Origin: an uncultured Lactobacillus sp.
GTDB lineage: Bacteria; Bacillota; Bacilli; Lactobacillales; Lactobacillaceae
Length of the DNA: 64,000 bases
Direction of reading: 5' to 3'
NCBI GenBank assembly: GCA_946477855.1
Contig: CAMKZU010000009.1
Span: 1 to 64,000, forward strand
Shown one piece after another: positions 1-64,000 of the stretch. Numbering within the stretch: position 1 is the stretch's first letter; each line of letters begins with the position of its first letter. The notes under the pieces were generated by a model. That model saw only the letters and a program-made list of their open reading frames with translations. It had not been told where the DNA came from and searched no databases. A program made the translations under genes and the position numbers.

Positions 1-84
1 GCCCTGATTAGAAAATGAAAAAAGTCCATTGGACTTCTCTGATAGAATGTAATTAACCCAATCAATTCTAGAAAGAAGTTACCA

Positions 85-504
85 ATGAACTCCCTTAATT
101 CTACCATATCTAGTCACCAAAAGGGCCAACATCTTTCTTTGCAAGACCGCGTAATTATCCAAGTTTTGCGCAGCCAATACCAGGAACACTGGCACGAAGT
201 CTTTAAGACCATTACCACGGATAATGGTTCTGAGTTTGCGGATTTAGCCCAGTTAGAAGAAGCAGCGCAGACGCTGGTCTACTACGCGCATCCCTATACT
301 TCTTGTGAGAAGGGCGGGGTTGAGCGGCACAACCGGCTAATCCGGCGCTTTATTCCCAAAGGCAAGTCCATCAAGGATTATGACTTAAGGCAAATCTATG
401 GCATTGAGGAATGGTGCAATAACCTGCCCCGCAAGATCTTAGCCTACCACACACCCGATGAATTATATGAAAGAAGATTAGATTGCATCTATCAGATCAA
501 GTAG
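85..504 (+). pseudogene. IS30-family transposase, internally deleted remnant
   Basis: The 139-residue frame joins two parts of an IS30-type transposase. Residues 1-28 look like the usual N-terminus that precedes the helix-turn-helix (ending SLQDRVIIQVL). From about residue 29 the sequence jumps to the C-terminal integrase core, with the second catalytic Asp in TTDNGSEF and the catalytic Glu region in GGVERHNRLIRRFIPKG. The HTH and the first catalytic Asp, roughly 180-200 residues, are missing, so the product should be inactive. An IS30 transposase is normally 300-350 residues. The downstream bases from about 505 (GGGTGTTCAACTTAAA) look like the right terminal repeat; I see no matching left end in bases 1-84. 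Seen: the in-frame fusion and lost core. Inferred: deletion from a once complete element. Confidence 0.8.
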
Positions 505-589
505 GGTGTTCAACTTAAAATTGCAATTTTCAAGAAAAGAAAAAATAAAGTTTCTAGTTAAGTTGCTAAGATCACAATATAGTAAGGTA

Positions 590-620
590 AAGGCAGATAG
601 TTAAGTGAACTATCTGCCTT
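590..620. terminator. Perfect 13-bp hairpin, probable terminator
   Basis: The stem AAGGCAGATAGTT pairs exactly with AACTATCTGCCTT around a 5-base loop. A short T-rich stretch follows on the plus strand, so it would best stop transcription leaving the IS30 remnant. On the minus strand it lies just after the secreted-protein gene but the T run there is weak. Confidence 0.6.
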
Positions 621-656
621 TTATTGTTCTAATTCCTATTTTTAAAAAAGCGTTTA

Positions 657-1232
657 CTAATATAAAAATCCTTTATAGTGGCGCTTGTTCAACTTTTTAG
701 CAAGTTTAACTGAGCGATACCAGTGAGACGTATTATGTATACTTGTTCCATCAATCGTGTTTGCAATTGATAATACCTGGTGGCCCTTAAGTTTGGAGAC
801 GTTGAAAAATTCACCGCCATTTTCACCCCAGCCGCCGTCTTCACCATCATCACCAGTATCTGGTATACCGATGCCAGCAGGTTCGTTCCATTGCTTTACA
901 TTTAACCAAGTAATACCTCTTTGTTTCTGATAACCGGGGATGAATATCCAATCAGCTCTTTCAAAATCCGGTTTATCATGTGGTATATATTTATGTATTA
1001 CTTTAGGTGTATATTCACCTAAAATATACGTTGTTTTAGTTATTTTTACTTTACTAAGATCTTTCTCAACTCCGTCAGTATAATACTGGTACCAAGTTCC
1101 GCGCATGTTCTTAGGAAAAACAGTAGGAACTCCTTTTGCTTGAGCAGTATTTGGAGTGTTACATACACTTCCGACGCCAACAGCTACAGCGATTAATGCC
1201 AATATTGTGAAAATTCTTTTCTTTAGTTTCAT
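657..1232 (-). CDS. Secreted protein of unknown function
   Basis: I do not recognise a characterised family. The 191-residue product starts with a classical signal peptide: basic MKLKKR, a hydrophobic core to about residue 22 and an AQA cleavage site near residue 32. The mature part begins with a PKNMRGTWYQYY segment, a pattern I associate with small secreted lactobacillar proteins. The middle holds an acidic, glycine-rich stretch (about residues 125-140, DTGDDGEDGGWGENGG) that could bind metal or act as a linker. No cell-wall anchor or membrane segment follows, so the protein is probably released or loosely bound. A good AGGAG site lies 8-10 bases before the ATG. It stands alone, transcribed away from pepO. 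Confidence 0.75.
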   Translation of the reverse strand: MKLKKRIFTILALIAVAVGVGSVCNTPNTAQAKGVPTVFPKNMRGTWYQYYTDGVEKDLSKVKITKTTYILGEYTPKVIHKYIPHDKPDFERADWIFIPGYQKQRGITWLNVKQWNEPAGIGIPDTGDDGEDGGWGENGGEFFNVSKLKGHQVLSIANTIDGTSIHNTSHWYRSVKLAKKLNKRHYKGFLY

Positions 1233-1476
1233 TTTCTTTCTCCTATTTTTACTACTAAATTGTATTATATACTACTAATCACTAGTATGAACCAAATTAA
1301 TAGTACTGACGAAAAAATATGGCAAGATGTCTAATTTTAGCAACGTAGCGTCCAATCTTTTTAAAAACTACCATAACGAAAAATTAGAAATGTCGAATAC
1401 GACAATTTCCTCTTTGCTTTTCTATCTGAATGTAACATTAAGCTAATAAAAAAATTAAAAATAAGGAGAAAAACAA

Positions 1477-3423
1477 ATGACTAAATTTAATATTCGTGGT
1501 GGCTTTGGCGATTCTACTAAACCTGATGTAAATATTCGTGAGCAAGATAACCTTTATTTAGCGGTTAATTCAAAATGGCTGCAAGAAAACCCTGTTCCTG
1601 CCGGTAGACCAATCATTGATGGCTTTAGCGTGGCAGAGAAGCAGACTCGCAAAAACTTAGTAAAAGATTTTACTGATTTTTTAAGCGGGCAAAAGCCAAT
1701 TCCGCACATTAAAAATTTTAATAAAGCGGTAGAGTTTTACCGGGTAGCTAAAGACGAGCAAAAAAGAACGGCCGAAGGTGCAGCCCCAATTAAGAGAGAT
1801 TTAGCCTTTTTAACCAGCCTCAATAATTTAGCTGATGTCAATGAGAATTTGACGAAACTGTTGCTAATGGATAACTTGCCGTTCAAATTTGAAGTGGAGC
1901 CAGATTTCAAAAATGCACAGTTGAATATTGTCACTTTTTACCGGCAAAATTTGATTTTGGCTGATACCAGTTATTATGGTAATGAAAAAACCGCTAATCT
2001 GCTTGGCGTTTGGCAAAAGCAAACCGCTAATCTATTGGCAATGAGTGGCGTTAAGCAGGCTGAAGCAGAACAATACGCTAACGGAGCAGTTAAGCTGGAC
2101 CAGCGTTTGGCGCAGGTTTGTCAATCAGCAGAATATAACTCTGAAGTTGAAAACATATATCACCCTCTGAGTGTGGCAGAATTTACAAACCAGAGTAAAA
2201 ATATTCATTTAGCTGATTTACTGAAAGAAACTGGTCTTGAGACCACTAAGAAAGTTAATGTTACTGAACCAGGTTATTTAGATAAATTTGATGAATTGTT
2301 TAATGAAAAATATTTCTTCGAATTAAAGGGTTGGCTAATCGGTCATTTTATTAATCAAGCAGCGCGGTATTTGTCACGTGAATTTCGGAAAGCAAGATTA
2401 CCACTAAGAAAAGCAATGTACGGCATAGATTCTTTAGCTGCAGATGAGTGTTTTGCGTATGACCAAACAATTGCAATGTTTGGTGATGTTATTGGTCAGT
2501 ATTATGGCAAAGAATACTTGGGCGCTGAAGCCAAAGCTGATGCTACTAAAATAGTTAAAAATATGATTGCGGTTTATCAAGACCATTTAAAAAACAATTC
2601 TTGGCTGTCAGATACCACTAAGAAAAAGGCATTAAAGAAGCTAGATACTTTAGTCTTAAAAATCGCTTATCCAGAGCATGTTCAAAGATTTTATGACGAG
2701 TTCAAAGTAACAGCAGCTTTAGCAGGCGGCAGCTTATACAGCAATATTAAAGCCAATAATCAAGTTAAACTTAGGGCTAACTTTGCAGATGTTAACAGCC
2801 CGGTTGATAATTCACTTTGGGAAATGTCAGCAGTAGAAGCCAATGCTTGTTATAATCCACAAAGTAATGACATTACTTTCCCAGCACTGTTATTACAAAA
2901 GCCTTTTTATGACTTACACCAAGATCGTGCAGCTAATTATGGCGGTTTTGGCACAGTGGTAGGACATGAAATTTCACATGCGTTTGATAACAACGGGGCA
3001 CAGTTTGATGAATTAGGTAATATGAAAAACTGGTGGACTGATGAGGATTATGCCGCATTTAATAAACGAATCAAAGCCGAAATTAAGCTGTTTGATGGCG
3101 TTGAAGTTGGTACAAGCAAAGTCAACGGTAAATTGACAGTTTCGGAAAATATTGGTGATCAGGGTGGTCTAACAGTAGCCGTTGCAGCTGACAAGCAAGA
3201 AGGGGGAGACGCCAAAACTTTGTTTGAAAACTATGCGCGGATTTGGGCAACAAACGCTAAGCCCGAATTTTGGCAATTAATTGCTGCGTCTGATGTTCAT
3301 GCACTTTCTCAGGCTCGAGCAAATGTGCAGGTGCAATGTCAAGATGAGTTCTATCAGGCTTTCAATGTTAACGAGGATGATGGTATGTGGCTTGATCCAG
3401 ATAAGCGGGTACAAGTCTGGTAA
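1477..3423 (+). CDS. pepO: M13-family zinc endopeptidase PepO
   Basis: This is a neprilysin-type (M13) endopeptidase that cleaves oligopeptides, part of the peptide-processing set of lactic acid bacteria. The 648-residue length is typical of PepO. Residues 1-380 form the M13 N-terminal domain. The peptidase domain carries the zinc motif HEISH at residues 497-501, followed by AFDNNGAQFDELGNMKNWW, and the second motif ENIGD at 557-561, which supplies the third zinc ligand. There is no signal peptide or N-terminal membrane segment, unlike animal neprilysins, so it acts in the cytosol. An AAGGAG site sits 8 bases before the ATG. The gene is monocistronic, with no clear terminator before the small membrane gene downstream. 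Confidence 0.95.
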   Translation: MTKFNIRGGFGDSTKPDVNIREQDNLYLAVNSKWLQENPVPAGRPIIDGFSVAEKQTRKNLVKDFTDFLSGQKPIPHIKNFNKAVEFYRVAKDEQKRTAEGAAPIKRDLAFLTSLNNLADVNENLTKLLLMDNLPFKFEVEPDFKNAQLNIVTFYRQNLILADTSYYGNEKTANLLGVWQKQTANLLAMSGVKQAEAEQYANGAVKLDQRLAQVCQSAEYNSEVENIYHPLSVAEFTNQSKNIHLADLLKETGLETTKKVNVTEPGYLDKFDELFNEKYFFELKGWLIGHFINQAARYLSREFRKARLPLRKAMYGIDSLAADECFAYDQTIAMFGDVIGQYYGKEYLGAEAKADATKIVKNMIAVYQDHLKNNSWLSDTTKKKALKKLDTLVLKIAYPEHVQRFYDEFKVTAALAGGSLYSNIKANNQVKLRANFADVNSPVDNSLWEMSAVEANACYNPQSNDITFPALLLQKPFYDLHQDRAANYGGFGTVVGHEISHAFDNNGAQFDELGNMKNWWTDEDYAAFNKRIKAEIKLFDGVEVGTSKVNGKLTVSENIGDQGGLTVAVAADKQEGGDAKTLFENYARIWATNAKPEFWQLIAASDVHALSQARANVQVQCQDEFYQAFNVNEDDGMWLDPDKRVQVW

Positions 3424-3550
3424 AATTTGATACTATAAATTAAGTATTTTTTAAAAAAATTAATTCCTGCTTTATGCTAAAACAGATATAAGTCCAGCAC
3501 GTGATGCTAGAAAAATAGTAAAATAATTTTTTAGGCAGGAGAAAATAATA

Positions 3551-3766
3551 ATGAAAAATGTTCAAATACTAACTACTATATTAGCGATTATTTTGTGGGT
3601 TGTCGTGATTGGTATTTTTGTTGTGGCCGTTGCTAACAATCAGTTGTGGAGCATGGGACCGGTTATAACACATAATAGACCGCAAAATGCTCTTGGCTGG
3701 TTAATTGTAGCTGCTATTGCGATAACGGCAGTCAGTGTAATTTTAAGATTGACCAGAAATAAATAA
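3551..3766 (+). CDS. Small two-helix membrane protein
   Basis: The 71-residue protein has two hydrophobic segments, about residues 7-28 and 46-65, joined by a short polar loop (MGPVITHNRPQN), and ends with basic RLTRNK. It is not recognisable by motif. A good AGGAG site lies 9 bases before the ATG, which supports translation. It could be a small membrane modulator or stress protein; nothing nearby fixes its role. Confidence 0.6.
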   Translation: MKNVQILTTILAIILWVVVIGIFVVAVANNQLWSMGPVITHNRPQNALGWLIVAAIAITAVSVILRLTRNK

Positions 3767-4179
3767 GACATAAATAAAAGTTGTGCGACTATGATTGGGC
3801 AAACTGAGTAGGCAATCAGCAAAGACAATTGACATTTTCTCCTGCACCAATAACTTTTTTGGGGCAATAACTGTAAAAAGTAACATCCACTTTGATGAAG
3901 AAGCTAATGAAAATGACTATTTTTGGCAAAGCACCGCTAAATTGGCTATTGCTAATCCAGTAATTATTTTTACAAAAGTTGAGCGCGCAAAAGAACCTAA
4001 AGAAGTAGAATACCCGGTACGCTTAAATCTTACTGGGTATTTTGCATGTAAGTTATTACTAAAGTATAATTAACTTTTATATTAATAATGAGTTAAGGCG
4101 TTAAAATACTGAAAACTAAAATGCGTTCACCTTAAAACAAATAGAAGACTCACGCTGTTAAGAAACGGAGGGTTAGAAA
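3767..4179. other. Gap with an unsupported 92-codon frame and a hairpin
   Basis: An open frame runs from a TTG at 3795 to 4073, but it has no ribosome site, matches no family I know and reads through a terminator-like hairpin. An overlapping minus-strand frame (3640-3867) is equally unsupported. The stretch from about 3890 to 4005 is codon-like (a segment around FDEEANENDYFW), so it may be a worn gene fragment. I see no other feature before the dehydrogenase gene. Confidence 0.3.
4009..4043 (+). terminator. Probable intrinsic terminator
   Basis: AATACCCGGTA can pair with TACTGGGTATT across a loop of about 10 bases, with a TTTT run at the 3' side. It would end a transcript coming from the small membrane gene at 3551. 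Confidence 0.5.
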
Positions 4180-5136
4180 ATGAGTAAGATAAAAATTTTG
4201 GTAACGGGTGTTGTCCCAGAAGCTGGTTTAGCTGAGTTAAGAAAGAATTTTACCGTAGACTGTAAACCAGAAAAAGCTGGCAGAGATTGGGTTTTAGCTC
4301 ATTTACCAGAATATGATGGGCTCGTACTCATGGGGTTGCAAGGCGATCGGGAACTGATTGATGCGGGCACCAATTTAAAAATTATTACTGCTATTGGTGT
4401 CGGCTTTGACCACATAGATATTGAATATGCTAAACAGAAAAAGATCGTGGTGACTAATTGTCCCCAAAGCGTTCTGATTCCTACTGCCGAAATGACTTTT
4501 GCCCTAATTCTAGCAACTGTTCGGCGTTTGCATTTTTATGATAAAACCATTCGTGAAGGAAAATGGGTTAGTGTTTCCAAACCAGAAAATATGGGTACGG
4601 GACTTCAAGGAAAAACGCTTGGCATCTATGGTATGGGACGCATTGGCTCTCAGGTAGCAAAATACGCGCAAGTCTTTGGCATGAAAGTCATTTACCATAA
4701 TAGGCACCAGTTAAGTTCTGAAAAAGAAGCAAAAATGAAAGTTAATTATGTCGATTTTGCTACTCTTGTTAAAACAGCAGATGTGATTACTCTGCACGCC
4801 CCGGCAACTCCTTCTACGACTGGCGTTTTCAATAAACAAGTTTTCCAGCAAATGAAAAAGACAGCTTATATCATCAATGCTGCTCGGGGTAAATTGATTA
4901 AACAAACTGATTTGATTGCCGCATTGCAAAATGGAGATATTTCCGGAGCAGGTTTAGACGTCTATGAAACTGAACCGGAAGTACCATCAGCTTTGCGTGC
5001 TTTAGACAATGTAGTTTTGTCACCGCACGCGGGTGCAGGAACCCAAGAAGCGCGCACGTCTGTTACTGCTGAAGCTGCTCAGAACCTCATTTCCTATTTC
5101 CGAGATCACAGATTGATAAATCAGGTAAATAAATAA
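4180..5136 (+). CDS. D-isomer specific 2-hydroxyacid dehydrogenase
   Basis: A cytosolic NAD(P)-dependent reductase of 2-oxo acids in the D-2-hydroxyacid dehydrogenase family. Its 318 residues match the glyoxylate/hydroxypyruvate reductase or phosphoglycerate dehydrogenase-like branch. The Rossmann motif GIYGMGRIG (about residues 148-156) follows a split catalytic domain. The family triad appears in order: Arg in INAARGKL, Glu in YETEPEVP and His in LSPHAGAGT. It lacks the SerA ACT domain, so serine synthesis is unlikely, and it does not look like the 330-residue D-lactate dehydrogenase of lactobacilli. A strong GGAGG site precedes the ATG and a terminator follows, so it is a single-gene unit. 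The exact substrate cannot be read from sequence. Confidence 0.88.
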   Translation: MSKIKILVTGVVPEAGLAELRKNFTVDCKPEKAGRDWVLAHLPEYDGLVLMGLQGDRELIDAGTNLKIITAIGVGFDHIDIEYAKQKKIVVTNCPQSVLIPTAEMTFALILATVRRLHFYDKTIREGKWVSVSKPENMGTGLQGKTLGIYGMGRIGSQVAKYAQVFGMKVIYHNRHQLSSEKEAKMKVNYVDFATLVKTADVITLHAPATPSTTGVFNKQVFQQMKKTAYIINAARGKLIKQTDLIAALQNGDISGAGLDVYETEPEVPSALRALDNVVLSPHAGAGTQEARTSVTAEAAQNLISYFRDHRLINQVNK

Positions 5137-5157
5137 TTACTATAATTATTAACAATT

Positions 5158-5185
5158 AAAAGCCAAGTTTTGCTTGGCTTTTTTC
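5158..5185 (+). terminator. Rho-independent terminator after the dehydrogenase gene
   Basis: AAAAGCCAAG pairs with CTTGGCTTTTTT around a TTTTG loop and ends in a T run. Its right arm overlaps a possible -35 box of the next operon. Confidence 0.85.
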
Positions 5186-5231
5186 TTTTGTCGTAATATA
5201 ATACGAAGCTAACTACATGAAGTATACTTCA
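5174..5231 (+). promoter_or_regulatory. Promoter and 14-bp palindromic operator of the HTH/membrane operon
   Basis: A TTGGCT box (5174-5179) and a TATAAT box (5197-5202) are 17 bases apart. About 15 bases downstream lies a perfect palindrome, TGAAGTATACTTCA (5218-5231), just before the regulator's ribosome site. Its position at the start of the transcript fits autorepression by the small HTH protein encoded next; this is inference. Confidence 0.6.
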
Positions 5232-5252
5232 CATTACTAAGAAGGTGAGATT

Positions 5253-5468
5253 ATCACAAATTTAGTTAAAGAAAATAGAAAAAAGCTGCACTTAACGCAA
5301 CGTGAACTTGCTGTCAAAGTGGGTGTCACTGAACGAACGATTATCTCAGTAGAAAATGGTAAATACAAACCCTCGCTCATCTTGGCATATAAACTAGCGC
5401 AAGTTTTTAGGACCGATATTGAAACCTTATTTTGTTTACAGGAATATATAGAAAATGAAGAAGAATAA
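5253..5468 (+). CDS. Small HTH (Cro/CI, XRE) regulator with non-canonical start
   Basis: The frame encodes about 71 residues of an XRE-type repressor: NLVKENRKKLHLTQRELA, then VGVTERTIISVENG as the recognition helix, then the PSLILAYKLAQVF segment typical of the YozG-like small regulators paired with membrane proteins. The reading frame is closed by a TAA at 5238 and contains no ATG, GTG or TTG before the conserved start of the domain. A GAAGGTGAG ribosome site at 5241-5249 points to ATT (5250) or ATC (5253) as initiator. The gene overlaps the next one by 14 bases, so they are probably translationally coupled. Alternatives: a start-codon mutation that has silenced the gene, or a sequencing error. 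Confidence 0.75.
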   Translation: MTNLVKENRKKLHLTQRELAVKVGVTERTIISVENGKYKPSLILAYKLAQVFRTDIETLFCLQEYIENEEE

Positions 5469-5913
5469 GAAAAGAAAGATCAAATATTATTTCGCAGCAT
5501 GCTTTTTTACATTTTTAGCACTTCTTGAGTTAGTGCTGATCAGTTTAGAGGTTCTGCAGCACCGCAGGCAAACCGATATACCGAAAAATATTATTTATGC
5601 AGTTTTTGCTATTAGTTTTGCTTTTTATCTTTATTATAAAGCCAAAACTGTGGGCACAGATAAAGATGTTGAAGACGAGCGTGATGAGTTTATTGCAGTA
5701 AAAACTGATCACCAAATGTATAAAATAGCTAACTGGTTAATTTATATTCTGAGCCTGGTCTTTCTAACTAGCGCAGCGTTCATGTATGAAGCTCAAGGGT
5801 TTACGACACTGGTCATAATATTGATAACCATTGCCGCTACTTTAAGTGTTTTATGGAACTTATTATTATTAATTGAGGTAATTATGGGTATTACTAATGA
5901 ACTTAGAAATTAG
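5455..5913 (+). CDS. Four-helix membrane protein paired with HTH regulator
   Basis: A 152-residue integral membrane protein with four hydrophobic segments, at about residues 12-30, 42-62, 91-111 and 116-142. A charged loop, EDERDEFIAVKTDHQMYK, lies between helices 2 and 3. The ERDE motif followed by two helices resembles DUF2178/DUF3796-like proteins, which are commonly encoded next to small XRE regulators. The start overlaps the regulator gene by 14 bases. The function of such pairs is not well established; a membrane-bound partner that controls the repressor is plausible but unproven. Confidence 0.7.
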   Translation: MKKNKKRKIKYYFAACFFTFLALLELVLISLEVLQHRRQTDIPKNIIYAVFAISFAFYLYYKAKTVGTDKDVEDERDEFIAVKTDHQMYKIANWLIYILSLVFLTSAAFMYEAQGFTTLVIILITIAATLSVLWNLLLLIEVIMGITNELRN

Positions 5914-6098
5914 TGAGGTCTAAATATTTACAGGGTTATAAAACTGGTTTTGCATTTTAGTATAAAATTTGTCCCACTTACATTCCTGATAGTGACCTCT
6001 TAGTCAAATAGTATTGTAATCAAAGTCTTTCTCAAGTTTAATTAATTTATCATCTTTAAGAATGAAAAAATTATTAACAAAACTGAGGGAGAAAAATA

Positions 6099-7670
6099 AT
6101 GATTTACCATAACTATTCACATTTAAAATTCTTTTGGCTTAATGTTTTCGGTTTGATATACAGTACTTTAAATATCTTTGCTGCTTATATGCTTAGTAAT
6201 TTGATCAATATGGCAACTAAGAGACAATTTTCAGCTTTACCTTCTTTAATGCTGCAGATCATAGTAGCGCTGACTATAATCTTAATTTCAGGCTTACTAT
6301 TTAATTACTTAAAAACCGATGCAGTTAAGCAGATTAACACTAAGTTGAGATCTAAAGTACTGAAAGGAATGCTGCTAAATAAAGAAGAGGACAGCTCTGA
6401 TTTAGGTTTTTTAACTAACGACTTTAAGTTATTAGAAACTAATCGTTATGAAGCTGAAATTGAAATGCTGATCTATGCTTATACCGTTATTTTGGCGCTG
6501 GGTTATGCTTTATATTTAAACTGGTTTGTTACCTTGATTTATTTCGTGGGCTCAGCAATCCCTACAATCGTGTCCAACTTTTTTCAAAAACCAATTCAAA
6601 AGGCTTCAGGTGATTGGACTAAGGCTAACGACAAGTATGTCAGCCAAACCAAAAACATTTTAGCTGGCACCGGAACTTTTAACTTATACGGCAAGCAAGA
6701 CAATGCTGTTAAGCAGAATAAGCGTGTCGTTGATCGCTTGGAAGAAAAACTGGCCAAAATGAATGTGCTGAATAATAATACTAATACCTATCTTAATGTT
6801 ATCGCGATTGCCAGTGCCTTTTTACTACCATTTGCTTTTGGGACATTATTGGTAGTCAATGGTCAAATAACTTTGGGAGCTTTATTTGCCATTACCCAGC
6901 TTTCTAACTCATTTGTTAACCCTATCCTGCAAATTTTAAATGAACGAAACAATTTATCGACCACGAAGGGTATTGTTAACAAGATCAAGCAGTTTATTGC
7001 TAAAGGTGAGCAAAAACCCCAAAACGATGTTGCTACTGGTGACTTTAAGCAATTAGAAGTGAAAAATCTGACTTTAAAGCGTCAGGGTAAAGAATTAGCT
7101 AGTCAAATTAATTTTGCAGTTGCAAAAGGACAAAAAGTTGCGGTCATTGGACCGTCCGGCTCTGGTAAATCCACCATGCTTCAATATTTAATGTATGGTG
7201 ATTACGGCCAAGCACAAGAAGAGTTGCTTAATCAAAAAGCAGTACAACCAGGCACTTTTACCAACCTGTTTGCATATTCAGGCCAAAGTGCGGTTATTTT
7301 TGCCGACTCATTATGGTTTAACCTTACGTTAGGTGCGAATATACCACGAGAAAAAGTTACGGACGTGTGTGAACATTTAGAACTGGGACAGCTGGTTAAA
7401 GAAAAAGGTTTTGACTATCAATTAGGTGATAATGCGGACCAATTATCCGGTGGACAATTAGCACGAATTGAACTGGCAAGGGCTATCTTAGCCAAACGAC
7501 CAATTTTATTACTGGACGAAGTCAATGCCTCATTAGATAAGGCAACTTCTCAAGCAATTCATGATTACTTGTTTGCTTCAGACTTCACTTTCATTGAGGT
7601 TATTCACCACTTTGAACCGGCAGAATTAAAGCGGTATGATACTGTAATAGACTTTAATGATTATGTTTAA
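6099..7670 (+). CDS. ABC exporter, fused permease and ATPase (half transporter)
   Basis: A 523-residue half transporter of the MsbA/LagD-like exporter type. Residues 1-300 hold about six membrane helices, and residues 315-523 form the nucleotide-binding domain. Visible motifs are Walker A GPSGSGKST, signature LSGGQLARIELARA, Walker B ILLLDEV and an H-loop His in IEVIHH. All ATPase residues look intact. There is no C39 peptidase domain, so it is not a bacteriocin-maturing exporter. A GGAG site precedes the ATG and a strong terminator follows. It is a paralogue in design of the exporter at 29399-30997. Substrate unknown; peptides, lipids or drugs are possible. Confidence 0.88.
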   Translation: MIYHNYSHLKFFWLNVFGLIYSTLNIFAAYMLSNLINMATKRQFSALPSLMLQIIVALTIILISGLLFNYLKTDAVKQINTKLRSKVLKGMLLNKEEDSSDLGFLTNDFKLLETNRYEAEIEMLIYAYTVILALGYALYLNWFVTLIYFVGSAIPTIVSNFFQKPIQKASGDWTKANDKYVSQTKNILAGTGTFNLYGKQDNAVKQNKRVVDRLEEKLAKMNVLNNNTNTYLNVIAIASAFLLPFAFGTLLVVNGQITLGALFAITQLSNSFVNPILQILNERNNLSTTKGIVNKIKQFIAKGEQKPQNDVATGDFKQLEVKNLTLKRQGKELASQINFAVAKGQKVAVIGPSGSGKSTMLQYLMYGDYGQAQEELLNQKAVQPGTFTNLFAYSGQSAVIFADSLWFNLTLGANIPREKVTDVCEHLELGQLVKEKGFDYQLGDNADQLSGGQLARIELARAILAKRPILLLDEVNASLDKATSQAIHDYLFASDFTFIEVIHHFEPAELKRYDTVIDFNDYV

Positions 7671-7683
7671 GATATGACATCAT

Positions 7684-7732
7684 AAAAAAACTTATTTTCT
7701 TACGATAGAAAATAAGTTTTTGTTTTTTTATG
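7684..7732 (+). terminator. Strong rho-independent terminator
   Basis: AAAACTTATTTTCT pairs with AGAAAATAAGTTTT around a six-base loop, followed by a long T run. It separates the ABC exporter from the convergent beta-galactosidase gene and can serve both directions. Confidence 0.88.
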
Positions 7733-7760
7733 TAAAACCAAAATTATTAAGTTCAAATAT

Positions 7761-10859
<3,099 letters not shown>

Positions 10860-10869
10860 TCATTAAAAT

Positions 10870-12420
10870 TTAGTTATTTGAATTTTTAGCTTCTGGCCAA
10901 ACTTTATCGTAATCAACACCAATAATGTCTTTAGTGGTGCGCTTTACTTCATCAGTAGCATCAGCTTTAGAACCGCCGGCACGAAGTCTGGCAATTTCGT
11001 TGATTATTATGGTATGGCTCTTCTTATTTAGTTTATAACCAAATGAGATGAGTAATGCTAAGAAAATCAATACACCAGAGCCAAACAAAATGACATTTAA
11101 AATTGCATTTTGAGTAGCAATTGGCTGAGTTGCTGCATTTTTGGCAAAGCCGTTGTTATCAAGATACATACCAACAAATATACCGGATAGTCCTGAAGTT
11201 AAACCACGGACAAAACTAACGACTGCTTGGAAAGTACCGGCCTTGTTTTCGCCAGTGAGCAGTTCGCCTAAGTCTGGCATAAATGGGTACATGTTCCAAG
11301 GAAGGAACCAGTCAATAGCTCTGGAAATTATGAAGAGCATCATGATGATAAATAATAATACGAATGTGTTCTTGGGTTGCAGTTTGCCTAGAGCATAAAG
11401 AATGATAAATGTAGCCAAGTCAATTGTTAAAGTTACGCCATAAATTTTTCTAGGACCGAATTTAACAACAGCCCAGCCACCAATTAAAGTACCAATAAAA
11501 CCGAAACCGGCAAATGACATGATGTAACCGGCAGTTGAGGCGCTGCCGTGCAGACAGAAAATAACATAATATGTCCAGACCATGCTCATAACATCAAAGC
11601 CGGTGAATGACAGCAGGTAAATCAAAATTTGCTGAGTATATGATTTAACCCGGAATACGCGAAGATAATCCAATAGTTGTCTTCCCAATATCTTCCAGAA
11701 AGAACCGTGAACTTTTTGATGCTTTTTTTGTTTGTTTTCTTCAGCCTCTTTGTCAGCCACATTTTCGACTTGGTCAACAGGCATTTCCCAAGTATTAAAT
11801 GCTGTCAGCCAGAGGCCGAGCAAGTAGACTACACCAAAGAAGACAGCGTTAAGAGTCAACGCCATAGCGCTGTGTTGCCCAAACACCTTAAAGAGTTGTG
11901 CGGGAATGAAGTTGGCAAAGAAGTTTGAAAATGCGGCAAAGACCAACCTGGTGGTAGAAAGTAACGTACGTTCATTAAAGTCGGTAGTCATTTCGTTTGG
12001 CAGAGTTGAATAAGGTACAGTAATCATTTGTTGGATCAGCAAAAATGCTAGATAAACAAAGAAGTAGTACCAGTAGTTCAAACCGCCGAACCACAGGCAA
12101 ATGTAGGAAAGAATTAATGGTGAACCAAAGATTAAAAAGAAATGGCGTCTGCCAAATATTTTTCCTAGTTTAGTGTGGTAAAAGTTGTCGGTAATACCAC
12201 CAGCAACCAAACCAAAAACTGCAGTTACCCAACTACCAATAGCAATAATTGAAGCACCTTGTGTAGCAGATAAATTGCAGAATGATGTGAAGAAGTAGAG
12301 CATCCACGCTGACTGAACGGCTTGCGCCCCACCACTACTGAAATCAGTTAAACCATAACAGATAGCAGTCCAAAGAGTGACTTTCCGCTTAGTATAAATT
12401 CGTTTTGAAAGTTTATTCAT
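10870..12420 (-). CDS. GPH-family sugar:cation symporter
   Basis: A 516-residue transporter of the glycoside-pentoside-hexuronide family (MFS superfamily) with about 12 membrane helices. The N-terminal region shows the GPH pattern: TAICYGLTDFSSGG and GLVAGGITDNFYHTKLGKIFGRRHF, the loop between helices 2 and 3 where MFS proteins carry their conserved Asp and Arg. It probably brings galactosides or pectin-derived oligosaccharides into the cell, and the downstream lacZ supports that. It lacks the C-terminal IIA-like domain of LacS. The C-terminus is hydrophilic (about residues 470-516). A paralogue lies at 18060-19610. Start chosen at the ATG preceded by AGGGGT. Confidence 0.88.
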   Translation of the reverse strand: MNKLSKRIYTKRKVTLWTAICYGLTDFSSGGAQAVQSAWMLYFFTSFCNLSATQGASIIAIGSWVTAVFGLVAGGITDNFYHTKLGKIFGRRHFFLIFGSPLILSYICLWFGGLNYWYYFFVYLAFLLIQQMITVPYSTLPNEMTTDFNERTLLSTTRLVFAAFSNFFANFIPAQLFKVFGQHSAMALTLNAVFFGVVYLLGLWLTAFNTWEMPVDQVENVADKEAEENKQKKHQKVHGSFWKILGRQLLDYLRVFRVKSYTQQILIYLLSFTGFDVMSMVWTYYVIFCLHGSASTAGYIMSFAGFGFIGTLIGGWAVVKFGPRKIYGVTLTIDLATFIILYALGKLQPKNTFVLLFIIMMLFIISRAIDWFLPWNMYPFMPDLGELLTGENKAGTFQAVVSFVRGLTSGLSGIFVGMYLDNNGFAKNAATQPIATQNAILNVILFGSGVLIFLALLISFGYKLNKKSHTIIINEIARLRAGGSKADATDEVKRTTKDIIGVDYDKVWPEAKNSNN

Positions 12421-12796
12421 TTTACATTCTTACCCCTAAATCTATTATAAATCGAATCTATTAAACTATTAGGAAGCGGTTCCACTGAAAATTGTAAACA
12501 TATTTTGTTCAAAAAACCAGAAGTTTTTAAAAAGTTTTTTGTAAAATAAGCTGGCTGTGAATAGCAATTTAGTATACTTAAACTAGTTTTATATATTTTA
12601 TTTAAAACATTTTTGCGAAAATGGTCTAGACCTAAACATAACAAAAAAGCCTAATAATTTAGCCATAAAATAACTATTTTATAAAAGTGGTCTAGTTTTA
12701 CTATCTGTGAATAAAGTTGTTTTGCTAAAATTACTATGCTAAATTAAAAACATGGAAGCGGTCACAAAAAATAAAAAGGTTAGGAGAAATATTTAA
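12421..12796. promoter_or_regulatory. Divergent control region with cre and GGTCTAGACC-type operators
   Basis: This 376-base spacer serves the leftward symporter/lacZ genes and the rightward pectin genes. It contains AGGAAGCGGTTCCA (12471-12484, a symmetric cre-like site), ATGGTCTAGACCTA with the 10-bp palindrome GGTCTAGACC (12623-12632), a second half-site GTGGTCTAG (12687-12695), and TGGAAGCGGTCACA (12753-12766), which matches the CcpA cre consensus at 13 of 14 positions. A weak promoter (TTGTTT 12717-12722, TAAATT 12740-12745) puts the last cre site near the start of the rightward transcript. GGTCTAGACC is the core bound by GntR/HutC-type regulators of amino sugars and disaccharides. No such regulator gene adjoins the locus. 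Confidence 0.7.
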
Positions 12797-15280
12797 ATGG
12801 ATTCTAAGAAATTTACGGTTTCACAAAATGAATCTTTAACTAATTTTCTACTTTCACCAATTACCTATGAGCGCCAAACTACAGTTCCGCCACGAAAATT
12901 TCGCAGTGGGCTTCGGCCTAGCCCTTATGAGTATGAAATGAAAGGTATTGATAATGAGTATCCGGGAAGAGCTTATTTTTTAACTCATAAAGTAATTGAC
13001 CACCAAGATTTAGCTAAGAATATCAAATATACTAAAGTGTATTCCGGCTTTGAGGATGACTTTATTACTTTATCGACTGAAGTTCCGGTACCGACAATCT
13101 TAAGATGTTGGGCTAAAACTTATATTGATATGGATGAAGATGCTAAAGTTCCATTCCAAATGTCAACACCTGGCGGCATGAAAATATGGGTTAATGATAA
13201 GTTGGAAGTAACTTATAAAAATTATACGCGGAATACAACTAAGGCTAAGAACTGTGAATTGTCTTTAGCACAGGGTACTAATGAAATAGTCGTTTATTTT
13301 GATGATTTAGCTGAAAGAGACGCCGACTTTATCTTTTCTCTGGTCAATTTAGGCACTAAAAAGCTCCATGGACATATTCCGGTTAAAGATGCTGCTGCTC
13401 TTGAACATGCACAACATTTACTGGCTTCAATTCATTTCTTGAAGGATTATTACGCTCAAGGCGACATAAAGTTTTTTGTAGATTCACCAGTAGATACTGC
13501 TCTAAGAATTAGATTTAATCCACCTGCTGAAGATCCGTATAGTGATATGCAAAGCGGCAATATTACCGAATTCAAGCAGGATGAGCGCAAAGTAACAATT
13601 ACGCCAGGTGCACATGAATATGTAATGGGCAACACGTATGATTTTCAATTTGCTTCCTTAACCAATGTTGAATTTGGAGTTAAGTTGCCCGATGATTCGT
13701 GGGTTACCAGAATTATTACGTTAACAGTTTATAATACTAAAAACTATGAAAATGTGATTACTGGTAAAACGCTGGCAGAACGTAAAAGACAAGCTTTAGA
13801 ATATTATGCTAGGCAAAACCTTGATGATATTAATGTTGCTATGGCAAAGATGTATCTGAATAAGCCACTTACTTATGAAAAAGGGCATAAGCTGCCTTTT
13901 GAATTAGAAAGTGCACTTAATTTAGTCAATAATCATGGGGATTGTTCCGACTTTATTTTGGCGCCTTTGTTAAGCTTTATGATTAAGTATCCGGACAAGA
14001 TGTCCCCAGAAATTAAGCAGACGCTTAAGGAAACAGCACTAAAGTTCAGATACTGGATAGATGAGCCGGGCAATGACGTCATGTGGTATTTCAGTGAAAA
14101 TCACGCATTCTTATTCCATATTGCACGTTATTTTGCCGGTTATCTGTATCCGAGTGAACAATTCACGGTCAGTGGTCATAAAGGTAAAGAACAATATGAA
14201 CTGGGTAAAAAGCAAATTGAAGACTGGTTTGATGAGTTTTTCAAGTATGGTCTGGCTGAATGGAATTCGTTAACTTACATGCCAATTGATTTGATTGGAC
14301 TGTTCAGTTTATACAATGCGGCACCGGATGAAAGTATCAGAAATCTAGCGCAAAAAGGACTGGATTTTTGTTTCCAAATCATTGCGATCAACTCATTTGG
14401 TAAAAATTATGCCTCAACTTATGGTCGCGTTTATGAACACAACTTAAAAAACATCTCTCTCAGTGAAATTGCCAGTTTAGCTAAAGTCGCGTTTAATATC
14501 GGCTGTTTTAATGATGCCTTAAGAGATGCTGCCCCGTTTTCACTCTCGGATTACGTACCACAAAGTAACCTCAAAAAGTACTTTATTCCGACTAAACCAT
14601 ATAAATTTGAGTATCTTCAAGGAATTAATCAGGCTCATTCATATATCTATAAAACTCCCGCATACGCAATGGCTAGCGTGATTAACTACCAAGTTGGTCA
14701 GCACGGAGTGCAGCAGCACAATATGAATATTGCTTTGAAAGACATGATTACAAACGTCTGGATTACAAACCCTGGTGAGCGTAAGTATAGCGGTGATCAT
14801 AAACCAAGTTACTGGGCAGGTAATAATAGAGAACCTCAAATCAATCAGTATAAAAATTATATGTTTATGACTTATAATTTAACTAAGGATGACTTACCTT
14901 TTATTCATATCTATTATCCATTCTGGGAGTTTGATGAAGAATTAGCTGGTGAAAATTGGTTAGCCTTTCGTAAAGGCGATGCTGCTTGCTTTATTCACTT
15001 TTCAAATCCGATCGTAAAAACTAAGTTTGGTCCCGAAACGGACCGTGAATTTATTAGTAACGGCACTAATCACTTTGTTTTTATTACTTGTTTTACAGTA
15101 AACGGTAAGCTACCCTCCCGCGCTGAATTACTTCAGCGCTTTAAAGTAGACGATGTAAAAAGAGCAGTAGTAGCTGACGGACGGCACTTCAAAGTAAGAC
15201 CAGAAAAATTAACTGTTGATAATGAAGAAGTGCCGACTAATACTGCCAGCTATTTAAAAATTGGTGGTTTAACAAATTAA
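12797..15280 (+). CDS. Uncharacterised 827-residue protein, probable alpha/alpha-barrel carbohydrate enzyme
   Basis: I cannot assign this to a named family. It is a soluble protein without a signal peptide. About residues 1-330 are beta-rich and look like a jelly-roll or carbohydrate-binding fold (WVNDKLEVTYKN, then NEIVVYFDDL). From about residue 335 the sequence is helical with repeated aromatic segments: HGDCSDFILAPLL, DVMWYFSENHAFLFHIARYFAG, YGLAEWNSLTYMPIDLIGLF and ASTYGRVYEHN. Such SENH, EWNS and GRVY signatures resemble six-hairpin or heparinase-like toroid enzymes. The C-terminal 190 residues are beta-rich again. As first gene of a rhamnogalacturonan operon it could be a glycan hydrolase or lyase acting on imported oligosaccharides, with E/H/Y residues in those motifs as candidates. 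A GGAG site precedes the ATG. Confidence 0.65.
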   Translation: MDSKKFTVSQNESLTNFLLSPITYERQTTVPPRKFRSGLRPSPYEYEMKGIDNEYPGRAYFLTHKVIDHQDLAKNIKYTKVYSGFEDDFITLSTEVPVPTILRCWAKTYIDMDEDAKVPFQMSTPGGMKIWVNDKLEVTYKNYTRNTTKAKNCELSLAQGTNEIVVYFDDLAERDADFIFSLVNLGTKKLHGHIPVKDAAALEHAQHLLASIHFLKDYYAQGDIKFFVDSPVDTALRIRFNPPAEDPYSDMQSGNITEFKQDERKVTITPGAHEYVMGNTYDFQFASLTNVEFGVKLPDDSWVTRIITLTVYNTKNYENVITGKTLAERKRQALEYYARQNLDDINVAMAKMYLNKPLTYEKGHKLPFELESALNLVNNHGDCSDFILAPLLSFMIKYPDKMSPEIKQTLKETALKFRYWIDEPGNDVMWYFSENHAFLFHIARYFAGYLYPSEQFTVSGHKGKEQYELGKKQIEDWFDEFFKYGLAEWNSLTYMPIDLIGLFSLYNAAPDESIRNLAQKGLDFCFQIIAINSFGKNYASTYGRVYEHNLKNISLSEIASLAKVAFNIGCFNDALRDAAPFSLSDYVPQSNLKKYFIPTKPYKFEYLQGINQAHSYIYKTPAYAMASVINYQVGQHGVQQHNMNIALKDMITNVWITNPGERKYSGDHKPSYWAGNNREPQINQYKNYMFMTYNLTKDDLPFIHIYYPFWEFDEELAGENWLAFRKGDAACFIHFSNPIVKTKFGPETDREFISNGTNHFVFITCFTVNGKLPSRAELLQRFKVDDVKRAVVADGRHFKVRPEKLTVDNEEVPTNTASYLKIGGLTN

Positions 15281-15306
15281 AATTTTAGTAAGTAGCGGCG
15301 ATAAAT

Positions 15307-16224
15307 ATGGAAGATGTTGTAATTGGCATTGATTTTGGAGGAACAACGATTAAGTTCGGCTTGGTTACTAGAACCGGTCACATAAAAAGGCAATGGTCTA
15401 TTGCTACTCCAGCAAAAACTGCACCAGAAACCGTTATGGCAGAAATTGTTCAGGAAATAAAACGGCGAGTAAGTAGTGCAGAGCACCTTTTAGGTGTTGG
15501 TCTGGGTATTCCAGGATCGGTAAGACCCGATACTTTAGCTGTTTATGACTGCAACAATTTAGGTTGGATTAAAGATACGGATATCCTAGCACTGCTGCAA
15601 AAAGGCTTGGATATACCGCTTGTAATAGAAAATGATGCCAATGCTGCAACTATTGGCGAGAAGTGGCAAGATAGCACCAGTAAAGACAACCTCATGTACG
15701 TTACGTTAGGGACTGGCGTAGGAGCTGGAATTGTATTAAATGATCAGTTGGTTCATGGGTTTGCTGGTGCTGCTGGTGAACTAGGACATGTTATCGTTGA
15801 CCCAAAGGGGTTTAAATGTACTTGTGGTAATCGCGGCTGCCTTGAAACGGTATCATCAGCCACTGGAATAGTACGTCTTTATCAAAAAGAGAGCGGACAA
15901 GATGAAGTCTCAATCACAGCAAAAGAAATTTTTGACCAGGCAAAGCAAAACTCTCCTTTAGCCTTAAACGTGGTGGATCAAGCTTGTGATTATTTAGGCT
16001 TGGCTTTAGCAAATGTCGCGAATGTTCTTAATTTGGAAGAAATTATTATTGGTGGCGGCGTAGCTGCTGCTGGTGAGTTTTTAAGAGCAAGAGTTGAACG
16101 GGCTGTGGATAAGTATCTTTATTTTAGCGCTCAAAATCACATTACTATTAAATTAGCAAGTTTAGGCAATGATGCAGGGATTCTAGGCATGGCAAAATTG
16201 GTTTTGCAAAAAGTAAATAAATAA
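15307..16224 (+). CDS. ROK-family sugar kinase
   Basis: A cytosolic ATP-dependent hexose kinase of the ROK family, 305 residues, near the size of bacterial glucokinases. It has the phosphate loop IGIDFGGTTIKFGLV at the N-terminus, the sugar and catalytic site ENDANAATIGE (catalytic Asp), GELGHVIVDP and the zinc motif CTCGNRGCLE. There is no N-terminal HTH, so it is a kinase rather than a ROK repressor. It lies 26 bases after the 827-residue protein gene and is followed by a hairpin terminator. Beta-galactosidase and epimerase nearby would supply hexoses, but substrate choice (glucose, mannose, allose or other) cannot be decided here. Confidence 0.85.
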   Translation: MEDVVIGIDFGGTTIKFGLVTRTGHIKRQWSIATPAKTAPETVMAEIVQEIKRRVSSAEHLLGVGLGIPGSVRPDTLAVYDCNNLGWIKDTDILALLQKGLDIPLVIENDANAATIGEKWQDSTSKDNLMYVTLGTGVGAGIVLNDQLVHGFAGAAGELGHVIVDPKGFKCTCGNRGCLETVSSATGIVRLYQKESGQDEVSITAKEIFDQAKQNSPLALNVVDQACDYLGLALANVANVLNLEEIIIGGGVAAAGEFLRARVERAVDKYLYFSAQNHITIKLASLGNDAGILGMAKLVLQKVNK

Positions 16225-16287
16225 TATTCATATTTTGGTTATAGCAGCTGCGCCTATAGGTCTGGGTCATGCTGATCATTTGCTTTT

Positions 16288-16326
16288 AAAGACGAGGTAG
16301 AGCTTGTGCTTTATCTGGTCTTTTTT
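16288..16326 (+). terminator. Intrinsic terminator or attenuator before the lyase gene
   Basis: AAAGAC pairs with GTCTTT, extended by AGGTAGAG with CTTTATCT including G-U pairs, around a short loop and followed by six T. It sits only 15-20 bases before the lyase ribosome site, so it may lower expression of the distal genes. Confidence 0.6.
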
Positions 16327-16343
16327 AAAAAGGTGAATTAAAA

Positions 16344-18032
16344 ATGAAAGCGAATCTACGGTTAAAAATTAGTGGCAAAAATTCACGCGCAGCTTTAATT
16401 GATAATGGTCAATTACAAGTATCTTTTGATGAGCAAGGCAAAGTAAAGCATCTACGTTATCAGGGTTTGGAGTTGCTTACCAATCTTGCGGGCGAGCCGG
16501 GTGATCCCGATAAAAGCCATAGCTTTTATTGTGACTATCATCGGGCTGGAAAAACTGTTAACTTGCAGCCGTCGACCCTAAAAATTATTGAGAAATCTGC
16601 CGCACGAATACATATTGCATATATTGATGATACAAACGAATTAGGTATTGAATATCATATTATTATTAATAATAACGATTCCGCAATCTATTCTTATGTC
16701 AAAGCATGGAATAACGTGCACCGCAAATTTAAGATTAATGAATTACGCACGGTTTACCGCTTAAATCGTTCTTTAGTTCCTATTAGTTATAACGGCGAAC
16801 GAACTGGTTTGCAACCAACTTCTGCGCACATGATGCAGGGGCAAAAATTGCAAGATGAAACTTACCTCATGCCGGATGGCTCGCTTTATGACAGCAGCAT
16901 GATTTATTCAAAATATGATTATGCCGGATATTTGGGTAAGACAGATTTGTGGGGCCAATTTGGTCAAAAATTAGGTTTTTGGCTAATTTTACCAGATAAA
17001 AGTGCTTATGGTTGTGGTCCTCTTAATCAAGATTTGCTGGTCCATTATGATGCGATAGTCCTCAATTACATGGTCAGTGAGCACTTCGGCAAGGGCGTGT
17101 TTGAAGTCCAACCTGATTTTAATAAAATTTTTGGCCCCTGGTGCATTTATTTAAATAATGGTGACTTAGCCGATGCTAAAAAAAGAGCGAATCATGAAAA
17201 AACCGCTTGGCCTTATGAATGGGTTAAAGACCCTGATTATGCCCAAACTCTTTATCAGGTACAGGGCAAAATCTATTCAGAATATCGTCATCAAAACTGT
17301 ACGGTCATTCTGACAGATACTAAGGCGGATCAGGTGCCGCTTAACCAGCAAAAGGCTGGTTTTATGTACTATACGGATACGAATACTGCGGGTGAGTTTA
17401 ATATCGCTCACATCAGACCAGGCAAATATTTTCTATATGTCTATGAAAATTATGCAGATGATTTGGCAACCCATCTTTTAAAAGAGGTAATAGTTACTGA
17501 TCACAATTTAGATCTGGGCTTGTTAAAGATTAAGCGGACAACAACAACTATTTGGCAAATTGGTCTGTGTACTCATACTACAGCCGGGATGAAATTCAGT
17601 GAGCAGCTGCGAAATTATAGCTGGCTTGATTTGGTTCCTGCAAACTGGGATTACGACATTGAAAAAGAAGCAGAATGGTACTATTTGCAAAATGACCGTG
17701 GTCGATGGCAAATTCACTTTAGTAAAAAATCCCTGCAATTCGATGGTCGGGACTATGAATTGCAGTTATCTTTTGCCGGGACATCTCAAAAAGATATGAC
17801 AAATGATAATGGCTGCACGGTAAAAATTGCTTTAAATGGTACTACAATAGCGACTAAAATTTTCCCGAATGATCGTGCCGCTTACCGTTCAGCCATGAAA
17901 AGCGGCGGTTATCATCTATGGCAGATAAAATTACCTGCCGCCGCCGTTTTAAATAATAATGTTATTAGTATTACGACTGATGGGTACTTAATGTATGACA
18001 CTATAAGTTTAGTTAAATCAATAATTGATTAG
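16344..18032 (+). CDS. Rhamnogalacturonan lyase-like protein, PL4 type
   Basis: The 562-residue product has the three-domain layout of family 4 rhamnogalacturonan lyases, which break the galacturonate-rhamnose backbone of pectin by beta-elimination. The catalytic-type beta-sandwich covers residues 1-290 (GYLGKTDLWGQFGQKLGFWLILP, FGPWCIYLNNGD). A domain II like fibronectin III covers about 295-395 (AGEFNIAHIRPGKYFLYVY). A C-terminal jelly-roll covers about 400-562 (WQIHFSKKSL, IKLPAAAVLNNNVISI). There is no signal peptide, whereas fungal and Bacteroides enzymes are secreted, so it should act on imported oligomers. Neighbours support this: a symporter, an SGNH acetylesterase and an arabinofuranosidase. 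I could not confirm the catalytic Lys/His by position. Confidence 0.8.
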   Translation: MKANLRLKISGKNSRAALIDNGQLQVSFDEQGKVKHLRYQGLELLTNLAGEPGDPDKSHSFYCDYHRAGKTVNLQPSTLKIIEKSAARIHIAYIDDTNELGIEYHIIINNNDSAIYSYVKAWNNVHRKFKINELRTVYRLNRSLVPISYNGERTGLQPTSAHMMQGQKLQDETYLMPDGSLYDSSMIYSKYDYAGYLGKTDLWGQFGQKLGFWLILPDKSAYGCGPLNQDLLVHYDAIVLNYMVSEHFGKGVFEVQPDFNKIFGPWCIYLNNGDLADAKKRANHEKTAWPYEWVKDPDYAQTLYQVQGKIYSEYRHQNCTVILTDTKADQVPLNQQKAGFMYYTDTNTAGEFNIAHIRPGKYFLYVYENYADDLATHLLKEVIVTDHNLDLGLLKIKRTTTTIWQIGLCTHTTAGMKFSEQLRNYSWLDLVPANWDYDIEKEAEWYYLQNDRGRWQIHFSKKSLQFDGRDYELQLSFAGTSQKDMTNDNGCTVKIALNGTTIATKIFPNDRAAYRSAMKSGGYHLWQIKLPAAAVLNNNVISITTDGYLMYDTISLVKSIID

Positions 18033-18059
18033 TGCTTTTTCGGTATGAGGAGTCAAATT

Positions 18060-19610
18060 ATGAGTAAAGAAAAGAAAAACACCCAGTACCTTTCTACAGG
18101 TGGTGAAGGAGTCAAGATTCCTTTATGGCGCAAAATTGGTTTTTCGGCTTTTCAATTGTCTAATGTAATGATCACACTGGTGACTACATGGTTGATGTAT
18201 TACTACACGACTTTTCTTAAAATTCCGATTGTGGTTGTTACTTTAATGTTTACGTCTGCTAAGATCATTGGCGCTGTCTTAACCCCAATATATGGCTATA
18301 TTTCTGACCGTTTGTATCAGACAAAGTTTGGGCGCAAACATGGGCGTAGAAAATCAATGTTTTTAATAGGAATTCCGTTAAAGTCTTTGACCTATATTTT
18401 TATGTGGATTCCAGGGATGCCGCAACCATTATATTTTGTTTTCTTTTTGCTATATTTTCTTATTACCCCGATGCTGTCAACTTCTCAGTTAACTTTGACA
18501 TCAGAAATGTCGGAAGACTCTGATCAACGGGCACAGCTAGTAGGTTTTAATCAGGCTGGAGCTGCTACTTCCGGAATATTTGCTTCTTTGTTTATTGCTT
18601 GGATATTCAAGCTTTGTGGACAAAATAACGTTAATAGTTTTGTAATTGCCGCTGTAGTCTACGATATTGTAGGTACATTGATGCTCATTCTTTTCTACAA
18701 TTCGGTTTATGAAAGACCGCTTGATGAGTCGACAGTGCTTGAACAAAATAAGATTAGTTTGTGGAAGCGTCTGGTTAATATTTTTTGGAATTTTATTAGT
18801 GCTATCAGAATAAAATCTTATTGGACGTATTTGTTAATGTGGCAGTGCGAGGAACTGTTTCGGACTATTCGGGGAGACATTAATACGTACTTCATTATCT
18901 TTGTCTTACTGTTAAGCCCCACAGAAGTTGCTGTTTCTACGAGTGTAGGCTACTTTTTTGGCATTATCTTTCTCGTGTTCTTCATGTGGCTGCAGGCTAA
19001 AACAAATGGTATGTTTTCATACCGTGTGGGTGCCTGGGGCGCAATCGTTGTCTTTATCGGTATTTTCATGCTGGCCGTTTTAAAACCGGCACATTTAAAT
19101 ATGTGGTGGATTATTGCCATGGTAGCGTTAAATTTCGGCATTACTGGTGTGGTCAATTCTTCGCAATATATCTTCACTTTTTTGCCCGATGTAGATGAAA
19201 TTGTTACTGCCAAAAGGCGAGAAGGAGAATATGCCGGTGTAAACACTACCATTGATACTATTCTTGATTCACTTTTTACCTTAATTATCGGCATTATTTT
19301 ACAAATGACCGGCTTTAAGGCCGGCACCAAAGTACAAGCGCCAACCACGGTCAATGCACTGCTTATTTTATATTGTGTTGTTCCGATTGTTCTGCTGCTT
19401 TTGGGCATAGCCTTTTCTTATATATGTAAATTGAATGTGGAAAACCATAAGATTATTCTGCAGGAGATTAAACGGCTTAGAAATGGTGGCGCCAAAAAGG
19501 ATGTCACTCCTAATACTAAGGCGGTTGTCGAGAATCTAACCGGAATGCCGTATGAAAGATGTTGGGGAAATAACAAAGTTATGGACATTACGCGAAGTAT
19601 TAAAAAGTAG
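18060..19610 (+). CDS. GPH-family sugar:cation symporter (second copy)
   Basis: A 516-residue GPH symporter with about 12 membrane helices, related to the one at 10870-12420. The family loop reads YGYISDRLYQTKFGRKHGRRKS. It probably imports the pectin-derived oligosaccharides that the flanking lyase and esterase process. An upstream ATG at 18045 is in frame, but a GAGGAG site at 18047-18052 lies correctly before the ATG at 18060, so the shorter form is chosen. The stop codon overlaps the start of the next gene. The C-terminus ends in a hydrophilic tail (NHKIILQEIKRLRNGGAKKDV) also present in the first copy, which suggests they share ancestry. Confidence 0.88.
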   Translation: MSKEKKNTQYLSTGGEGVKIPLWRKIGFSAFQLSNVMITLVTTWLMYYYTTFLKIPIVVVTLMFTSAKIIGAVLTPIYGYISDRLYQTKFGRKHGRRKSMFLIGIPLKSLTYIFMWIPGMPQPLYFVFFLLYFLITPMLSTSQLTLTSEMSEDSDQRAQLVGFNQAGAATSGIFASLFIAWIFKLCGQNNVNSFVIAAVVYDIVGTLMLILFYNSVYERPLDESTVLEQNKISLWKRLVNIFWNFISAIRIKSYWTYLLMWQCEELFRTIRGDINTYFIIFVLLLSPTEVAVSTSVGYFFGIIFLVFFMWLQAKTNGMFSYRVGAWGAIVVFIGIFMLAVLKPAHLNMWWIIAMVALNFGITGVVNSSQYIFTFLPDVDEIVTAKRREGEYAGVNTTIDTILDSLFTLIIGIILQMTGFKAGTKVQAPTTVNALLILYCVVPIVLLLLGIAFSYICKLNVENHKIILQEIKRLRNGGAKKDVTPNTKAVVENLTGMPYERCWGNNKVMDITRSIKK

Positions 19611-19618
19611 TGGTGAAA

Positions 19619-21142
19619 ATGAAAGACATTGTACTTGATTTTGAGAAGAAAAGTTTTACTGCTATTCCGGAATATTATTGTTGTGAATACCCTAAACCCG
19701 CTGCAGGATGGCACGAGCAGGTTTATTATCCCAGATCTATTCAAATTACTAATAATTATCCCGTAAAGACTGATTTAGAGGGCTTAAAAATGACCAATAA
19801 ATCGTGGGATGAAATTGGCGCAGCGCTAAATGATGATGTCAAAACTTGTCCGCATTATACTTACGCTGAAACAGTACATTTGGTGCTTAAAGTTGCTAAT
19901 GCCAACTATCAGCTTTTCTTAACTGTAGCAAATCCCAAAGAAGTTGATCAGAAAGTAGATATTGTTATCAATAAAATTAACGAGAAAACCATATTGGTTC
20001 CAGCTGCAGGGCAGGTAAAAGTGAAGTTGGAAATTGCATTGTCACAGACCGCTTTTGATTTATCCTTGATTACTCATAATCGCCCTGATAATGCGCAAAA
20101 AGCGCATCCAGCAACAGTTTATTTGAATTACTTAAAGCTAGAGCAGCAGGCGTTAAAGCCAACTAGCACCAAAATAGGTATTTATATTGCCTCTGACTCT
20201 ACTGCGCAAACGTATTCTTTAACAGAATATCCGCAATCAGGCTGGGGAGCAGAACTGTATCACCAATTAAAGGGAAAGACGGTAAAAATAAAGCCGTCAT
20301 CTTTTTATCCGCAAGCGACAATTTATGAATGGGAAAATGCTTTTGTCGATAATCGCTCAATGGGAGCAAGGTCCTCCAAGTCATTTATCTTAGAAGCAAG
20401 ACTTGAGGCAATCTTAAAAGATATTGCCCCGGGGAATTATTTACTAATTCAATTCGGTGATAACGATGCCACGTCGTATCGTCCTAACCGCTATGTTGCG
20501 CCGGAAAAATTCGCTGAATATTTAGTGCAATACATAGATAGTGCATTGGCAAGAAAAGCAATTCCAATTTTAGTTTCCCCGCCAGCGCAATTTAAATATA
20601 ATGACCAAACAAAGCGTTTTAGCGTCTGCTTTGATGATTACCGCAAAGTTATGTTGCAAGTTAGTCACCAAAAAAATATTCCGCTGATTGATTTGGGCAA
20701 AGAGTCAACCGCGTTATTGAATTATTTAGGCTGGGATGCGGCACACATGCTTTATTTACAAACAAGTAAAGTAGATTATCCCAACCTTAGTGAAGATAAG
20801 CATGATATAACTCATTTTTGTTCTTTTGGTGCTTTCGCTTTGGCTAAAATTATTGCTCAGCATTTAAGCAGTATTATCGGTGTAGAATACTTTGAGTTAA
20901 AAGAGTTTAAGCAAGATTTAAGACCAATTATTGACCAGCGCATTGGTATGATTCATTTATCCTGGCCAGAAATTAAGGGTGCAGAATTTTATGTCGTAAA
21001 AGAATGCGGTCAAGAAAAACATTATCTTGCTACTACGTTTAAAACTAGTATTTACGTCAAAGATAACAGACAAAAGCAGTTGGCAATAATTCCCTACCAT
21101 GGCAACCAACCATTGGCAAAAGAGTTAATAATTGAAGTCTAG
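19619..21142 (+). CDS. SGNH acetylesterase, rhamnogalacturonan acetylesterase-like (CE12), three-part protein
   Basis: The core (about residues 180-440) is an SGNH hydrolase of the CE12 rhamnogalacturonan acetylesterase type: nucleophile Ser in ASDSTAQTY (about residue 194 from this start), the NRSMGARSSKSFI block, QFGDNDAT with the oxyanion Asn, and the Asp/His pair in DITHFCSFGA. It would remove acetyl groups from galacturonate in rhamnogalacturonan I fragments. The first 180 residues are a beta-rich domain I do not recognise, and the last 65 form a small fibronectin-like beta domain. There is no signal peptide, so deacetylation would be cytosolic. The start could be GTG 19610, GTG 19613 or ATG 19619; no strong ribosome site decides it. 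Translation is probably coupled to the symporter gene. Confidence 0.82.
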   Translation: MKDIVLDFEKKSFTAIPEYYCCEYPKPAAGWHEQVYYPRSIQITNNYPVKTDLEGLKMTNKSWDEIGAALNDDVKTCPHYTYAETVHLVLKVANANYQLFLTVANPKEVDQKVDIVINKINEKTILVPAAGQVKVKLEIALSQTAFDLSLITHNRPDNAQKAHPATVYLNYLKLEQQALKPTSTKIGIYIASDSTAQTYSLTEYPQSGWGAELYHQLKGKTVKIKPSSFYPQATIYEWENAFVDNRSMGARSSKSFILEARLEAILKDIAPGNYLLIQFGDNDATSYRPNRYVAPEKFAEYLVQYIDSALARKAIPILVSPPAQFKYNDQTKRFSVCFDDYRKVMLQVSHQKNIPLIDLGKESTALLNYLGWDAAHMLYLQTSKVDYPNLSEDKHDITHFCSFGAFALAKIIAQHLSSIIGVEYFELKEFKQDLRPIIDQRIGMIHLSWPEIKGAEFYVVKECGQEKHYLATTFKTSIYVKDNRQKQLAIIPYHGNQPLAKELIIEV

Positions 21143-21169
21143 AAAGGTTAAAAAAGTTATTGATTAATT

Positions 21170-22114
21170 ATGGATACTGAGCAGGAATTGGGGTCAGATT
21201 ACAAAGTTTTTTCCCAAAAAACAATTACCGTTACCCTGATTGTCATTTTAATATTATTTGTTATTGGTACTGTTTGGGATCAACCACTTTCTCAGTTAGT
21301 GGGAAACCAGAATGAATGGTGGGCAGCTATTATCCAAGATATGGGTGCTTTTCCCAATGTAGTGCTGTGTTTTTTAGGAGCAGAAGTCATTTTCCAAAAA
21401 GGAACCAGACTGCAAAATCGTCTGTTGAAATATATGACGCTGCTTTTTAGTTTTATGTTTGGTTTAACCAAAACCTGGGATTTTTTTATCGAAGCCAGAA
21501 GTCAAATGGGACAAGCATTTGCTAATGCTGCTAAAAACTTGCCGGTAGGCGCTGGCAATGACTATTCATTCATAGTTACTAATAAAGAACTCTATTTTGT
21601 TGTGCTATATATCATTGCTTTTTATCTCATTCATAAAACCGTGCAGCTGGTTTGGCTCCAAAAAGTCAGTGACCGTGATCTTGCAAGACTAGTAATCGTT
21701 GGGTTAGCTGGAATTGTAATTGATACAGCAACAGGAGAAATACTTAATCAAATTAAAAATATTGTTAGCAGACCGCGTCCATTTATGAATTTGACTAAAA
21801 ACGAACCGTTTAAATCATGGTTTATGGTCAACGGCATGTTAGGTTCTGATGATTTTGCATCTTTTCCATCGGGTCATACCAGGTGCTTTAGCATGGCACT
21901 TTATTTTTCGCTGTTTGTTAATAACGATAACGCAAAATGGAAAAAGATTTGGAAATATATTGGTTTTGCCTATTTAATTATTGGTGGTTTTTCCAGAATG
22001 GTCATGGAAAAACACTATCTTTCTGATGTAGCAATGGCTGCCTTTATTGGCTTTTTAGGCATTACTGTTTTGGTAAAACTACTCCGTTTAGAAGAAAATA
22101 AATTTGATTTTTAA
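21170..22114 (+). CDS. PAP2-superfamily membrane phosphatase
   Basis: A 314-residue integral membrane phosphatase with about six helices. All three PAP2 signatures are visible: KNIVSRPRPFM, FPSGHTRCFS and SRMVMEKHYLSDVAMA. The superfamily removes phosphate from phosphatidate, undecaprenyl diphosphate or related lipids on the outer face of the membrane. Its place inside a polysaccharide-utilisation operon is unusual; no glycan role is known to me. The ATG at 21170 is the first standard start after an in-frame stop at 21161, but its ribosome site is poor (AAAGG about 20 bases upstream), so translation may be weak or coupled. Confidence 0.85.
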   Translation: MDTEQELGSDYKVFSQKTITVTLIVILILFVIGTVWDQPLSQLVGNQNEWWAAIIQDMGAFPNVVLCFLGAEVIFQKGTRLQNRLLKYMTLLFSFMFGLTKTWDFFIEARSQMGQAFANAAKNLPVGAGNDYSFIVTNKELYFVVLYIIAFYLIHKTVQLVWLQKVSDRDLARLVIVGLAGIVIDTATGEILNQIKNIVSRPRPFMNLTKNEPFKSWFMVNGMLGSDDFASFPSGHTRCFSMALYFSLFVNNDNAKWKKIWKYIGFAYLIIGGFSRMVMEKHYLSDVAMAAFIGFLGITVLVKLLRLEENKFDF

Positions 22115-22132
22115 ACTGATGAGGGAGAAAAG

Positions 22133-23653
22133 ATGTTGGAAGCTAGTTCGAAGATTGATGATAATGCGGTTGTAGGCAAAGTTGAGCCGAGAATGTTTGG
22201 TACTTTGATAGAACAGCTTGGTCGAGGTGTCTACGGCGGACTTTATGATCCAGATTCAGAATATGCTGATGAAGAAGGCTTTAGGACAGATGTTATAGAG
22301 CTGGTAAAAGAACTGGGGATAACGACTGTTAGGTGGCCGGGAGGAAATTTTGTTTCTGGCTATAAGTGGGAAGATGGCGTAGGACCAAAGGATAAGCGCC
22401 CACGACGACTAGATTTAGCTTGGCATTCTACAGAAACTAATCAATTTGGCTTGCATGAAATGGAAAGATGGCTACAAAAGGCAGGCAATTTAGAACTTAT
22501 GGCCGCGTTAAATATGGGTACGCGCGGTTTACAAAGTGCACTCGACTTTTTAGAGTATGCCAATATTCCCAGCGGTACTGCTTTAGCAGACCAGAGAATA
22601 AAAAATGGTGCCCCAAAGCCCTTTAATATTCGTTTATTTTGTTTAGGAAATGAGATGGACGGTAAGTGGCAGCTCGGTCATTTAGATCAAGTTGAATATG
22701 CCAAAAAAGTGGCAAGAGTGGCTGCAGGTATGAGACAAATGGACCCTCATTTGGAACTTATCGGTTGTGGTTCTTCTAATCACGGGATGGCAACCTTTGG
22801 TGAATGGGAAGATACTTTATTGCAATATGCTTATGATGAGATTGATTTTGTTTCCTGTCATGCCTATTACCACGCTGATCCCGGTAAATTAGCTACTTTT
22901 TTGGGTTCAGCTGTTGATATGGATCGTTTTATTGATGAGGTCGTTTCTTGTATTGACGCCAGCAAAGCTAAGTTAAGGTCGAATCATCAAGTTAATATTT
23001 CTTTTGATGAATGGAATGTATGGTATCAAGGATCAGAGCCAAGCAAAGTTCCAGAAGGTCTAAATAATTGGCCGGTTGCACCACATTTACTGGAAGATAT
23101 TTATACAGTAACTGATGCAGTTGTAGTAGGAGATTTTTTAATCACTTTGTTGAAACATGCTGATCGGGTAAAAGCCGCATCTATTGCCCAACTGGTTAAT
23201 GTGATTGGACCCATTATGGCGCCGGCACACGCTCCTGCTTACCGCCAAACCACCTTCTATCCTTTTGCTGAAATAGCTTCTTTGACCAAAAACGGACGGG
23301 TGCTAACAGAAGTATCTGCTTTTCCTAAACTTGAGAATGAAAAATATGGCACGATAGACGTCATTGACTCAGTGAGTGTCCAGTGCGCGAATAATTCCTT
23401 AGCTATCTTTATCGTCAATCGCTCAACAGATGAAGATATTAATTATAAAATAGCTTTACCGGCTGATCATAAATATTCGGAGATTGTTAAGGCGCAAACA
23501 CTGCATGATGACAATTTTTACGCGCAAAATACTGCTGAAAATAATAGTCGCGTCATTTTGAATGATAATGATAGTATTAAGCTAGATTTGCAACAAAAAA
23601 AGTTGAAAATTAATTTACCTAGAAATTCATGGACAGTTATCAATATTAAATGA
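22133..23653 (+). CDS. abfA: Alpha-L-arabinofuranosidase, GH51
   Basis: An intracellular exo-enzyme that removes alpha-L-arabinofuranose from arabinan, arabinogalactan or arabinoxylan oligomers. The 506-residue length is typical of bacterial GH51. The TIM barrel holds WPGGNFVSGYKWEDGVGP, the acid/base E174 in CLGNEMDG and the nucleophile E293 in SFDEWNVWY. A C-terminal beta-sandwich covers roughly residues 375-506. No signal peptide is present. The start follows a clean GAGGGAG site 19 bases after the PAP2 gene. In rhamnogalacturonan I arabinan is a common side chain, which fits the locus. The arabinose pathway genes (araBAD) are not in this window. Confidence 0.95.
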   Translation: MLEASSKIDDNAVVGKVEPRMFGTLIEQLGRGVYGGLYDPDSEYADEEGFRTDVIELVKELGITTVRWPGGNFVSGYKWEDGVGPKDKRPRRLDLAWHSTETNQFGLHEMERWLQKAGNLELMAALNMGTRGLQSALDFLEYANIPSGTALADQRIKNGAPKPFNIRLFCLGNEMDGKWQLGHLDQVEYAKKVARVAAGMRQMDPHLELIGCGSSNHGMATFGEWEDTLLQYAYDEIDFVSCHAYYHADPGKLATFLGSAVDMDRFIDEVVSCIDASKAKLRSNHQVNISFDEWNVWYQGSEPSKVPEGLNNWPVAPHLLEDIYTVTDAVVVGDFLITLLKHADRVKAASIAQLVNVIGPIMAPAHAPAYRQTTFYPFAEIASLTKNGRVLTEVSAFPKLENEKYGTIDVIDSVSVQCANNSLAIFIVNRSTDEDINYKIALPADHKYSEIVKAQTLHDDNFYAQNTAENNSRVILNDNDSIKLDLQQKKLKINLPRNSWTVINIK

Positions 23654-23693
23654 TTTAATTTTAACTATCTAGATAGTAAAGGAGGTAGTTTAA

Positions 23694-24722
23694 ATGAAAA
23701 CCTTAGTACAGAAATATGACAGAATGAATGGCAAGGACCTTTGTGAGATAACTTTGATTAATGAGCACAATGTTAGAGCTACAGTTCTTAATTATGGTGC
23801 TACTTTAGAAAAGTTGGAAATTCCCACAGGCAATAATAAATGGGAAAACATTATTATGTCTCTTGCAACTCCCAAAGATTACGCTAAAGAAAGAAATTTC
23901 TTAGGTGGGACAGTTGGCAGAGTTGCAGGTCGCATTAAGGATGGTAAATGGCAACACGGAAACCAAATTACCCAATTTAAATTAAATGACGGACAGAATT
24001 CACTTCATGGTGGTGGAGAAGTAGGTTTTGATAACAAACCTTGGGATTTTAAAGTAACTAGTGATAAAGATACGGCTAGTGTACAGTTAATTCTATTTGA
24101 TCCTGATGGAGAAAATAATTATCCGGGAAACATGAAGATTATTGCTACTTACCAGTTAGATAATGATAATAATCTGAATTATAATATCACTGCTTTTACG
24201 GATAAAACGACTTTGTTTAACCCTACCAACCACACATTTTTCAGGCTGGATGGTCCACAGAGTAATGTTGAAGACTTAAATTTACAGCTTAACGCTGATT
24301 ATTATGTACCAGTTGATGATGCAACTATGCCTATTATGGGAATGGCAAAGGTAGCTGATACTGTCTTTGATTTCCGCAAGCCTAAGAGATTAGGCGCTAT
24401 CATAAATTCTACAGCAGAACCACAAATTAAAAATCGTAATGGATTAGATCATCCCTTTATTCTTAATGGTTATAAGCCAGCAGCTGTCTTGTCTTCTACC
24501 AAAACGAACAGGAAGTTAATCATGTCTACGGATGCACAAGCGGTGGTCGTTTTTAGCGCGAATACTTTTAACCATCAGGGCGCTGCTAAAAATATCGGCA
24601 GGCATGATGGTATAACATTGGAGGCACAAACCGCTCCTGAAAGTGGCTATAGCTTATCTTCCTTTACATTAGTTCCCGGCGAGAGATTTTCCAGAACTAT
24701 TAATTGGCAAGTAGTTTACTAA
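23694..24722 (+). CDS. galM: Aldose 1-epimerase
   Basis: A cytosolic mutarotase of 342 residues that interconverts alpha and beta anomers of galactose and similar sugars. Family motifs seen are GGTVGRVAGRI, LHGGGEVGFDNKPWDF (first catalytic His), NPTNHTFFRLDG (second conserved His) and the C-terminal GITLEAQTAPES with the catalytic Glu. A very strong AAAGGAGG site precedes the ATG. It closes the operon before a strong terminator. Its job is probably to feed beta-galactose freed by the GH2 enzyme, or arabinose, into kinases or isomerases. Confidence 0.93.
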   Translation: MKTLVQKYDRMNGKDLCEITLINEHNVRATVLNYGATLEKLEIPTGNNKWENIIMSLATPKDYAKERNFLGGTVGRVAGRIKDGKWQHGNQITQFKLNDGQNSLHGGGEVGFDNKPWDFKVTSDKDTASVQLILFDPDGENNYPGNMKIIATYQLDNDNNLNYNITAFTDKTTLFNPTNHTFFRLDGPQSNVEDLNLQLNADYYVPVDDATMPIMGMAKVADTVFDFRKPKRLGAIINSTAEPQIKNRNGLDHPFILNGYKPAAVLSSTKTNRKLIMSTDAQAVVVFSANTFNHQGAAKNIGRHDGITLEAQTAPESGYSLSSFTLVPGERFSRTINWQVVY

Positions 24723-24723
24723 G

Positions 24724-24762
24724 TTAAAAAAACAAGTTCAATTCTGAACTTGTTTTTTATTC
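24724..24762. terminator. Strong terminator ending the pectin operon
   Basis: AACAAGTTCA pairs with TGAACTTGTT around ATTC, followed by TTTTTT on the plus strand and matched by A-rich sequence on the other side, so it can work in both directions. Confidence 0.9.
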
Positions 24763-25038
24763 TGCTGGCTGTTTTCTTTTAAACCATTTGATTGCAGCAA
24801 CTGTTATGGTGATTAGTACACCAGCAATTACCAGCAAGAAATTAGACTTTTTGTTTTCCCCTGTTTGTGCTAATTGCTTAGCATGATTTTTGGTGCCGTG
24901 TATATTTTGCTTTTTAGTAATAATGTGCCTATTTACATTAAATTGATGACTTTTTTGATTGGTGTTGGTTTGTTTAGCGGCCGCTAAATGCAGTTTGGCG
25001 GCTGCTTTTTGGTGTTGGGTTTTTATAAAAGAGTGCTT
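24757..25038 (-). pseudogene. Remnant of a sortase-anchored surface protein
   Basis: On the minus strand an open frame of about 93 codons, closed upstream by a TAA and lacking a start codon and ribosome site, ends in a cell-wall sorting signal. It has a sorting motif LAQTG followed by ENKKSN, a hydrophobic stretch FLLVIAGVLITITVAAI and the basic tail KWFKRKQPAE. The part before it is rich in Lys, His, Gln and Ala (KTQHQKAAAKLHLAAAK), as expected for a wall-spanning region. Only the C-terminal end is left, so the gene is broken. LAQTG departs from LPXTG at position 2, but LPQTG-like variants occur in lactobacilli. The parent adhesin or enzyme cannot be told from this piece. Confidence 0.72.
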
Positions 25039-25175
25039 TTAAACGCGCTCTGGTGATAGTGTAATAAAAATTATTATGCTATACATGTAATTAAGCTGAT
25101 AAAAATATGATAATATTATTATTAATAACTTTTTACAGTTACTGGTTAATTTCATAAAGTAAGGCGGTGCTTTTT

Positions 25176-26294
25176 ATGAAAAGAACATATTTTAAAGCTA
25201 ATTTTAATATTGCACGGAAATCTAGGAAAAACATATTGCTAATGGTGGCACTAGTTTTATTTATGGTTCTCTTTGTCCTAGTGGTTGAAACTCAAAATCT
25301 GGGAGATAATTACCGACAGTGGCAGTCATACCATGATTCACTTGAGATTAATATTAGCTATTTTGATAGTAATTCATTACATAAAAAAGAATATAAAGAG
25401 ACATATTACAATCTAAATAATCAAGAAGCCTGTATTGCCGGTTTACAAAATGGAGAGGTTTTTAGTGCGCCGCAAACCTATTTAGAGAATTCAATCGGCT
25501 TATTTCAAACCATGCTAAAGGGTTACCGTAATAATTATTTGGGAGCCAGTACCTTAAATGTGCCACCAAAGTATCAATTACATCAAAGGTTGGTGACTTA
25601 CAAATATCTTTACCGCCACCACATACCAGCAGTGATGAATTCTAAATCATCTGTAACATATTTGATTTATATCCTAAATTTTGTGGCTGTTTTTATTTTC
25701 TTTTATGTTTTGTTGATATCTAGTGATGTATGGATGATCAAACTAGACCATGATACAGTCTTGCGCAATATTCCGTATCGTGTAGAAGACGAAGTGAAGG
25801 GCAAAATCCTGATTAATCTGGTTTTAGTCTTGGTTCCCATACTTATCGGCTTAATTGGGGCATATCTTTTCGCGGGCTTTCGCAACGGTTTTAGGAGTTT
25901 AAATTACCCCAATGTTTTTTATTTCAATAAAATTAGAGCAATCCCTGTATGGCTGGATTGTGTCTACTTTTTACTTTATACGGCAGTATTAGTCATTTTT
26001 GTTACCAGTTTAACGTTATTTTTAAATCAATTAACCAAGAACGTATACTTAAGCATATTTATTGGGATTGCGCTATATGTTTTATCCTATGCGTCTAATC
26101 AGCTCTCTAAGTTTATTGTCTGGCTGCCATCCGAGTACCTTAATGTTAACAATGTTCTTAATGGTACTGTAGCAAGCAAAACGGGCTTTGCCGGTTTAAA
26201 TTTGGTAACGGGAGCTATCATTTTATTAATCTGGTCTTTGATATTAGTTGCAGGGTTTAGATATTTAATCAATAAGGGAGGAACACAAAGATGA
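25176..26294 (+). CDS. ABC transporter permease (ABC-2 type), first subunit
   Basis: A 372-residue membrane protein with an N-terminal helix (about residues 17-37), a large extracellular domain of about 100 residues, then roughly five to six helices from about residue 140 on. This layout is that of ABC-2 permeases of peptide, lantibiotic-immunity or drug exporters. The shorter start at 25176 is chosen because AAGGCGG lies 8 bases before it; the upstream in-frame GTG at 25167 overlaps that site. The stop overlaps the next gene by four bases (ATGA), indicating an operon with a second permease and an ATPase. Substrate unknown. Confidence 0.78.
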   Translation: MKRTYFKANFNIARKSRKNILLMVALVLFMVLFVLVVETQNLGDNYRQWQSYHDSLEINISYFDSNSLHKKEYKETYYNLNNQEACIAGLQNGEVFSAPQTYLENSIGLFQTMLKGYRNNYLGASTLNVPPKYQLHQRLVTYKYLYRHHIPAVMNSKSSVTYLIYILNFVAVFIFFYVLLISSDVWMIKLDHDTVLRNIPYRVEDEVKGKILINLVLVLVPILIGLIGAYLFAGFRNGFRSLNYPNVFYFNKIRAIPVWLDCVYFLLYTAVLVIFVTSLTLFLNQLTKNVYLSIFIGIALYVLSYASNQLSKFIVWLPSEYLNVNNVLNGTVASKTGFAGLNLVTGAIILLIWSLILVAGFRYLINKGGTQR

Positions 26295-27547
26295 AATGGC
26301 GTTATTTTCTTTTTCAATTAAAGGCGTTCCTAGTTAATCCTAAAAATGTCGGTTTATTTATTATCACTATAGTTTTGTCGCTTTATTTCGGCTTGGTTTC
26401 CGTGCCTAACCATACGGTAATTGAACAAGTCGATCCCCGGCCAATTCAAAAAGAATATATTGACTATAAAGCCTTTCTTAAAGCAGCGCGTAAGGAGTTC
26501 GTACTTGCGCGCAAGCCGGGATATCATTATTCTCCTAGTAGAGGAGCAATTGATGCTGTATACACTTATCCAAAAGTTTTAGCATACGACCGCAAACTAC
26601 TGGGAGCTTTAAAGAAAAATGATATGAACGCCTATGCCCACTACGCTAGTATGCGCTACAAGTACATTGACGACTTGATTTTTGAAAAAGGCAATCAGAA
26701 CTTTTTATATCCAGCTGCATATAATAAAAATGACAACTTTAATATGGAAGGACATTATGGCTATCAACGGACATTTCACTTGTATAATGCACTTTTAGCA
26801 GGTAATAAGGATAAAAAAACACCATTAAATAAAAATATTCTGGAAGAACGAACCGCTTTACAAGTAATGCAAAATTCGCTTTCTGGCTGGACAGTATTAT
26901 TACTAGTGGTGATGGTATGCTTCTTTACCGCTGATATTGTGACTAATGACCGCAAATATTACACTGTTTTAGAAAATATTCCTTTAACTAAGCGCACGAT
27001 TTTATGGCTGAAAACCGGAGTCGTTGAGGTAGGAGTTCTGTTGAACTTTGTTGTAGCGGGCATAATTATTCTTTTCTGCATTGCCCCTAAGTATGGCTTA
27101 GGTTCATTAAAGTTGAATACGGTTGATTATTTAGGAAAAATAAACTACATACCTACTTTCAGAACTGAAACATTGGGTATGTATTATTTGCAATTTATGA
27201 TATTTGCCGTCATTATCACTTTTATTAGGCTTACAATTTTGTTATCGATAGTTTTACATAATGAATATGTTGCTGGAATACTTAGTAGTTTGTTTGCCAT
27301 TAGTGCGAAAATGCTTTACTTTTCGCTAGGAATGGGTTTTGTTTATCCAGTTTTAGAAAAGCTGCCTATGACGTATTTCTCTATTGGCGATAGTACAACG
27401 GGGAATCTGGCATATTTAATGGATGTACCTGGCTGGGGTTTTAATGCAGGTATCAAACCGCTGCTTTACCTGGCACTTACAATTGAAATATTATTATTTT
27501 TGTTCACTCAAATTAAAAGTATACCTTTAGTTAAGCGTGGTGATTAA
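26291..27547 (+). CDS. ABC transporter permease (ABC-2 type), second subunit
   Basis: A 418-residue protein with the same plan as the gene before it: one N-terminal helix (about residues 14-37), an extracellular domain to about residue 200, and about five to six helices after it (TVLLLVVMVCFFTADIVTNDRKYYTVLENIPLTKR marks the first cytoplasmic loop). The loop DRKYYTVLENIPLTK resembles the coupling loop of the first subunit (DHDTVLRNIPYRV), so the two are probably diverged duplicates that form a heterodimer. An AGGGAGG site overlaps the end of the preceding gene. Confidence 0.78.
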   Translation: MKWRYFLFQLKAFLVNPKNVGLFIITIVLSLYFGLVSVPNHTVIEQVDPRPIQKEYIDYKAFLKAARKEFVLARKPGYHYSPSRGAIDAVYTYPKVLAYDRKLLGALKKNDMNAYAHYASMRYKYIDDLIFEKGNQNFLYPAAYNKNDNFNMEGHYGYQRTFHLYNALLAGNKDKKTPLNKNILEERTALQVMQNSLSGWTVLLLVVMVCFFTADIVTNDRKYYTVLENIPLTKRTILWLKTGVVEVGVLLNFVVAGIIILFCIAPKYGLGSLKLNTVDYLGKINYIPTFRTETLGMYYLQFMIFAVIITFIRLTILLSIVLHNEYVAGILSSLFAISAKMLYFSLGMGFVYPVLEKLPMTYFSIGDSTTGNLAYLMDVPGWGFNAGIKPLLYLALTIEILLFLFTQIKSIPLVKRGD

Positions 27548-27548
27548 A

Positions 27549-28418
27549 ATGCTAAATTTAAAAGATGTTACATTAGCTTTTGGCAAAAATGTTGTTTTAG
27601 ATGGTATAAACTTGCAATTCAAACAGGGAGAAATAGTGGGTTTGGTTGCACCTAACGGAACGGGTAAATCAACTTTAATTAATGTCATTTTGCATAATTT
27701 GACCCCGCAAAAAGGCTTCATTGAGTATGAAGGTACGCGTTATCAGACTCAAAAAGATACGATTAAATTGCACCAAGAAATTTGTTCCTTTCCTGAGCAA
27801 AACGACCTTTTTCCTTTTATGACGGGAAGAGACCATCTTAACTTGTACGCCGATCTTTGGCATAATTCTGAAAAGCCCGTCGAGCAAATAATTACTGACT
27901 TGCAAATGGCAGACTATGTTGGCCACAAGGTTGAAACTTATTCATTAGGAATGAAGCAGCGGCTTTGTTTTGCGATGGTAGTAGCGGCTAACTCTCCTGT
28001 AATGCTTTTAGATGAAGTAATGAATGGTCTTGATCCCCAGAATGTAGCTTTAATTTCGCACATGCTTCTTGATCTAAAGGGTGAGAATAAGTTGATCATT
28101 ATGGCTTCACACCTTTTGTCCAACTTACAGGAGTATGCAGACAGGGTTTTGTTTATGGGTCACGGTCAAATAATTGAAGATTTAGATAATAAAGAACAAC
28201 ATAATCGTTATTTGAAAATGCAGTCCAGTCCTAAAGCAGTAAAAATACTTTCCGGATATGATTTCGAAACTTTGCCCAATAACTTGATCTTGTTACCTTT
28301 AGCAAAAATTGAACAGGAAAAGTTAACGCAAATTTTAACGGATTTAGTTGACTCTGATATTCAATATTCAGTTGAAAGAATTGATATCGAGGACTTATTT
28401 AACAAATTCTATAATTAA
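27549..28418 (+). CDS. ABC transporter ATP-binding protein
   Basis: The 289-residue ATPase of the three-gene transporter. It shows Walker A APNGTGKSTL, Q-loop FPEQNDLFPFMTG, signature YSLGMKQRL (LGM-type, common in ABC-2 exporters), Walker B VMLLDEVMNGLDP and H-loop MASHLLS. The C-terminal 60 residues are an accessory domain. Start taken at ATG 27549; a GTG at 27537 is also in frame and would overlap the permease gene by 11 bases. The gene ends four bases into the convergent Rgg gene, so the two transcripts overlap. Confidence 0.87.
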   Translation: MLNLKDVTLAFGKNVVLDGINLQFKQGEIVGLVAPNGTGKSTLINVILHNLTPQKGFIEYEGTRYQTQKDTIKLHQEICSFPEQNDLFPFMTGRDHLNLYADLWHNSEKPVEQIITDLQMADYVGHKVETYSLGMKQRLCFAMVVAANSPVMLLDEVMNGLDPQNVALISHMLLDLKGENKLIIMASHLLSNLQEYADRVLFMGHGQIIEDLDNKEQHNRYLKMQSSPKAVKILSGYDFETLPNNLILLPLAKIEQEKLTQILTDLVDSDIQYSVERIDIEDLFNKFYN

Positions 28419-29257
28419 AATTTTCTAACCTGGTTTAATATCTTTAAAAAATAAGTAGCCGTAGTCTGCATATTCATACTAGTTAAAAAGTGAATAATCG
28501 AAATAGCAGCCGTATCATTGGCGGTATTGTGAAATGTCAAAATGGCGTTTAGGAAATTGCGGCCAACGATTAGCAGCATTTCATTATCTGACAAGTCAAT
28601 CTGATTTATTCGTGTAAGTAGTTGGTCTGCAAGTTTAAATTGATTTCTGGTAATTAAGCCAATGACGGCTTCAAAAAGTGCTGCTATACCGAAATGGAAG
28701 GTATTTTCTCCCGCTTTTTTAATAAAGGAAATATTGCTGCTGATTTGAGCAGCGGTCTGATAGATAATTCTGGGACTAATAATAGGAATGATGTTGGCAA
28801 AGAGTGAGAGAAATTCATGCCCCCAAACCGTTACTTTGTTTAATTGGCGGTTTAACTCATTTTGTTGAGTGATAGGAAAAATATTGTGCTGAGAACTCTT
28901 ATAATACAAACTGCAGGCAATTGCTGCATAGTCCAAGTCAAAAGGATCTTGACTTAATTGATATTTGTTTAAAGCCGCTTGAGCCAGTTTTTCCAAATAG
29001 TCTTTGTCGTGGTTACTCCAAGACTCTTCTAAAATTTGGGCAATATGATCCTGTGGGTCGAGTTTAGCAAGTGCAATATATTCAGTTGCTGATAAATTAA
29101 GCTTTTCACACAGTTTGAGAACGCGGTTAAAATCCATGTGTCCTTGATTATTTTCCCAGCGGGAAAGCATTTGAATGGAACAAATGCCTGCGGCAGCTTC
29201 TTTAAGGGTAATATGCTGCATTTTTCTTAACTGTTTAAATTCATTCCCTGATTGCAT
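28415..29257 (-). CDS. Rgg/GadR/MutR-family transcriptional regulator
   Basis: A 280-residue regulator with an N-terminal XRE-type HTH (FKQLRKMQHITLKEAAAGICSIQMLSRWENNQ, about residues 7-38) and a helical C-terminal repeat domain typical of Rgg proteins, which sense short hydrophobic peptides in streptococci and lactobacilli. It is divergent from an ABC exporter gene and convergent with a three-gene ABC transporter. A perfect 16-bp palindrome lies in the divergent promoter region (29295-29310) and is a good operator candidate. AAAGGA precedes the ATG. Whether it answers to a peptide cannot be told from sequence; the family also includes peptide-independent members. Confidence 0.85.
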   Translation of the reverse strand: MQSGNEFKQLRKMQHITLKEAAAGICSIQMLSRWENNQGHMDFNRVLKLCEKLNLSATEYIALAKLDPQDHIAQILEESWSNHDKDYLEKLAQAALNKYQLSQDPFDLDYAAIACSLYYKSSQHNIFPITQQNELNRQLNKVTVWGHEFLSLFANIIPIISPRIIYQTAAQISSNISFIKKAGENTFHFGIAALFEAVIGLITRNQFKLADQLLTRINQIDLSDNEMLLIVGRNFLNAILTFHNTANDTAAISIIHFLTSMNMQTTATYFLKILNQVRKF

Positions 29258-29294
29258 AATGTTTTTGTCCTTTTTAAGATATTATGGCACTTTT

Positions 29295-29310
29295 TTCTCA
29301 TATATGAGAA
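29295..29310. promoter_or_regulatory. 16-bp perfect palindrome, putative Rgg operator
   Basis: TTCTCATATATGAGAA reads the same on both strands and lies 38 bases before the Rgg start and 88 bases before the exporter start. A centred AT core with GAG arms fits the dyads bound by Rgg regulators. I did not find a copy before the three-gene transporter at 25176. Confidence 0.55.
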
Positions 29311-29398
29311 GTAAAAAAATCTCAAAAATAATTCATGCTTTAATATGCTTAATTTAAAACATTACAACGGTTTTTAATAGTAAAAAAGGAGTAACAAA

Positions 29399-30997
29399 AT
29401 GCAATCTTCGTTAAAATTTGCACCTAAATGGAAACTTGGTGCCTACACACTTTTAGCAATAATCAGTGCATTTGGCAATGTGGTAATTGCGTATGTCACT
29501 AAGATCATGCTAAATGCAGCGCAGTACCGTCAGGGTAATAGTGCTAATTTAATTAAAATTGCCGGTATTGGTGCTGCAACCATCTTAATCATTATGCTGT
29601 CCAACTTTGTATACCGCTATATCAAATGCGCTATTATTCAAGATGTTAATGTTTATCTTAAAGAGAAAACGATGAGCTATCTGATTGAGCAGCGTAGTGA
29701 CTCACAAAAGGATGGTTTAAGTCTGATGACCAACGATCTTAAACAAATTGAGACGTCTAAGACTACAAATGAACTAATGATTATTGCAGAATTAGTTTCT
29801 TTTGTACTGTCAGTTGTGGTTGGTTTAATCAATTCTTGGATTTTAACTTTAATTTTTATGGTAACTACTTTAATTCCTGGACTAGTGCAAAGAGCATTTA
29901 CCAAAACAATTCAAGCTAAAGCAAAAGTTTGGGAAACGAACAACGTCGCATACACCCAAAGTGTGAATGACGGATTAAACGGGGCGCAAACTGTCGGCTT
30001 ATACGATGCCCAAAGTTCGACTATTGTTAAAGTCATTAATAGTGCCAAGAGAATGGAAGAAGCTTTAAAGAACTTAAACTTCACACAAGCTGCTGCGGGA
30101 GAAGTTATTATGGCTTTTGCGGATATTTTTAGCTTTATATTACCATTTCTAGTAGGTGCCATTTTAATGCTGCAAGGCCAGATTGGTGTTGGTACTTTAA
30201 TTATGATAGTGCAATTATCCAATGAATTTATTAACCCGATAGTTAATATTTTTGAACAATTGAACGCAATCAAGTCTACTAAGCCGATGTGGGATAAGGT
30301 AGAGCAAGCCTTATCTTTTTCAACCAGTAAAGTTAAAAGCACCAAAGTTGGTCAGTTTACTGGTTTGAAAGTAGAGGATGCCTCTTATAGTCAGGGTGGT
30401 AAAGCAATTTTTACTCACCTTAATTTAACAGTTGCCCCGAACGAAAAAATCTTACTCATGGCACCTAGTGGTTGGGGCAAAACCACGCTGTTAAATTTAA
30501 TGTTAGGAAAAATTAAGCCTAATGCGGGTCATGTCTTTATTGATGATGAAGACGTCACCGGTAATTGGGCCGCAGCCCACGATAATTTCAGTTACGTTAA
30601 CCAAAAGCCGTTTATCTTTGATGATACAATCAAATTTAATATTCTATTAGGTCGAAAAGTTTCCCCAGAAAGTTTGGCTGAAGCAGTTGAATCGGCGGGA
30701 CTAACTGAACTCGTGGATGAAAAAGGCTGGGATTATCAAGTTGGTGAAAAGGGGGCAAATTTATCTGGAGGACAAATCCAAAGAATTGAAATTGCACGTG
30801 CTTTTTTGTCTGAACGGCCTGTATTGCTCGCTGATGAAGCTACTAGCGCGCTTGACCCAGAACTGTCACTTGCAATTCATAAAACGTTATTAAAAAAGCC
30901 TAATTTAGCGGTAATTGAAGTGGCTCATAAAATTTCTGCCACTGAAAAGTCGTTGTTTGATCGAATAATTAATTTGAATGAAAAAAATGGAGAATAA
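29399..30997 (+). CDS. ABC exporter, fused permease and ATPase (second copy)
   Basis: A 532-residue half transporter built like the one at 6099-7670: about six helices in residues 1-300 and an ATPase domain from about residue 330. Walker A is MAPSGWGKTTL (Trp in place of the usual Ser/Gly), signature LSGGQIQRIEIARA, Walker B VLLADEATSALDPE, H-loop VAHKIS. ATP binding and hydrolysis residues are present. It is divergent from the Rgg regulator and likely its target. The start follows an AAGGAG site. Its end overlaps the DUF2087 gene by about 20 bases. Substrate unknown; no peptidase domain. Confidence 0.88.
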   Translation: MQSSLKFAPKWKLGAYTLLAIISAFGNVVIAYVTKIMLNAAQYRQGNSANLIKIAGIGAATILIIMLSNFVYRYIKCAIIQDVNVYLKEKTMSYLIEQRSDSQKDGLSLMTNDLKQIETSKTTNELMIIAELVSFVLSVVVGLINSWILTLIFMVTTLIPGLVQRAFTKTIQAKAKVWETNNVAYTQSVNDGLNGAQTVGLYDAQSSTIVKVINSAKRMEEALKNLNFTQAAAGEVIMAFADIFSFILPFLVGAILMLQGQIGVGTLIMIVQLSNEFINPIVNIFEQLNAIKSTKPMWDKVEQALSFSTSKVKSTKVGQFTGLKVEDASYSQGGKAIFTHLNLTVAPNEKILLMAPSGWGKTTLLNLMLGKIKPNAGHVFIDDEDVTGNWAAAHDNFSYVNQKPFIFDDTIKFNILLGRKVSPESLAEAVESAGLTELVDEKGWDYQVGEKGANLSGGQIQRIEIARAFLSERPVLLADEATSALDPELSLAIHKTLLKKPNLAVIEVAHKISATEKSLFDRIINLNEKNGE

Positions 30998-31265
30998 AGA
31001 ATTATTAATGCGTTATATTGACGCTGATGGTGTTGTTAAAGTATGGCCTGGTAAAGCCAAAAATCGGTTGTTAATTTTAAAGTATTTGGCAACTAAATTT
31101 GAACCAACAAAAAAATATTCTGAGCAGGAAGTAAATTTAATTTTAATGCGGTTTGTGGCGGATTATGTTACCAGAAGACGAGACCTAATTGAAAACCATT
31201 TTTTAAAGAGAACGGATGACGGTAGAATCTACTGGCTAAATGAAGAAAATAGAGTAAAGTATTAG
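30978..31265 (+). CDS. DUF2087 domain protein
   Basis: A 95-residue protein matching the DUF2087 pattern: WPGKAKNRLLILKYLATKFEPTKKYSEQEVNLIL, then RRDLIENHFLKRTDDGRIYW. This domain is often fused to an HTH or found alone in lactobacilli, and is probably a small winged-helix-like regulator, although its function is not established. It overlaps the ABC exporter gene in another frame by 20 bases, so the two are translationally coupled. Starts at ATG 30978 or ATG 30987 are both possible; no strong ribosome site decides. Confidence 0.85.
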   Translation: MKKMENKELLMRYIDADGVVKVWPGKAKNRLLILKYLATKFEPTKKYSEQEVNLILMRFVADYVTRRRDLIENHFLKRTDDGRIYWLNEENRVKY

Positions 31266-31711
31266 GATTTAATTGATACTGAAAAGCTGGCATATAAAAA
31301 GGGCGTTAGACCATAGTTGATGATTATCAAACTAAATAATAAACAGTTTAAAAGGACAAATGGCTGCATGTCGTTTGTCCTTTTTTGTGTGAAAAGCTAA
31401 AAGCTGATGTAGTAGCCTCTTATGAAGATAGACAACAAGATGGCAAGACTTGAAATTTATATTTAATTTGACATTATGATATGTTCCTAAAAAGTAATAA
31501 TTAAATTTATTGGTTGAAAAATGATTGAGACCTGCAACTTTAAAAATTGTTATTTTACTTTTTAAACATATTTTTACCTTTTAATTGAATGCAGTTAATT
31601 AAAGATATATAATTTAAATATTAAATTATTATTTTAATATATGATTACAGTTAAATTGATAATTAAATGGAAAAATATTATTAATATTAAGTCAAAGTAG
31701 GTTGGGTAAAA
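31266..31711. other. AT-rich spacer before the secreted protein gene
   Basis: Apart from the terminator at 31350-31389 I see no gene or repeat here. From 31440 on the sequence is extremely AT-rich, as expected of a promoter region, but no promoter can be chosen with confidence. Confidence 0.5.
31350..31389 (+). terminator. Terminator after the DUF2087 gene
   Basis: AAAGGACAAA pairs with TTTGTCCTTT across a loop of about 13 bases and is followed by TTTT. Confidence 0.8.
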
Positions 31712-32353
31712 ATGAAAAGATCACTTAGTATAGCAGCAATTTTAGCTGTTTTTGGTGCAAGCTTGATATTTAGTGCAACAAGCAGTAATTATGTGCCTGT
31801 TAAAGCAGCTGACGTAAGCGATACAAATACTATAGTCAATAATCAGAATGCATCTGATAAAACATGGTCTAGCAAATTGACTAAAGCTGGCTATGTTTTC
31901 AAGTTAGCTAAAGATGAAGTTTCTGCTGATGGTGGATTGTTTCAAAAAAAACATGGTTTGGCTAAAGATTATAGTGTGAAGTATGCTAAAAAAATTTTTG
32001 CTAAAAACATGTTATTCAAAATAGATCGCGCTATATCAATAAAAAATGGTTCCTTAGTACATATTGTGTCGCAAAATGGCAAATATAAGTTTTGGACTAA
32101 CTTTTTAACCGGGACATACAATGTAAATGGTCTAAGAAAAGCGCTTAAACCATTAATAAAAACCGAAGCAGAAATAATCCACACTACTTCTAAAGAGAAA
32201 ATAGCAAAGAAGCTAGTCACTGCCGAAAAACTGGCTAATAATTTAAAAGGTTCAGACAAAAAGCTAGCTCAAGAATCAATTACTCAATTGAAGCAATGGA
32301 TTGACAACAAAGTTTTTGCTAATATTCCTACTCTTTTAATCGGTAATTTTTAG
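31712..32353 (+). CDS. Secreted protein of unknown function
   Basis: I do not recognise the family. The 213-residue product has a signal peptide (MKRSLSIAAILAVFGASLIFSA, likely cut after VKA near residue 33). The mature part is Lys-rich and basic, about 180 residues, with a short segment LVHIVSQNGKYKFWTNFLTGTYN that looks like a small beta unit, then a helical C-terminal half. There is no LPXTG motif or transmembrane anchor. It may be a surface-associated or released protein; the high charge suggests binding to teichoic acid or other polyanions, which is a guess. Flanking genes are ABC transporters and a worn IS. Confidence 0.7.
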   Translation: MKRSLSIAAILAVFGASLIFSATSSNYVPVKAADVSDTNTIVNNQNASDKTWSSKLTKAGYVFKLAKDEVSADGGLFQKKHGLAKDYSVKYAKKIFAKNMLFKIDRAISIKNGSLVHIVSQNGKYKFWTNFLTGTYNVNGLRKALKPLIKTEAEIIHTTSKEKIAKKLVTAEKLANNLKGSDKKLAQESITQLKQWIDNKVFANIPTLLIGNF

Positions 32354-32368
32354 TTGTCTGATTGTAAA

Positions 32369-32387
32369 TAAGGCTAAAATTTAGCCT
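32369..32387. repeat. Short inverted repeat after the secreted protein gene
   Basis: AAGGCTAAA and TTTAGCCTT are separated by one base. No T run follows, so it is a weak terminator at best. Confidence 0.4.
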
Positions 32388-32489
32388 TGTGGGTCTAGAG
32401 CATGTTTAAGCAACTTATGCTAAAATATAAATGTATAAATAGTTTAGCGATTCCACTGGAATCACAGAAAAAATTTTATCCCAATTGAT

Positions 32490-32522
32490 ATGACCCCCAA
32501 ATTTAAAACAAATTTGGGGGTA
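32490..32522 (+). terminator. 12-bp hairpin with T run at the edge of the IS3 remnant
   Basis: ACCCCCAAATTT pairs exactly with AAATTTGGGGGT around AAAAC and is followed by ATTTTTG. It looks like a terminator and may originally belong to the leader of the IS element just downstream. Confidence 0.65.
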
Positions 32523-32528
32523 TTTTTG

Positions 32529-32760
32529 TGACTAAATTATCTAAGCAAGATACTGTCAGCTTTAGTATGATTATCAAATTTGTCCTGGTGAATTAAATTG
32601 GCATTATCAGGTTGGACTACCTAATATTAATTACTTGCTAGCCTTGATTGCACGTTGTGGTTTGGCTATTTTAGATTAGCCTTACACGGTTTATAGCAAT
32701 GATTTTAGGAAACAGGCCCATAGGTGAATCGTAATTGACCATGACACTGTCTATTGAGTA
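32529..32760 (+). pseudogene. Decayed IS3-family OrfA
   Basis: Beginning with a GTG that reads TKLSKQD, then a stop and frameshifts, this stretch keeps recognisable pieces of an IS3-type OrfA: VGLPNINYLLALIARCGLAILD in one frame and PYTVYSNDFRKQA right after a stop in the same frame. Lactobacillar IS3 OrfA proteins start with a similar order of segments (NINYL-ALI, then P-T-YS-DFK-QA). OrfB is absent. From 32760 to 33190 I find only a short open piece (about 32835-32910, AKRIVYQFIKFVQDFNFDFD) of unknown origin and AT-rich DNA. The whole 840-base gap is therefore a graveyard between two functional transcription units. Confidence 0.55.
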
Positions 32761-33192
32761 GCACTAGAATAGCGCTTAAAAAGTTGCGGCATGTTCCGCT
32801 CGATTGGGCGCCCCAAGTTGATTTAGTAGCCATTACGCAGGAAAATAACGCAAAAAGAATTGTTTATCAGTTTATCAAGTTTGTTCAAGATTTTAACTTT
32901 GACTTTGATTGATCCTCCTAATGTTATTATGCGGCCTTTTTAGCAAGTTTTTTAGGACCTTAAATAATAAAAATATGAGATTTAATTGACCAATATGGTA
33001 AAATAACATATAATTTTCATAATTTATCGTACAGTGAAGGCTAATAGTAAACTGACTATTGTTGCTAGATTGAGAATCTATTTCAAATGAAAATTATCTG
33101 AGTTTTGATTCTTAGCTAAATTGGGGTTACATCTTTTAGGCGATAAGTTTAAACTGTTTCAAAAATGTTAGGTAATATTCACGGAGATTTCT

Positions 33193-33954
33193 ATGAAAAA
33201 AAAGTTTTATGCGCTCTACAAGATTTTCCTTATTAATGCTTTTAGCAACAAAATTGCATTAATGTTTAACATTGTCTTTCCAGTTATATATTTTGCTATA
33301 TCTAATGCTCCGGTCTTGATTAATAATTATACTGTCAGTAAGGATAAACTAATTAGCGCAAGTGCTTACTATTTTGCCTATATTGCCTTAACAACTACTC
33401 TAAATTCAGTGATTCTGGCAATGGTTGAGTATCGTGATTATGGTTATTATAAAGTTATTTACATGGTGACCAATTCAAAGTATCTAGTATTGATTAGTCA
33501 ATTTTTATCGCAGTGGACGTTTTTAATAATAGAATTATTCCTTTTTAACTTAATCACCACACTAATGTTTAAGTCCCTTGCTTATCTGGGCTATTTACTA
33601 TTGACCACAATAATAGCTGCGATTGTGTTTGTTTTACCTTTAACTATGGGCTTATATTTTTTACTTACAGTAAAATTAAGATTGCAAACTTACAATATTG
33701 TGATTACGTTAATTATTTTGCTCTCTTTCATGGTGTCAGCTTTTGAAGCAAAAAACGAAATATTAAATTTATTATTGCTATGTACGCCTGTTAAATACCT
33801 AATGACTGGGTATGAAGTAATAATGCAAATGATGTTTTCTAGAGTAAATTGGGCAAATCTTATTAATTTATTGCTCGTTATTTTAATTTATGTCCTATTT
33901 GGAATGATTTTTATTGCAAAACAAAATATTTCTACAATTTTTGAAAAAAAATAG
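33193..33954 (+). CDS. ABC-2 type permease
   Basis: A 253-residue membrane protein with about six helices, the usual size of ABC-2 permeases that move peptides, drugs or polyols. The N-terminal FLINAFSNKIALMFNIVFPVIYFA segment is typical of the family. A CGGAGA site lies before the ATG. It forms a two-gene unit with the ATPase that follows by 15 bases. The pair could give immunity to a bacteriocin or export a small peptide; no peptide gene was recognised next to it. Confidence 0.78.
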   Translation: MKKKFYALYKIFLINAFSNKIALMFNIVFPVIYFAISNAPVLINNYTVSKDKLISASAYYFAYIALTTTLNSVILAMVEYRDYGYYKVIYMVTNSKYLVLISQFLSQWTFLIIELFLFNLITTLMFKSLAYLGYLLLTTIIAAIVFVLPLTMGLYFLLTVKLRLQTYNIVITLIILLSFMVSAFEAKNEILNLLLLCTPVKYLMTGYEVIMQMMFSRVNWANLINLLLVILIYVLFGMIFIAKQNISTIFEKK

Positions 33955-33969
33955 TTGGAAGGTGACAAT

Positions 33970-34662
33970 ATGGAAATTAAGCATTTGAACTTCTCTTATA
34001 AAAAGAAAGAAATCTTTGCCGATTTTAACGCCAAATTTATTGGCGATCAGTTAAATGTGATCATTGGTAGTAATGGTGCTGGTAAAACGACTTTACTTAA
34101 CCTAATTTATGGCTTTATTGACCGTCCTGCTGCAGCTATGATGGATTTTCCTTCTATGTCTAATATTATTTATAAATTTCAAAACATGTCTTTCTTTGAT
34201 GAACTGACAGTAAAACAAGTAATAAATTTTTTTAAATCGATGAATGATCATACTGTTGCAGTCACTAATGCACAAGTTAGTTTTTATAATGAGATCATAA
34301 AGGAATTAATAAATACTAAACTAAGGTCTTTATCCGGTGGAGAATATCAATCTGTCATGGTTTATTGTACTAGTATAATGGAGCGGGAATTATATTTGTT
34401 CGATGAACCTCTTAGTGGAATTGATAGTTATATTGAAAATTTGATTTTAGACTTAGTTGAATCTTTAGTTGTTGAGAAAAAGAAAAAAGTAATTATGACT
34501 TTGCACCAGTTGGCTAAATTAAACTCTTTGCAGGCACACATTGTATTCGTTGGCAACAAAAAGTGTGTTTTTCAAGGTAATCTTAGCCAAATGCTGCAGG
34601 TGGCAGATACAGATGATATTGATATTGCATTTAAGAGAATGCGTCAGGTAGTATCTTGTTAA
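33970..34662 (+). CDS. ABC transporter ATP-binding protein
   Basis: A 230-residue ATPase with Walker A IGSNGAGKTTLL, signature LRSLSGGEYQSV, Walker B LYLFDEPLSGID and H-loop MTLHQ. The segment between Walker A and signature is short and unusual (FPSMSNIIYKFQNMSFFDELTV). The start at ATG 33970 is preferred over the TTG at 33955 because GGAAGG lies 8 bases before it. Partner of the permease at 33193. It is not closely similar in motifs to the ATPase at 27549, so this is a separate transporter. Confidence 0.85.
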   Translation: MEIKHLNFSYKKKEIFADFNAKFIGDQLNVIIGSNGAGKTTLLNLIYGFIDRPAAAMMDFPSMSNIIYKFQNMSFFDELTVKQVINFFKSMNDHTVAVTNAQVSFYNEIIKELINTKLRSLSGGEYQSVMVYCTSIMERELYLFDEPLSGIDSYIENLILDLVESLVVEKKKKVIMTLHQLAKLNSLQAHIVFVGNKKCVFQGNLSQMLQVADTDDIDIAFKRMRQVVSC

Positions 34663-34776
34663 ATCAAGAGTAACTATACTTTTAATTTATAAGAGATATA
34701 AAATTGATTGAGCTAAACAAACTATTTTGGTTAGGTTTGCTTGGCGTATCAAGCAGAAGCGTATTACTTATATATA

Positions 34777-34819
34777 AAATGAGGTGACTTAAATAGTATG
34801 TTTAAGTCACCTCATTTTT
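34777..34819. terminator. Strong bidirectional terminator
   Basis: AAAATGAGGTGACTTA pairs with TAAGTCACCTCATTTT around a short loop, with A and T runs on both sides. It lies between the ABC unit and the convergent trehalose genes. Confidence 0.9.
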
Positions 34820-34933
34820 ATTCAAATTAATAATAGTGCTACATGAGCAATTCATCTTAAATTCTGATGGTAACTTTTCGACTGCAGTATTTTCTAAGTT
34901 AGATTTTCATAGCAAAAGAAGTCATTCTTTTAG

Positions 34934-36586
34934 CTATATTAACAAAGCCAGCGATTCATAAGGCTGTAAAGCCAAAGTCTTTGGTACTGCGCTTAAATTC
35001 CTATTATAGTTGCTAATTAAAGTTTGCGTTTTTTGTCCTTGATAAGAACCGGATAAATCATACGTCACTTTTTGCCCATAAAAATTATTTATTACTAGTA
35101 AGGTTTGTCCCTGATAAAGTCTGCAATAAGCAAAAATTTGCGGGTGATCCAAATCAATGGGTTCATAGCTCCCCTTAGCGATAATGGGATAATGTTTTCT
35201 CAAGTAAATCAGCTTTTGATAATAGGGGAAAACTTCACCGTGATCAAGTTCAGCCGCCACGTTAATTTGTTCTTGATCTTTAGGCTTCAGCCAGGGAGTA
35301 CCAGTAGTAAAGCCGGCATTAACACTATCATCCCAGTGCATTGGCGTTCTGCTGTTATCACGCGACTTCGCCTGAATAATTGCCAGAGCTTTGGCGTCAC
35401 TTAAGCCTTGTTTTTTAAGGTCATCATAAGCATTAAGTGTTTCCACATCCACATAATCGGTTATCTTCTGGTAGTTAGGATTAATCATGCCGATTTCTTC
35501 GCCTTGATAAATATAAGGAGTACCGCGTAAAAGGTGCAGCGCAGTAGCCAGCATTTCAGCAGATTTTTCCCGAAAATGTACGGGATCACCAAAACGGCTC
35601 AGAGCCCAGGGCTGGTCATGATTATTCCAAAACAGGGCATTCCAGCCGCCGCCTTGACTCATTCCTACTTGCCAGTCATTTAGGGCCTTCTTTAAAGCAG
35701 AAAAATCAAAGGGCATCTTGGTCCATTTTTGTCCATCTTGATAATCAACTTTTAGATGATGAAAAGTGAAAACCATTGAAAGTTCATGATTTTCTTTTTT
35801 AGTGTAAGCAACAGAATTAGCAATGGTCGTTGATGACATTTCACCCACTGTAATGGTATCGGGTTCCTGACCAAAAGTCTTCTGATTTAATTCTTTTAGA
35901 TATTGGTGGACTACCGGCTGATCCGTATACATTAACTTGCTGGCAGTGTTTTTAGGTGCATCAGTAAGCTGTTCATCTTTGCCGATAACATTAATCACGT
36001 CAAAGCGAAAGCCTTTAACCCCTTTATCACGCCAGAAATTAACTACTTTAAAAAGCTCTGTTCTAACTGCTGGATTATGCCAGTCAAGATCGGCTTGAGT
36101 TTTATCATATAAATGAAGGTAGTATTTGCCGGTTTTACCAAACGGTGCCCAAGCGGAACCACCAAATTTAGACGTCCAGTTGTTAGGCAAACTGCCATTT
36201 GCTTTAGGTTTTCTAATGTAGAAAAATTTTTGATAATATTCGTCGCCAGCTAAAGCTTTTTTAAACCAAATATGATCAGTGGAGCAGTGATTTAACACCA
36301 TATCAAGCATCACACCAATATGGTTTTGCGCAAGCTTAGCGACTAATTCTTCAAAATCAGCCATTGTGCCAAATAACGGATCAATACCATAATAATCGGC
36401 AATATCATAACCATTATCATTTTGGGGAGATACAAAAAAAGGATTGAACCAAATCATATCAATATTTAGTTTTTTTAAATAAGGAATTTTCTGGATGATC
36501 CCCCTTAAGTCCCCGATACCGTCACCATTACTGTCATAAAACGATTTGGGATAAATTTGATAAATAACTTTATCTGCCAAACTCAT
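34934..36586 (-). CDS. treC: Trehalose-6-phosphate hydrolase, GH13
   Basis: A cytosolic GH13 enzyme of 550 residues that splits trehalose 6-phosphate into glucose and glucose 6-phosphate. It opens with VIYQIYPKSFYDSNGDGIGDLRG and carries the four GH13 regions: DMVLNHCS, GFRFDVINVIG with the nucleophile Asp near residue 200, VGEMSS with the acid/base Glu and NNHDQPW. Its neighbours, a TreR-type repressor and a PTS EII, decide for phosphotrehalase rather than oligo-1,6-glucosidase. The start overlaps the treR stop by four bases, so treR-treC form a two-gene unit transcribed away from the PTS gene. Confidence 0.92.
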   Translation of the reverse strand: MSLADKVIYQIYPKSFYDSNGDGIGDLRGIIQKIPYLKKLNIDMIWFNPFFVSPQNDNGYDIADYYGIDPLFGTMADFEELVAKLAQNHIGVMLDMVLNHCSTDHIWFKKALAGDEYYQKFFYIRKPKANGSLPNNWTSKFGGSAWAPFGKTGKYYLHLYDKTQADLDWHNPAVRTELFKVVNFWRDKGVKGFRFDVINVIGKDEQLTDAPKNTASKLMYTDQPVVHQYLKELNQKTFGQEPDTITVGEMSSTTIANSVAYTKKENHELSMVFTFHHLKVDYQDGQKWTKMPFDFSALKKALNDWQVGMSQGGGWNALFWNNHDQPWALSRFGDPVHFREKSAEMLATALHLLRGTPYIYQGEEIGMINPNYQKITDYVDVETLNAYDDLKKQGLSDAKALAIIQAKSRDNSRTPMHWDDSVNAGFTTGTPWLKPKDQEQINVAAELDHGEVFPYYQKLIYLRKHYPIIAKGSYEPIDLDHPQIFAYCRLYQGQTLLVINNFYGQKVTYDLSGSYQGQKTQTLISNYNRNLSAVPKTLALQPYESLALLI

Positions 36587-37314
36587 AGAATAAGACCCCC
36601 ATTTTTGTTTTTCCTGTGTGCAAAGTCCACAAACTTAAATTTATCAGGCCGATGTTGCGAAATAGTGTACTGAAAAAAAGATGTGTCTTTTAAGTAAGTT
36701 AAGCTGCGTACTACTACGACTAAATTGGTATTGGTAAGCTGCAACTGCTTGATTACACTTGCACTAGCTGGCTCTACCGTAATAGTTTTAGTGGCATAAT
36801 CAATTTCAAGCCCTAAATCATGCTCAAAATAGTGGTATAACGAGCTTTGTGCTTGCTGCGGCGAAATTTGGGGCACGTATTTTTTTAAAATATAATCTTC
36901 GTCAACTACTATTGGTTCATGATTGATCAAGCGCAAACGTTTTACATAAGTCGCAGCAGTTTCTGTTAAGGATAAATGTTTACTGATGGTAAACGGCACA
37001 CGTGCATCTGTTAACTCAATAATTTTAGTTGCCGCGTGCATTTGTTTTTGCTTGTTGAGTTCGTCAAAAGATTCAATATTAGAAACTGGGAAGGCAATGC
37101 GAGCGGCATTAATAACCACTGAACCTTTACCCTGTATTTTTTGAATTAAACCGGCGCCTGCCAGTTCAGTCAAAGCTTTTCTAATTGTTTCACGTGAAAC
37201 ATTATATAACTGTGATAATGTCGGTTCGCTTGGTAAAAAATCACCGGCTGCATATTGCTCGTGCTTAATTTTATTCGCTAAATCAGCTGCAATTTGGATG
37301 TACTTAACTGCCAT
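36583..37314 (-). CDS. treR: GntR/HutC-family trehalose repressor TreR
   Basis: A 243-residue regulator. The N-terminal winged helix (about residues 5-70) has the GntR pattern GDFLPSEPTLSQLYNVSRETIRKALTELAGAGLIQKIQGKGSVV, and the C-terminal UTRA domain (about 85-235) binds the effector, by family knowledge trehalose 6-phosphate. It lies between treC and the divergent PTS gene. Palindromes resembling the Bacillus subtilis TreR operator TTGTATATACAA occur in the spacer, which supports the name. AAGGTGGA precedes the ATG. Confidence 0.9.
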   Translation of the reverse strand: MAVKYIQIAADLANKIKHEQYAAGDFLPSEPTLSQLYNVSRETIRKALTELAGAGLIQKIQGKGSVVINAARIAFPVSNIESFDELNKQKQMHAATKIIELTDARVPFTISKHLSLTETAATYVKRLRLINHEPIVVDEDYILKKYVPQISPQQAQSSLYHYFEHDLGLEIDYATKTITVEPASASVIKQLQLTNTNLVVVVRSLTYLKDTSFFQYTISQHRPDKFKFVDFAHRKNKNGGLIL

Positions 37315-37366
37315 TATTAAAGATCCACCTTTTTTTATTTAATCATACCACCTTGCTTAAAATTAT

Positions 37367-37387
37367 AACCTGTCTAGTATAGTTAAT
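37367..37387. promoter_or_regulatory. Probable second TreR operator near treR
   Basis: CCTGTCTAGTATAG shares TGTCTA and TATA with the main operator at 37436 and lies about 55 bases before treR, fit for autoregulation. It is a weaker match. Confidence 0.45.
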
Positions 37388-37429
37388 AAATATAAAAAAT
37401 ACTATTACAACAATATAATAATCAAAATG

Positions 37430-37477
37430 TTGACACTTGTCTATACAAGAACTATAATTTTTAGGAAAGCGTTATCA
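37430..37477 (+). promoter_or_regulatory. Consensus promoter with TreR operator in the spacer and downstream cre
   Basis: TTGACA (37430-37435) and TATAAT (37453-37458) are perfect boxes with a 17-base spacer. The spacer holds CTTGTCTATACAAG (37436-37449), one base off symmetry and close to the known TreR site. A cre site, GGAAAGCGTTATCA (37464-37477, 13 of 14 consensus positions), covers the expected transcription start. So trehalose induction and carbon catabolite repression meet in 48 bases. Confidence 0.88.
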
Positions 37478-37521
37478 ATATATGACGACCCTTTATGCAG
37501 TAATTTCATGGAGGTTTAATT

Positions 37522-39501
37522 ATGAGTAGTACGATTAAAATACTGGCACCTATTGCCGGTCAGGTCATTAATCTTGAAGATGTTAATGATCCTGTTTTTT
37601 CTCAGAAAAAGTTGGGGGAAGGCTTTGCTGTTAAACCTAGCGCAGGAGAAATAGTTTCGCCTGTAACCGGTAAGGTGGTAATGGTTGCTAAAACAAAGCA
37701 CGCACTTGGTTTGCAAACTGCAGATGGTGTGGAAGTGATGATTCACCTTGGTATAGATACCGTTGAACTTGACGGCAAACCGTTTGATTTGCAAGTGGCA
37801 GCCGGCTCTGAAGTAAAAGCAGGGCAGCAATTAGGGACAATGGATCTGCAGGCAATTAAAGATGCCCAAAAAGATGACACCGTCATTCTGGCGATTACTA
37901 ATACCGCTGATATTTTAGCTGGTATCGATCTTGCTCTGGGCACTAAGTCTGCCGGTGAATCGGCAGCCACTATTACATTGAAACAGACTAAGTCAGCACC
38001 GGTTGCAGCTAACAAAAAAGAAAATAAATACCAAACTACAGCTCGGGAAATTGTTAAGGCAGTTGGTGGTGCTGATAATGTTAAAAGTGTTATGCACTGC
38101 TTTACTCGTTTGCGCTTTACCTTAAATGATAATAGTATTCCGCAGGATGACGAGGTTAACAACATTAAAGGAGTAATAGATGTTACCCGTGCAAATAACC
38201 AATATCAGATAGTAATTGGTCAAACGGTAGAAGACGTTTACGATGAATTAATCAAACTACTTGGACCAAAATATGCTGGGCAGGGTGAGACTACAGCTGC
38301 TGCTCCTGCTCCAGAGACTAATCAATCTATTGGTGGCAAGATTAAAAATGGTTTCTTCCAGTTAATAGGTGTAATTACCGGCTCTATGATGCCTGTAATT
38401 GGCTTGCTGGCCGCTAGCGGTATGTTAAAAGGTATTCTTAACATTTTAACTAACTTTTGCCACATGTCTACGGCTTCGCCAACTTACACTATTATCAATG
38501 CGATGGGGGATGCGTCGTTTTACTTCCTGCCTTTAATCGTTGGCTTTACTGCTGCTCAAAGATTAGGTTCTAACCCGGTAGTTGTTTCTATTATCGGCGG
38601 CTTTCTGATTTATCCTGATTTAGTAAAAATTTATGCCAGCGGTAAATTTAGTTACTACTTAGCTGGCGTTGGTATTAATGCCAATTTCTTTGGTATTCCA
38701 ATTCATATTCCGCAATATACTTATTCGATTTTCCCAATGATTTTTGCGGCTTGGATGGCTGCTAAGATTGAACCGTGGATTAAGAAGTGGATGCCAGTCA
38801 CATTAAGACAAATTTTCACTCCTCTAGTAGAAATCTTTTTAGTAGGGATGACGGTCTTAATTATTGTGGGTCCTGTAATTTCATTTATTTCTACGGGAAT
38901 TGCCAAAGTATTGCAATGGCTGTTAACTGTCAACACTGCACTTTCTGGTTTAATCATCGGTGGTCTTTACCAGATACTCGTTATCTTCGGACTGCACTGG
39001 GCAGTAGTGCCAATTATTGCCAATGATATTGCTGCAACGGGACATAGTATTTTAAACGGTATTGTTTCAGTAACTATGATTGCACAAGGTGCTGGTGCTC
39101 TGGCCGTTTGGTTTAAGACCAAGCATAATCCTGACTTAAAGGGATTATCTTTAAGTGCCGCTATTTCCGCTGCTGTTGGTATCACTGAGCCGGCAATGTA
39201 CGGTGTTAACTTAAAGTATGGTCGTGTATTCATGACTTCAAGTCTTGGTGCTGCCATTGGTGGTCTGGTAAACGGTCTGCTTAAAGTTGATATGTATGGC
39301 TTTACTGGCAGTTTAATCGGATTTCCATCCTTTGTGCCTAAAGCTGGGCAAGGCAATCCTAATAACCTGCTGAACTTCTGGATTGCCTCCATTGTGACAA
39401 TTGTTGCTGCATTTGCTTTGACCTACTTCTTTGGTTATAAAGAGCAGGACGCTAATAGTCCTAAGGATGCTCCTAAGAAAAAGAATTTAGCTGATTTATA
39501 A
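37522..39501 (+). CDS. treB: PTS trehalose-specific EIIABC
   Basis: A 659-residue phosphotransferase permease that imports and phosphorylates trehalose. Domain order is A-B-C. The EIIA-Glc-type domain (residues 1-150) has H60 and the phosphorylated H75 in MIHLGIDTV. EIIB (about 168-250) has the phosphocysteine C193 in MHCFTRLRF. EIIC (about 280-640) is a ten-helix glucose-superfamily domain with the GITEPAMYGV motif. The more usual order in TreB is B-C with or without a C-terminal A, so the N-terminal EIIA is worth noting. Context with treR/treC fixes trehalose as the substrate. GGAGG site before the ATG; strong terminator after. Confidence 0.9.
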   Translation: MSSTIKILAPIAGQVINLEDVNDPVFSQKKLGEGFAVKPSAGEIVSPVTGKVVMVAKTKHALGLQTADGVEVMIHLGIDTVELDGKPFDLQVAAGSEVKAGQQLGTMDLQAIKDAQKDDTVILAITNTADILAGIDLALGTKSAGESAATITLKQTKSAPVAANKKENKYQTTAREIVKAVGGADNVKSVMHCFTRLRFTLNDNSIPQDDEVNNIKGVIDVTRANNQYQIVIGQTVEDVYDELIKLLGPKYAGQGETTAAAPAPETNQSIGGKIKNGFFQLIGVITGSMMPVIGLLAASGMLKGILNILTNFCHMSTASPTYTIINAMGDASFYFLPLIVGFTAAQRLGSNPVVVSIIGGFLIYPDLVKIYASGKFSYYLAGVGINANFFGIPIHIPQYTYSIFPMIFAAWMAAKIEPWIKKWMPVTLRQIFTPLVEIFLVGMTVLIIVGPVISFISTGIAKVLQWLLTVNTALSGLIIGGLYQILVIFGLHWAVVPIIANDIAATGHSILNGIVSVTMIAQGAGALAVWFKTKHNPDLKGLSLSAAISAAVGITEPAMYGVNLKYGRVFMTSSLGAAIGGLVNGLLKVDMYGFTGSLIGFPSFVPKAGQGNPNNLLNFWIASIVTIVAAFALTYFFGYKEQDANSPKDAPKKKNLADL

Positions 39502-39530
39502 TTGATAACAGTTTTATAAGTACAAAATAT

Positions 39531-39572
39531 TAAAGGGCTCCAAAAGCATGGTCGCTTTCGGAGCCCTTTTTC
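39531..39572. terminator. Strong terminator between PTS gene and convergent gene
   Basis: AAAGGGCTCC-AAAGC pairs with GCTTT-GGAGCCCTTT and is followed by TTTT; the reverse strand also shows an A/T run, so it can serve both sides. Confidence 0.88.
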
Positions 39573-39583
39573 TGTCTAATAAA

Positions 39584-40060
39584 TTATTGCACCAACTTAA
39601 TTGGCACCTTGATAACCGCCTTTTTACATGGCTTTTCATTAACGTCTAAATCTAAGCAAGCTTCATGAGCATCTTCAGGAAATAAAATAATATAATCTCC
39701 AGGATGTAAGCAAATTGAAGTTGCTGGACCAGTAAAGCGCTGATAATGCGCTACGTCATCCGGGCTTGCAAGTGCATTATCTATTTCAGTCAGGCCGTCA
39801 GGTTTGGTTACCCTTGTTATTTCTGCACCCTTAATTAAATAATGAAAATCAAGGTGCGTTTGATGATTTTCAAAGCGACCCTTTTTTTCGTCTTTCGTAT
39901 TATATTCCTGAATTTTAACAAAAATGCCATCACTGATATCGTATCTGCCAACAGCTAAATTGGTCAAATCGGTTTCTTGCAGCCATTTAAAAGCCTTATC
40001 CAGATACTGATTTTGACGAATGAAAGTAGTAGTTGAATCATTAATATTAGCGTAAATCAT
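39584..40060 (-). CDS. YhcH/YjgK/YiaL-family cupin, probable sugar anomerase
   Basis: A 158-residue cupin of the YhcH/YiaL (DUF386) family. Metal-ligand candidates are in HQTHLDFHYLIKGAE and FPEDAHEACL. Members near sialic-acid genes act as anomerases, and YiaL belongs to an acid-sugar operon, so the family handles anomeric or enol forms of sugars and sugar acids. Here it lies beside a regulated transporter and a four-carbon-acid locus. It may speed the ring opening of that substrate. AGGAAA site before the ATG. It probably forms a two-gene unit with the small gene at 40087. Confidence 0.82.
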   Translation of the reverse strand: MIYANINDSTTTFIRQNQYLDKAFKWLQETDLTNLAVGRYDISDGIFVKIQEYNTKDEKKGRFENHQTHLDFHYLIKGAEITRVTKPDGLTEIDNALASPDDVAHYQRFTGPATSICLHPGDYIILFPEDAHEACLDLDVNEKPCKKAVIKVPIKLVQ

Positions 40061-40086
40061 ATCATTTTCCTTTCTTACATTCTGGG

Positions 40087-40359
40087 TTAATTATTTAGCA
40101 TTTGCTTTGAATTAAGTTGCTGGATCTTATCCACCATTTCATCAAACGAAAGGTTGCTCAATTTTTTATTGGTAGTAAATTGTGTATCTTCTAGAGTGTT
40201 GAAATCACCTATTAAGTAGTATGCGGTCAAGTAACTTAACAAGAATTTTTTGGCCTCAGGTATTAAGTCTTGTTGAGAATAATTCATTTGACGGGCAACT
40301 GTCGCAAAATGATATGCGAATTTTTCTGGATCAATCTGAGTATTTTCGTTAACAGTCAT
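40087..40359 (-). CDS. Small protein of unknown function
   Basis: A 90-residue soluble, helical, mildly acidic protein (ARQMNYSQQDLIPEAKKFLLSYLTAYYLIGDF in the middle). Not recognised. It has a good AAGAAGG site before the ATG and sits 26 bases before the YhcH-like gene on the same strand, so it is likely translated and co-expressed. No catalytic motif or signal peptide is visible. Confidence 0.6.
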   Translation of the reverse strand: MTVNENTQIDPEKFAYHFATVARQMNYSQQDLIPEAKKFLLSYLTAYYLIGDFNTLEDTQFTTNKKLSNLSFDEMVDKIQQLNSKQMLNN

Positions 40360-40431
40360 AGAAAACCTTCTTTCATAAAAATACTTTTAATCCTATTCTA
40401 TATTGCCCAATTAAATTGTTTTAGTGTTTAT

Positions 40432-40512
40432 TGTTTAAAAATAAGACGATAAATATTCATTTACGAGTGATTTCTTTTTATCCAGTAAATAATGTTTAAA
40501 AATAAGACGATA
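40432..40512. repeat. 20-bp direct repeat pair, putative operator
   Basis: The sequence beginning TGTTTAAAAATAAGAC and ending GATA is present without change at 40432-40451 and 40493-40512, 61 bases apart (about six helical turns), in the spacer before the transporter gene. A related copy, TGTTTAAAAGTGAAAC, lies at 43718-43733 in the regulator/kinase spacer. Together they look like binding sites of the PrpR-like regulator. Confidence 0.7.
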
Positions 40513-40552
40513 TTCAATGTAGTTTAGTTATGATTTTTATTAGCATAAACAA

Positions 40553-40566
40553 TGTAAGCGATTAAC
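40553..40566 (+). promoter_or_regulatory. cre-like site before the transporter gene
   Basis: TGTAAGCGATTAAC matches the cre consensus at about 12 of 14 positions and lies 32 bases before the transporter start, suggesting catabolite repression of the locus. Confidence 0.4.
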
Positions 40567-40597
40567 CGGTATGTTTTATTTGAGAGAGGTCATTAAA

Positions 40598-41884
40598 ATG
40601 TCACAAGCGTACATTGTTTTAATTGTAATGGCTGTAATGATCGTAGCAATGGTTTCTGATAAGTTTGATTTTGGATTTGCGCCAGTTGCCGCCTGTACAA
40701 TCTTGGTTTTAACTGGAACAGCCACCGTACAACAAGCATACGGTGGCTTTATTAACAATAACACTATCTTAACTGCAGGATATGTAATTATCAGTTCACT
40801 TTTTGCGCGGACACGTGCCATTCATAAATTACAGGCATTTTTGTTAAAAATTCAAAAAGGTAAAAGTGGGCTGACACTATTTGTAGTTTTGCTATTATTC
40901 ACTGTTATTCTGATGACAGTAATGGAACCGGGACCTGCAACCTTATTAATCTGTTTGGTTTTGTCAACTTTACCTGCAGGTGGTGGTATACCATCGGGAC
41001 AAATGCTGTTGCCGCTGGCTTCAATGGTCGATATTAGCGCTCGTAAAATTCCTATGGGTATGACCATGGTTTATGTGTTAGCGTTAAATAATTTTATTAC
41101 TAACGCTGGCTTCAGCCATACAGTAAGTATGGGCACTTGGATCATTGCCGGTGCAGTGCCACTTTTAGTTGCATTTGTTTATTCCTTAATTGCGTATCGT
41201 GTTTTACCCAAAAAGGAATTAAAAATTGATGCGGGGCAGGATCAAAAAGAACAGGAAGAAGAAGCGACTGATAACTTAAAATCATGGCAGGAAAATTTGA
41301 TTTACATTTCTTTTGTTGTAACTACAATTGCCATGTTTTTTACCAATCAATTAGGAAATATTGTCTACGTTATCCCACTAGTAGGAATTGGCCTGATGTA
41401 TTTTTGCAATATTATCAGTTTTAAAGAAATTCGCGAGGGTATGTCCAGTCCCATTATCTATCTTTTAGGCGGAATGTTTGGTCTTGCTGATATTATGGCT
41501 GCTAAAGGCGTAACCAAAATGATTGGTTCAGCATTACAAGGAGTTCTGGGCAATAATTCCAGCATTTGGGTCATTACCTTTGTCTTTGCTTTTGCGGCGA
41601 CAATCATGGCCAACTTGACCGGCTCGAACATGGGAACAACCATGATTTTAACGCCAATCGCTATTGCAGTGGCTGTTGCTTCCGGACTTGATCCCCGTGC
41701 TGCAGGTTTAGCAACCGTAATTGCGTCTAATGCTGCAGTTATTATGCCAATGGATACTGCCATAGGTATTGCTGTTGCCCAGGGACACTATAAAATTGGC
41801 AGAACATTTGTCTATACTATCCCGTTAACAATAATTTATATCACCGTTGTTGCTGTGATGTGCTGTGTATTATTCCCAGCATAA
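40598..41884 (+). CDS. DASS/SLC13-like carboxylate transporter
   Basis: A 428-residue transporter with about 11 to 12 helices of the ion transporter superfamily. Family-like features are two halves with re-entrant regions (FINNNTILTAGYVIISSLF and ANLTGSNMGTTMILTPIAIAVA, then ASNAAVIMPMDTAIG). Such proteins import dicarboxylates, sulfate or sugar acids with sodium or protons. Lying before a PrpR-like regulator and a DUF1537/PdxA2 locus, it is the likely uptake system for the acid sugar used there. The ATG at 40598 is chosen because a GAGAGAGG site precedes it; ATG 40571 is in frame but has no ribosome site. Confidence 0.82.
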   Translation: MSQAYIVLIVMAVMIVAMVSDKFDFGFAPVAACTILVLTGTATVQQAYGGFINNNTILTAGYVIISSLFARTRAIHKLQAFLLKIQKGKSGLTLFVVLLLFTVILMTVMEPGPATLLICLVLSTLPAGGGIPSGQMLLPLASMVDISARKIPMGMTMVYVLALNNFITNAGFSHTVSMGTWIIAGAVPLLVAFVYSLIAYRVLPKKELKIDAGQDQKEQEEEATDNLKSWQENLIYISFVVTTIAMFFTNQLGNIVYVIPLVGIGLMYFCNIISFKEIREGMSSPIIYLLGGMFGLADIMAAKGVTKMIGSALQGVLGNNSSIWVITFVFAFAATIMANLTGSNMGTTMILTPIAIAVAVASGLDPRAAGLATVIASNAAVIMPMDTAIGIAVAQGHYKIGRTFVYTIPLTIIYITVVAVMCCVLFPA

Positions 41885-41914
41885 TTTGGCAGCAGTTTGA
41901 TAATAACCCAGTTT

Positions 41915-43648
41915 TTACCGTTTTAAATAGCGCCATAAAGTTGCGCGACTAATGTTTAATTCTTTAGCCGTTTTGGTTTTATTGCCATTATTTTCTTTGA
42001 GCGCCTGTTTAATGTCTTGGACGATAATATCATGCAAAGAATGTCCTCGATGTGCGGGACTGGCTACCTTTAAAGCCGCTTGTTCTGGCTGTGATTTTTC
42101 ACTCACAGCCAGCTGAGTTAAGATCAGATCAATATCTTTGCCCTTTAAAATCGGGGCGTCAGCTACTGCTAGGGCAGTAGTCAAAACGTGAATAAATTCG
42201 CGGTAGTTGTGGGGCCACGGGTAACTCGATAGATGGTCTAATGCTGTGTCAGAAATTCCTGAAAAAGTTTTACCCGTCTTTAAATTAAAATCGTTGAGAA
42301 TGGAGTGTACCAACTGATTAAAAACGTCATAAGACATTGCGTTTAAAGGTTTTAAAAAGAGTTCGTTAACTGTGAGGTAATCAGGAAAAGAAATGTTCAA
42401 CTTTGTTCCATAAGGCTGGGTAATTAAGAAAACCAACTTGTTTCTGCCGTCCAAATTCGATTTACGGATAAATTCAAAAAAGTCATTTTGGTCAGAGGCT
42501 GGCAATTTCTCTAAGCCGGTGATCTGAATAAGATGGTGATTATCAAAGAATATCGATTCATTATCAGCAAGAGCTTTGCTTAAGCTTTCATGATCTGACA
42601 GAGAAATCTGAATTGGAGCTGCAGCGTCTGTTTCTTTAAAGATTAGGCTGCCTAAATATTCTTTTTCAAGGCCATCCGCTCCGATTATGGCAACGGGTGC
42701 TTGGAGGTGAGAATAGTGTCTGAGTAATTTGAAAAACTGGTTATCATAGCAGGTCGAATAGACTGAGGAGATATAGTCCGCATCAAAGTGTGTTTGACTG
42801 CTTGATGGAGCTTTTCCTAAATAATCAAGTGTGGCAATTGAAAAGTTGGTTGTCTGCGTTACTACTACGTGCCAGGAGGAATTAGCCCAGGTTACGATCG
42901 GTGTGGCGTCACTGAGCGCTTTACGCACCTTTTTTGCCAAAAATGCGGCTTTTTTCTTATTAGTGCTGAACAGAACGTTAAAATAATTATCTTTTTCAAA
43001 AAAGAGTGTGTAATTATGAAATGCTGCGAGGGTTTCGGAAAGCAGATTGAAGTAATTAATATTTGTTTCCTTTTCCCTAAGTAAGAGAAAACAGGTTTTA
43101 AGTGCTTGATAGACAACTTCGTCTCCCGATTCAATCAGATAAGAATTGAGGTGGTAGATATTGTTGGAAGCGACAATTATGCCTGAATCACAAATTATAT
43201 TGTGATAACCGCTTGCTGCAAGCTTTGCCATTGCATTTTTAATATCCATTTTTTTCTGTACTACATATTTGGTCATTTTAATATTGAATTGAGCCAAAGT
43301 TTGGGAGATAGCTTGATCGAAAGCGTCATAGCAAATGATAGCAGACTCACTCAAGTCTGGAATGCTTTTGATCGTCCGAATAATATCGTACTGGGAAATG
43401 CCAATATCTATTACAGGTACATTGGTTTGTTTTTCCAAAAAAGCGACAGTTCCACCACGGGAAAGTAATAAGTCAAAATCATTATTTTTAACTAAAGCGG
43501 CCAAATTGTTTTTATTCGCTAAATTAGCTAGTTCAATTTGAATTCGAATGTCCAGATCAGCATTTTCTGTTGTTAATTGCTTAAAAAAGTGTTGGACTTT
43601 GTTTCTCAAACCGGGATAGGGAACGATGCAGAGAATTTTAGCAGTCAT
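41915..43648 (-). CDS. PrpR-N sensor regulator with degenerate AAA domain and Fis-type HTH
   Basis: A 577-residue regulator. Residues 1-180 match the PrpR N-terminal sensing domain (CIVPYPGLRNKVQHFF, LLLSRGGTVAFLEK, VIDIGISQYDIIRTI). About residues 310-470 align with the AAA domain of sigma-54 activators but lack a working Walker A (IIGADGLEKEYLGSLI), lack the GAFTGA loop and keep only a trace of the FDNHHLIQITGLE strand. The last 45 residues form a Fis-type HTH (GNKTKTAKELNISRATLWRYLKR). It therefore should act without sigma-54, as a classical DNA-binding regulator. GGAGG before ATG 43648 decides the start; an in-frame ATG at 43699 has none. Target sites: see the repeats at 40432 and 43718. 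Confidence 0.85.
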   Translation of the reverse strand: MTAKILCIVPYPGLRNKVQHFFKQLTTENADLDIRIQIELANLANKNNLAALVKNNDFDLLLSRGGTVAFLEKQTNVPVIDIGISQYDIIRTIKSIPDLSESAIICYDAFDQAISQTLAQFNIKMTKYVVQKKMDIKNAMAKLAASGYHNIICDSGIIVASNNIYHLNSYLIESGDEVVYQALKTCFLLLREKETNINYFNLLSETLAAFHNYTLFFEKDNYFNVLFSTNKKKAAFLAKKVRKALSDATPIVTWANSSWHVVVTQTTNFSIATLDYLGKAPSSSQTHFDADYISSVYSTCYDNQFFKLLRHYSHLQAPVAIIGADGLEKEYLGSLIFKETDAAAPIQISLSDHESLSKALADNESIFFDNHHLIQITGLEKLPASDQNDFFEFIRKSNLDGRNKLVFLITQPYGTKLNISFPDYLTVNELFLKPLNAMSYDVFNQLVHSILNDFNLKTGKTFSGISDTALDHLSSYPWPHNYREFIHVLTTALAVADAPILKGKDIDLILTQLAVSEKSQPEQAALKVASPAHRGHSLHDIIVQDIKQALKENNGNKTKTAKELNISRATLWRYLKR

Positions 43649-43717
43649 AATAACCTCCGTTTCAATTTTGAACATATTTTTAGAGTTAGTATACTTCATT
43701 TTTAATTCCCTGATAAG

Positions 43718-43733
43718 TGTTTAAAAGTGAAAC
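43718..43733. promoter_or_regulatory. Third copy of the TGTTTAAAA operator motif
   Basis: TGTTTAAAAGTGAAAC agrees with the direct repeat before the transporter at 13 of 16 positions. It lies in the divergent spacer between the PrpR-like regulator and the kinase gene. Confidence 0.6.
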
Positions 43734-43807
43734 AAAAAATATTACAGCTTTGTTCTTAATCATTTTAAGATTATCTATGTAAAGAATATCTGATGGCGGG
43801 TGGAAAA

Positions 43808-45064
43808 ATGGCTAAATTTTTGATAATTGCTGATGACTTTACTGGTGCTAATGATACCGGTGTTAAGCTTACAGAAGAAGGTATGCCAGTAAATGTTTTT
43901 TTCTCAGCAATTAATATTGTTCCCCACACTTCTTGTGTAATTGATACGGAAACACGAAATGACTCAGAAAAAACGGCTTATGAAAAAACAAAAACAATCT
44001 TAAATTCAATTGATATGAACCAGTTCGATTTTGTTTATAAAAAAGTTGATTCGACTTTGAGGGGTAATATTGTTACTGAATTGAGAGCGATTAACGACCG
44101 TTTTGCACCAGATTACGTTGTTTTTGCACCAGCCTTGCCGGCGCTAGGCAGGCAGGTAATTAATAAGAAAGTTCTGGTTAGTGGCAAAGAACTGCACAAA
44201 ACGGAATTTGCCTGCGATCCCGTTAAACCGGTATTACTGGATAATGTTGAAACAATCTTGGCCCAAAGCTTTGGCGTTAATAACGTGCAATATTACTCTT
44301 TAAAAGATTTACGGTCTAACAAGGATTTGGATTTGAGCAAAAAGTGCTTTGGCTTTGATACCGAAAATGATGAGGATTTTTGCAAGATTGTTTCTCTATT
44401 TCAGGGATTAAAAGGCAAAATCCTCTGGGTTGGCTCCTCTGGTCTAATTGAAGGAATGGTCAAAAAGAGCAGTGTAGTAACACCGGCAATTGCCTTGGTT
44501 GGCAGCGTCAGCAGTAAAACTAGAAAACAGATTCTTTATGCCAAAGAAAATGGGCTGGCTATCATTGCCTTGCCGATTTATGAAATTTATAAAACAGAAA
44601 ATTATTCTGAATACGTTGACCAGGCTGTACACATTTTAAAAAAAGGCAGAAATTTGGCCCTGGTATCTTCCGCATCACTAGAAAGGGCAGATTTAATAAA
44701 AACCAAGACCAGTTTTAATGATGCTGGCATAGTTGGTACGGAAATGGAGAACACCATTCAAATGATACTGGCAGGTATTTGCCGCCGCGTGATTAAAGAA
44801 TTTCCTGTTTCTGGCTTATTTGTCACTGGCGGTACAACTGCACAAAGTATTTTAAGAATTGTGAAGGCGCAGGGAACGGTAATTAGAGAAGAAGTTGCTT
44901 TGGGGATGCCGCTATTAACCGTTGTTGGTGGTGAGTTTGACGGCATTAATATGATTTCTAAAGCTGGTGCTTTTGGAGATTCGAGTTTGATTATGTTTGG
45001 TTTAAATAAATTACGTTCTTTAGGAAAGAAGGCAGAAATATCATGGAATTACAAGAAAGCTTAA
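43808..45064 (+). CDS. Four-carbon acid sugar kinase (DUF1537)
   Basis: A 418-residue kinase of the DUF1537 family, which phosphorylates D-threonate, D-erythronate, L-threonate or 3-oxo-tetronates. The N-terminal substrate domain starts IIADDFTGANDTGV, with VYKKVDSTLRGN. The C-terminal nucleotide-binding domain has VTGGTTAQSILR and VVGGEFDG. The family partners with PdxA2, which lies four genes downstream in the same operon. The ATG at 43808 fits a purine-rich GGCGGGTGGA site; ATG 43793 is in frame but would use none. The stop lies 22 bases inside the next gene, so translation is coupled. Confidence 0.9.
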   Translation: MAKFLIIADDFTGANDTGVKLTEEGMPVNVFFSAINIVPHTSCVIDTETRNDSEKTAYEKTKTILNSIDMNQFDFVYKKVDSTLRGNIVTELRAINDRFAPDYVVFAPALPALGRQVINKKVLVSGKELHKTEFACDPVKPVLLDNVETILAQSFGVNNVQYYSLKDLRSNKDLDLSKKCFGFDTENDEDFCKIVSLFQGLKGKILWVGSSGLIEGMVKKSSVVTPAIALVGSVSSKTRKQILYAKENGLAIIALPIYEIYKTENYSEYVDQAVHILKKGRNLALVSSASLERADLIKTKTSFNDAGIVGTEMENTIQMILAGICRRVIKEFPVSGLFVTGGTTAQSILRIVKAQGTVIREEVALGMPLLTVVGGEFDGINMISKAGAFGDSSLIMFGLNKLRSLGKKAEISWNYKKA

Positions 45065-46188
45065 CTGCTAAATTTGACAGAACTATGTTGTTGCCAGATT
45101 CGGGAATTCAAAGTCATGCTTCCAACTTATTGATATTACCTAATGGTGATACCTTTTGTACTTGGTTTTCAGGTACTGAAGAAGGCACAGACGACATTAC
45201 CATTTTTATGGCTGAATTGAGAGCAGGAACAGATAGCTGGTCAAAGCCGGTTCCAATGTCGAACAATCCCGGTCGCTCCGATCAAAATCCAGTTTTATTT
45301 GCGGCACCTGATGGCGATATTTGGCTACTTTATACTTCTCAAGTTGGTGGAAATGAAGATACGGCAATAATTCAATATCGTGTTTCACATGATAATGGGA
45401 AAACATGGAGCATGCAAAGTAATCTATTTCCAGGTGAAAGTGGTCTGTTTATTCGTCATCCGCTAGTTGTAACTGCTAATGGAGAGTGGCTTTTGCCCCT
45501 TTATCATTGTGTGGTTAAAAATGACGGCAAACCGTGGGATGGCAGTTATGATTACAGTTGCGTCCGGGTTTCGCAGGATAGCGGACAAACTTGGAAAGAA
45601 TACGAAGTCCCTGATAGTCAGGGCTGCGTTCAAATGAGTATTGTCAAGTTGCAAAATAACGCAGGATATGTAGGCTTTTTTAGAAGTCGCTGGGCTGATA
45701 ATATCTACCGTTCTTTTTCTAATGACGGCAGCCGCTGGACGCCACCTAAGGCAATTGACTTGCCGAATAATAATTCATCTATTCAAGCAGCACTGCTGCC
45801 TGACGGCAACATAATTTTAGCTTTTAATAAGTCCAGTGCTGAAGATGCAACAGTGAGAAGACTATCATTATTTTCCGAAAAAACCACGGCAAAGGAAACG
45901 TCCAACAAAAAAGCTGCTAAAACTGCTTTTTGGGGTGCGCCCCGGGCACCATTAACCGTAGCAATTTCAGAAGATAACGGTAAAACTTGGCCCTATGTAA
46001 GAAATATTGCCGAAGGCAGTGGTTATGCCCTCACTAATAATTCTAAAGATAAGAAGAATAGGGAATTTTCGTATCCCTCAGTTAAACCGACAAGAAACGG
46101 CAAAATTGCTTTGACGTTTACCTATTTCAGGCAAAATATTGCTTTTGTCGAGTTTACAGAAGACTGGGTCAAAGAAGAAAAGGAGTAA
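45043..46188 (+). CDS. Asp-box beta-propeller protein (sialidase-like fold), cytosolic
   Basis: A 381-residue protein of the BNR/sialidase superfamily with four visible Asp boxes (VSHDNGKTW, VSQDSGQTW, FSNDGSRW, ISEDNGKTW) and the signature SHASNLLILPNGDTFCTWFSGTEEG. It lacks the RIP arginine motif of true sialidases and has no signal peptide, so sialic acid release is unlikely. Other beta-propellers of this kind act on uronic-acid-linked sugars as lyases or hydrolases. Its place between an acid-sugar kinase and an alcohol dehydrogenase suggests that it processes an imported glycoside or lactone of a sugar acid; this is inference. A GGAAAGAAGG site within the kinase gene precedes the ATG. Confidence 0.75.
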   Translation: MELQESLTAKFDRTMLLPDSGIQSHASNLLILPNGDTFCTWFSGTEEGTDDITIFMAELRAGTDSWSKPVPMSNNPGRSDQNPVLFAAPDGDIWLLYTSQVGGNEDTAIIQYRVSHDNGKTWSMQSNLFPGESGLFIRHPLVVTANGEWLLPLYHCVVKNDGKPWDGSYDYSCVRVSQDSGQTWKEYEVPDSQGCVQMSIVKLQNNAGYVGFFRSRWADNIYRSFSNDGSRWTPPKAIDLPNNNSSIQAALLPDGNIILAFNKSSAEDATVRRLSLFSEKTTAKETSNKKAAKTAFWGAPRAPLTVAISEDNGKTWPYVRNIAEGSGYALTNNSKDKKNREFSYPSVKPTRNGKIALTFTYFRQNIAFVEFTEDWVKEEKE

Positions 46189-46195
46189 GACTGTG

Positions 46196-47350
46196 ATGAA
46201 AGAAGCTTTTTTAAAGTTACCCCAGAGGGTATATCTGGGTGAAAATTTACTGGACAAATTAGGTGAATTTTTGCAAACCAGAAAAAATACGAATGTTTTA
46301 CTTTTCACGGATCAAGGACTGTTAAAAGCGGGTTTGGTTCAACCGCTAGAAGATTACCTGCAAGCACATGGTATTGCTTATCAAATTGAATCCGAAATTA
46401 AACCTGAACCAAGCTATATTCAAGTTGATGCTCTTTTTAAGAAGGTTAGCCAGTTTAACTTCAATACGATCGTAGCTATCGGGGGCGGCTCGGTAATGGA
46501 TGCTGCCAAACTGATTTCACTATTGCTTCATACCGATTTGAGCGTTAAAGATCTGATTAATGATCCGACCAAAGCACAAAAACACTGTGCCACCGTTTTT
46601 ATTCCGACTACTGCGGGTACAGGTTCAGAAGCTACAATTAATGCGATAGTCAGCATTCCAGAAAAACAGGTTAAGTTTGGTATTGTAGCGGATGCAATGC
46701 TCCCGGATTTAGTTCTGCTTGATGGCAATAATGTTAAAAACCTACCCAAGTCAATTCTTGCCTCGTCAGCAATTGATGCCCTCAGCCACTGCGTTGAATG
46801 TTATACGGCTAAAAACGCCACTGTAATGAGTGACGGTGTGGCACTTCTTGGTGCTAAATTGATTTTTAAGAATATTATTAAGGCCTATCAAGACACAAAG
46901 GATATTCAGGCACGTGAAGCGCTGCAACTGGGTGCCTTTTATGGTGGTGTAGCAATCACCGCTTCCGGAACCAACATAGTTCATGCCTTGTCGTATCCGC
47001 TTGGTGGCAAATTCCATATTGCTCATGGCGTAGCTAATGCCATTTTATTTAAAGCATGCATGGAAACTAACAAGCCGGCGATTGAAGATCGTTTAGCAGC
47101 ACTTTGCACTAATATTTGGCCGGAAGAAGGCAGTAAAAGTACTAGTGCAAAAGCCGATTTTGTAATTGCTAAGATTGCAGAAATTGTTGCAAAAACCGAA
47201 ATACCAACTGATCTTAAAAAATTTGGTGTACAGGAAACAGACTTGGACTTTTTAGTTGATTCAGCACTAGAGCAAAAGCGCTTGCTCAGTCACAATCTGA
47301 AAAAATTAACGCGCTCAGAAATTGCTCAAATTTATAAAGCAGTAATGTAG
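46196..47350 (+). CDS. Iron-containing alcohol dehydrogenase family protein
   Basis: A 384-residue group III dehydrogenase. NAD binding is shown by IVAIGGGSVMDAAKLISLL. Metal-ligand region motifs are TTAGTGSEATINAIVSI, SSAIDALSHCVECYTA and HALSYPLGGKFHIAHGVANAILF. Family substrates include lactaldehyde, glycerol, 4-hydroxybutyrate and maleylacetate. In this operon it probably oxidises or reduces a hydroxy or oxo group of the acid sugar or its cleavage product. Starts at GTG 46193 or ATG 46196 both fit the AAGGAG site; longer ATG 46139 lies inside the propeller gene and has no ribosome site. Confidence 0.88.
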   Translation: MKEAFLKLPQRVYLGENLLDKLGEFLQTRKNTNVLLFTDQGLLKAGLVQPLEDYLQAHGIAYQIESEIKPEPSYIQVDALFKKVSQFNFNTIVAIGGGSVMDAAKLISLLLHTDLSVKDLINDPTKAQKHCATVFIPTTAGTGSEATINAIVSIPEKQVKFGIVADAMLPDLVLLDGNNVKNLPKSILASSAIDALSHCVECYTAKNATVMSDGVALLGAKLIFKNIIKAYQDTKDIQAREALQLGAFYGGVAITASGTNIVHALSYPLGGKFHIAHGVANAILFKACMETNKPAIEDRLAALCTNIWPEEGSKSTSAKADFVIAKIAEIVAKTEIPTDLKKFGVQETDLDFLVDSALEQKRLLSHNLKKLTRSEIAQIYKAVM

Positions 47351-47372
47351 TTTAGAAGGAGGAGTTTTTAAA

Positions 47373-48275
47373 ATGTGTCAAACAAAGATTGCTCAGGGTA
47401 TTATTGCAGCAATGGTGACCCCGATGGATGAAAATGGTCAAATAAATTATGCAGAGTTGAAAAATCAGGTTGAGCGGCAGATTAATGCCGGCATCAGCGG
47501 AGTTTTTACGCTAGGCACAAACGGTGAAGGATATATTCTTAGCCATGATGAAAAATTAAAAGTGATGGAAACGGTAATTAAACAGGCAAATCACCGGGTT
47601 CCAGTATATGTGGGCACAGGTTGTGTTTCAACAGCAGAAACAATTCAGTTGTCGCAGCAAGCTGAGGAGTTAGGGGCAGACGCATTATCAGTTATTACTC
47701 CGTGGTTTGCGCAAGCTTCACAGGAAGATATATTTAAACATTATCAAGCTTTAAATGATGCTGTTCATATTCCAATTTTGCTTTATAACATCCCTGCAAG
47801 GACGGGCAATGCTCTTGCACCTAAAACTGTGGCTCGCCTGGCCGATTTGCCGCATATTGCTGGTATTAAGGATTCAAGCGGTAATTTTGACAATATTTTA
47901 CAGTACATTGAATTAACCAGAAATAAGGACTTTGCAGTCATATCAGGTAATGATTCTCTCATTTTGTGGACTTTAAAAGCTGGAGGTACCGGTGGTATTG
48001 CTGCTTGTGCGAATGTATTACCGGAAATTATGGTATCAATCTACCGCTACTATCAAGCTGGTAAATGGGAAGAAGCTAGGAAAGCGCAAGATTCTATCCG
48101 TCCGTTTAGAAATTGTTTCAAGTTGGGAAATCCGAATACAATTGTTAAGGAAGCAACTAATGTCATGGGCTATCCTGTGGGGATGCCACGTGCACCATTT
48201 AATGGTTTAACTAAAGAAGCAGTGACGACCATTCAAAATACTATAGATAAGTATTACAGTGAATATAAAAAGTAG
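47373..48275 (+). CDS. DHDPS/N-acetylneuraminate lyase family aldolase or dehydratase
   Basis: A 300-residue TIM-barrel class I enzyme. Key residues seen are Schiff-base K166 in GIKDSSG, Tyr138 in LLYNIPARTG and the phosphate/carboxylate loop LGTNGEGY. The family condenses or splits pyruvate-containing sugar acids. A lysine-biosynthesis role is unlikely because it lies between an iron dehydrogenase and pdxA2 rather than with dap genes. Likely roles are a 2-keto-3-deoxy-acid aldolase or a dehydratase. An AAGGAGGAG site gives strong translation. Confidence 0.88.
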   Translation: MCQTKIAQGIIAAMVTPMDENGQINYAELKNQVERQINAGISGVFTLGTNGEGYILSHDEKLKVMETVIKQANHRVPVYVGTGCVSTAETIQLSQQAEELGADALSVITPWFAQASQEDIFKHYQALNDAVHIPILLYNIPARTGNALAPKTVARLADLPHIAGIKDSSGNFDNILQYIELTRNKDFAVISGNDSLILWTLKAGGTGGIAACANVLPEIMVSIYRYYQAGKWEEARKAQDSIRPFRNCFKLGNPNTIVKEATNVMGYPVGMPRAPFNGLTKEAVTTIQNTIDKYYSEYKK

Positions 48276-48295
48276 TTGAAAAGGAGACAAAACTG

Positions 48296-49324
48296 ATGGG
48301 CAGACCAATTGTTGGTATTACAATGGGAGATCCTGCAAGTATAGGACCGGAAATATCTTTGAAAACTTTTCAGGATCAACGACTTTATGAAAAATGCCGA
48401 CCTTTATTGATAGGTGATAGTAATGTTCTCGAAAAAGTAATGGAAATATTGCCTGACCGTAAACTGCAGCTTAACCCCATTACTAACGTTAAAGATGCTA
48501 AGTTCCAATACGGGACAATGGATGTTTACGATATGCACGAAGTTGAAATTTCTGAATTGCAGTTTGGCCAAGTCAGCAAAATGGCGGGTAACGCTGCTTT
48601 TCAATATGTCAAAAAAGTGATTGACTTGGCTAATGCCCATGAAGTTGATGCTACCGTAACGAATGCCCTAAACAAAGAGGCAATGAACTTAGCAGGACAC
48701 CACTATGCTGGGCATACTGAAATCTATGGTAAATTTACCCATACTCCAAACTATACTATGATGCTCGCCCACGGCAATTTAAGGGTGGTTCATGTTTCTA
48801 CACACGTTTCTTTGAGAAAAGCCTGTGATTTGGTGAAAAAGCCTAGGGTTGCAGAATGTATTAAGCTGGCTGACGAGGTTTGCCGTAATTTGGGCATCAA
48901 AAATCCGCGGGTAGCAGTTGCAGGGCTAAACCCACATGCAGGAGAAAATGGCTTATTTGGTGATGAAGAAATAAAGGAAATTGCACCTGCGGTTGCAGAA
49001 ATGCGGGCAAAAGGCGTTAACGTGACTGGTCCCGTTCCTGCTGATACAGTTTTTGCAAAATGTCATGGCGGGATGTACGACATTGTAGTTGCAATGTATC
49101 ATGACCAAGGACATATACCGGTAAAAGTAATTGGCTTTCAATATGATGAGCAAAAGAAGAAGTGGGATAGTGTTGCAGGAATCAATGTCACTTTGGGTCT
49201 GCCAATTATCAGAACGTCGGTTGATCATGGCACCGCCTTTGATCAGGTTCTTAAAGGCACAGCTAATGAGGTCAGTTTAAAAAATGCAATTGATTATGCC
49301 GTTAAACTAGCTGAAAACAAGTAG
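48296..49324 (+). CDS. pdxA2: PdxA2, 4-phospho-acid sugar dehydrogenase
   Basis: A 342-residue member of the PdxA family. It opens ITMGDPASIGPEI and has metal-ligand histidines in AGHTEIYG, MYHDQGHIP and SVDHGTAFD. PdxA2 proteins that travel with DUF1537 kinases oxidise and decarboxylate 4-phospho-threonate or erythronate to dihydroxyacetone phosphate, which enters glycolysis. The absence of other pyridoxal genes supports catabolism over vitamin B6 synthesis. It closes the operon before a terminator. GGAG before the ATG. Confidence 0.9.
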   Translation: MGRPIVGITMGDPASIGPEISLKTFQDQRLYEKCRPLLIGDSNVLEKVMEILPDRKLQLNPITNVKDAKFQYGTMDVYDMHEVEISELQFGQVSKMAGNAAFQYVKKVIDLANAHEVDATVTNALNKEAMNLAGHHYAGHTEIYGKFTHTPNYTMMLAHGNLRVVHVSTHVSLRKACDLVKKPRVAECIKLADEVCRNLGIKNPRVAVAGLNPHAGENGLFGDEEIKEIAPAVAEMRAKGVNVTGPVPADTVFAKCHGGMYDIVVAMYHDQGHIPVKVIGFQYDEQKKKWDSVAGINVTLGLPIIRTSVDHGTAFDQVLKGTANEVSLKNAIDYAVKLAENK

Positions 49325-49399
49325 TGCAAGATAATACTGCTGTATTGCCTCATGAACTTAGCAGATATAAATTTAATTAGTCTTTTGGCTTAAATATAG

Positions 49400-49437
49400 G
49401 CAAAAAAGAGCTATCAGTGCGATAGCTCTTTTTATTT
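49400..49437 (+). terminator. Terminator after pdxA2
   Basis: AAAGAGCTATC pairs with GATAGCTCTTT around AGTGC and is followed by TTTT. Confidence 0.88.
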
Positions 49438-49578
49438 ACTCTCTTTGCAATATTTGTATTTAATGAAAGGCCAGTGCCCAGCAATTTAAACACTGTTAAT
49501 AATGGTATTTATTTTACTAAAAAACATTATTTTAATTTTGCTCTTGACATAGACGTCTATGTTTTTTGGTGATATCTT

Positions 49579-50343
49579 CTATCTAAGATATGCGGTATAG
49601 CCAAAATAGAGAGCTTGACACAGGGTAAGAGCTGCAATAGTCCACTTCATAACTTTGATGGGAATAAAACGCATTGCTTTAGGCCCTAGATAACTACCAA
49701 AAAGAACGCCAATTGCCAGTGGTATTGCTGCGGACCAGTATACTTTAGAAGTGAAAATATAAATAATTAAAGCAACAAAATTATTTAATGCGTTAATCAC
49801 ATTTTTCATGGCATTAACAGTTAAGAATTTGTCATCAGTTATTAAATTAAGAATGCCCAGCATTAAAACTCCTGCTGCTGCGCCAAAGTACCCGGTATAT
49901 AAACCGGTAATTATAATACAAAGTAAAGTAATAAACTTAAAAACTAGTTTATTTTTGGAGCTATTGTTCTTAAAGTCTTTCGGTTTAGGTAATAACACCA
50001 TAATGCCTGAAAAGGCAATACAAAAAGGAACAATTTTTTCAAAAGTCTTGCTGGGGAATCTAATAAGTAAAAAGCAGCCAATAATTGAACCGAAAATAGA
50101 AAAACAAGCAAAAAATAGCAGTTTTTGCCAGTGTCCTTTTAATTCATTAATTGATGAGGCCGTAGAGCCAATGCCAGCCCAAATTAGGGCAGCATCATTT
50201 GTTATGTTGGCGTAAATAGGAGGAATACCCAGTGAAAGTAAAACCGGATAGGTTGCTAAAGATGCCATGCCTGCCATAGTTGATGCTAATCCACCGAAAA
50301 TGCCTCCCAAAACAAGATAGATAAATAAAAATACTGTTTTCAT
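49579..50343 (-). CDS. TSUP (TauE/SafE)-family membrane exporter
   Basis: A 254-residue protein with about eight helices and the TSUP pattern: GGIFGGLASTMAGMASLATYPVLLSLGIPP at the N-terminus and TGLYTGYFGAAAGVLMLGIL opening the second half. The family moves sulfite, sulfonates or organic anions. It lies divergent from glucarate dehydratase, and it might carry an organic acid of the pathway, but sulfur compounds are equally possible. AAGGA site before the ATG. Confidence 0.85.
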   Translation of the reverse strand: MKTVFLFIYLVLGGIFGGLASTMAGMASLATYPVLLSLGIPPIYANITNDAALIWAGIGSTASSINELKGHWQKLLFFACFSIFGSIIGCFLLIRFPSKTFEKIVPFCIAFSGIMVLLPKPKDFKNNSSKNKLVFKFITLLCIIITGLYTGYFGAAAGVLMLGILNLITDDKFLTVNAMKNVINALNNFVALIIYIFTSKVYWSAAIPLAIGVLFGSYLGPKAMRFIPIKVMKWTIAALTLCQALYFGYTAYLR

Positions 50344-50468
50344 TATTAATATCCTTTTTGTTGAGATTGCTATAGTTATTGTGATTTATTTTGTGTTATT
50401 AAGCAAGTTCATGACATGTACATAAAGTGCCTTTAAGTAAATTTGAATTTCTTCTATTCTATATTTGT

Positions 50469-50482
50469 TGAAAACGATTTAT
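50469..50482 (+). promoter_or_regulatory. cre-like site before glucarate dehydratase
   Basis: TGAAAACGATTTAT fits the cre consensus at 12 of 14 positions and lies 25 bases before the gudD start. Confidence 0.4.
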
Positions 50483-50506
50483 TAATTAAAAACAGAGAGG
50501 CTAATT

Positions 50507-51847
50507 ATGGCAGTTATTCCTAAAGTGACGGAGGTTAAGGTAATACCGGTTGCAGGTTATGACAGTCCAACTTTGACTTTGAGTGGATGTCATTACCCTT
50601 TTTTTACCAGAAATATTGTTATTATCAAGGACGATAGTGGCAATCAAGGCATTGCAGAAATACACGGCGGTGAGCCAATTAAAAAATCTCTGGAATCATA
50701 TATTCCTTTTGTAATTGGACACGATATAAGCGACTATCGTAACATTATTAAAAATATTCAGGAAAAAATTGGGCATCCAGATGACAAGGGAGAAGGCATT
50801 CAAAAACTTGATATCTCTCAGTTACAGTATGTTGTCCATGCTGAAGCAGCCATTGAATGTGCGCTATTAGACTTAATGGGGCAGTTTTTACATAAACCAA
50901 TGGTGGACATTATTGGTCAAGGCAGACATAGGGACTCCGTACCTTTTTTAGGTTATTTGTTCTATGTTGCGGATCGTGACAAAATTGACTTACCTTATAT
51001 TAAGGATGATCAAAACCAAGGGGCTGATGAATGGTCTAAAATCAGACGGTCAGAAATCATGGATGCAGATGGCATTGTCAATGAAGCCCGCGTACTTCAC
51101 GAAAAATATGGCTTTACCAGTTTTAAATTAAAGGGTGGGGTTTTTGATGGTAAAACTGAAATGGAAACCGTTAAAAAATTACATGAGACTTTTCCTAATT
51201 ACCGCATAAATATTGACCCTAATGGTTGCTGGTCCCTAGAAGAAGCAATTGACTTAATGAAAAAGTATGGCACTAATCTTACCTATGTTGAAGATCCTAC
51301 AAATGCGGAAGCAGGCTTTTCAGGTCGTGAAGTTCTCAGCTATTTCAGGAATGCTACTAATATGTCGGTAGCAACGAATATGATTGCTGTAAACTGGAAA
51401 CAGCTTTATCCAGCCTTGCAAATGAAAGCGATAGATATAGTTTTAGCTGATCCTCACTTTTGGGGGATTGAAGGTACTTTAAGAGTTGCAGCAATTTTGA
51501 ATGATTGGGGGTTAACTTGGGGATCGCACTCTAATAATCATTTTGACATTACGCTGGCTTTATATGCGCAAGTTGCTGCGGCAGCACCTAAGATTACTCC
51601 TGTTGATACGCATTGGATTTGGCAAGACGGACAACAGCTCTGTGATGACGCTTTGCAAATTAAAAAAGGGCAAATTCGTATCCCTAATCGCCCTGGTTTG
51701 GGCGTCACCATTAATGAAAATAAGCTGGCAAAAGCCCATGAATTGTACGAAAAGTTAGGCTTTAAGGGCCGTGATGACACCAAGGCAATGCAGTATCTTA
51801 TAAAAGGTTGGCAGTTTGATCCTGATCATCCAGTATTTGTGAGGTAG
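50507..51847 (+). CDS. gudD: Glucarate dehydratase
   Basis: An enolase-superfamily dehydratase of 446 residues, the length of Escherichia coli GudD, which turns D-glucarate (or L-idarate) into 5-dehydro-4-deoxyglucarate. Motifs in order are FKLKGGV (the KxK base), IDPNGCWS and VEDPTNAEAGFSGREV (metal ligands), ATNMIA, the His base in GSHSNNHFDI, and the end pattern PGLGVTI-E-KLAKAHELY. The match to GudD runs along the whole protein. The next enzyme of the usual pathway (GarL or KdgD) is not adjacent; the DHDPS-family gene at 47373 could serve. GAGAGG before the ATG. Two hydrolase genes follow closely. Confidence 0.93.
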   Translation: MAVIPKVTEVKVIPVAGYDSPTLTLSGCHYPFFTRNIVIIKDDSGNQGIAEIHGGEPIKKSLESYIPFVIGHDISDYRNIIKNIQEKIGHPDDKGEGIQKLDISQLQYVVHAEAAIECALLDLMGQFLHKPMVDIIGQGRHRDSVPFLGYLFYVADRDKIDLPYIKDDQNQGADEWSKIRRSEIMDADGIVNEARVLHEKYGFTSFKLKGGVFDGKTEMETVKKLHETFPNYRINIDPNGCWSLEEAIDLMKKYGTNLTYVEDPTNAEAGFSGREVLSYFRNATNMSVATNMIAVNWKQLYPALQMKAIDIVLADPHFWGIEGTLRVAAILNDWGLTWGSHSNNHFDITLALYAQVAAAAPKITPVDTHWIWQDGQQLCDDALQIKKGQIRIPNRPGLGVTINENKLAKAHELYEKLGFKGRDDTKAMQYLIKGWQFDPDHPVFVR

Positions 51848-51849
51848 TT

Positions 51850-52791
51850 ATGATAAAAACAATTAATCCTGGAAGAAACGAAAAACCAATAGACTTTTGG
51901 GATGACATAATTTATTCAAAAGTAACAGATTTATCTGGTAATAAAGTAAATTTAAAGCTATCCGTTATGGATCAAGAAGAAAATCCGCGTCCAATAGTTG
52001 AATCCCCTGTATATGCCAAAAGAAAAAAAGATAATTTTAAACGTCCTGCAATTATCTGGGTCCCTGGCGATGGGTACAGGCAGACTAATAATAAAAATAA
52101 AGATCTAGGCAGAACTCATTACTTTGCAAAACAAGGATTTGTAGTTGTTTCTGTTCAATATAGATCAAGTGCGCAAGCAAAATGGCCTGCGCAGATTATT
52201 GATGTCAAGACTGCTATAAGATGGGTTCGAAAACACGCAGCAGATTATCAAATCGATGCTGACCATATTGGAATAATGGGAAGATCAGCTGGAAGTCATA
52301 TTGCTGTAGTTGCGGCTATGAATGAAGAACAAAAATATATTGCAAATGAATATCAGGACTTTTCTTCTTCTGTTCAAGCTTGTATTGATTTGTTTGGCCC
52401 CGTAAATATTCAGGATTTGATCTCTCAAGATAGGGAATTAATTAAGTCACCTGGATTTAGATGGCATAAAATGTCTGATACCCATGAAGGGGCATTATTG
52501 GGACATGATCCCGATCACAATCCGCAAAAAGAATGGCAATTAGGATATGAAGCTAGTCCTATCAATTTTGTTAACGCAAACACTGCACCTATTTTGATTA
52601 TGCAGGGCGACAAAGATCCATTAGTTCCAACTAAAGTAAGTGAAGAACTCTATCAAAAATTAGTAGAAGCAGGACTTGAATCTCAGTCATATTTGTATTG
52701 GGTAAAAGATGCAGGTCATGGGACCCCTGAGATTTTTCAAGATTCAGCATTGCAAATTATGTCAGATTTTTACCAAAAATATTTATTTTAA
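51850..52791 (+). CDS. Alpha/beta hydrolase, esterase or lactonase type
   Basis: A 313-residue soluble hydrolase. The nucleophile elbow is GRSAG in IGIMGRSAGSHIAV. The acid is in QGDKDPLVP and the His in DAGHGTPE. The oxyanion region lies in VPGDGYRQTNN. The BD-FAE/acetyl-esterase-like pattern suggests removal of acyl groups from sugars or opening of a lactone. It begins two bases after gudD, so it belongs to the same operon. A link with a glucarate lactone or ester is inference. Confidence 0.82.
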   Translation: MIKTINPGRNEKPIDFWDDIIYSKVTDLSGNKVNLKLSVMDQEENPRPIVESPVYAKRKKDNFKRPAIIWVPGDGYRQTNNKNKDLGRTHYFAKQGFVVVSVQYRSSAQAKWPAQIIDVKTAIRWVRKHAADYQIDADHIGIMGRSAGSHIAVVAAMNEEQKYIANEYQDFSSSVQACIDLFGPVNIQDLISQDRELIKSPGFRWHKMSDTHEGALLGHDPDHNPQKEWQLGYEASPINFVNANTAPILIMQGDKDPLVPTKVSEELYQKLVEAGLESQSYLYWVKDAGHGTPEIFQDSALQIMSDFYQKYLF

Positions 52792-52809
52792 TTAGAAAGA
52801 AGAAAAACA

Positions 52810-53592
52810 ATGGAAGTCGAAATTAAAAGGGATGGCTTAATTTTAAAAGGAGTTTTGCATGTTCCACAAGATAAAAGAAATTATGATTTGTTGCTGCTAT
52901 TTGAAGGTTTGAGGGGTGACCATACTCACGCTACTGTGAGTGGCATTGCCCAAGTAGTTGAAAAGCAAGGTTTTGCTACATTTAATTTTGATTTTGAAAG
53001 TCGGGGTCAAAGTGAAGGCAAATTTGCGGATATGACTTTACTGGGGCAAATTCTGGATGCAGCTGCGGCGTTGAAATATGTTAGATCTTTACCAGGTGTA
53101 AGAAAAATTTATGTTGTAGGGCATTCTACTGGAGGACTAGTAGCACCTCTGCTAGCAGGGTACTTTCATGACCAGATTAGTGGCTTAATTTTAGTTTCTC
53201 CTGCATTGACTGCAGTTAAGCAAGCCAGAGAAGGTCAAATATTTGGTCAAGAGTTTGACCCTGTTCACGTGCCAGAAAAAATATCTTTGCCAACTACAAA
53301 TAATGTTTCACACATTAAATACAATGAAGAATTTGATCTAAACGGTTTCTACATTCGCCAGCTGCAAAGTTTGCCGATGTACCAGATAGCCAAGTTATTT
53401 ACTGGTCCAGTATTGCTGCTACATGCAGAAAAAGATGAAGAAGTTTCACCACAGGCTTCGTATTGGTTTAGAGGGCTATTTGAGAATTCAAAGTTGTATT
53501 TTATTAAAGGAGCTACGCATGGCTTCAAGGAGCCTGGAGTTGCTGTAGATGCGGGAAAATATGTAGCGCAATTTATGTCTGCTCACCATTAG
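52810..53592 (+). CDS. Alpha/beta hydrolase, cinnamoyl/feruloyl esterase-like
   Basis: A 260-residue hydrolase resembling the cinnamoyl esterases of Lactobacillus along its length (IKRDGLILKGVL, FNFDFESRGQSEGKFADMTLLGQILDAAAAL, YVVGHSTGGLVAPLLAG). The triad is Ser in GHSTG, Asp in EKDEEVSP and His in GATHGF. The usual HGF oxyanion motif reads FEGL here, so its activity may differ. Such enzymes free ferulic, caffeic or coumaric acid from plant esters, for example from quinic acid or pectin. It ends the gudD operon at a bidirectional terminator. Confidence 0.82.
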   Translation: MEVEIKRDGLILKGVLHVPQDKRNYDLLLLFEGLRGDHTHATVSGIAQVVEKQGFATFNFDFESRGQSEGKFADMTLLGQILDAAAALKYVRSLPGVRKIYVVGHSTGGLVAPLLAGYFHDQISGLILVSPALTAVKQAREGQIFGQEFDPVHVPEKISLPTTNNVSHIKYNEEFDLNGFYIRQLQSLPMYQIAKLFTGPVLLLHAEKDEEVSPQASYWFRGLFENSKLYFIKGATHGFKEPGVAVDAGKYVAQFMSAHH

Positions 53593-53603
53593 TGGTCAAA
53601 AAA

Positions 53604-53640
53604 TAAAGTGTGATCAAGCTTGATACTTTATCACACTTTA
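53604..53640. terminator. Bidirectional terminator
   Basis: TAAAGTGTGAT pairs with ATCACACTTTA across a loop of about 16 bases, between convergent genes. Confidence 0.75.
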
Positions 53641-53666
53641 TTTGCTTTTTTTATTATTTTACTTTA

Positions 53667-54839
53667 CTAATATGATCCCTTAACGTGAAAATCTTTAGCA
53701 ACGTTATTCTGGTTATACCAGGTAATTTTATTAAGTAAATTGCGCTTCTTGATTACATCCCAGTCAACACGGAATGGCTGTCCAGGGATATCAGGTAGAT
53801 AGAAGCGTCCGTTTTTAATTTCACATTTCACCTTTAAGAGTTTGCCCATAGGTCCTACCATAGGTTCGTGGAATTCAAGAAGCTGGTCTTCATCGTAAAG
53901 AGCGCCCAGACTAGCATTAACCCAAGTCATACCCCCTGATACAAATCTGAGGTTATGTTCTTTGCAATACAGCGAAGTCTGATAATTTTGCCACATGCTT
54001 GGGGTTCTGCCAATATAAGGGTCCAGAATTTGCACGCCATGTTCGGCATAGCCAACTTGAGCATAATAGTTTCTCATTGATTCACCAAAACAAATAGGCA
54101 TGGAACAATTGTTTACTACTTCTTGAATTTCATCCATGTGTTGCGAATTGATTGGCTCTTCAAACCATTCAATTTGATATGGTTCAGCCATTTGGGCAAA
54201 TTTAATGGCATCGTCCTTGCTCCAAACCTGATTAGCGTCAATAGCAATCTTGATGTTGGGACCAACGGCTGCTCTTACCTTTTTTAGCCTGCGCATATCG
54301 CGCTCCATATTGTGTCCCCAATCGCTGCCGACTTTAAATTTGATAGTAGAAAAACCTTCTTTGACAAATCTGGTCATATCACTGACCAGCAAGTCGTCAT
54401 CAGCTAAAAGTGAACCGCCACCTTTATATGCTGCAGCCCAATTTTTGGTAGCTCCTAAAAATTTGTAAAGTGGCAAGTTTCTTCTTGTTGCCATAATACA
54501 TAACATCAACAAATCAAACTGCCCCAAGTCAGTAATTTGTGGAGAATTAAAGCCAAAATTGCGTAATTTCCAATAGATTAAATTATACCAGTCCTTATAA
54601 CTCTTAGTTTCACCAGTTAAAATTAACGGAAAGATATTGTCTACCATTCCATGCGAAGTAAACGTACCAGCATGATTGCCATCAGTATCATATAGTTCAA
54701 CCCAGCATTGTAATGGAATCGCACCACCAAAGCCACCGGTGGCATCACGCCATGGGTGATCTACAGGAACTGAATTTAAATCATAAACAACTGCCTTAGA
54801 GAATGATAATTTTTCGTTTTGATCAAAATCCCAAACCAT
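53667..54839 (-). CDS. Enolase-superfamily protein, mandelate racemase-like, substrate unknown
   Basis: A 390-residue enolase-superfamily enzyme. The KxK base is in STIKFKVG. Metal ligands are Asp in IAIDANQVW, Glu in WFEEPINS and Glu in CFGESMRN. The C-terminal region where many members carry a His or Lys base reads FVSGGMTWVNASLG, with no His, so the catalytic pair is unusual. The N-terminal capping domain has GGFGGAIPLQCWVELYD. It is not GudD, not a typical galactonate dehydratase and not recognised further. A perfect AGGAGG site precedes the ATG; the gene is divergent from a GntR regulator that may control it. Confidence 0.8.
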   Translation of the reverse strand: MVWDFDQNEKLSFSKAVVYDLNSVPVDHPWRDATGGFGGAIPLQCWVELYDTDGNHAGTFTSHGMVDNIFPLILTGETKSYKDWYNLIYWKLRNFGFNSPQITDLGQFDLLMLCIMATRRNLPLYKFLGATKNWAAAYKGGGSLLADDDLLVSDMTRFVKEGFSTIKFKVGSDWGHNMERDMRRLKKVRAAVGPNIKIAIDANQVWSKDDAIKFAQMAEPYQIEWFEEPINSQHMDEIQEVVNNCSMPICFGESMRNYYAQVGYAEHGVQILDPYIGRTPSMWQNYQTSLYCKEHNLRFVSGGMTWVNASLGALYDEDQLLEFHEPMVGPMGKLLKVKCEIKNGRFYLPDIPGQPFRVDWDVIKKRNLLNKITWYNQNNVAKDFHVKGSY

Positions 54840-54942
54840 TAGCAGGCCTCCTAAGTAATCAAATATGTTCTTTGTGACACTTTTAACTTAACACGCTTTT
54901 TAATTAAAGGAAACGGATTTAAAGCTGATACGCAAAGTATCC

Positions 54943-54954
54943 GGGATGGATCCC
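54943..54954. promoter_or_regulatory. Short dyad in the divergent GntR spacer
   Basis: GGGATGGATCCC has five-base arms around two bases. It lies in the spacer between the enolase-superfamily gene and the FCD regulator and is a weak operator candidate. Confidence 0.3.
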
Positions 54955-54999
54955 AGAAAAATAATTATTAAAATTTTGCTGTTTGAAAGGAAAAATAAA

Positions 55000-55671
55000 A
55001 TGACTCTTTTAAAAAAAGAAATTTACCAAGAAATAAAAAAGCAGATAATTAGTTGCCAATTAAAGCCTGGTACTTTTATCAGAGAAACGGATTTTGAAAA
55101 AGAACTCAGAGCAAGTAGAACTCCATTGCGTGAAGCATTTGCCAAATTAGAAGAAGAAGGATTATTGCAAGTTATTCCCAAAAAAGGCGTACAAGTTAAG
55201 CCCCTTTCTTTGATGAGTATTGCGCACGCATATGAAGCCAGACTGCTGCTTGAACCATTTATATTAAATAACTATTGGGACAGCATAAATACTGCTGCAA
55301 TGACAAAAATCAAAATAGCTTTAATTAATTTAATTAAGAAGCAACCGCTAAAACTTAGCAAACACTATATTTACTCTTTTTTCGAGCTAGATAATAAGTT
55401 TCACCGTCTTATAAGTGAATCTTGTGCCAATGAATATTTAAGCTCAACTTTGCAACACGTTGATGATGAGGTAGAGCGGGTAAGGATGCAGTTAAGCTAT
55501 AATTCACGTTACTTAGAATCTGCTCAAGAACATATAGTTGTAATTAAAGCGATAGAAGGTAATGATAAGAAAGCAGCGGTAGCAGCTTTAGTTACGCATA
55601 TCAAAAACTCTCAGGGGGTTGCTCTCAATAGTATTTCACATCAAAATATTGACTATGTAACTTTTCAATAA
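55000..55671 (+). CDS. GntR-family regulator, FadR/FCD type
   Basis: A 223-residue regulator. The N-terminal winged helix (residues 3-65) shows IYQEIKKQIISCQLKPGTFIRETDFEKELRASRTPLREAFAKLEEEGLLQ. The helical FCD domain follows, with likely metal-ligand residues in FELDNKFHRLI and in EHIVVIKAIEGND. FCD regulators usually sense organic acids or sugar acids, which fits the enolase-type enzymes around it. GAAAGGA before ATG 55000 decides the start; the ATG at 54946 has no ribosome site. Confidence 0.88.
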   Translation: MTLLKKEIYQEIKKQIISCQLKPGTFIRETDFEKELRASRTPLREAFAKLEEEGLLQVIPKKGVQVKPLSLMSIAHAYEARLLLEPFILNNYWDSINTAAMTKIKIALINLIKKQPLKLSKHYIYSFFELDNKFHRLISESCANEYLSSTLQHVDDEVERVRMQLSYNSRYLESAQEHIVVIKAIEGNDKKAAVAALVTHIKNSQGVALNSISHQNIDYVTFQ

Positions 55672-55772
55672 CATGAACTTTTTGGACTACTCATGAAATA
55701 ATCGGGAATATATTTGAAAATGCTTCTAATATAAACTAAAAATAACAAGAGAAAAGTGTAGGAGGATTTTAA

Positions 55773-56705
55773 ATGCATAAAATTGCAATTATTGGTTTAG
55801 GTCATGTTGGCGCTACAGTTGCTTATACATTATTTACCCACGGTACTGCAGGTCAGTTACTGCTATTTGATCGTAAAGCAGACAAAATTGAATCTGAATA
55901 TCGTGATTTGCATGATGCTATTGCTCGTGATCACTATACTGTTAACGTTTATAAAGCAGATTGGGATAATAAAGCAGATTGGGCCAAGTTGAAAGATTTT
56001 GATCTAATTGTTTCTGCTTTTGGCGATATTAGTGCTACAGCTAGGACAGGTAGCCGGCAGGCAGAACTCGAAGAAAATACAGTTGGCGTACGTGAAATCA
56101 GTGCAAAAATTAAGAATTCCGGTTTTAATGGCATCTTGTTAAATATTACAAATCCTTGTGATGTAATTGTTGACTTATATGCCAAATATACTGGATTACC
56201 TAAAAAACACGTTTTTGGGACAGGTACTTTTCTTGATACTTCTAGAATGAAACGGTTTGTTGCTGAAAAATTGGCTATTGATCCACACAATGTGCATGGA
56301 TATGTAATAGCAGAACATGGTGCTGAGCAATTTACTGCATGGTCAACTGTTTCTGCGGCTGGCAAAAAAGCTGACGACATTTTTACAGAAGAGCAGGAAA
56401 AGCAACTAAACTCAGAACCCAACCACAGTTCAAAAGTTGTTTCAAAAGGCAAGGGTTATACTAACTGGGCAATTGCTTCAACTGCATGGCGCTTGATTGA
56501 AGATATTTTTTCCGATGCCCATGCTGTCGTACCAGTTTCGAATTATGATGCTGAAAATGATCTTTACTTAAGCTGGCCTGTAGTTTTGGGTCAGGACGGT
56601 ATTTTGAAACGGTGTAATCTTCATTTAACCAAGGCAGAAAACGAAAAATACCAAACAGCTGTCAAAGCGGTCAAAGATAGAATAGAGAAAACTAATCAAT
56701 TTTAG
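55773..56705 (+). CDS. L-2-hydroxyisocaproate dehydrogenase-like LDH family enzyme
   Basis: A 310-residue member of the lactate/malate dehydrogenase superfamily, most like L-HicDH of lactobacilli. It has the Rossmann motif IIGLGHVGATVAY, the substrate Arg and Asn in ITNPCDVI, FGTGTFLDTSRM and catalytic His in IAEHGAEQF. It reduces branched 2-oxo acids to L-2-hydroxy acids with NADH, or in this setting could act on an acid-sugar product. A GGAGG site precedes the ATG. A small terminator follows. Confidence 0.88.
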   Translation: MHKIAIIGLGHVGATVAYTLFTHGTAGQLLLFDRKADKIESEYRDLHDAIARDHYTVNVYKADWDNKADWAKLKDFDLIVSAFGDISATARTGSRQAELEENTVGVREISAKIKNSGFNGILLNITNPCDVIVDLYAKYTGLPKKHVFGTGTFLDTSRMKRFVAEKLAIDPHNVHGYVIAEHGAEQFTAWSTVSAAGKKADDIFTEEQEKQLNSEPNHSSKVVSKGKGYTNWAIASTAWRLIEDIFSDAHAVVPVSNYDAENDLYLSWPVVLGQDGILKRCNLHLTKAENEKYQTAVKAVKDRIEKTNQF

Positions 56706-56707
56706 TT

Positions 56708-56740
56708 GGCATGCTATATGAAAAGCTTGCCTTTTCTTTT
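56708..56740 (+). terminator. Terminator after the L-HicDH-like gene
   Basis: GGCATGCT pairs with AGCTTGCC with one T-T mismatch around eight bases and is followed by TTTTCTTTT. Confidence 0.65.
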
Positions 56741-56784
56741 AACTATATTTGTGAAATACTGAACTAATAGAAAGAGAGCTAATT

Positions 56785-57969
56785 ATGAAAATAACAGGAA
56801 TTAAAACCTATAGGCTCAAGTATCAATACGATGATGACTTGGTCTTTAGTGATGCTATGGGTACTAACCCCGCTAGACAAGCGTTATTAGTGAAAATAGA
56901 AACAAATACCGATTTATATGGTATAGGTGAAGCATGGAGTTATGGCAGTCCGACTAATATTCAGAGTGCCATTATCAAACAGCAATTCGAGCCTATGCTA
57001 TTGAATGAAGACCCAACGAATATTGAACAGCTTTACCAGAAAATGTACTGGCGCACTATTGCGCATGGAAGAAGAGGACTTATTTTAGGTGCTATTAGTG
57101 GTATTGACATTGCACTTTGGGATCTTTTGGGCAAGATTTGTCACATGCCGCTTTATAAATTATTAGGTGGTCATTCTAACAAGGTGGCTTCATATGCATC
57201 AGGCGGTTTTTACTTTCATACTGCTAAATATAATATGGCAGATACGATCAAGAGTTGGGTTAAAAAGGGATACAAAACTTTTAAGATTAAAATTGGTCGT
57301 GATAATGATGTTGATGGTAATCCATGCCTATACTCAGCAGACCAATCAGATAGTGTGACTCTTGCGGAAGACATAACGCGGATTGCTCTTTTAAGGAAAA
57401 CTGTGGGTAAAAACAGCAGAATTATTGTAGATTGCAATTCGGCTTGGACTCCAGAAATTTTTAATCATGTGCTTGCAGAACTTAAAAACCTTAAACTTAG
57501 CTGCATTGAAGAACCGTATCCGTTTGAAAATACAGCTGGGTATCAAAAACTTCATGAAGCTTTTCCAGAAATTTCAATTATGGGATTCGAGGGAGAACAA
57601 AATATCTTTAACTTTTCAAAATTAGTTAACAGTTATTATTTAGATATTCTTGAACCAGATATTGGTTGGTGTGGCGGTTTTACTGCTACTAAGAAAATTG
57701 CGGCTGAAGCAGAAACCCATTATAAGCGAATTTCAATGCACTCTTTTGGCTCAGCTGTCCATTTCGCAGCCAGCTTACAAATGGCAGCGGCTATCCCTAA
57801 TGCTTTTCCAGTAGAAGACGAAGTTAACTATAACCCGTTAAGAACAGATATTTTAAAAGAGCCATTCACAACAGATCAGAATATGAATTACGTCTTAGCA
57901 CCAGATAAGCCCGGTTTAGGAATTGAACTAAATTGGGATGAAGTTAAACAGTTTGAAGTAAGGAGCTAG
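56785..57969 (+). CDS. Enolase-superfamily acid-sugar dehydratase-like protein
   Basis: A 394-residue mandelate-racemase-type protein. The KxK motif is in KTFKIKIGRD, metal ligands are Asp in IIVDCNSAW, Glu in CIEEPYPFE and Glu in MGFEGEQN, and the His base is in ISMHSFGSAVHFAA. It fits the galactonate/gluconate-type or fuconate-type dehydratases. An insert around residues 175-195 (DNDVDGNPCLYSADQSD) is unusual. The GntP permease gene starts four bases after its stop, so the two likely work on the same sugar acid. GAGAG site before the ATG. Confidence 0.85.
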   Translation: MKITGIKTYRLKYQYDDDLVFSDAMGTNPARQALLVKIETNTDLYGIGEAWSYGSPTNIQSAIIKQQFEPMLLNEDPTNIEQLYQKMYWRTIAHGRRGLILGAISGIDIALWDLLGKICHMPLYKLLGGHSNKVASYASGGFYFHTAKYNMADTIKSWVKKGYKTFKIKIGRDNDVDGNPCLYSADQSDSVTLAEDITRIALLRKTVGKNSRIIVDCNSAWTPEIFNHVLAELKNLKLSCIEEPYPFENTAGYQKLHEAFPEISIMGFEGEQNIFNFSKLVNSYYLDILEPDIGWCGGFTATKKIAAEAETHYKRISMHSFGSAVHFAASLQMAAAIPNAFPVEDEVNYNPLRTDILKEPFTTDQNMNYVLAPDKPGLGIELNWDEVKQFEVRS

Positions 57970-57973
57970 AGCT

Positions 57974-59284
57974 ATGGCTTTATATATTACAAGTATCATT
58001 GTAGCAATTGTATTGCTGGTATTTCTTATTTTTAAAGGTGTAAATATGATTCCAGCATCTTTAATTGCTTCTTTAGCAGCAATCTTAATTGGTGGAGTTG
58101 ATTTATGGAAAGGTTTGTCGCAAGGATATGGTGTGACAATGGGAAATTATGTTAAGGACTTTTTCCTAATCTTTTTTCTCTCAGCTTTATTCGGCGCTGT
58201 AATGTCAGATAGTGGTGCGGCTTCAAAAATAGCTTCAACTTTAGTAAATAAAATTGGTGAAAACAGTGTGATTTTAGTCCTGCTGATAGTTACTTTAATT
58301 CTGTCATATGGCGGGATTATGACCTATTTAGTTGCCTTTACGTTATATCCAATTGCAGTTATCCTATTTAAAGAAGCAGATATTCCGATTAAGCTTTTTC
58401 CAGCGACTATTTTGGGGATAGCAGCAACGATTTGTATGACCACTTTACCGGGGAGTCCTCAAATTCAAAACATTATGCCTACACAATATTTTCACACGAA
58501 TATATATGCTGGAGCAACTATAGGTATAATTTGTGGTATCTATGTTTTTTGTGCTAATTATCTGTATTTGAAATATGCCAAACGAAAATGTGCCCAAAAA
58601 GGAGAACATTATGTAAATCTCGATCCTGAAAACAGCGGTAAAAATAAACAAAATTCCCAAAACATGAATTTCTGGCTGGCTGTATTACCAATAATTGTGA
58701 TGTTGGCTTTGATCTTTATTCTTAAAAATAAGTTTGCTGCTAATTTCTCTGTTGTGATCGCTATGTTTACTGCTAATGTATTAGCTTTTATTCTTTTTTA
58801 TAAACAATTGCATGATCATATTGGTGAAACCTTAGAAACAGGAACCAATAATGGCATTAATGCGTTAATGACAACTTCAGCTGTAGTTGCATTTGGTGGA
58901 GTTGCGACTATGTCACCTCAATTTGCTAATATTGTAAAATTAATATCTAATAGCCATTCCAATGTTTATTTAATTTCAATGTTAGTGGTAAGTATCGCTT
59001 CGGGAATTTCAGGTTCAGCCAGTGGTGGTATTGGAATTTGGCTAAATTCGTTTGGAACGCACTTATCAACTATGAACCTTAATTTTGGGGCACTTCATAG
59101 ATTAGCAGTTATGTCCTCTGGTTGGACGGGATGCTCACCATTTTCTAGTGGTCCAGTTGTTGCCAGCTCTGTAGCTCACGTCAAACTAAAAGATTCCTAT
59201 CCTTACGTTTTCGTAACGTGTGTTGTTAATCCGTTCATTGCAATGATAATTGGCTATCTTTTATTCAGTGTGGGAATAGTTTAG
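57974..59284 (+). CDS. GntP-family gluconate-type permease
   Basis: A 436-residue transporter with about 12 helices of the GntP/gluconate:proton symporter family. Patterns seen are GYGVTMGNYVKDFFLIFFLSALFGAVMSDSG, LPGSPQIQNIMPT and the second-half SGSASGGIGIWL. It brings in a sugar acid for the dehydratase encoded just upstream. AAGGAG site before the ATG. A short hairpin follows between it and the convergent LysR gene. Confidence 0.88.
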   Translation: MALYITSIIVAIVLLVFLIFKGVNMIPASLIASLAAILIGGVDLWKGLSQGYGVTMGNYVKDFFLIFFLSALFGAVMSDSGAASKIASTLVNKIGENSVILVLLIVTLILSYGGIMTYLVAFTLYPIAVILFKEADIPIKLFPATILGIAATICMTTLPGSPQIQNIMPTQYFHTNIYAGATIGIICGIYVFCANYLYLKYAKRKCAQKGEHYVNLDPENSGKNKQNSQNMNFWLAVLPIIVMLALIFILKNKFAANFSVVIAMFTANVLAFILFYKQLHDHIGETLETGTNNGINALMTTSAVVAFGGVATMSPQFANIVKLISNSHSNVYLISMLVVSIASGISGSASGGIGIWLNSFGTHLSTMNLNFGALHRLAVMSSGWTGCSPFSSGPVVASSVAHVKLKDSYPYVFVTCVVNPFIAMIIGYLLFSVGIV

Positions 59285-59315
59285 CAGGCAGCCACTTTTA
59301 AATATATAAAAAAGT

Positions 59316-59338
59316 AATCCTACTACTAGGATTGTTTC
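59316..59338. terminator. Short hairpin between convergent genes
   Basis: AATCCTA pairs with TAGGATT around CTAC, followed by GTTTCTT; a modest terminator for the GntP gene. Confidence 0.55.
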
Positions 59339-60256
59339 TTATTTCCAATTGCTTTTAGCAATTTTAATTGCCTCGCGCATTGTATTAATAATATCTGCGA
59401 AAAATGGTTTATCTTTCGTTGGGATAAGATAAGCACTGCCATAGCTGTAACTTTTGTTCCACTCAAGAAAACGATAGTAAAATGCAGGATTATCAGGATT
59501 GTAGATTAAACTAGGAACGATAGCAATGCTGTTTGTAGTTGTAGATACTAATATTTTTGCTACTGCAACTTTGTTAACGACCTCCAAGGGCTTTGCCTTT
59601 TTATCGTAGGTCAGATTAATTGCATCTTCTAGAATTTGTAAAGAACGTAAATTAATAGAAGGGCTATATAAAAATACTTGGTGTTTATGTAGTACGGAAA
59701 TTGGTATCTTAATGTATTTTTTCAAAGGATTACTTTTTTTAATGATTGCTGAAAAACCAGATTTAAAAAATGGGGTGAACGAATATTTCTCTTCATAAAA
59801 ATAGTCTGACTGGAATAAAGCAAAATCTACTTGTCCAGAATCCAGTTCTTTTTTTATGTTCATACCGGTTAACATATTAGGCTTTAGCTTAATGTCCCAT
59901 TTACCTTGTTGCTTTATTAACTTTAAAAAAATAGGCAAAAATTTTTGCTCAAAAGCGATATTTGTAAATGCAATCGTCACAGTAGCTTTTTTAGTCATAT
60001 TAGTTGATCTGGTTTTTTGTAAAGTGTAAGTGAGTTCCTGGTCAATGGCTTTAATTTGTTCAAAAAAATACTGGCCTTTACTAGTCAATTGAATATGACG
60101 ATGTTTTCTTGATATAAGAGCAACTCCAACTTCTTTTTCAAGGTTCTCAATATTTTTTGATACTGTTGGTTGTGTTAAAAATAATTCTTTTGCTGTTTTT
60201 GTGAAATTAAGAGTCTTTCCTAATGAAATAAAACATTTAATTTGAGTTGAGTTCAT
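59339..60256 (-). CDS. LysR-family transcriptional regulator
   Basis: A 305-residue LTTR. The winged HTH (residues 1-60) reads LNFTKTAKELFLTQPTVSKNIENLEKEVGVALISR, followed by a linker helix and the periplasmic-binding-like effector domain (about 90-300). It is divergent from the DASS transporter and flavin oxidoreductase genes, the usual arrangement for LysR control. Effectors are often aromatic or organic acids. GGAATA before the ATG is a weak ribosome site. Confidence 0.9.
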   Translation of the reverse strand: MNSTQIKCFISLGKTLNFTKTAKELFLTQPTVSKNIENLEKEVGVALISRKHRHIQLTSKGQYFFEQIKAIDQELTYTLQKTRSTNMTKKATVTIAFTNIAFEQKFLPIFLKLIKQQGKWDIKLKPNMLTGMNIKKELDSGQVDFALFQSDYFYEEKYSFTPFFKSGFSAIIKKSNPLKKYIKIPISVLHKHQVFLYSPSINLRSLQILEDAINLTYDKKAKPLEVVNKVAVAKILVSTTTNSIAIVPSLIYNPDNPAFYYRFLEWNKSYSYGSAYLIPTKDKPFFADIINTMREAIKIAKSNWK

Positions 60257-60462
60257 ATCTATTATTCCAATTTTATATATTACTATTCTCTATTACGTTA
60301 TTTTGAGTGCTTATTATTCAATTATACTATGTGTGGAAGTGATAACAATATTTTTATACGGAGGATCACTATGAAATGTGAATATTATTTGTTTTTGTTG
60401 ATTCAAAAATTGAGCATATTAGTCAAGAAATATGCTGCTAGTTACGGTAAGGAGCAATCAAG

Positions 60463-61746
60463 ATGACAATTTCAATTTGGTTGAGTGTTATATTGACTTT
60501 AGTGGTCATACTAGCCTTTGTGTCAGGCAAATTCCCGATGTCAATTATTGGTGCATTTATTATTTTTGCAGTTCTACTTTTTAATCTTGAGCCAACCAAT
60601 ATGGTGTTTGCCGGTTTTGGAAATGATGCAGTGGTAATTCTAACTGGTATGTTCGTAGTTGGAGCTGGTTTACAAAAGACAACACTTATTCCTAAATTAG
60701 CAGGCATACTAAAAAAATATAGTAGTCATCCAAGATGGTTGATTGTAATATTGGGAGTGATAACTTTCTTACTGGCAACTGCAACGAGTGCTGTAGTAAC
60801 TTTGCTAATTCTAATGCCTATCTTGCAGGGAGTGGCAAAAGAAATTAATATTAAATCCAGCAAATTCTTATATCCTTTAGCTGTAATATCGTATGTAAGC
60901 ACTGGATCATGGTTTCTTGGAGTTGGAGCTTTGAATTTATCATTCTCGTCTATGATGACTAATTTAGGAGCTAAAACGCCTTTAAGTGTAAACGATTTTT
61001 TAATTACCAGAATTCCCCTTGTAGTAGTAGTGATAATTTATTGTGCAACTATTGGCTATAATTTATTGCCTAATAAAGATCCCAAAAATGTCGATGATGA
61101 AGAGAGTTCACAACAATCTCAGGCAATTGATACTGAATTGCCAATTCGAAAAAATATAGTTGGCATAGTCATTTTCTTTGCTACTGTGATCTTAATGATT
61201 GCTTCATCATACATCGGGATGAAATCCTACATTTTTTCCACTGCTGGAGCGATTTTGATGGTTATTTGCGGCATTGTAACCAACAAGGAAGCATTAAAAT
61301 CTATTAATTTGAATTTGATTTTCTTTATTGCAGGCATGTTAGCTCTTGCTAATTCACTTCAATATACTGGAGCTGGAAAGCTTATCGGAACAGGTGTCGC
61401 TGGGATTGCAAGTAATATTCATAATCATTTCTTGCTCTTAGGATTGTTCATGTTAATTCCTATGATTATGGCTTTGTTTATTAATAATATTGGCGTCATG
61501 ACAATTTTTGTTCCGCTGTGGACTTCTGCTTGCTTACAAATGGGTTTAGATCCAAGAGGTGCAGTATTGGGATTGATTTTTGCTAGCACAGCAAGATGTA
61601 TTTCTCCTGTAACAAGCACAACACTAGCAATTGTGATGAATCCTGGTGGTTATTCCATCAAAGATTTTGTTAAAGTGGGGTTACCGTTACAATTGATTGC
61701 ACTGGTTGTCGGTGTGATATTTATTGAATTAGTTTATCCTCTATAG
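60463..61746 (+). CDS. DASS/SLC13-type carboxylate transporter
   Basis: A 427-residue transporter with about 11 to 12 helices. Motifs include AGFGNDAVVILTGMFVVGAGL, ATATSAVVTLLILMPI in the first half and FINNIGVMTIFVPLW with CISPVTSTTLAIVMNPGGYSIKDF in the second half, typical of DASS/ArsB-like carriers. It probably imports the carboxylate reduced or oxidised by the flavoprotein encoded 18 bases later. AAGGAG site before the ATG. Confidence 0.82.
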   Translation: MTISIWLSVILTLVVILAFVSGKFPMSIIGAFIIFAVLLFNLEPTNMVFAGFGNDAVVILTGMFVVGAGLQKTTLIPKLAGILKKYSSHPRWLIVILGVITFLLATATSAVVTLLILMPILQGVAKEINIKSSKFLYPLAVISYVSTGSWFLGVGALNLSFSSMMTNLGAKTPLSVNDFLITRIPLVVVVIIYCATIGYNLLPNKDPKNVDDEESSQQSQAIDTELPIRKNIVGIVIFFATVILMIASSYIGMKSYIFSTAGAILMVICGIVTNKEALKSINLNLIFFIAGMLALANSLQYTGAGKLIGTGVAGIASNIHNHFLLLGLFMLIPMIMALFINNIGVMTIFVPLWTSACLQMGLDPRGAVLGLIFASTARCISPVTSTTLAIVMNPGGYSIKDFVKVGLPLQLIALVVGVIFIELVYPL

Positions 61747-61764
61747 AATAAGGAAAAGATAAAA

Positions 61765-63201
61765 ATGATAACTAGAAAAAGCAAATATGATTTGGTAATT
61801 GTTGGAGCAGGACTATCTGGTTTTGCTGCTGCAGTAGAAGCTGCTGATCATGGCTTAAACGCGCTTTTAGTTGAAAAGGGCAGAACAGTAGGAGGTACAG
61901 GAAACTATGTTGAAGGTATGTTTGCAGTTGAGTCAGATTATCAAAAGCAGCATGGTATCAATATTACTAAAAAACAGATTTTGAAGATTGAGCAGGACTT
62001 TACTCATCATACAGCTGATATGCGTGTATGGCGTGATTATGTTGATAAATCTGCGGGTAATATCCGTTGGATGCAAAAACATGGCGTTAAATTTGGCAGT
62101 ATGAGGAATTTGGGTACAAAGGGGTTATCAGTATGGCATATTTTTGAGGGTCATGGCTTTGCGGCTATTCATGATGGTCTACAAAAAGCTGCCGAATCCA
62201 AAAATATTGAAATAGTTACTTCAACTAAAGCTACGGAATTACGACTTAATGATAACGGAGAAATACAAGGCATTGTTCTTGAGACTTATTCAGATAATGA
62301 ACATCAATTTATACAAGCTCCTTATGTAATATTAGCTACAGGAGGGTTTTTAAACAGTCCAACATTAATTGATCGATTAACAGATTATGATTCAAGAAGA
62401 GTAACACCTATGAATTCGGGTAAAAATACGGGAGATGGACTAAAACTTGCTTGGAGTATTGGAGCGTATAAAGCTAAAGGCTTCATTATGAGTTTTGGTG
62501 GTAGTCTAAAAGATGATCATACTCCCGCTTACGAATTTAGAGGAACTGACATTAACAATGCACCAACTAGAGAAGGGTTACTTTGGGTTAATCAATTAGG
62601 TGATCGCTTTGCAAATGAAGATGTATCAGCCAATTGGGGTGTTGGGGGAAGGTCATTAGCACGCCAAGCAAAGACATTTGGTATTTTAGATCAAAGCCAA
62701 ATAGATTATTTAAGTAAGAACTGTGGTCCAATTACAGGTAAGAAATATGCTGAACTAAAAATTCAAATTAAAAACGCATTGACTAATAATGCTCCCTTTT
62801 TGACAGTAGCAAAGACTATCCCAGAACTTGCTCAAAAAATTAAAACGCCGAATTTACAGGCTACAATACAAAGATATAATTCTTTATGCGAGAATGAGAA
62901 AGATACGGATTTGGGAAAAGACGCTAAGTTTTTAGTGCCACTAAAACATAGTCCTTATTATGCTTTTGAATTTGGAGACGGAGCATTTTGTGCCGCGGGT
63001 GGCTTAAGAGTTGATCCGCAAAATTGTGTTTTAAGTGATGATGGGCAAAAAATAAGTGGCTTGTACGCTGTAGGTAACGATGCAGCTAATGTCATCACTG
63101 GCGATAGCTATGATGTAATTGTTTCAGGAGCAGAAGCAGGATATTGCATTTATTCTGGAAGAAATGCTGTACAAGCAATAGAAACAGAAACAAACCGTTA
63201 A
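61765..63201 (+). CDS. FAD-dependent oxidoreductase, fumarate-reductase/ketosteroid-dehydrogenase fold
   Basis: A 478-residue flavoprotein with an FAD Rossmann motif at the N-terminus (LVIVGAGLSGFAAAVEAADHG, then EKGRTVGGTGNY) and the C-terminal FAD motif GLYAVGNDAANVITGDSY. It lacks a signal peptide, a heme domain and an FMN-binding domain. The segment where fumarate reductases hold the catalytic HTMGG reads FCAAGGL, so the usual His is missing and another substrate is likely. It pairs with a carboxylate transporter and a LysR regulator. Candidate substrates are unsaturated or aromatic carboxylic acids; the esterase at 52810 could supply hydroxycinnamates, but that link is speculative. Confidence 0.82.
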   Translation: MITRKSKYDLVIVGAGLSGFAAAVEAADHGLNALLVEKGRTVGGTGNYVEGMFAVESDYQKQHGINITKKQILKIEQDFTHHTADMRVWRDYVDKSAGNIRWMQKHGVKFGSMRNLGTKGLSVWHIFEGHGFAAIHDGLQKAAESKNIEIVTSTKATELRLNDNGEIQGIVLETYSDNEHQFIQAPYVILATGGFLNSPTLIDRLTDYDSRRVTPMNSGKNTGDGLKLAWSIGAYKAKGFIMSFGGSLKDDHTPAYEFRGTDINNAPTREGLLWVNQLGDRFANEDVSANWGVGGRSLARQAKTFGILDQSQIDYLSKNCGPITGKKYAELKIQIKNALTNNAPFLTVAKTIPELAQKIKTPNLQATIQRYNSLCENEKDTDLGKDAKFLVPLKHSPYYAFEFGDGAFCAAGGLRVDPQNCVLSDDGQKISGLYAVGNDAANVITGDSYDVIVSGAEAGYCIYSGRNAVQAIETETNR

Positions 63202-64000
63202 AATCTCTTTATGCAAAAGACGAGCTATTAAAAAAGAATCTAATATAGTGAAAAGTAACTAAAAAGTTAAACATTTTATCATCCACAAGACCCAATACAC
63301 GATTTCTATATTTAATCGAAGTCGTGTATTTTAGTTTGTTTGATCCTTATTTACCTTAGCTGGCCTAATGACCATAATGATTGTATTAAAAGTCTTGCTA
63401 TTAATACAGAGTACGACAAGTTTGCCAGATATATTTAACTTTTAAGCCAGCTAAAATTTCTTGATGAGACAAACAAATATTTACTAAAAAATTCAGTTTT
63501 GTGATCAATTGAATATTTAGTCATGAAAAATGCTCCATAAATAGTCAGATTATTAACGTTCGACTAATATAGAGTACTTCAAGTTAAAATAGCTTCGAGC
63601 TTTTTAGTATCTTTAAATTATCTAAGTAAGGACAAAAATAAAATTCTTAGTCAAAGACAGGATTATGTATAAATTATATAAAACTGTATAAAATATATTA
63701 ATTTAGTTCATCTTCCATGATTATATCTATGTTTCAATCAAAATATAAGATTATAATTGTTACTATAGTTTAATTCGACTATAGTCACGGTGTTAATAAC
63801 GAGGAATATATAATAGTCTGAGCGATAACATAAATACTGTTAGATTTGTTGAAAAACCAACTATTATATGTTTTAAGAATGATCTTGATTGAAACACTAA
63901 ACAAATTTTAGATGAGATTGTTTGGTAATAATACTGAAGTAATAAATTATATTTCTAAATGTGTAGTGATTTTTATTATAGCTTAAACTGAAGAATACAA
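63202..64000. other. Gene-free AT-rich end of window with inverted repeats
   Basis: I find no supported gene in these 799 bases. A terminator lies at 63293-63332. Farther on are an exact 12-bp inverted pair TGTTTCAATCAA (63730-63741) / TTGATTGAAACA (63885-63896), an inner pair ATATAATAGT (63808-63817) / ACTATTATAT (63860-63869) and a short hairpin ACTATAG / CTATAGT (63762-63785). These may come from a worn mobile element or a folded RNA. Confidence 0.5.
63293..63332 (+). terminator. Terminator after the flavin oxidoreductase gene
   Basis: AATACACGATTTC pairs with GAAGTCGTGTATT (12 of 13 bases) around about 11 bases, then TTAGTTTGTTT. Confidence 0.75.

Follow-up and report, generated by a model that had tools for sequence, protein, structure and literature searches.

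A gene cluster with a sialidase-fold propeller in a Lactobacillus: a candidate catabolic pathway for Dha, a sugar acid of rhamnogalacturonan II

A locus of a Lactobacillus akin to bee-gut species (MAG, 67% complete), lying in a 64,000-nt stretch of DNA referred to here as the window, very probably specifies a route in which a 2-keto-3-deoxy acid would be broken down to pyruvate and D-threonate. Judging from the encoded families, the acid is probably 3-deoxy-2-heptulosaric acid (Dha), a rare and little-studied C7 diacid of rhamnogalacturonan II (RG-II). There is a slightly better than even chance that the locus is the missing Dha catabolic pathway, consisting of a ketosidase, an anomerase, a Dha aldolase, a threuronate reductase, and D-threonate kinase and dehydrogenase. 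A literature search found neither a published pathway for this substrate nor an account of the fate of freed Dha, consistent with the suggestion of a sequence-only reading of this DNA that the substrate may be new. For the Lactobacillus host, every reaction, the substrate and the target of the propeller are predictions.

Layout of the locus

Every gene named in the sequence-only reading is an open frame where that reading placed it, and the Pfam assignments agree. A YhcH/DUF386 protein, the predicted anomerase (“openase”) of a cyclic ulosonic acid, is encoded at 39584..40060 on the minus strand (PF04074, 112.7 bits), with a terminator-like hairpin of 17 pairs downstream (39532..39569, minus strand). 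On the plus strand, a DASS/CitMHS-type carrier gene (40571..41884, Pfam CitMHS), for which ATG 40598 is a more likely start than 40571, is preceded by two direct 23-nt repeats (40429..40512, plus strand), 61 nt apart, that possibly form an operator; their 20-nt core occurs nowhere else in the window (0.03 occurrences expected). A regulator gene follows at 41915..43699 on the minus strand. Its description as PrpR-like is borne out by the Pfam domains PrpR_N and HTH_8, the latter a Fis-type HTH, but the AAA+ region is degenerate: it has neither a Walker A nor a GAFTGA-like motif, Sigma54_activat is not matched in Pfam, and the protein does not qualify as a sigma-54 activator.

The plus-strand genes that follow encode, by Pfam, a DUF1537 kinase (SBD_N and NBD_C; 43793..45064), predicted to be a DtnK-like D-threonate kinase; a BNR_2 propeller of sialidase-like fold (45043..46188), the predicted cytoplasmic exo-ketosidase; an iron alcohol dehydrogenase (Fe-ADH; 46196..47350, the frame opening with TTG at 46139 and ATG 46196 being the likelier start), the predicted D-threuronate (2,3-dihydroxy-4-oxobutanoate) reductase; and a DHDPS-family aldolase (47373..48275), the predicted 3-deoxy-heptulosarate (Dha) aldolase. 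The last is a PdxA2-type dehydrogenase (48296..49324), predicted to act on D-threonate 4-phosphate with decarboxylation to dihydroxyacetone phosphate (DHAP). These five genes overlap or are spaced by 7–22 nt and a strong terminator-like hairpin (49403..49433, plus strand) stands after pdxA, making their co-transcription plausible. A sulfonate substrate, prompted by a TauE/SafE gene at 49579-50343, was dropped because that gene is on the opposite strand and past the terminator. The window further encodes a protein resembling PL4-type lyases and one resembling arabinofuranosidases. Rfam and tRNA scans of its 64,000 nt gave zero matches, and the 827-aa protein encoded at 12797 likewise had no PDB match.

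In the proposed pathway, the DASS-type carrier would import a divalent sugar acid, either free or in a small conjugate. The cytoplasmic propeller would break a ketosidic bond to free a 2-keto sugar acid, YhcH would open the ring of this acid, and the aldolase would split the opened acid into pyruvate and a four-carbon semialdehyde. The Fe-ADH would reduce the semialdehyde to D-threonate, the kinase would form D-threonate 4-phosphate, and PdxA2 would oxidise and decarboxylate this to DHAP and CO2, so that the sum would be redox-neutral at a cost of one ATP. It is reasonably likely that the module is a counterpart of sialic-acid (nan) catabolism with another substrate and another lower half. Both systems combine, in one locus, a sialidase-fold propeller (GH33 in nan), a YhcH-family anomerase (YhcH/NanQ) and a DHDPS-family pyruvate aldolase (NanA), and share the logic of free, open, cleave. 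Unlike nan, the window locus lacks the NanK/NanE/NagA route, the predicted fate of the aldehyde being reduction and entry via D-threonate, DtnK and PdxA2; in contrast to the nan sialidase, the propeller seems to be cytoplasmic and is without the canonical first Arg, Asp and Glu.

The D-threonate branch and the aldolase

The lower half corresponds to the D-threonate pathway of DtnK and PdxA2, reportedly described by Zhang et al. in 2016, in which a kinase followed by a decarboxylating dehydrogenase likewise yields DHAP; here, however, the acid would not be taken up but formed intracellularly through the action of aldolase and Fe-ADH. DtnK is named in the available text of PMC10971088. The window kinase has D-threonate kinase (NF047819) as its top NCBIfam match, at 242 bits (E 1e-71) and below the cut-off of 450, and 4xfm as its best PDB match. 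Similarly, the window PdxA scores 347 bits, under the cut-off of 583, on the D-threonate 4-phosphate dehydrogenase model (NF002891), its best PDB match being an enzyme of that activity (6e85, E 6e-92). The E. coli Nissle 1917 homologs exceed both cut-offs (kinase 533 bits, PdxA 681.6 bits). Among the other relatives scored, one of seven kinases (Klebsiella, 505.9 bits) and one of four PdxA proteins (Pantoea, 657.8 bits) do so; none of the non-gammaproteobacterial proteins scored reaches them, and the kinase model is by its own name gammaproteobacterial. By these curated matches, the four-carbon acid is D-threonate in the gammaproteobacterial relatives. The earlier expectation of an acid-sugar route through a four-carbon acid thus holds, narrowed from threonate or erythronate to D-threonate.

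The same E. coli genes have been given another reading. A cluster between nagE and glnS, termed “GR 6” (PMC12928451, 2026), has the same set as the window, namely a CitT-like carrier, YhcH, a COG4692 propeller, a DapA-like protein, Fe-ADH, DtnK and PdxA2, with a DeoR/GlpR regulator and a TerC protein where the window has the PrpR type; the “D-threonate metabolism” region of PMC9125672, from what is available of that paper, is possibly the same cluster. GR 6 is placed under sugar metabolism, and its authors propose no substrate or pathway in the available part of PMC12928451, which gives a vitamin B6 (PLP) related reading and cites work according to which members of the PdxA and DUF1537 families can supply PLP synthesis. 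A B6 role was rejected and is hardly credible, given that the E. coli kinase and PdxA pass the D-threonate models and that aldolase, propeller, YhcH and diacid-type carrier have no place in PLP synthesis.

The upper half begins with the aldolase. The window protein scores 239 bits on the DapA model (TIGR00674), above its cut-off of 206, and carries the DapA-type Arg in the motif NIPARTG. In DapA, the Arg of the NxPxRTG motif binds the carboxylate of aspartate semialdehyde. It is kept in 14 of the 20 aligned core loci (defined below), the window included, and is Lys in two. As part of the Dha-pathway reading, and with the same slight advantage over even chances, the Dha aldolase would carry out a reaction of the DapA type with a dihydroxy counterpart of aspartate semialdehyde. 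The aldolase is not a single orthologous group: four of the 20 aligned core loci (L019, L020, L030 and L032), and L025, carry a distant type with 23–26% identity to the window protein and neither Arg nor Lys at the motif position.

The DapA score, together with the detection of no other PF00701 gene in the MAG (67% complete), also suits the notion that the locus serves ordinary threonate or erythronate use, the aldolase being the DapA of lysine synthesis and the propeller an inserted, lectin-like or inactive protein. L. helsingborgensis, however, has a second PF00701 gene elsewhere, on which ground the lysine-pathway assignment was rejected; the aldolase of the E. coli cluster falls below the DapA cut-off (189.7 bits), and the set is conserved among the loci compared and across phyla. 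Plain threonate use with bystander genes was thus rejected, and is regarded as very improbable.

The propeller and the substrate

The structure model of the propeller (pLDDT 87) has sialidases as its top Foldseek matches (E 2e-15; 1eus, TM 0.71/0.76, 15% identity). Sialidases are six-bladed propellers (PMC6811678, available text), and the modelled fold is, by this comparison, of the GH33 six-bladed type. The sequence-only reading had described a propeller without the sialidase arginine motif and without a signal peptide. No signal peptide is apparent on inspection by eye. The first Arg of the triad is indeed His25 (28 of 30 sequences), so that the full triad is absent, but the other two, Arg214 and Arg301 (the latter by sequence pattern), are kept in 30/30. 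So is Tyr344, whose counterpart in the clostridial sialidase 2vk5 is the nucleophile. The column aligned to the acid/base catalytic Asp (position 46) is variable, that aligned to the catalytic Glu (197) is Gln or His in 29/30, and a Glu47, present in 29/30, is offset by one residue; the GH33 pair of catalytic Asp and Glu is therefore not conserved, and glycosidase activity is not assured. The model and alignment point to a remodelled sialidase-type site that may cleave the predicted ketosidic bond. A BNR_2 relative without the core (L037) has 39% identity to the window propeller, as close as some core members.

Traced backwards, D-threonate would derive from a C4 semialdehyde released together with pyruvate, which would make the substrate a 3-deoxy-2-heptulosaric acid with D-threo configuration at C5/C6. 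To our knowledge, Dha is the sole natural compound that fits, no other natural C7 ulosaric acid being known to us. Acid-sugar use, as claimed in the sequence-only reading, is retained; the generic uronic-acid disaccharide envisaged there gives way to a C7 ulosaric acid. Dha is structurally related to sialic acid and, within plants, exclusive to RG-II (PMC12168206, available text). The known Dha hydrolase, GH143 of Bacteroides thetaiotaomicron, is also a propeller that uses a catalytic Tyr on a ketosidic C7 acid, but differs in that it is described as having two domains, five propeller blades and a Tyr-Glu pair (PMC6811678, available text); its BT1020 module is absent among the best 60 of 83 and the best 50 of 1212 PDB matches.

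Neu5Ac was rejected as substrate, as the window proteins fall short of the curated anomerase and NanA models. The window YhcH scores 78.3 bits and that of the E. coli cluster 90.5 bits against a cut-off of 160 for N-acetylneuraminate anomerase (NF040884), as expected for another substrate. The YhcH family opens Neu5Ac for its aldolase and brings no benefit for a largely open 2-keto-3-deoxy acid (PMC8141875, available text). Kdo was rejected because its products would be arabinose and pyruvate, which would not account for the threonate genes, and C4 aldose routes were rejected because formation of the acid is not a reaction expected of an iron alcohol dehydrogenase.

The carrier, claimed to be a DASS transporter, is of DASS type by Pfam (CitMHS) and shares 32% identity over 420 aa (E 3e-70) with the SLC13 permease encoded in the Nissle 1917 cluster, but scores only 76 bits on the DASS model (cut-off 198.6). 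A carrier of this type points to a small, unconjugated diacid, with no obvious need for a cytoplasmic glycosidase. The propeller might instead hydrolyse a D-threonate-containing conjugate, with aldolase and Fe-ADH processing the other half; this would accord with the relatives' D-threonate kinase and dehydrogenase that pass the curated models, and the strong Opp-type binding-protein matches in L019, L020 and L026 would suit larger substrates. It requires, however, that the remaining half terminate in a 2-keto-3-deoxy acid, and no such half is known to us, and the retained sialidase-type Arg pair points toward a ketosidic acid, so that a conjugate of this kind appears improbable.

The genomic context in Streptomyces is consistent with Dha. 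In L043 (the longer form of L026), aldolase, Opp-type importer and propeller form a same-strand run inside an RG-II-type degradation locus, surrounded by apiosidase-like, GH127, GH95, GH78, GH2, three GH28, pectinesterase and OiaX/OiaK-like genes. Its propeller has only 34.8–37% identity to that of the window, and no PdxA, Fe-ADH or kinase match was found in L026.

Distribution and meaning of the gene set

The gene combination is widespread rather than peculiar to this DNA. Comparison establishes gene order, families and conservation: propeller, DHDPS aldolase, Fe-ADH and PdxA, taken as the core, occur together in 24 of 34 loci, 23 of them with DUF1537, where the 34 loci, the window included, were chosen from propeller matches and 24/34 is thus not a frequency. 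The claim of an acid-sugar operon that has a dedicated carrier and regulator, and of which the propeller is an integral member, is supported; the recurrence of the core argues against a propeller unrelated to acid-sugar use. The loci are interdependent, window and L006 being near identical and several others same-genus pairs, and they vary in length, so absences are valid only for the fetched stretch. Left out of the count were short versions of places already represented (L001-L005, L014, L015), L012 (no propeller by phmmer), L035 (a 30,207-base contig shared with L008), L039, L041 (CFT073), L042 (MG1655) and L043. Pairwise distances of the four core proteins correlate (r 0.54–0.75; none of 2000 permutations as high) across 21 of the 24 core loci, a figure that still contains the shared ancestry of the hosts. 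Of 16 core loci from proteobacteria, 12 gave no YhcH match, and eight other BNR_2 relatives have no PdxA, Fe-ADH or DUF1537 match within the fetched stretches. An SDR oxidoreductase, which the proposed pathway does not account for, is present in 12/24 core loci.

The complete set, with YhcH and a homologous DASS-type carrier, is found in E. coli Nissle 1917, whereas MG1655 has no such cluster at the corresponding site. Of the 5426 complete E. coli genomes searched, 1043, about one fifth, match the stretch Fe-ADH–aldolase–TerC–propeller–YhcH with at least 95% identity over at least 80% of its length; two of the matching genomes were fetched. There are 312 matching plasmid records, most from Rhizobium (128) and Sinorhizobium (78); 20 were fetched, 18 of these and two from a separate search. 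Surveys of the phylum (3/398 genomes matching) and order (2/295), own genome included, revealed no core locus outside Lactobacillaceae, their two new loci being L037 and L038, or short forms of these, without the core. None of the other same-genus genomes listed in the family survey matches, indicating that the gene set is patchy.

Dha is also present in the lipopolysaccharide of Rhizobiaceae, a bacterial surface glycan. The same chemistry might accordingly serve Dha from such a glycan, or a different 3-deoxy-2-ulosaric acid such as the C4 epimer, since the retrosynthesis fixes C5/C6 and chain length and leaves C4 and source free. The rhizobial share of plasmid records fits this, and no pectinase is listed in the fetched annotated Rhizobiaceae stretches, whose annotation is incomplete. 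Set against it are the RG-II-type context in Streptomyces and, as far as we know, the want of another natural C7 ulosaric acid; this alternative is considered unlikely.

RG-II is present across plants (PMC12168206, available text), and thus in the diets of bees and people, and how Bacteroides thetaiotaomicron hydrolyses it has been established (PMC12282258, available text). The first 12 of 557 papers matched in a literature search on bee-gut Lactobacillus and RG-II all concern plants, and none reports that this Lactobacillus group uses RG-II. If Dha of RG-II is the substrate, the source of D-threonate for the DtnK–PdxA2 pathway would be explained, as would the sharing of these genes by lactobacilli, rhizobia, Pantoea and, among complete E. 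coli genomes, roughly one in five. Many plasmid records, and some thousand E. coli genomes, would need new names in place of “exo-alpha-sialidase”, “dapA” and “pdxA”. With the pathway in E. coli Nissle 1917, the fate of Dha would become answerable in a probiotic strain. For these lactobacilli, the pathway would suggest a niche in cross-feeding on pectin breakdown.

Gene content and distribution of the locus

Every gene that the sequence-only reading had named was found at the position it had assigned in the window. The order is yhcH (−), a 90-aa ORF (40087-40359, −) without a match in Pfam and NCBIfam scans, the DASS-type carrier (+), a PrpR_N regulator (−), and then the kinase, propeller, Fe-ADH, aldolase and pdxA genes (+), with a terminator-like hairpin closing the operon after pdxA. 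The contig belongs to a MAG of 67% completeness, and its nearest named relative found is strain Bma5 of L. helsingborgensis, a honey-bee gut species, with a propeller 98% identical to that of the window.

The same reading knew of no pathway that uses this full gene set. The combination is not peculiar to this locus: the propeller, aldolase, Fe-ADH and PdxA, scored by one script throughout, occur together in 24 of 34 loci, also in E. coli. These core loci come from Lactobacillaceae, from alpha-, beta- and gammaproteobacteria and, in one case, from a plasmid of the Clostridia (Subdoligranulum). The DUF1537 kinase is present in 23 of the 24; it is without a match in the core locus of the Pantoea stewartii plasmid and has a weak match of 54 bits on the P. 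ananatis plasmid. Both plasmids (L016 and L044) show no full kinase gene between pdxA and Fe-ADH, unlike Klebsiella and E. coli. Among Lactobacillaceae, the propeller query matched 5 of 397 genomes at E 1e-30 or better, its own genome counted, and 312 records matched in the plasmid survey, with Rhizobium, Sinorhizobium, Pantoea and Agrobacterium foremost. The Pseudoroseomonas and Streptomyces loci have the propeller and aldolase only. Eight other, non-core BNR_2 relatives, 26-39% identical to the window propeller, gave weak DHDPS matches in four cases and no match to PdxA, Fe-ADH or kinase in the available stretches.

The distances of the four core proteins are correlated across 21 loci (r 0.54-0.75; none of 2000 permutations as high), and part of this correlation could come from common descent of the hosts alone. 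The carrier differs among loci, being of the DASS type, a sodium:solute symporter or an Opp-type ABC system, and tricarboxylate-type binding proteins lie in the neighbourhood of two (L045, L046). An SDR oxidoreductase, for which the pathway proposed below offers no explanation, accompanies 12 of the 24 core loci. On the plasmid of R. leguminosarum 248, the aldolase gene (L019:8951-9919) is unannotated and apparently frame-disrupted near its start, which looks from the sequence like an error of sequencing or decay.

The regulator (41915-43699) combines a PrpR_N sensor with a degenerate AAA+ region in which neither Walker A nor GAFTGA was seen; it may be a sigma-54 activator that has evolved into a one-component regulator. 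An RpoN domain was found in the MAG and in four of the other five genomes tested, with no match in genome G345. Because G345 has the same operon (L035), a requirement for sigma-54 is unlikely. The carrier gene is preceded by two almost identical direct repeats of 23 nt, 61 nt apart (40429-40512). Their core has no further copy elsewhere in the window at up to three mismatches, and the pair may form an operator of that gene.

The cluster in E. coli

In Nissle 1917 and CFT073, the two genomes inspected gene by gene, the interval between glnS and nagE holds genes for a DeoR regulator, PdxA2, dtnK, Fe-ADH, aldolase, TerC, propeller, YhcH and an SLC13 permease; in MG1655, nagE adjoins glnS. The Nissle stretch Fe-ADH-aldolase-TerC-propeller-YhcH matches 1043 of 5426 complete E. 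coli genomes (at least 80% of query length, at least 95% identity), always on the chromosome, and a Klebsiella aldolase-to-propeller query gave partial matches in 1043 of 5426. Among the best 25 of the 1043 matches the genes of the stretch are named, except in BEN2908, where an IS1 lies inside it. Identity of the Nissle proteins to those of the window is 49% for the propeller, 41% for the aldolase, 32% over 420 aa for the permease and 26% over 117 columns for YhcH. Like the E. coli cluster (L040:8943-9701), two Lactobacillaceae loci (L036:13953-14717; L008) include a gene for a TerC-family membrane protein.

A 2026 paper lists the cluster under the name GR 6 for strain BEN2908, mentions one resembling it in Sinorhizobium meliloti 1021, and ties its kinase and PdxA to B6 synthesis; its accessible text proposes no pathway (PMC12928451). 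Another paper counts a region for D-threonate metabolism among the genes associated with colibactin (PMC9125672); that this is the same cluster is a guess. An assignment of the cluster, or a catabolic pathway for Dha, was not found in the portions of the open-licence literature available, and other papers may exist.

The four-carbon acid, Dha and the propeller site

For the window kinase the best-fitting model is D-threonate kinase, at 242 bits against a cut-off of 450. The window PdxA exceeds the general PdxA cut-off (342.6 vs 290), scores highest, at 398, on another PdxA model with a cut-off of 470, and reaches 347 against 583 for D-threonate 4-phosphate dehydrogenase, the name also borne by its closest solved structure, 6e85. 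The Nissle kinase (533 vs 450) and PdxA (681.6 vs 583) are above the D-threonate cut-offs, as are the Klebsiella kinase and Pantoea PdxA among 11 further domains scanned; the alpha- and betaproteobacterial domains and one Lactobacillaceae kinase are under them. Since the E. coli, Klebsiella and Pantoea proteins pass, the four-carbon acid is fixed, at the level of model matches, as D-threonate in gammaproteobacteria, and by analogy through the shared gene set it may be extended to the other hosts.

The aldolase would release pyruvate and an aldehyde, reduction of which would give D-threonate; the substrate would therefore be a seven-carbon 2-keto-3-deoxy diacid with D-threo configuration at C5/C6. 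Dha, which is D-lyxo at C4-C6, fits: numbered from its opposite end, its C5 and C6 correspond to C3 and C2 of D-threonate, as a check by hand in Fischer projection showed. The D-threonate match of the window kinase was known before Dha was considered, and so counts as consistency and not as a blind prediction; the E. coli, Klebsiella and Pantoea passes were obtained afterwards. The aldolase would carry out the DapA reaction with a dihydroxy analogue in place of aspartate semialdehyde. The window and 13 further core loci of a comparison set keep its NxPxRTG arginine; two have Lys there, and four with a distant aldolase type have lost it. A divalent anion would be in keeping with the DASS-type carrier, and a mostly cyclic acid with YhcH (PMC8141875). 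According to the available parts of the respective papers, Dha is confined in plants to RG-II and related to sialic acid (PMC12168206), and is hydrolysed by a propeller enzyme, GH143 (PMC6811678).

The propeller structure was predicted from 13 sequences (pLDDT 87), and the best structural matches of the model are sialidases, at 12-16% identity among the matches listed. A profile of 30 relatives was aligned with the clostridial sialidase 2vk5, using the numbering of sialidase catalytic residues. In this alignment Tyr344 matches the nucleophile, Arg214 matches the second arginine, and Arg301 is placed as the third by its position ahead of the last Asp-box and its spacing to Tyr; all three are invariant (30/30). 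The claim that the propeller lacks the sialidase arginine motif thus holds for the first arginine, which is His25 in 28 of 30, and fails for the other two. Another residue stands at the position of the acid/base Asp, and Glu47 (29/30) lies one residue away from it; where a sialidase has the Glu that pairs with Tyr, 29/30 have Gln or His. Judged by these residues, the propeller is not a standard sialidase, and the modelled site looks suited to a carboxylate at the anomeric carbon with a Tyr nucleophile. Given Dha, the propeller is probably a hydrolase of its ketoside; we go no higher because, with a carrier of the diacid type, it might instead act on a lactone or an anhydro form.

Plant-glycan surroundings

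The window holds a plant-glycan region (7761-24722) with a GH2 beta-galactosidase, two MFS sugar carriers, a ROK protein and an aldose epimerase. It includes an 827-aa protein without a Pfam or PDB match (12797-15280), and its part at 16-24 kb, where a sugar carrier also lies, holds a PL4-type lyase-like protein (16344-18032; domains II and III above cut-offs, the lyase domain just under), a weak GDSL match and a protein with an arabinofuranosidase C-terminal domain. Downstream of the operon are three enolase-family acid-sugar dehydratase-like genes. A second acid-sugar island (50507-61746) has a glucarate-dehydratase-like protein (569 bits vs a cut-off of 829) and, besides it, two enolase-family proteins, an LDH-type dehydrogenase, a GntP permease and a second CitMHS carrier.

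RG-II contains apiose, and beta-L-arabinofuranose caps its Dha. In Streptomyces sp. NBC_00184, the aldolase, an Opp-type importer and the propeller form one same-strand run, and an apiosidase-like gene comes directly after the propeller. The run is flanked by GH127 beta-L-arabinofuranosidase-like, GH95, GH78, GH2, three GH28 and pectinesterase genes. Two other flanking genes have OiaX and OiaK, which belong to the apiose pathway, as their closest models, each under cut-off. Because its propeller is only 37% identical to that of the window, and Fe-ADH, PdxA and kinase had no match in the Streptomyces stretch L026, this locus speaks more for the substrate than for the pathway in full. The outline leading to pyruvate, D-threonate and DHAP appears very likely, and we lean towards Dha from RG-II as the substrate that would enter it.
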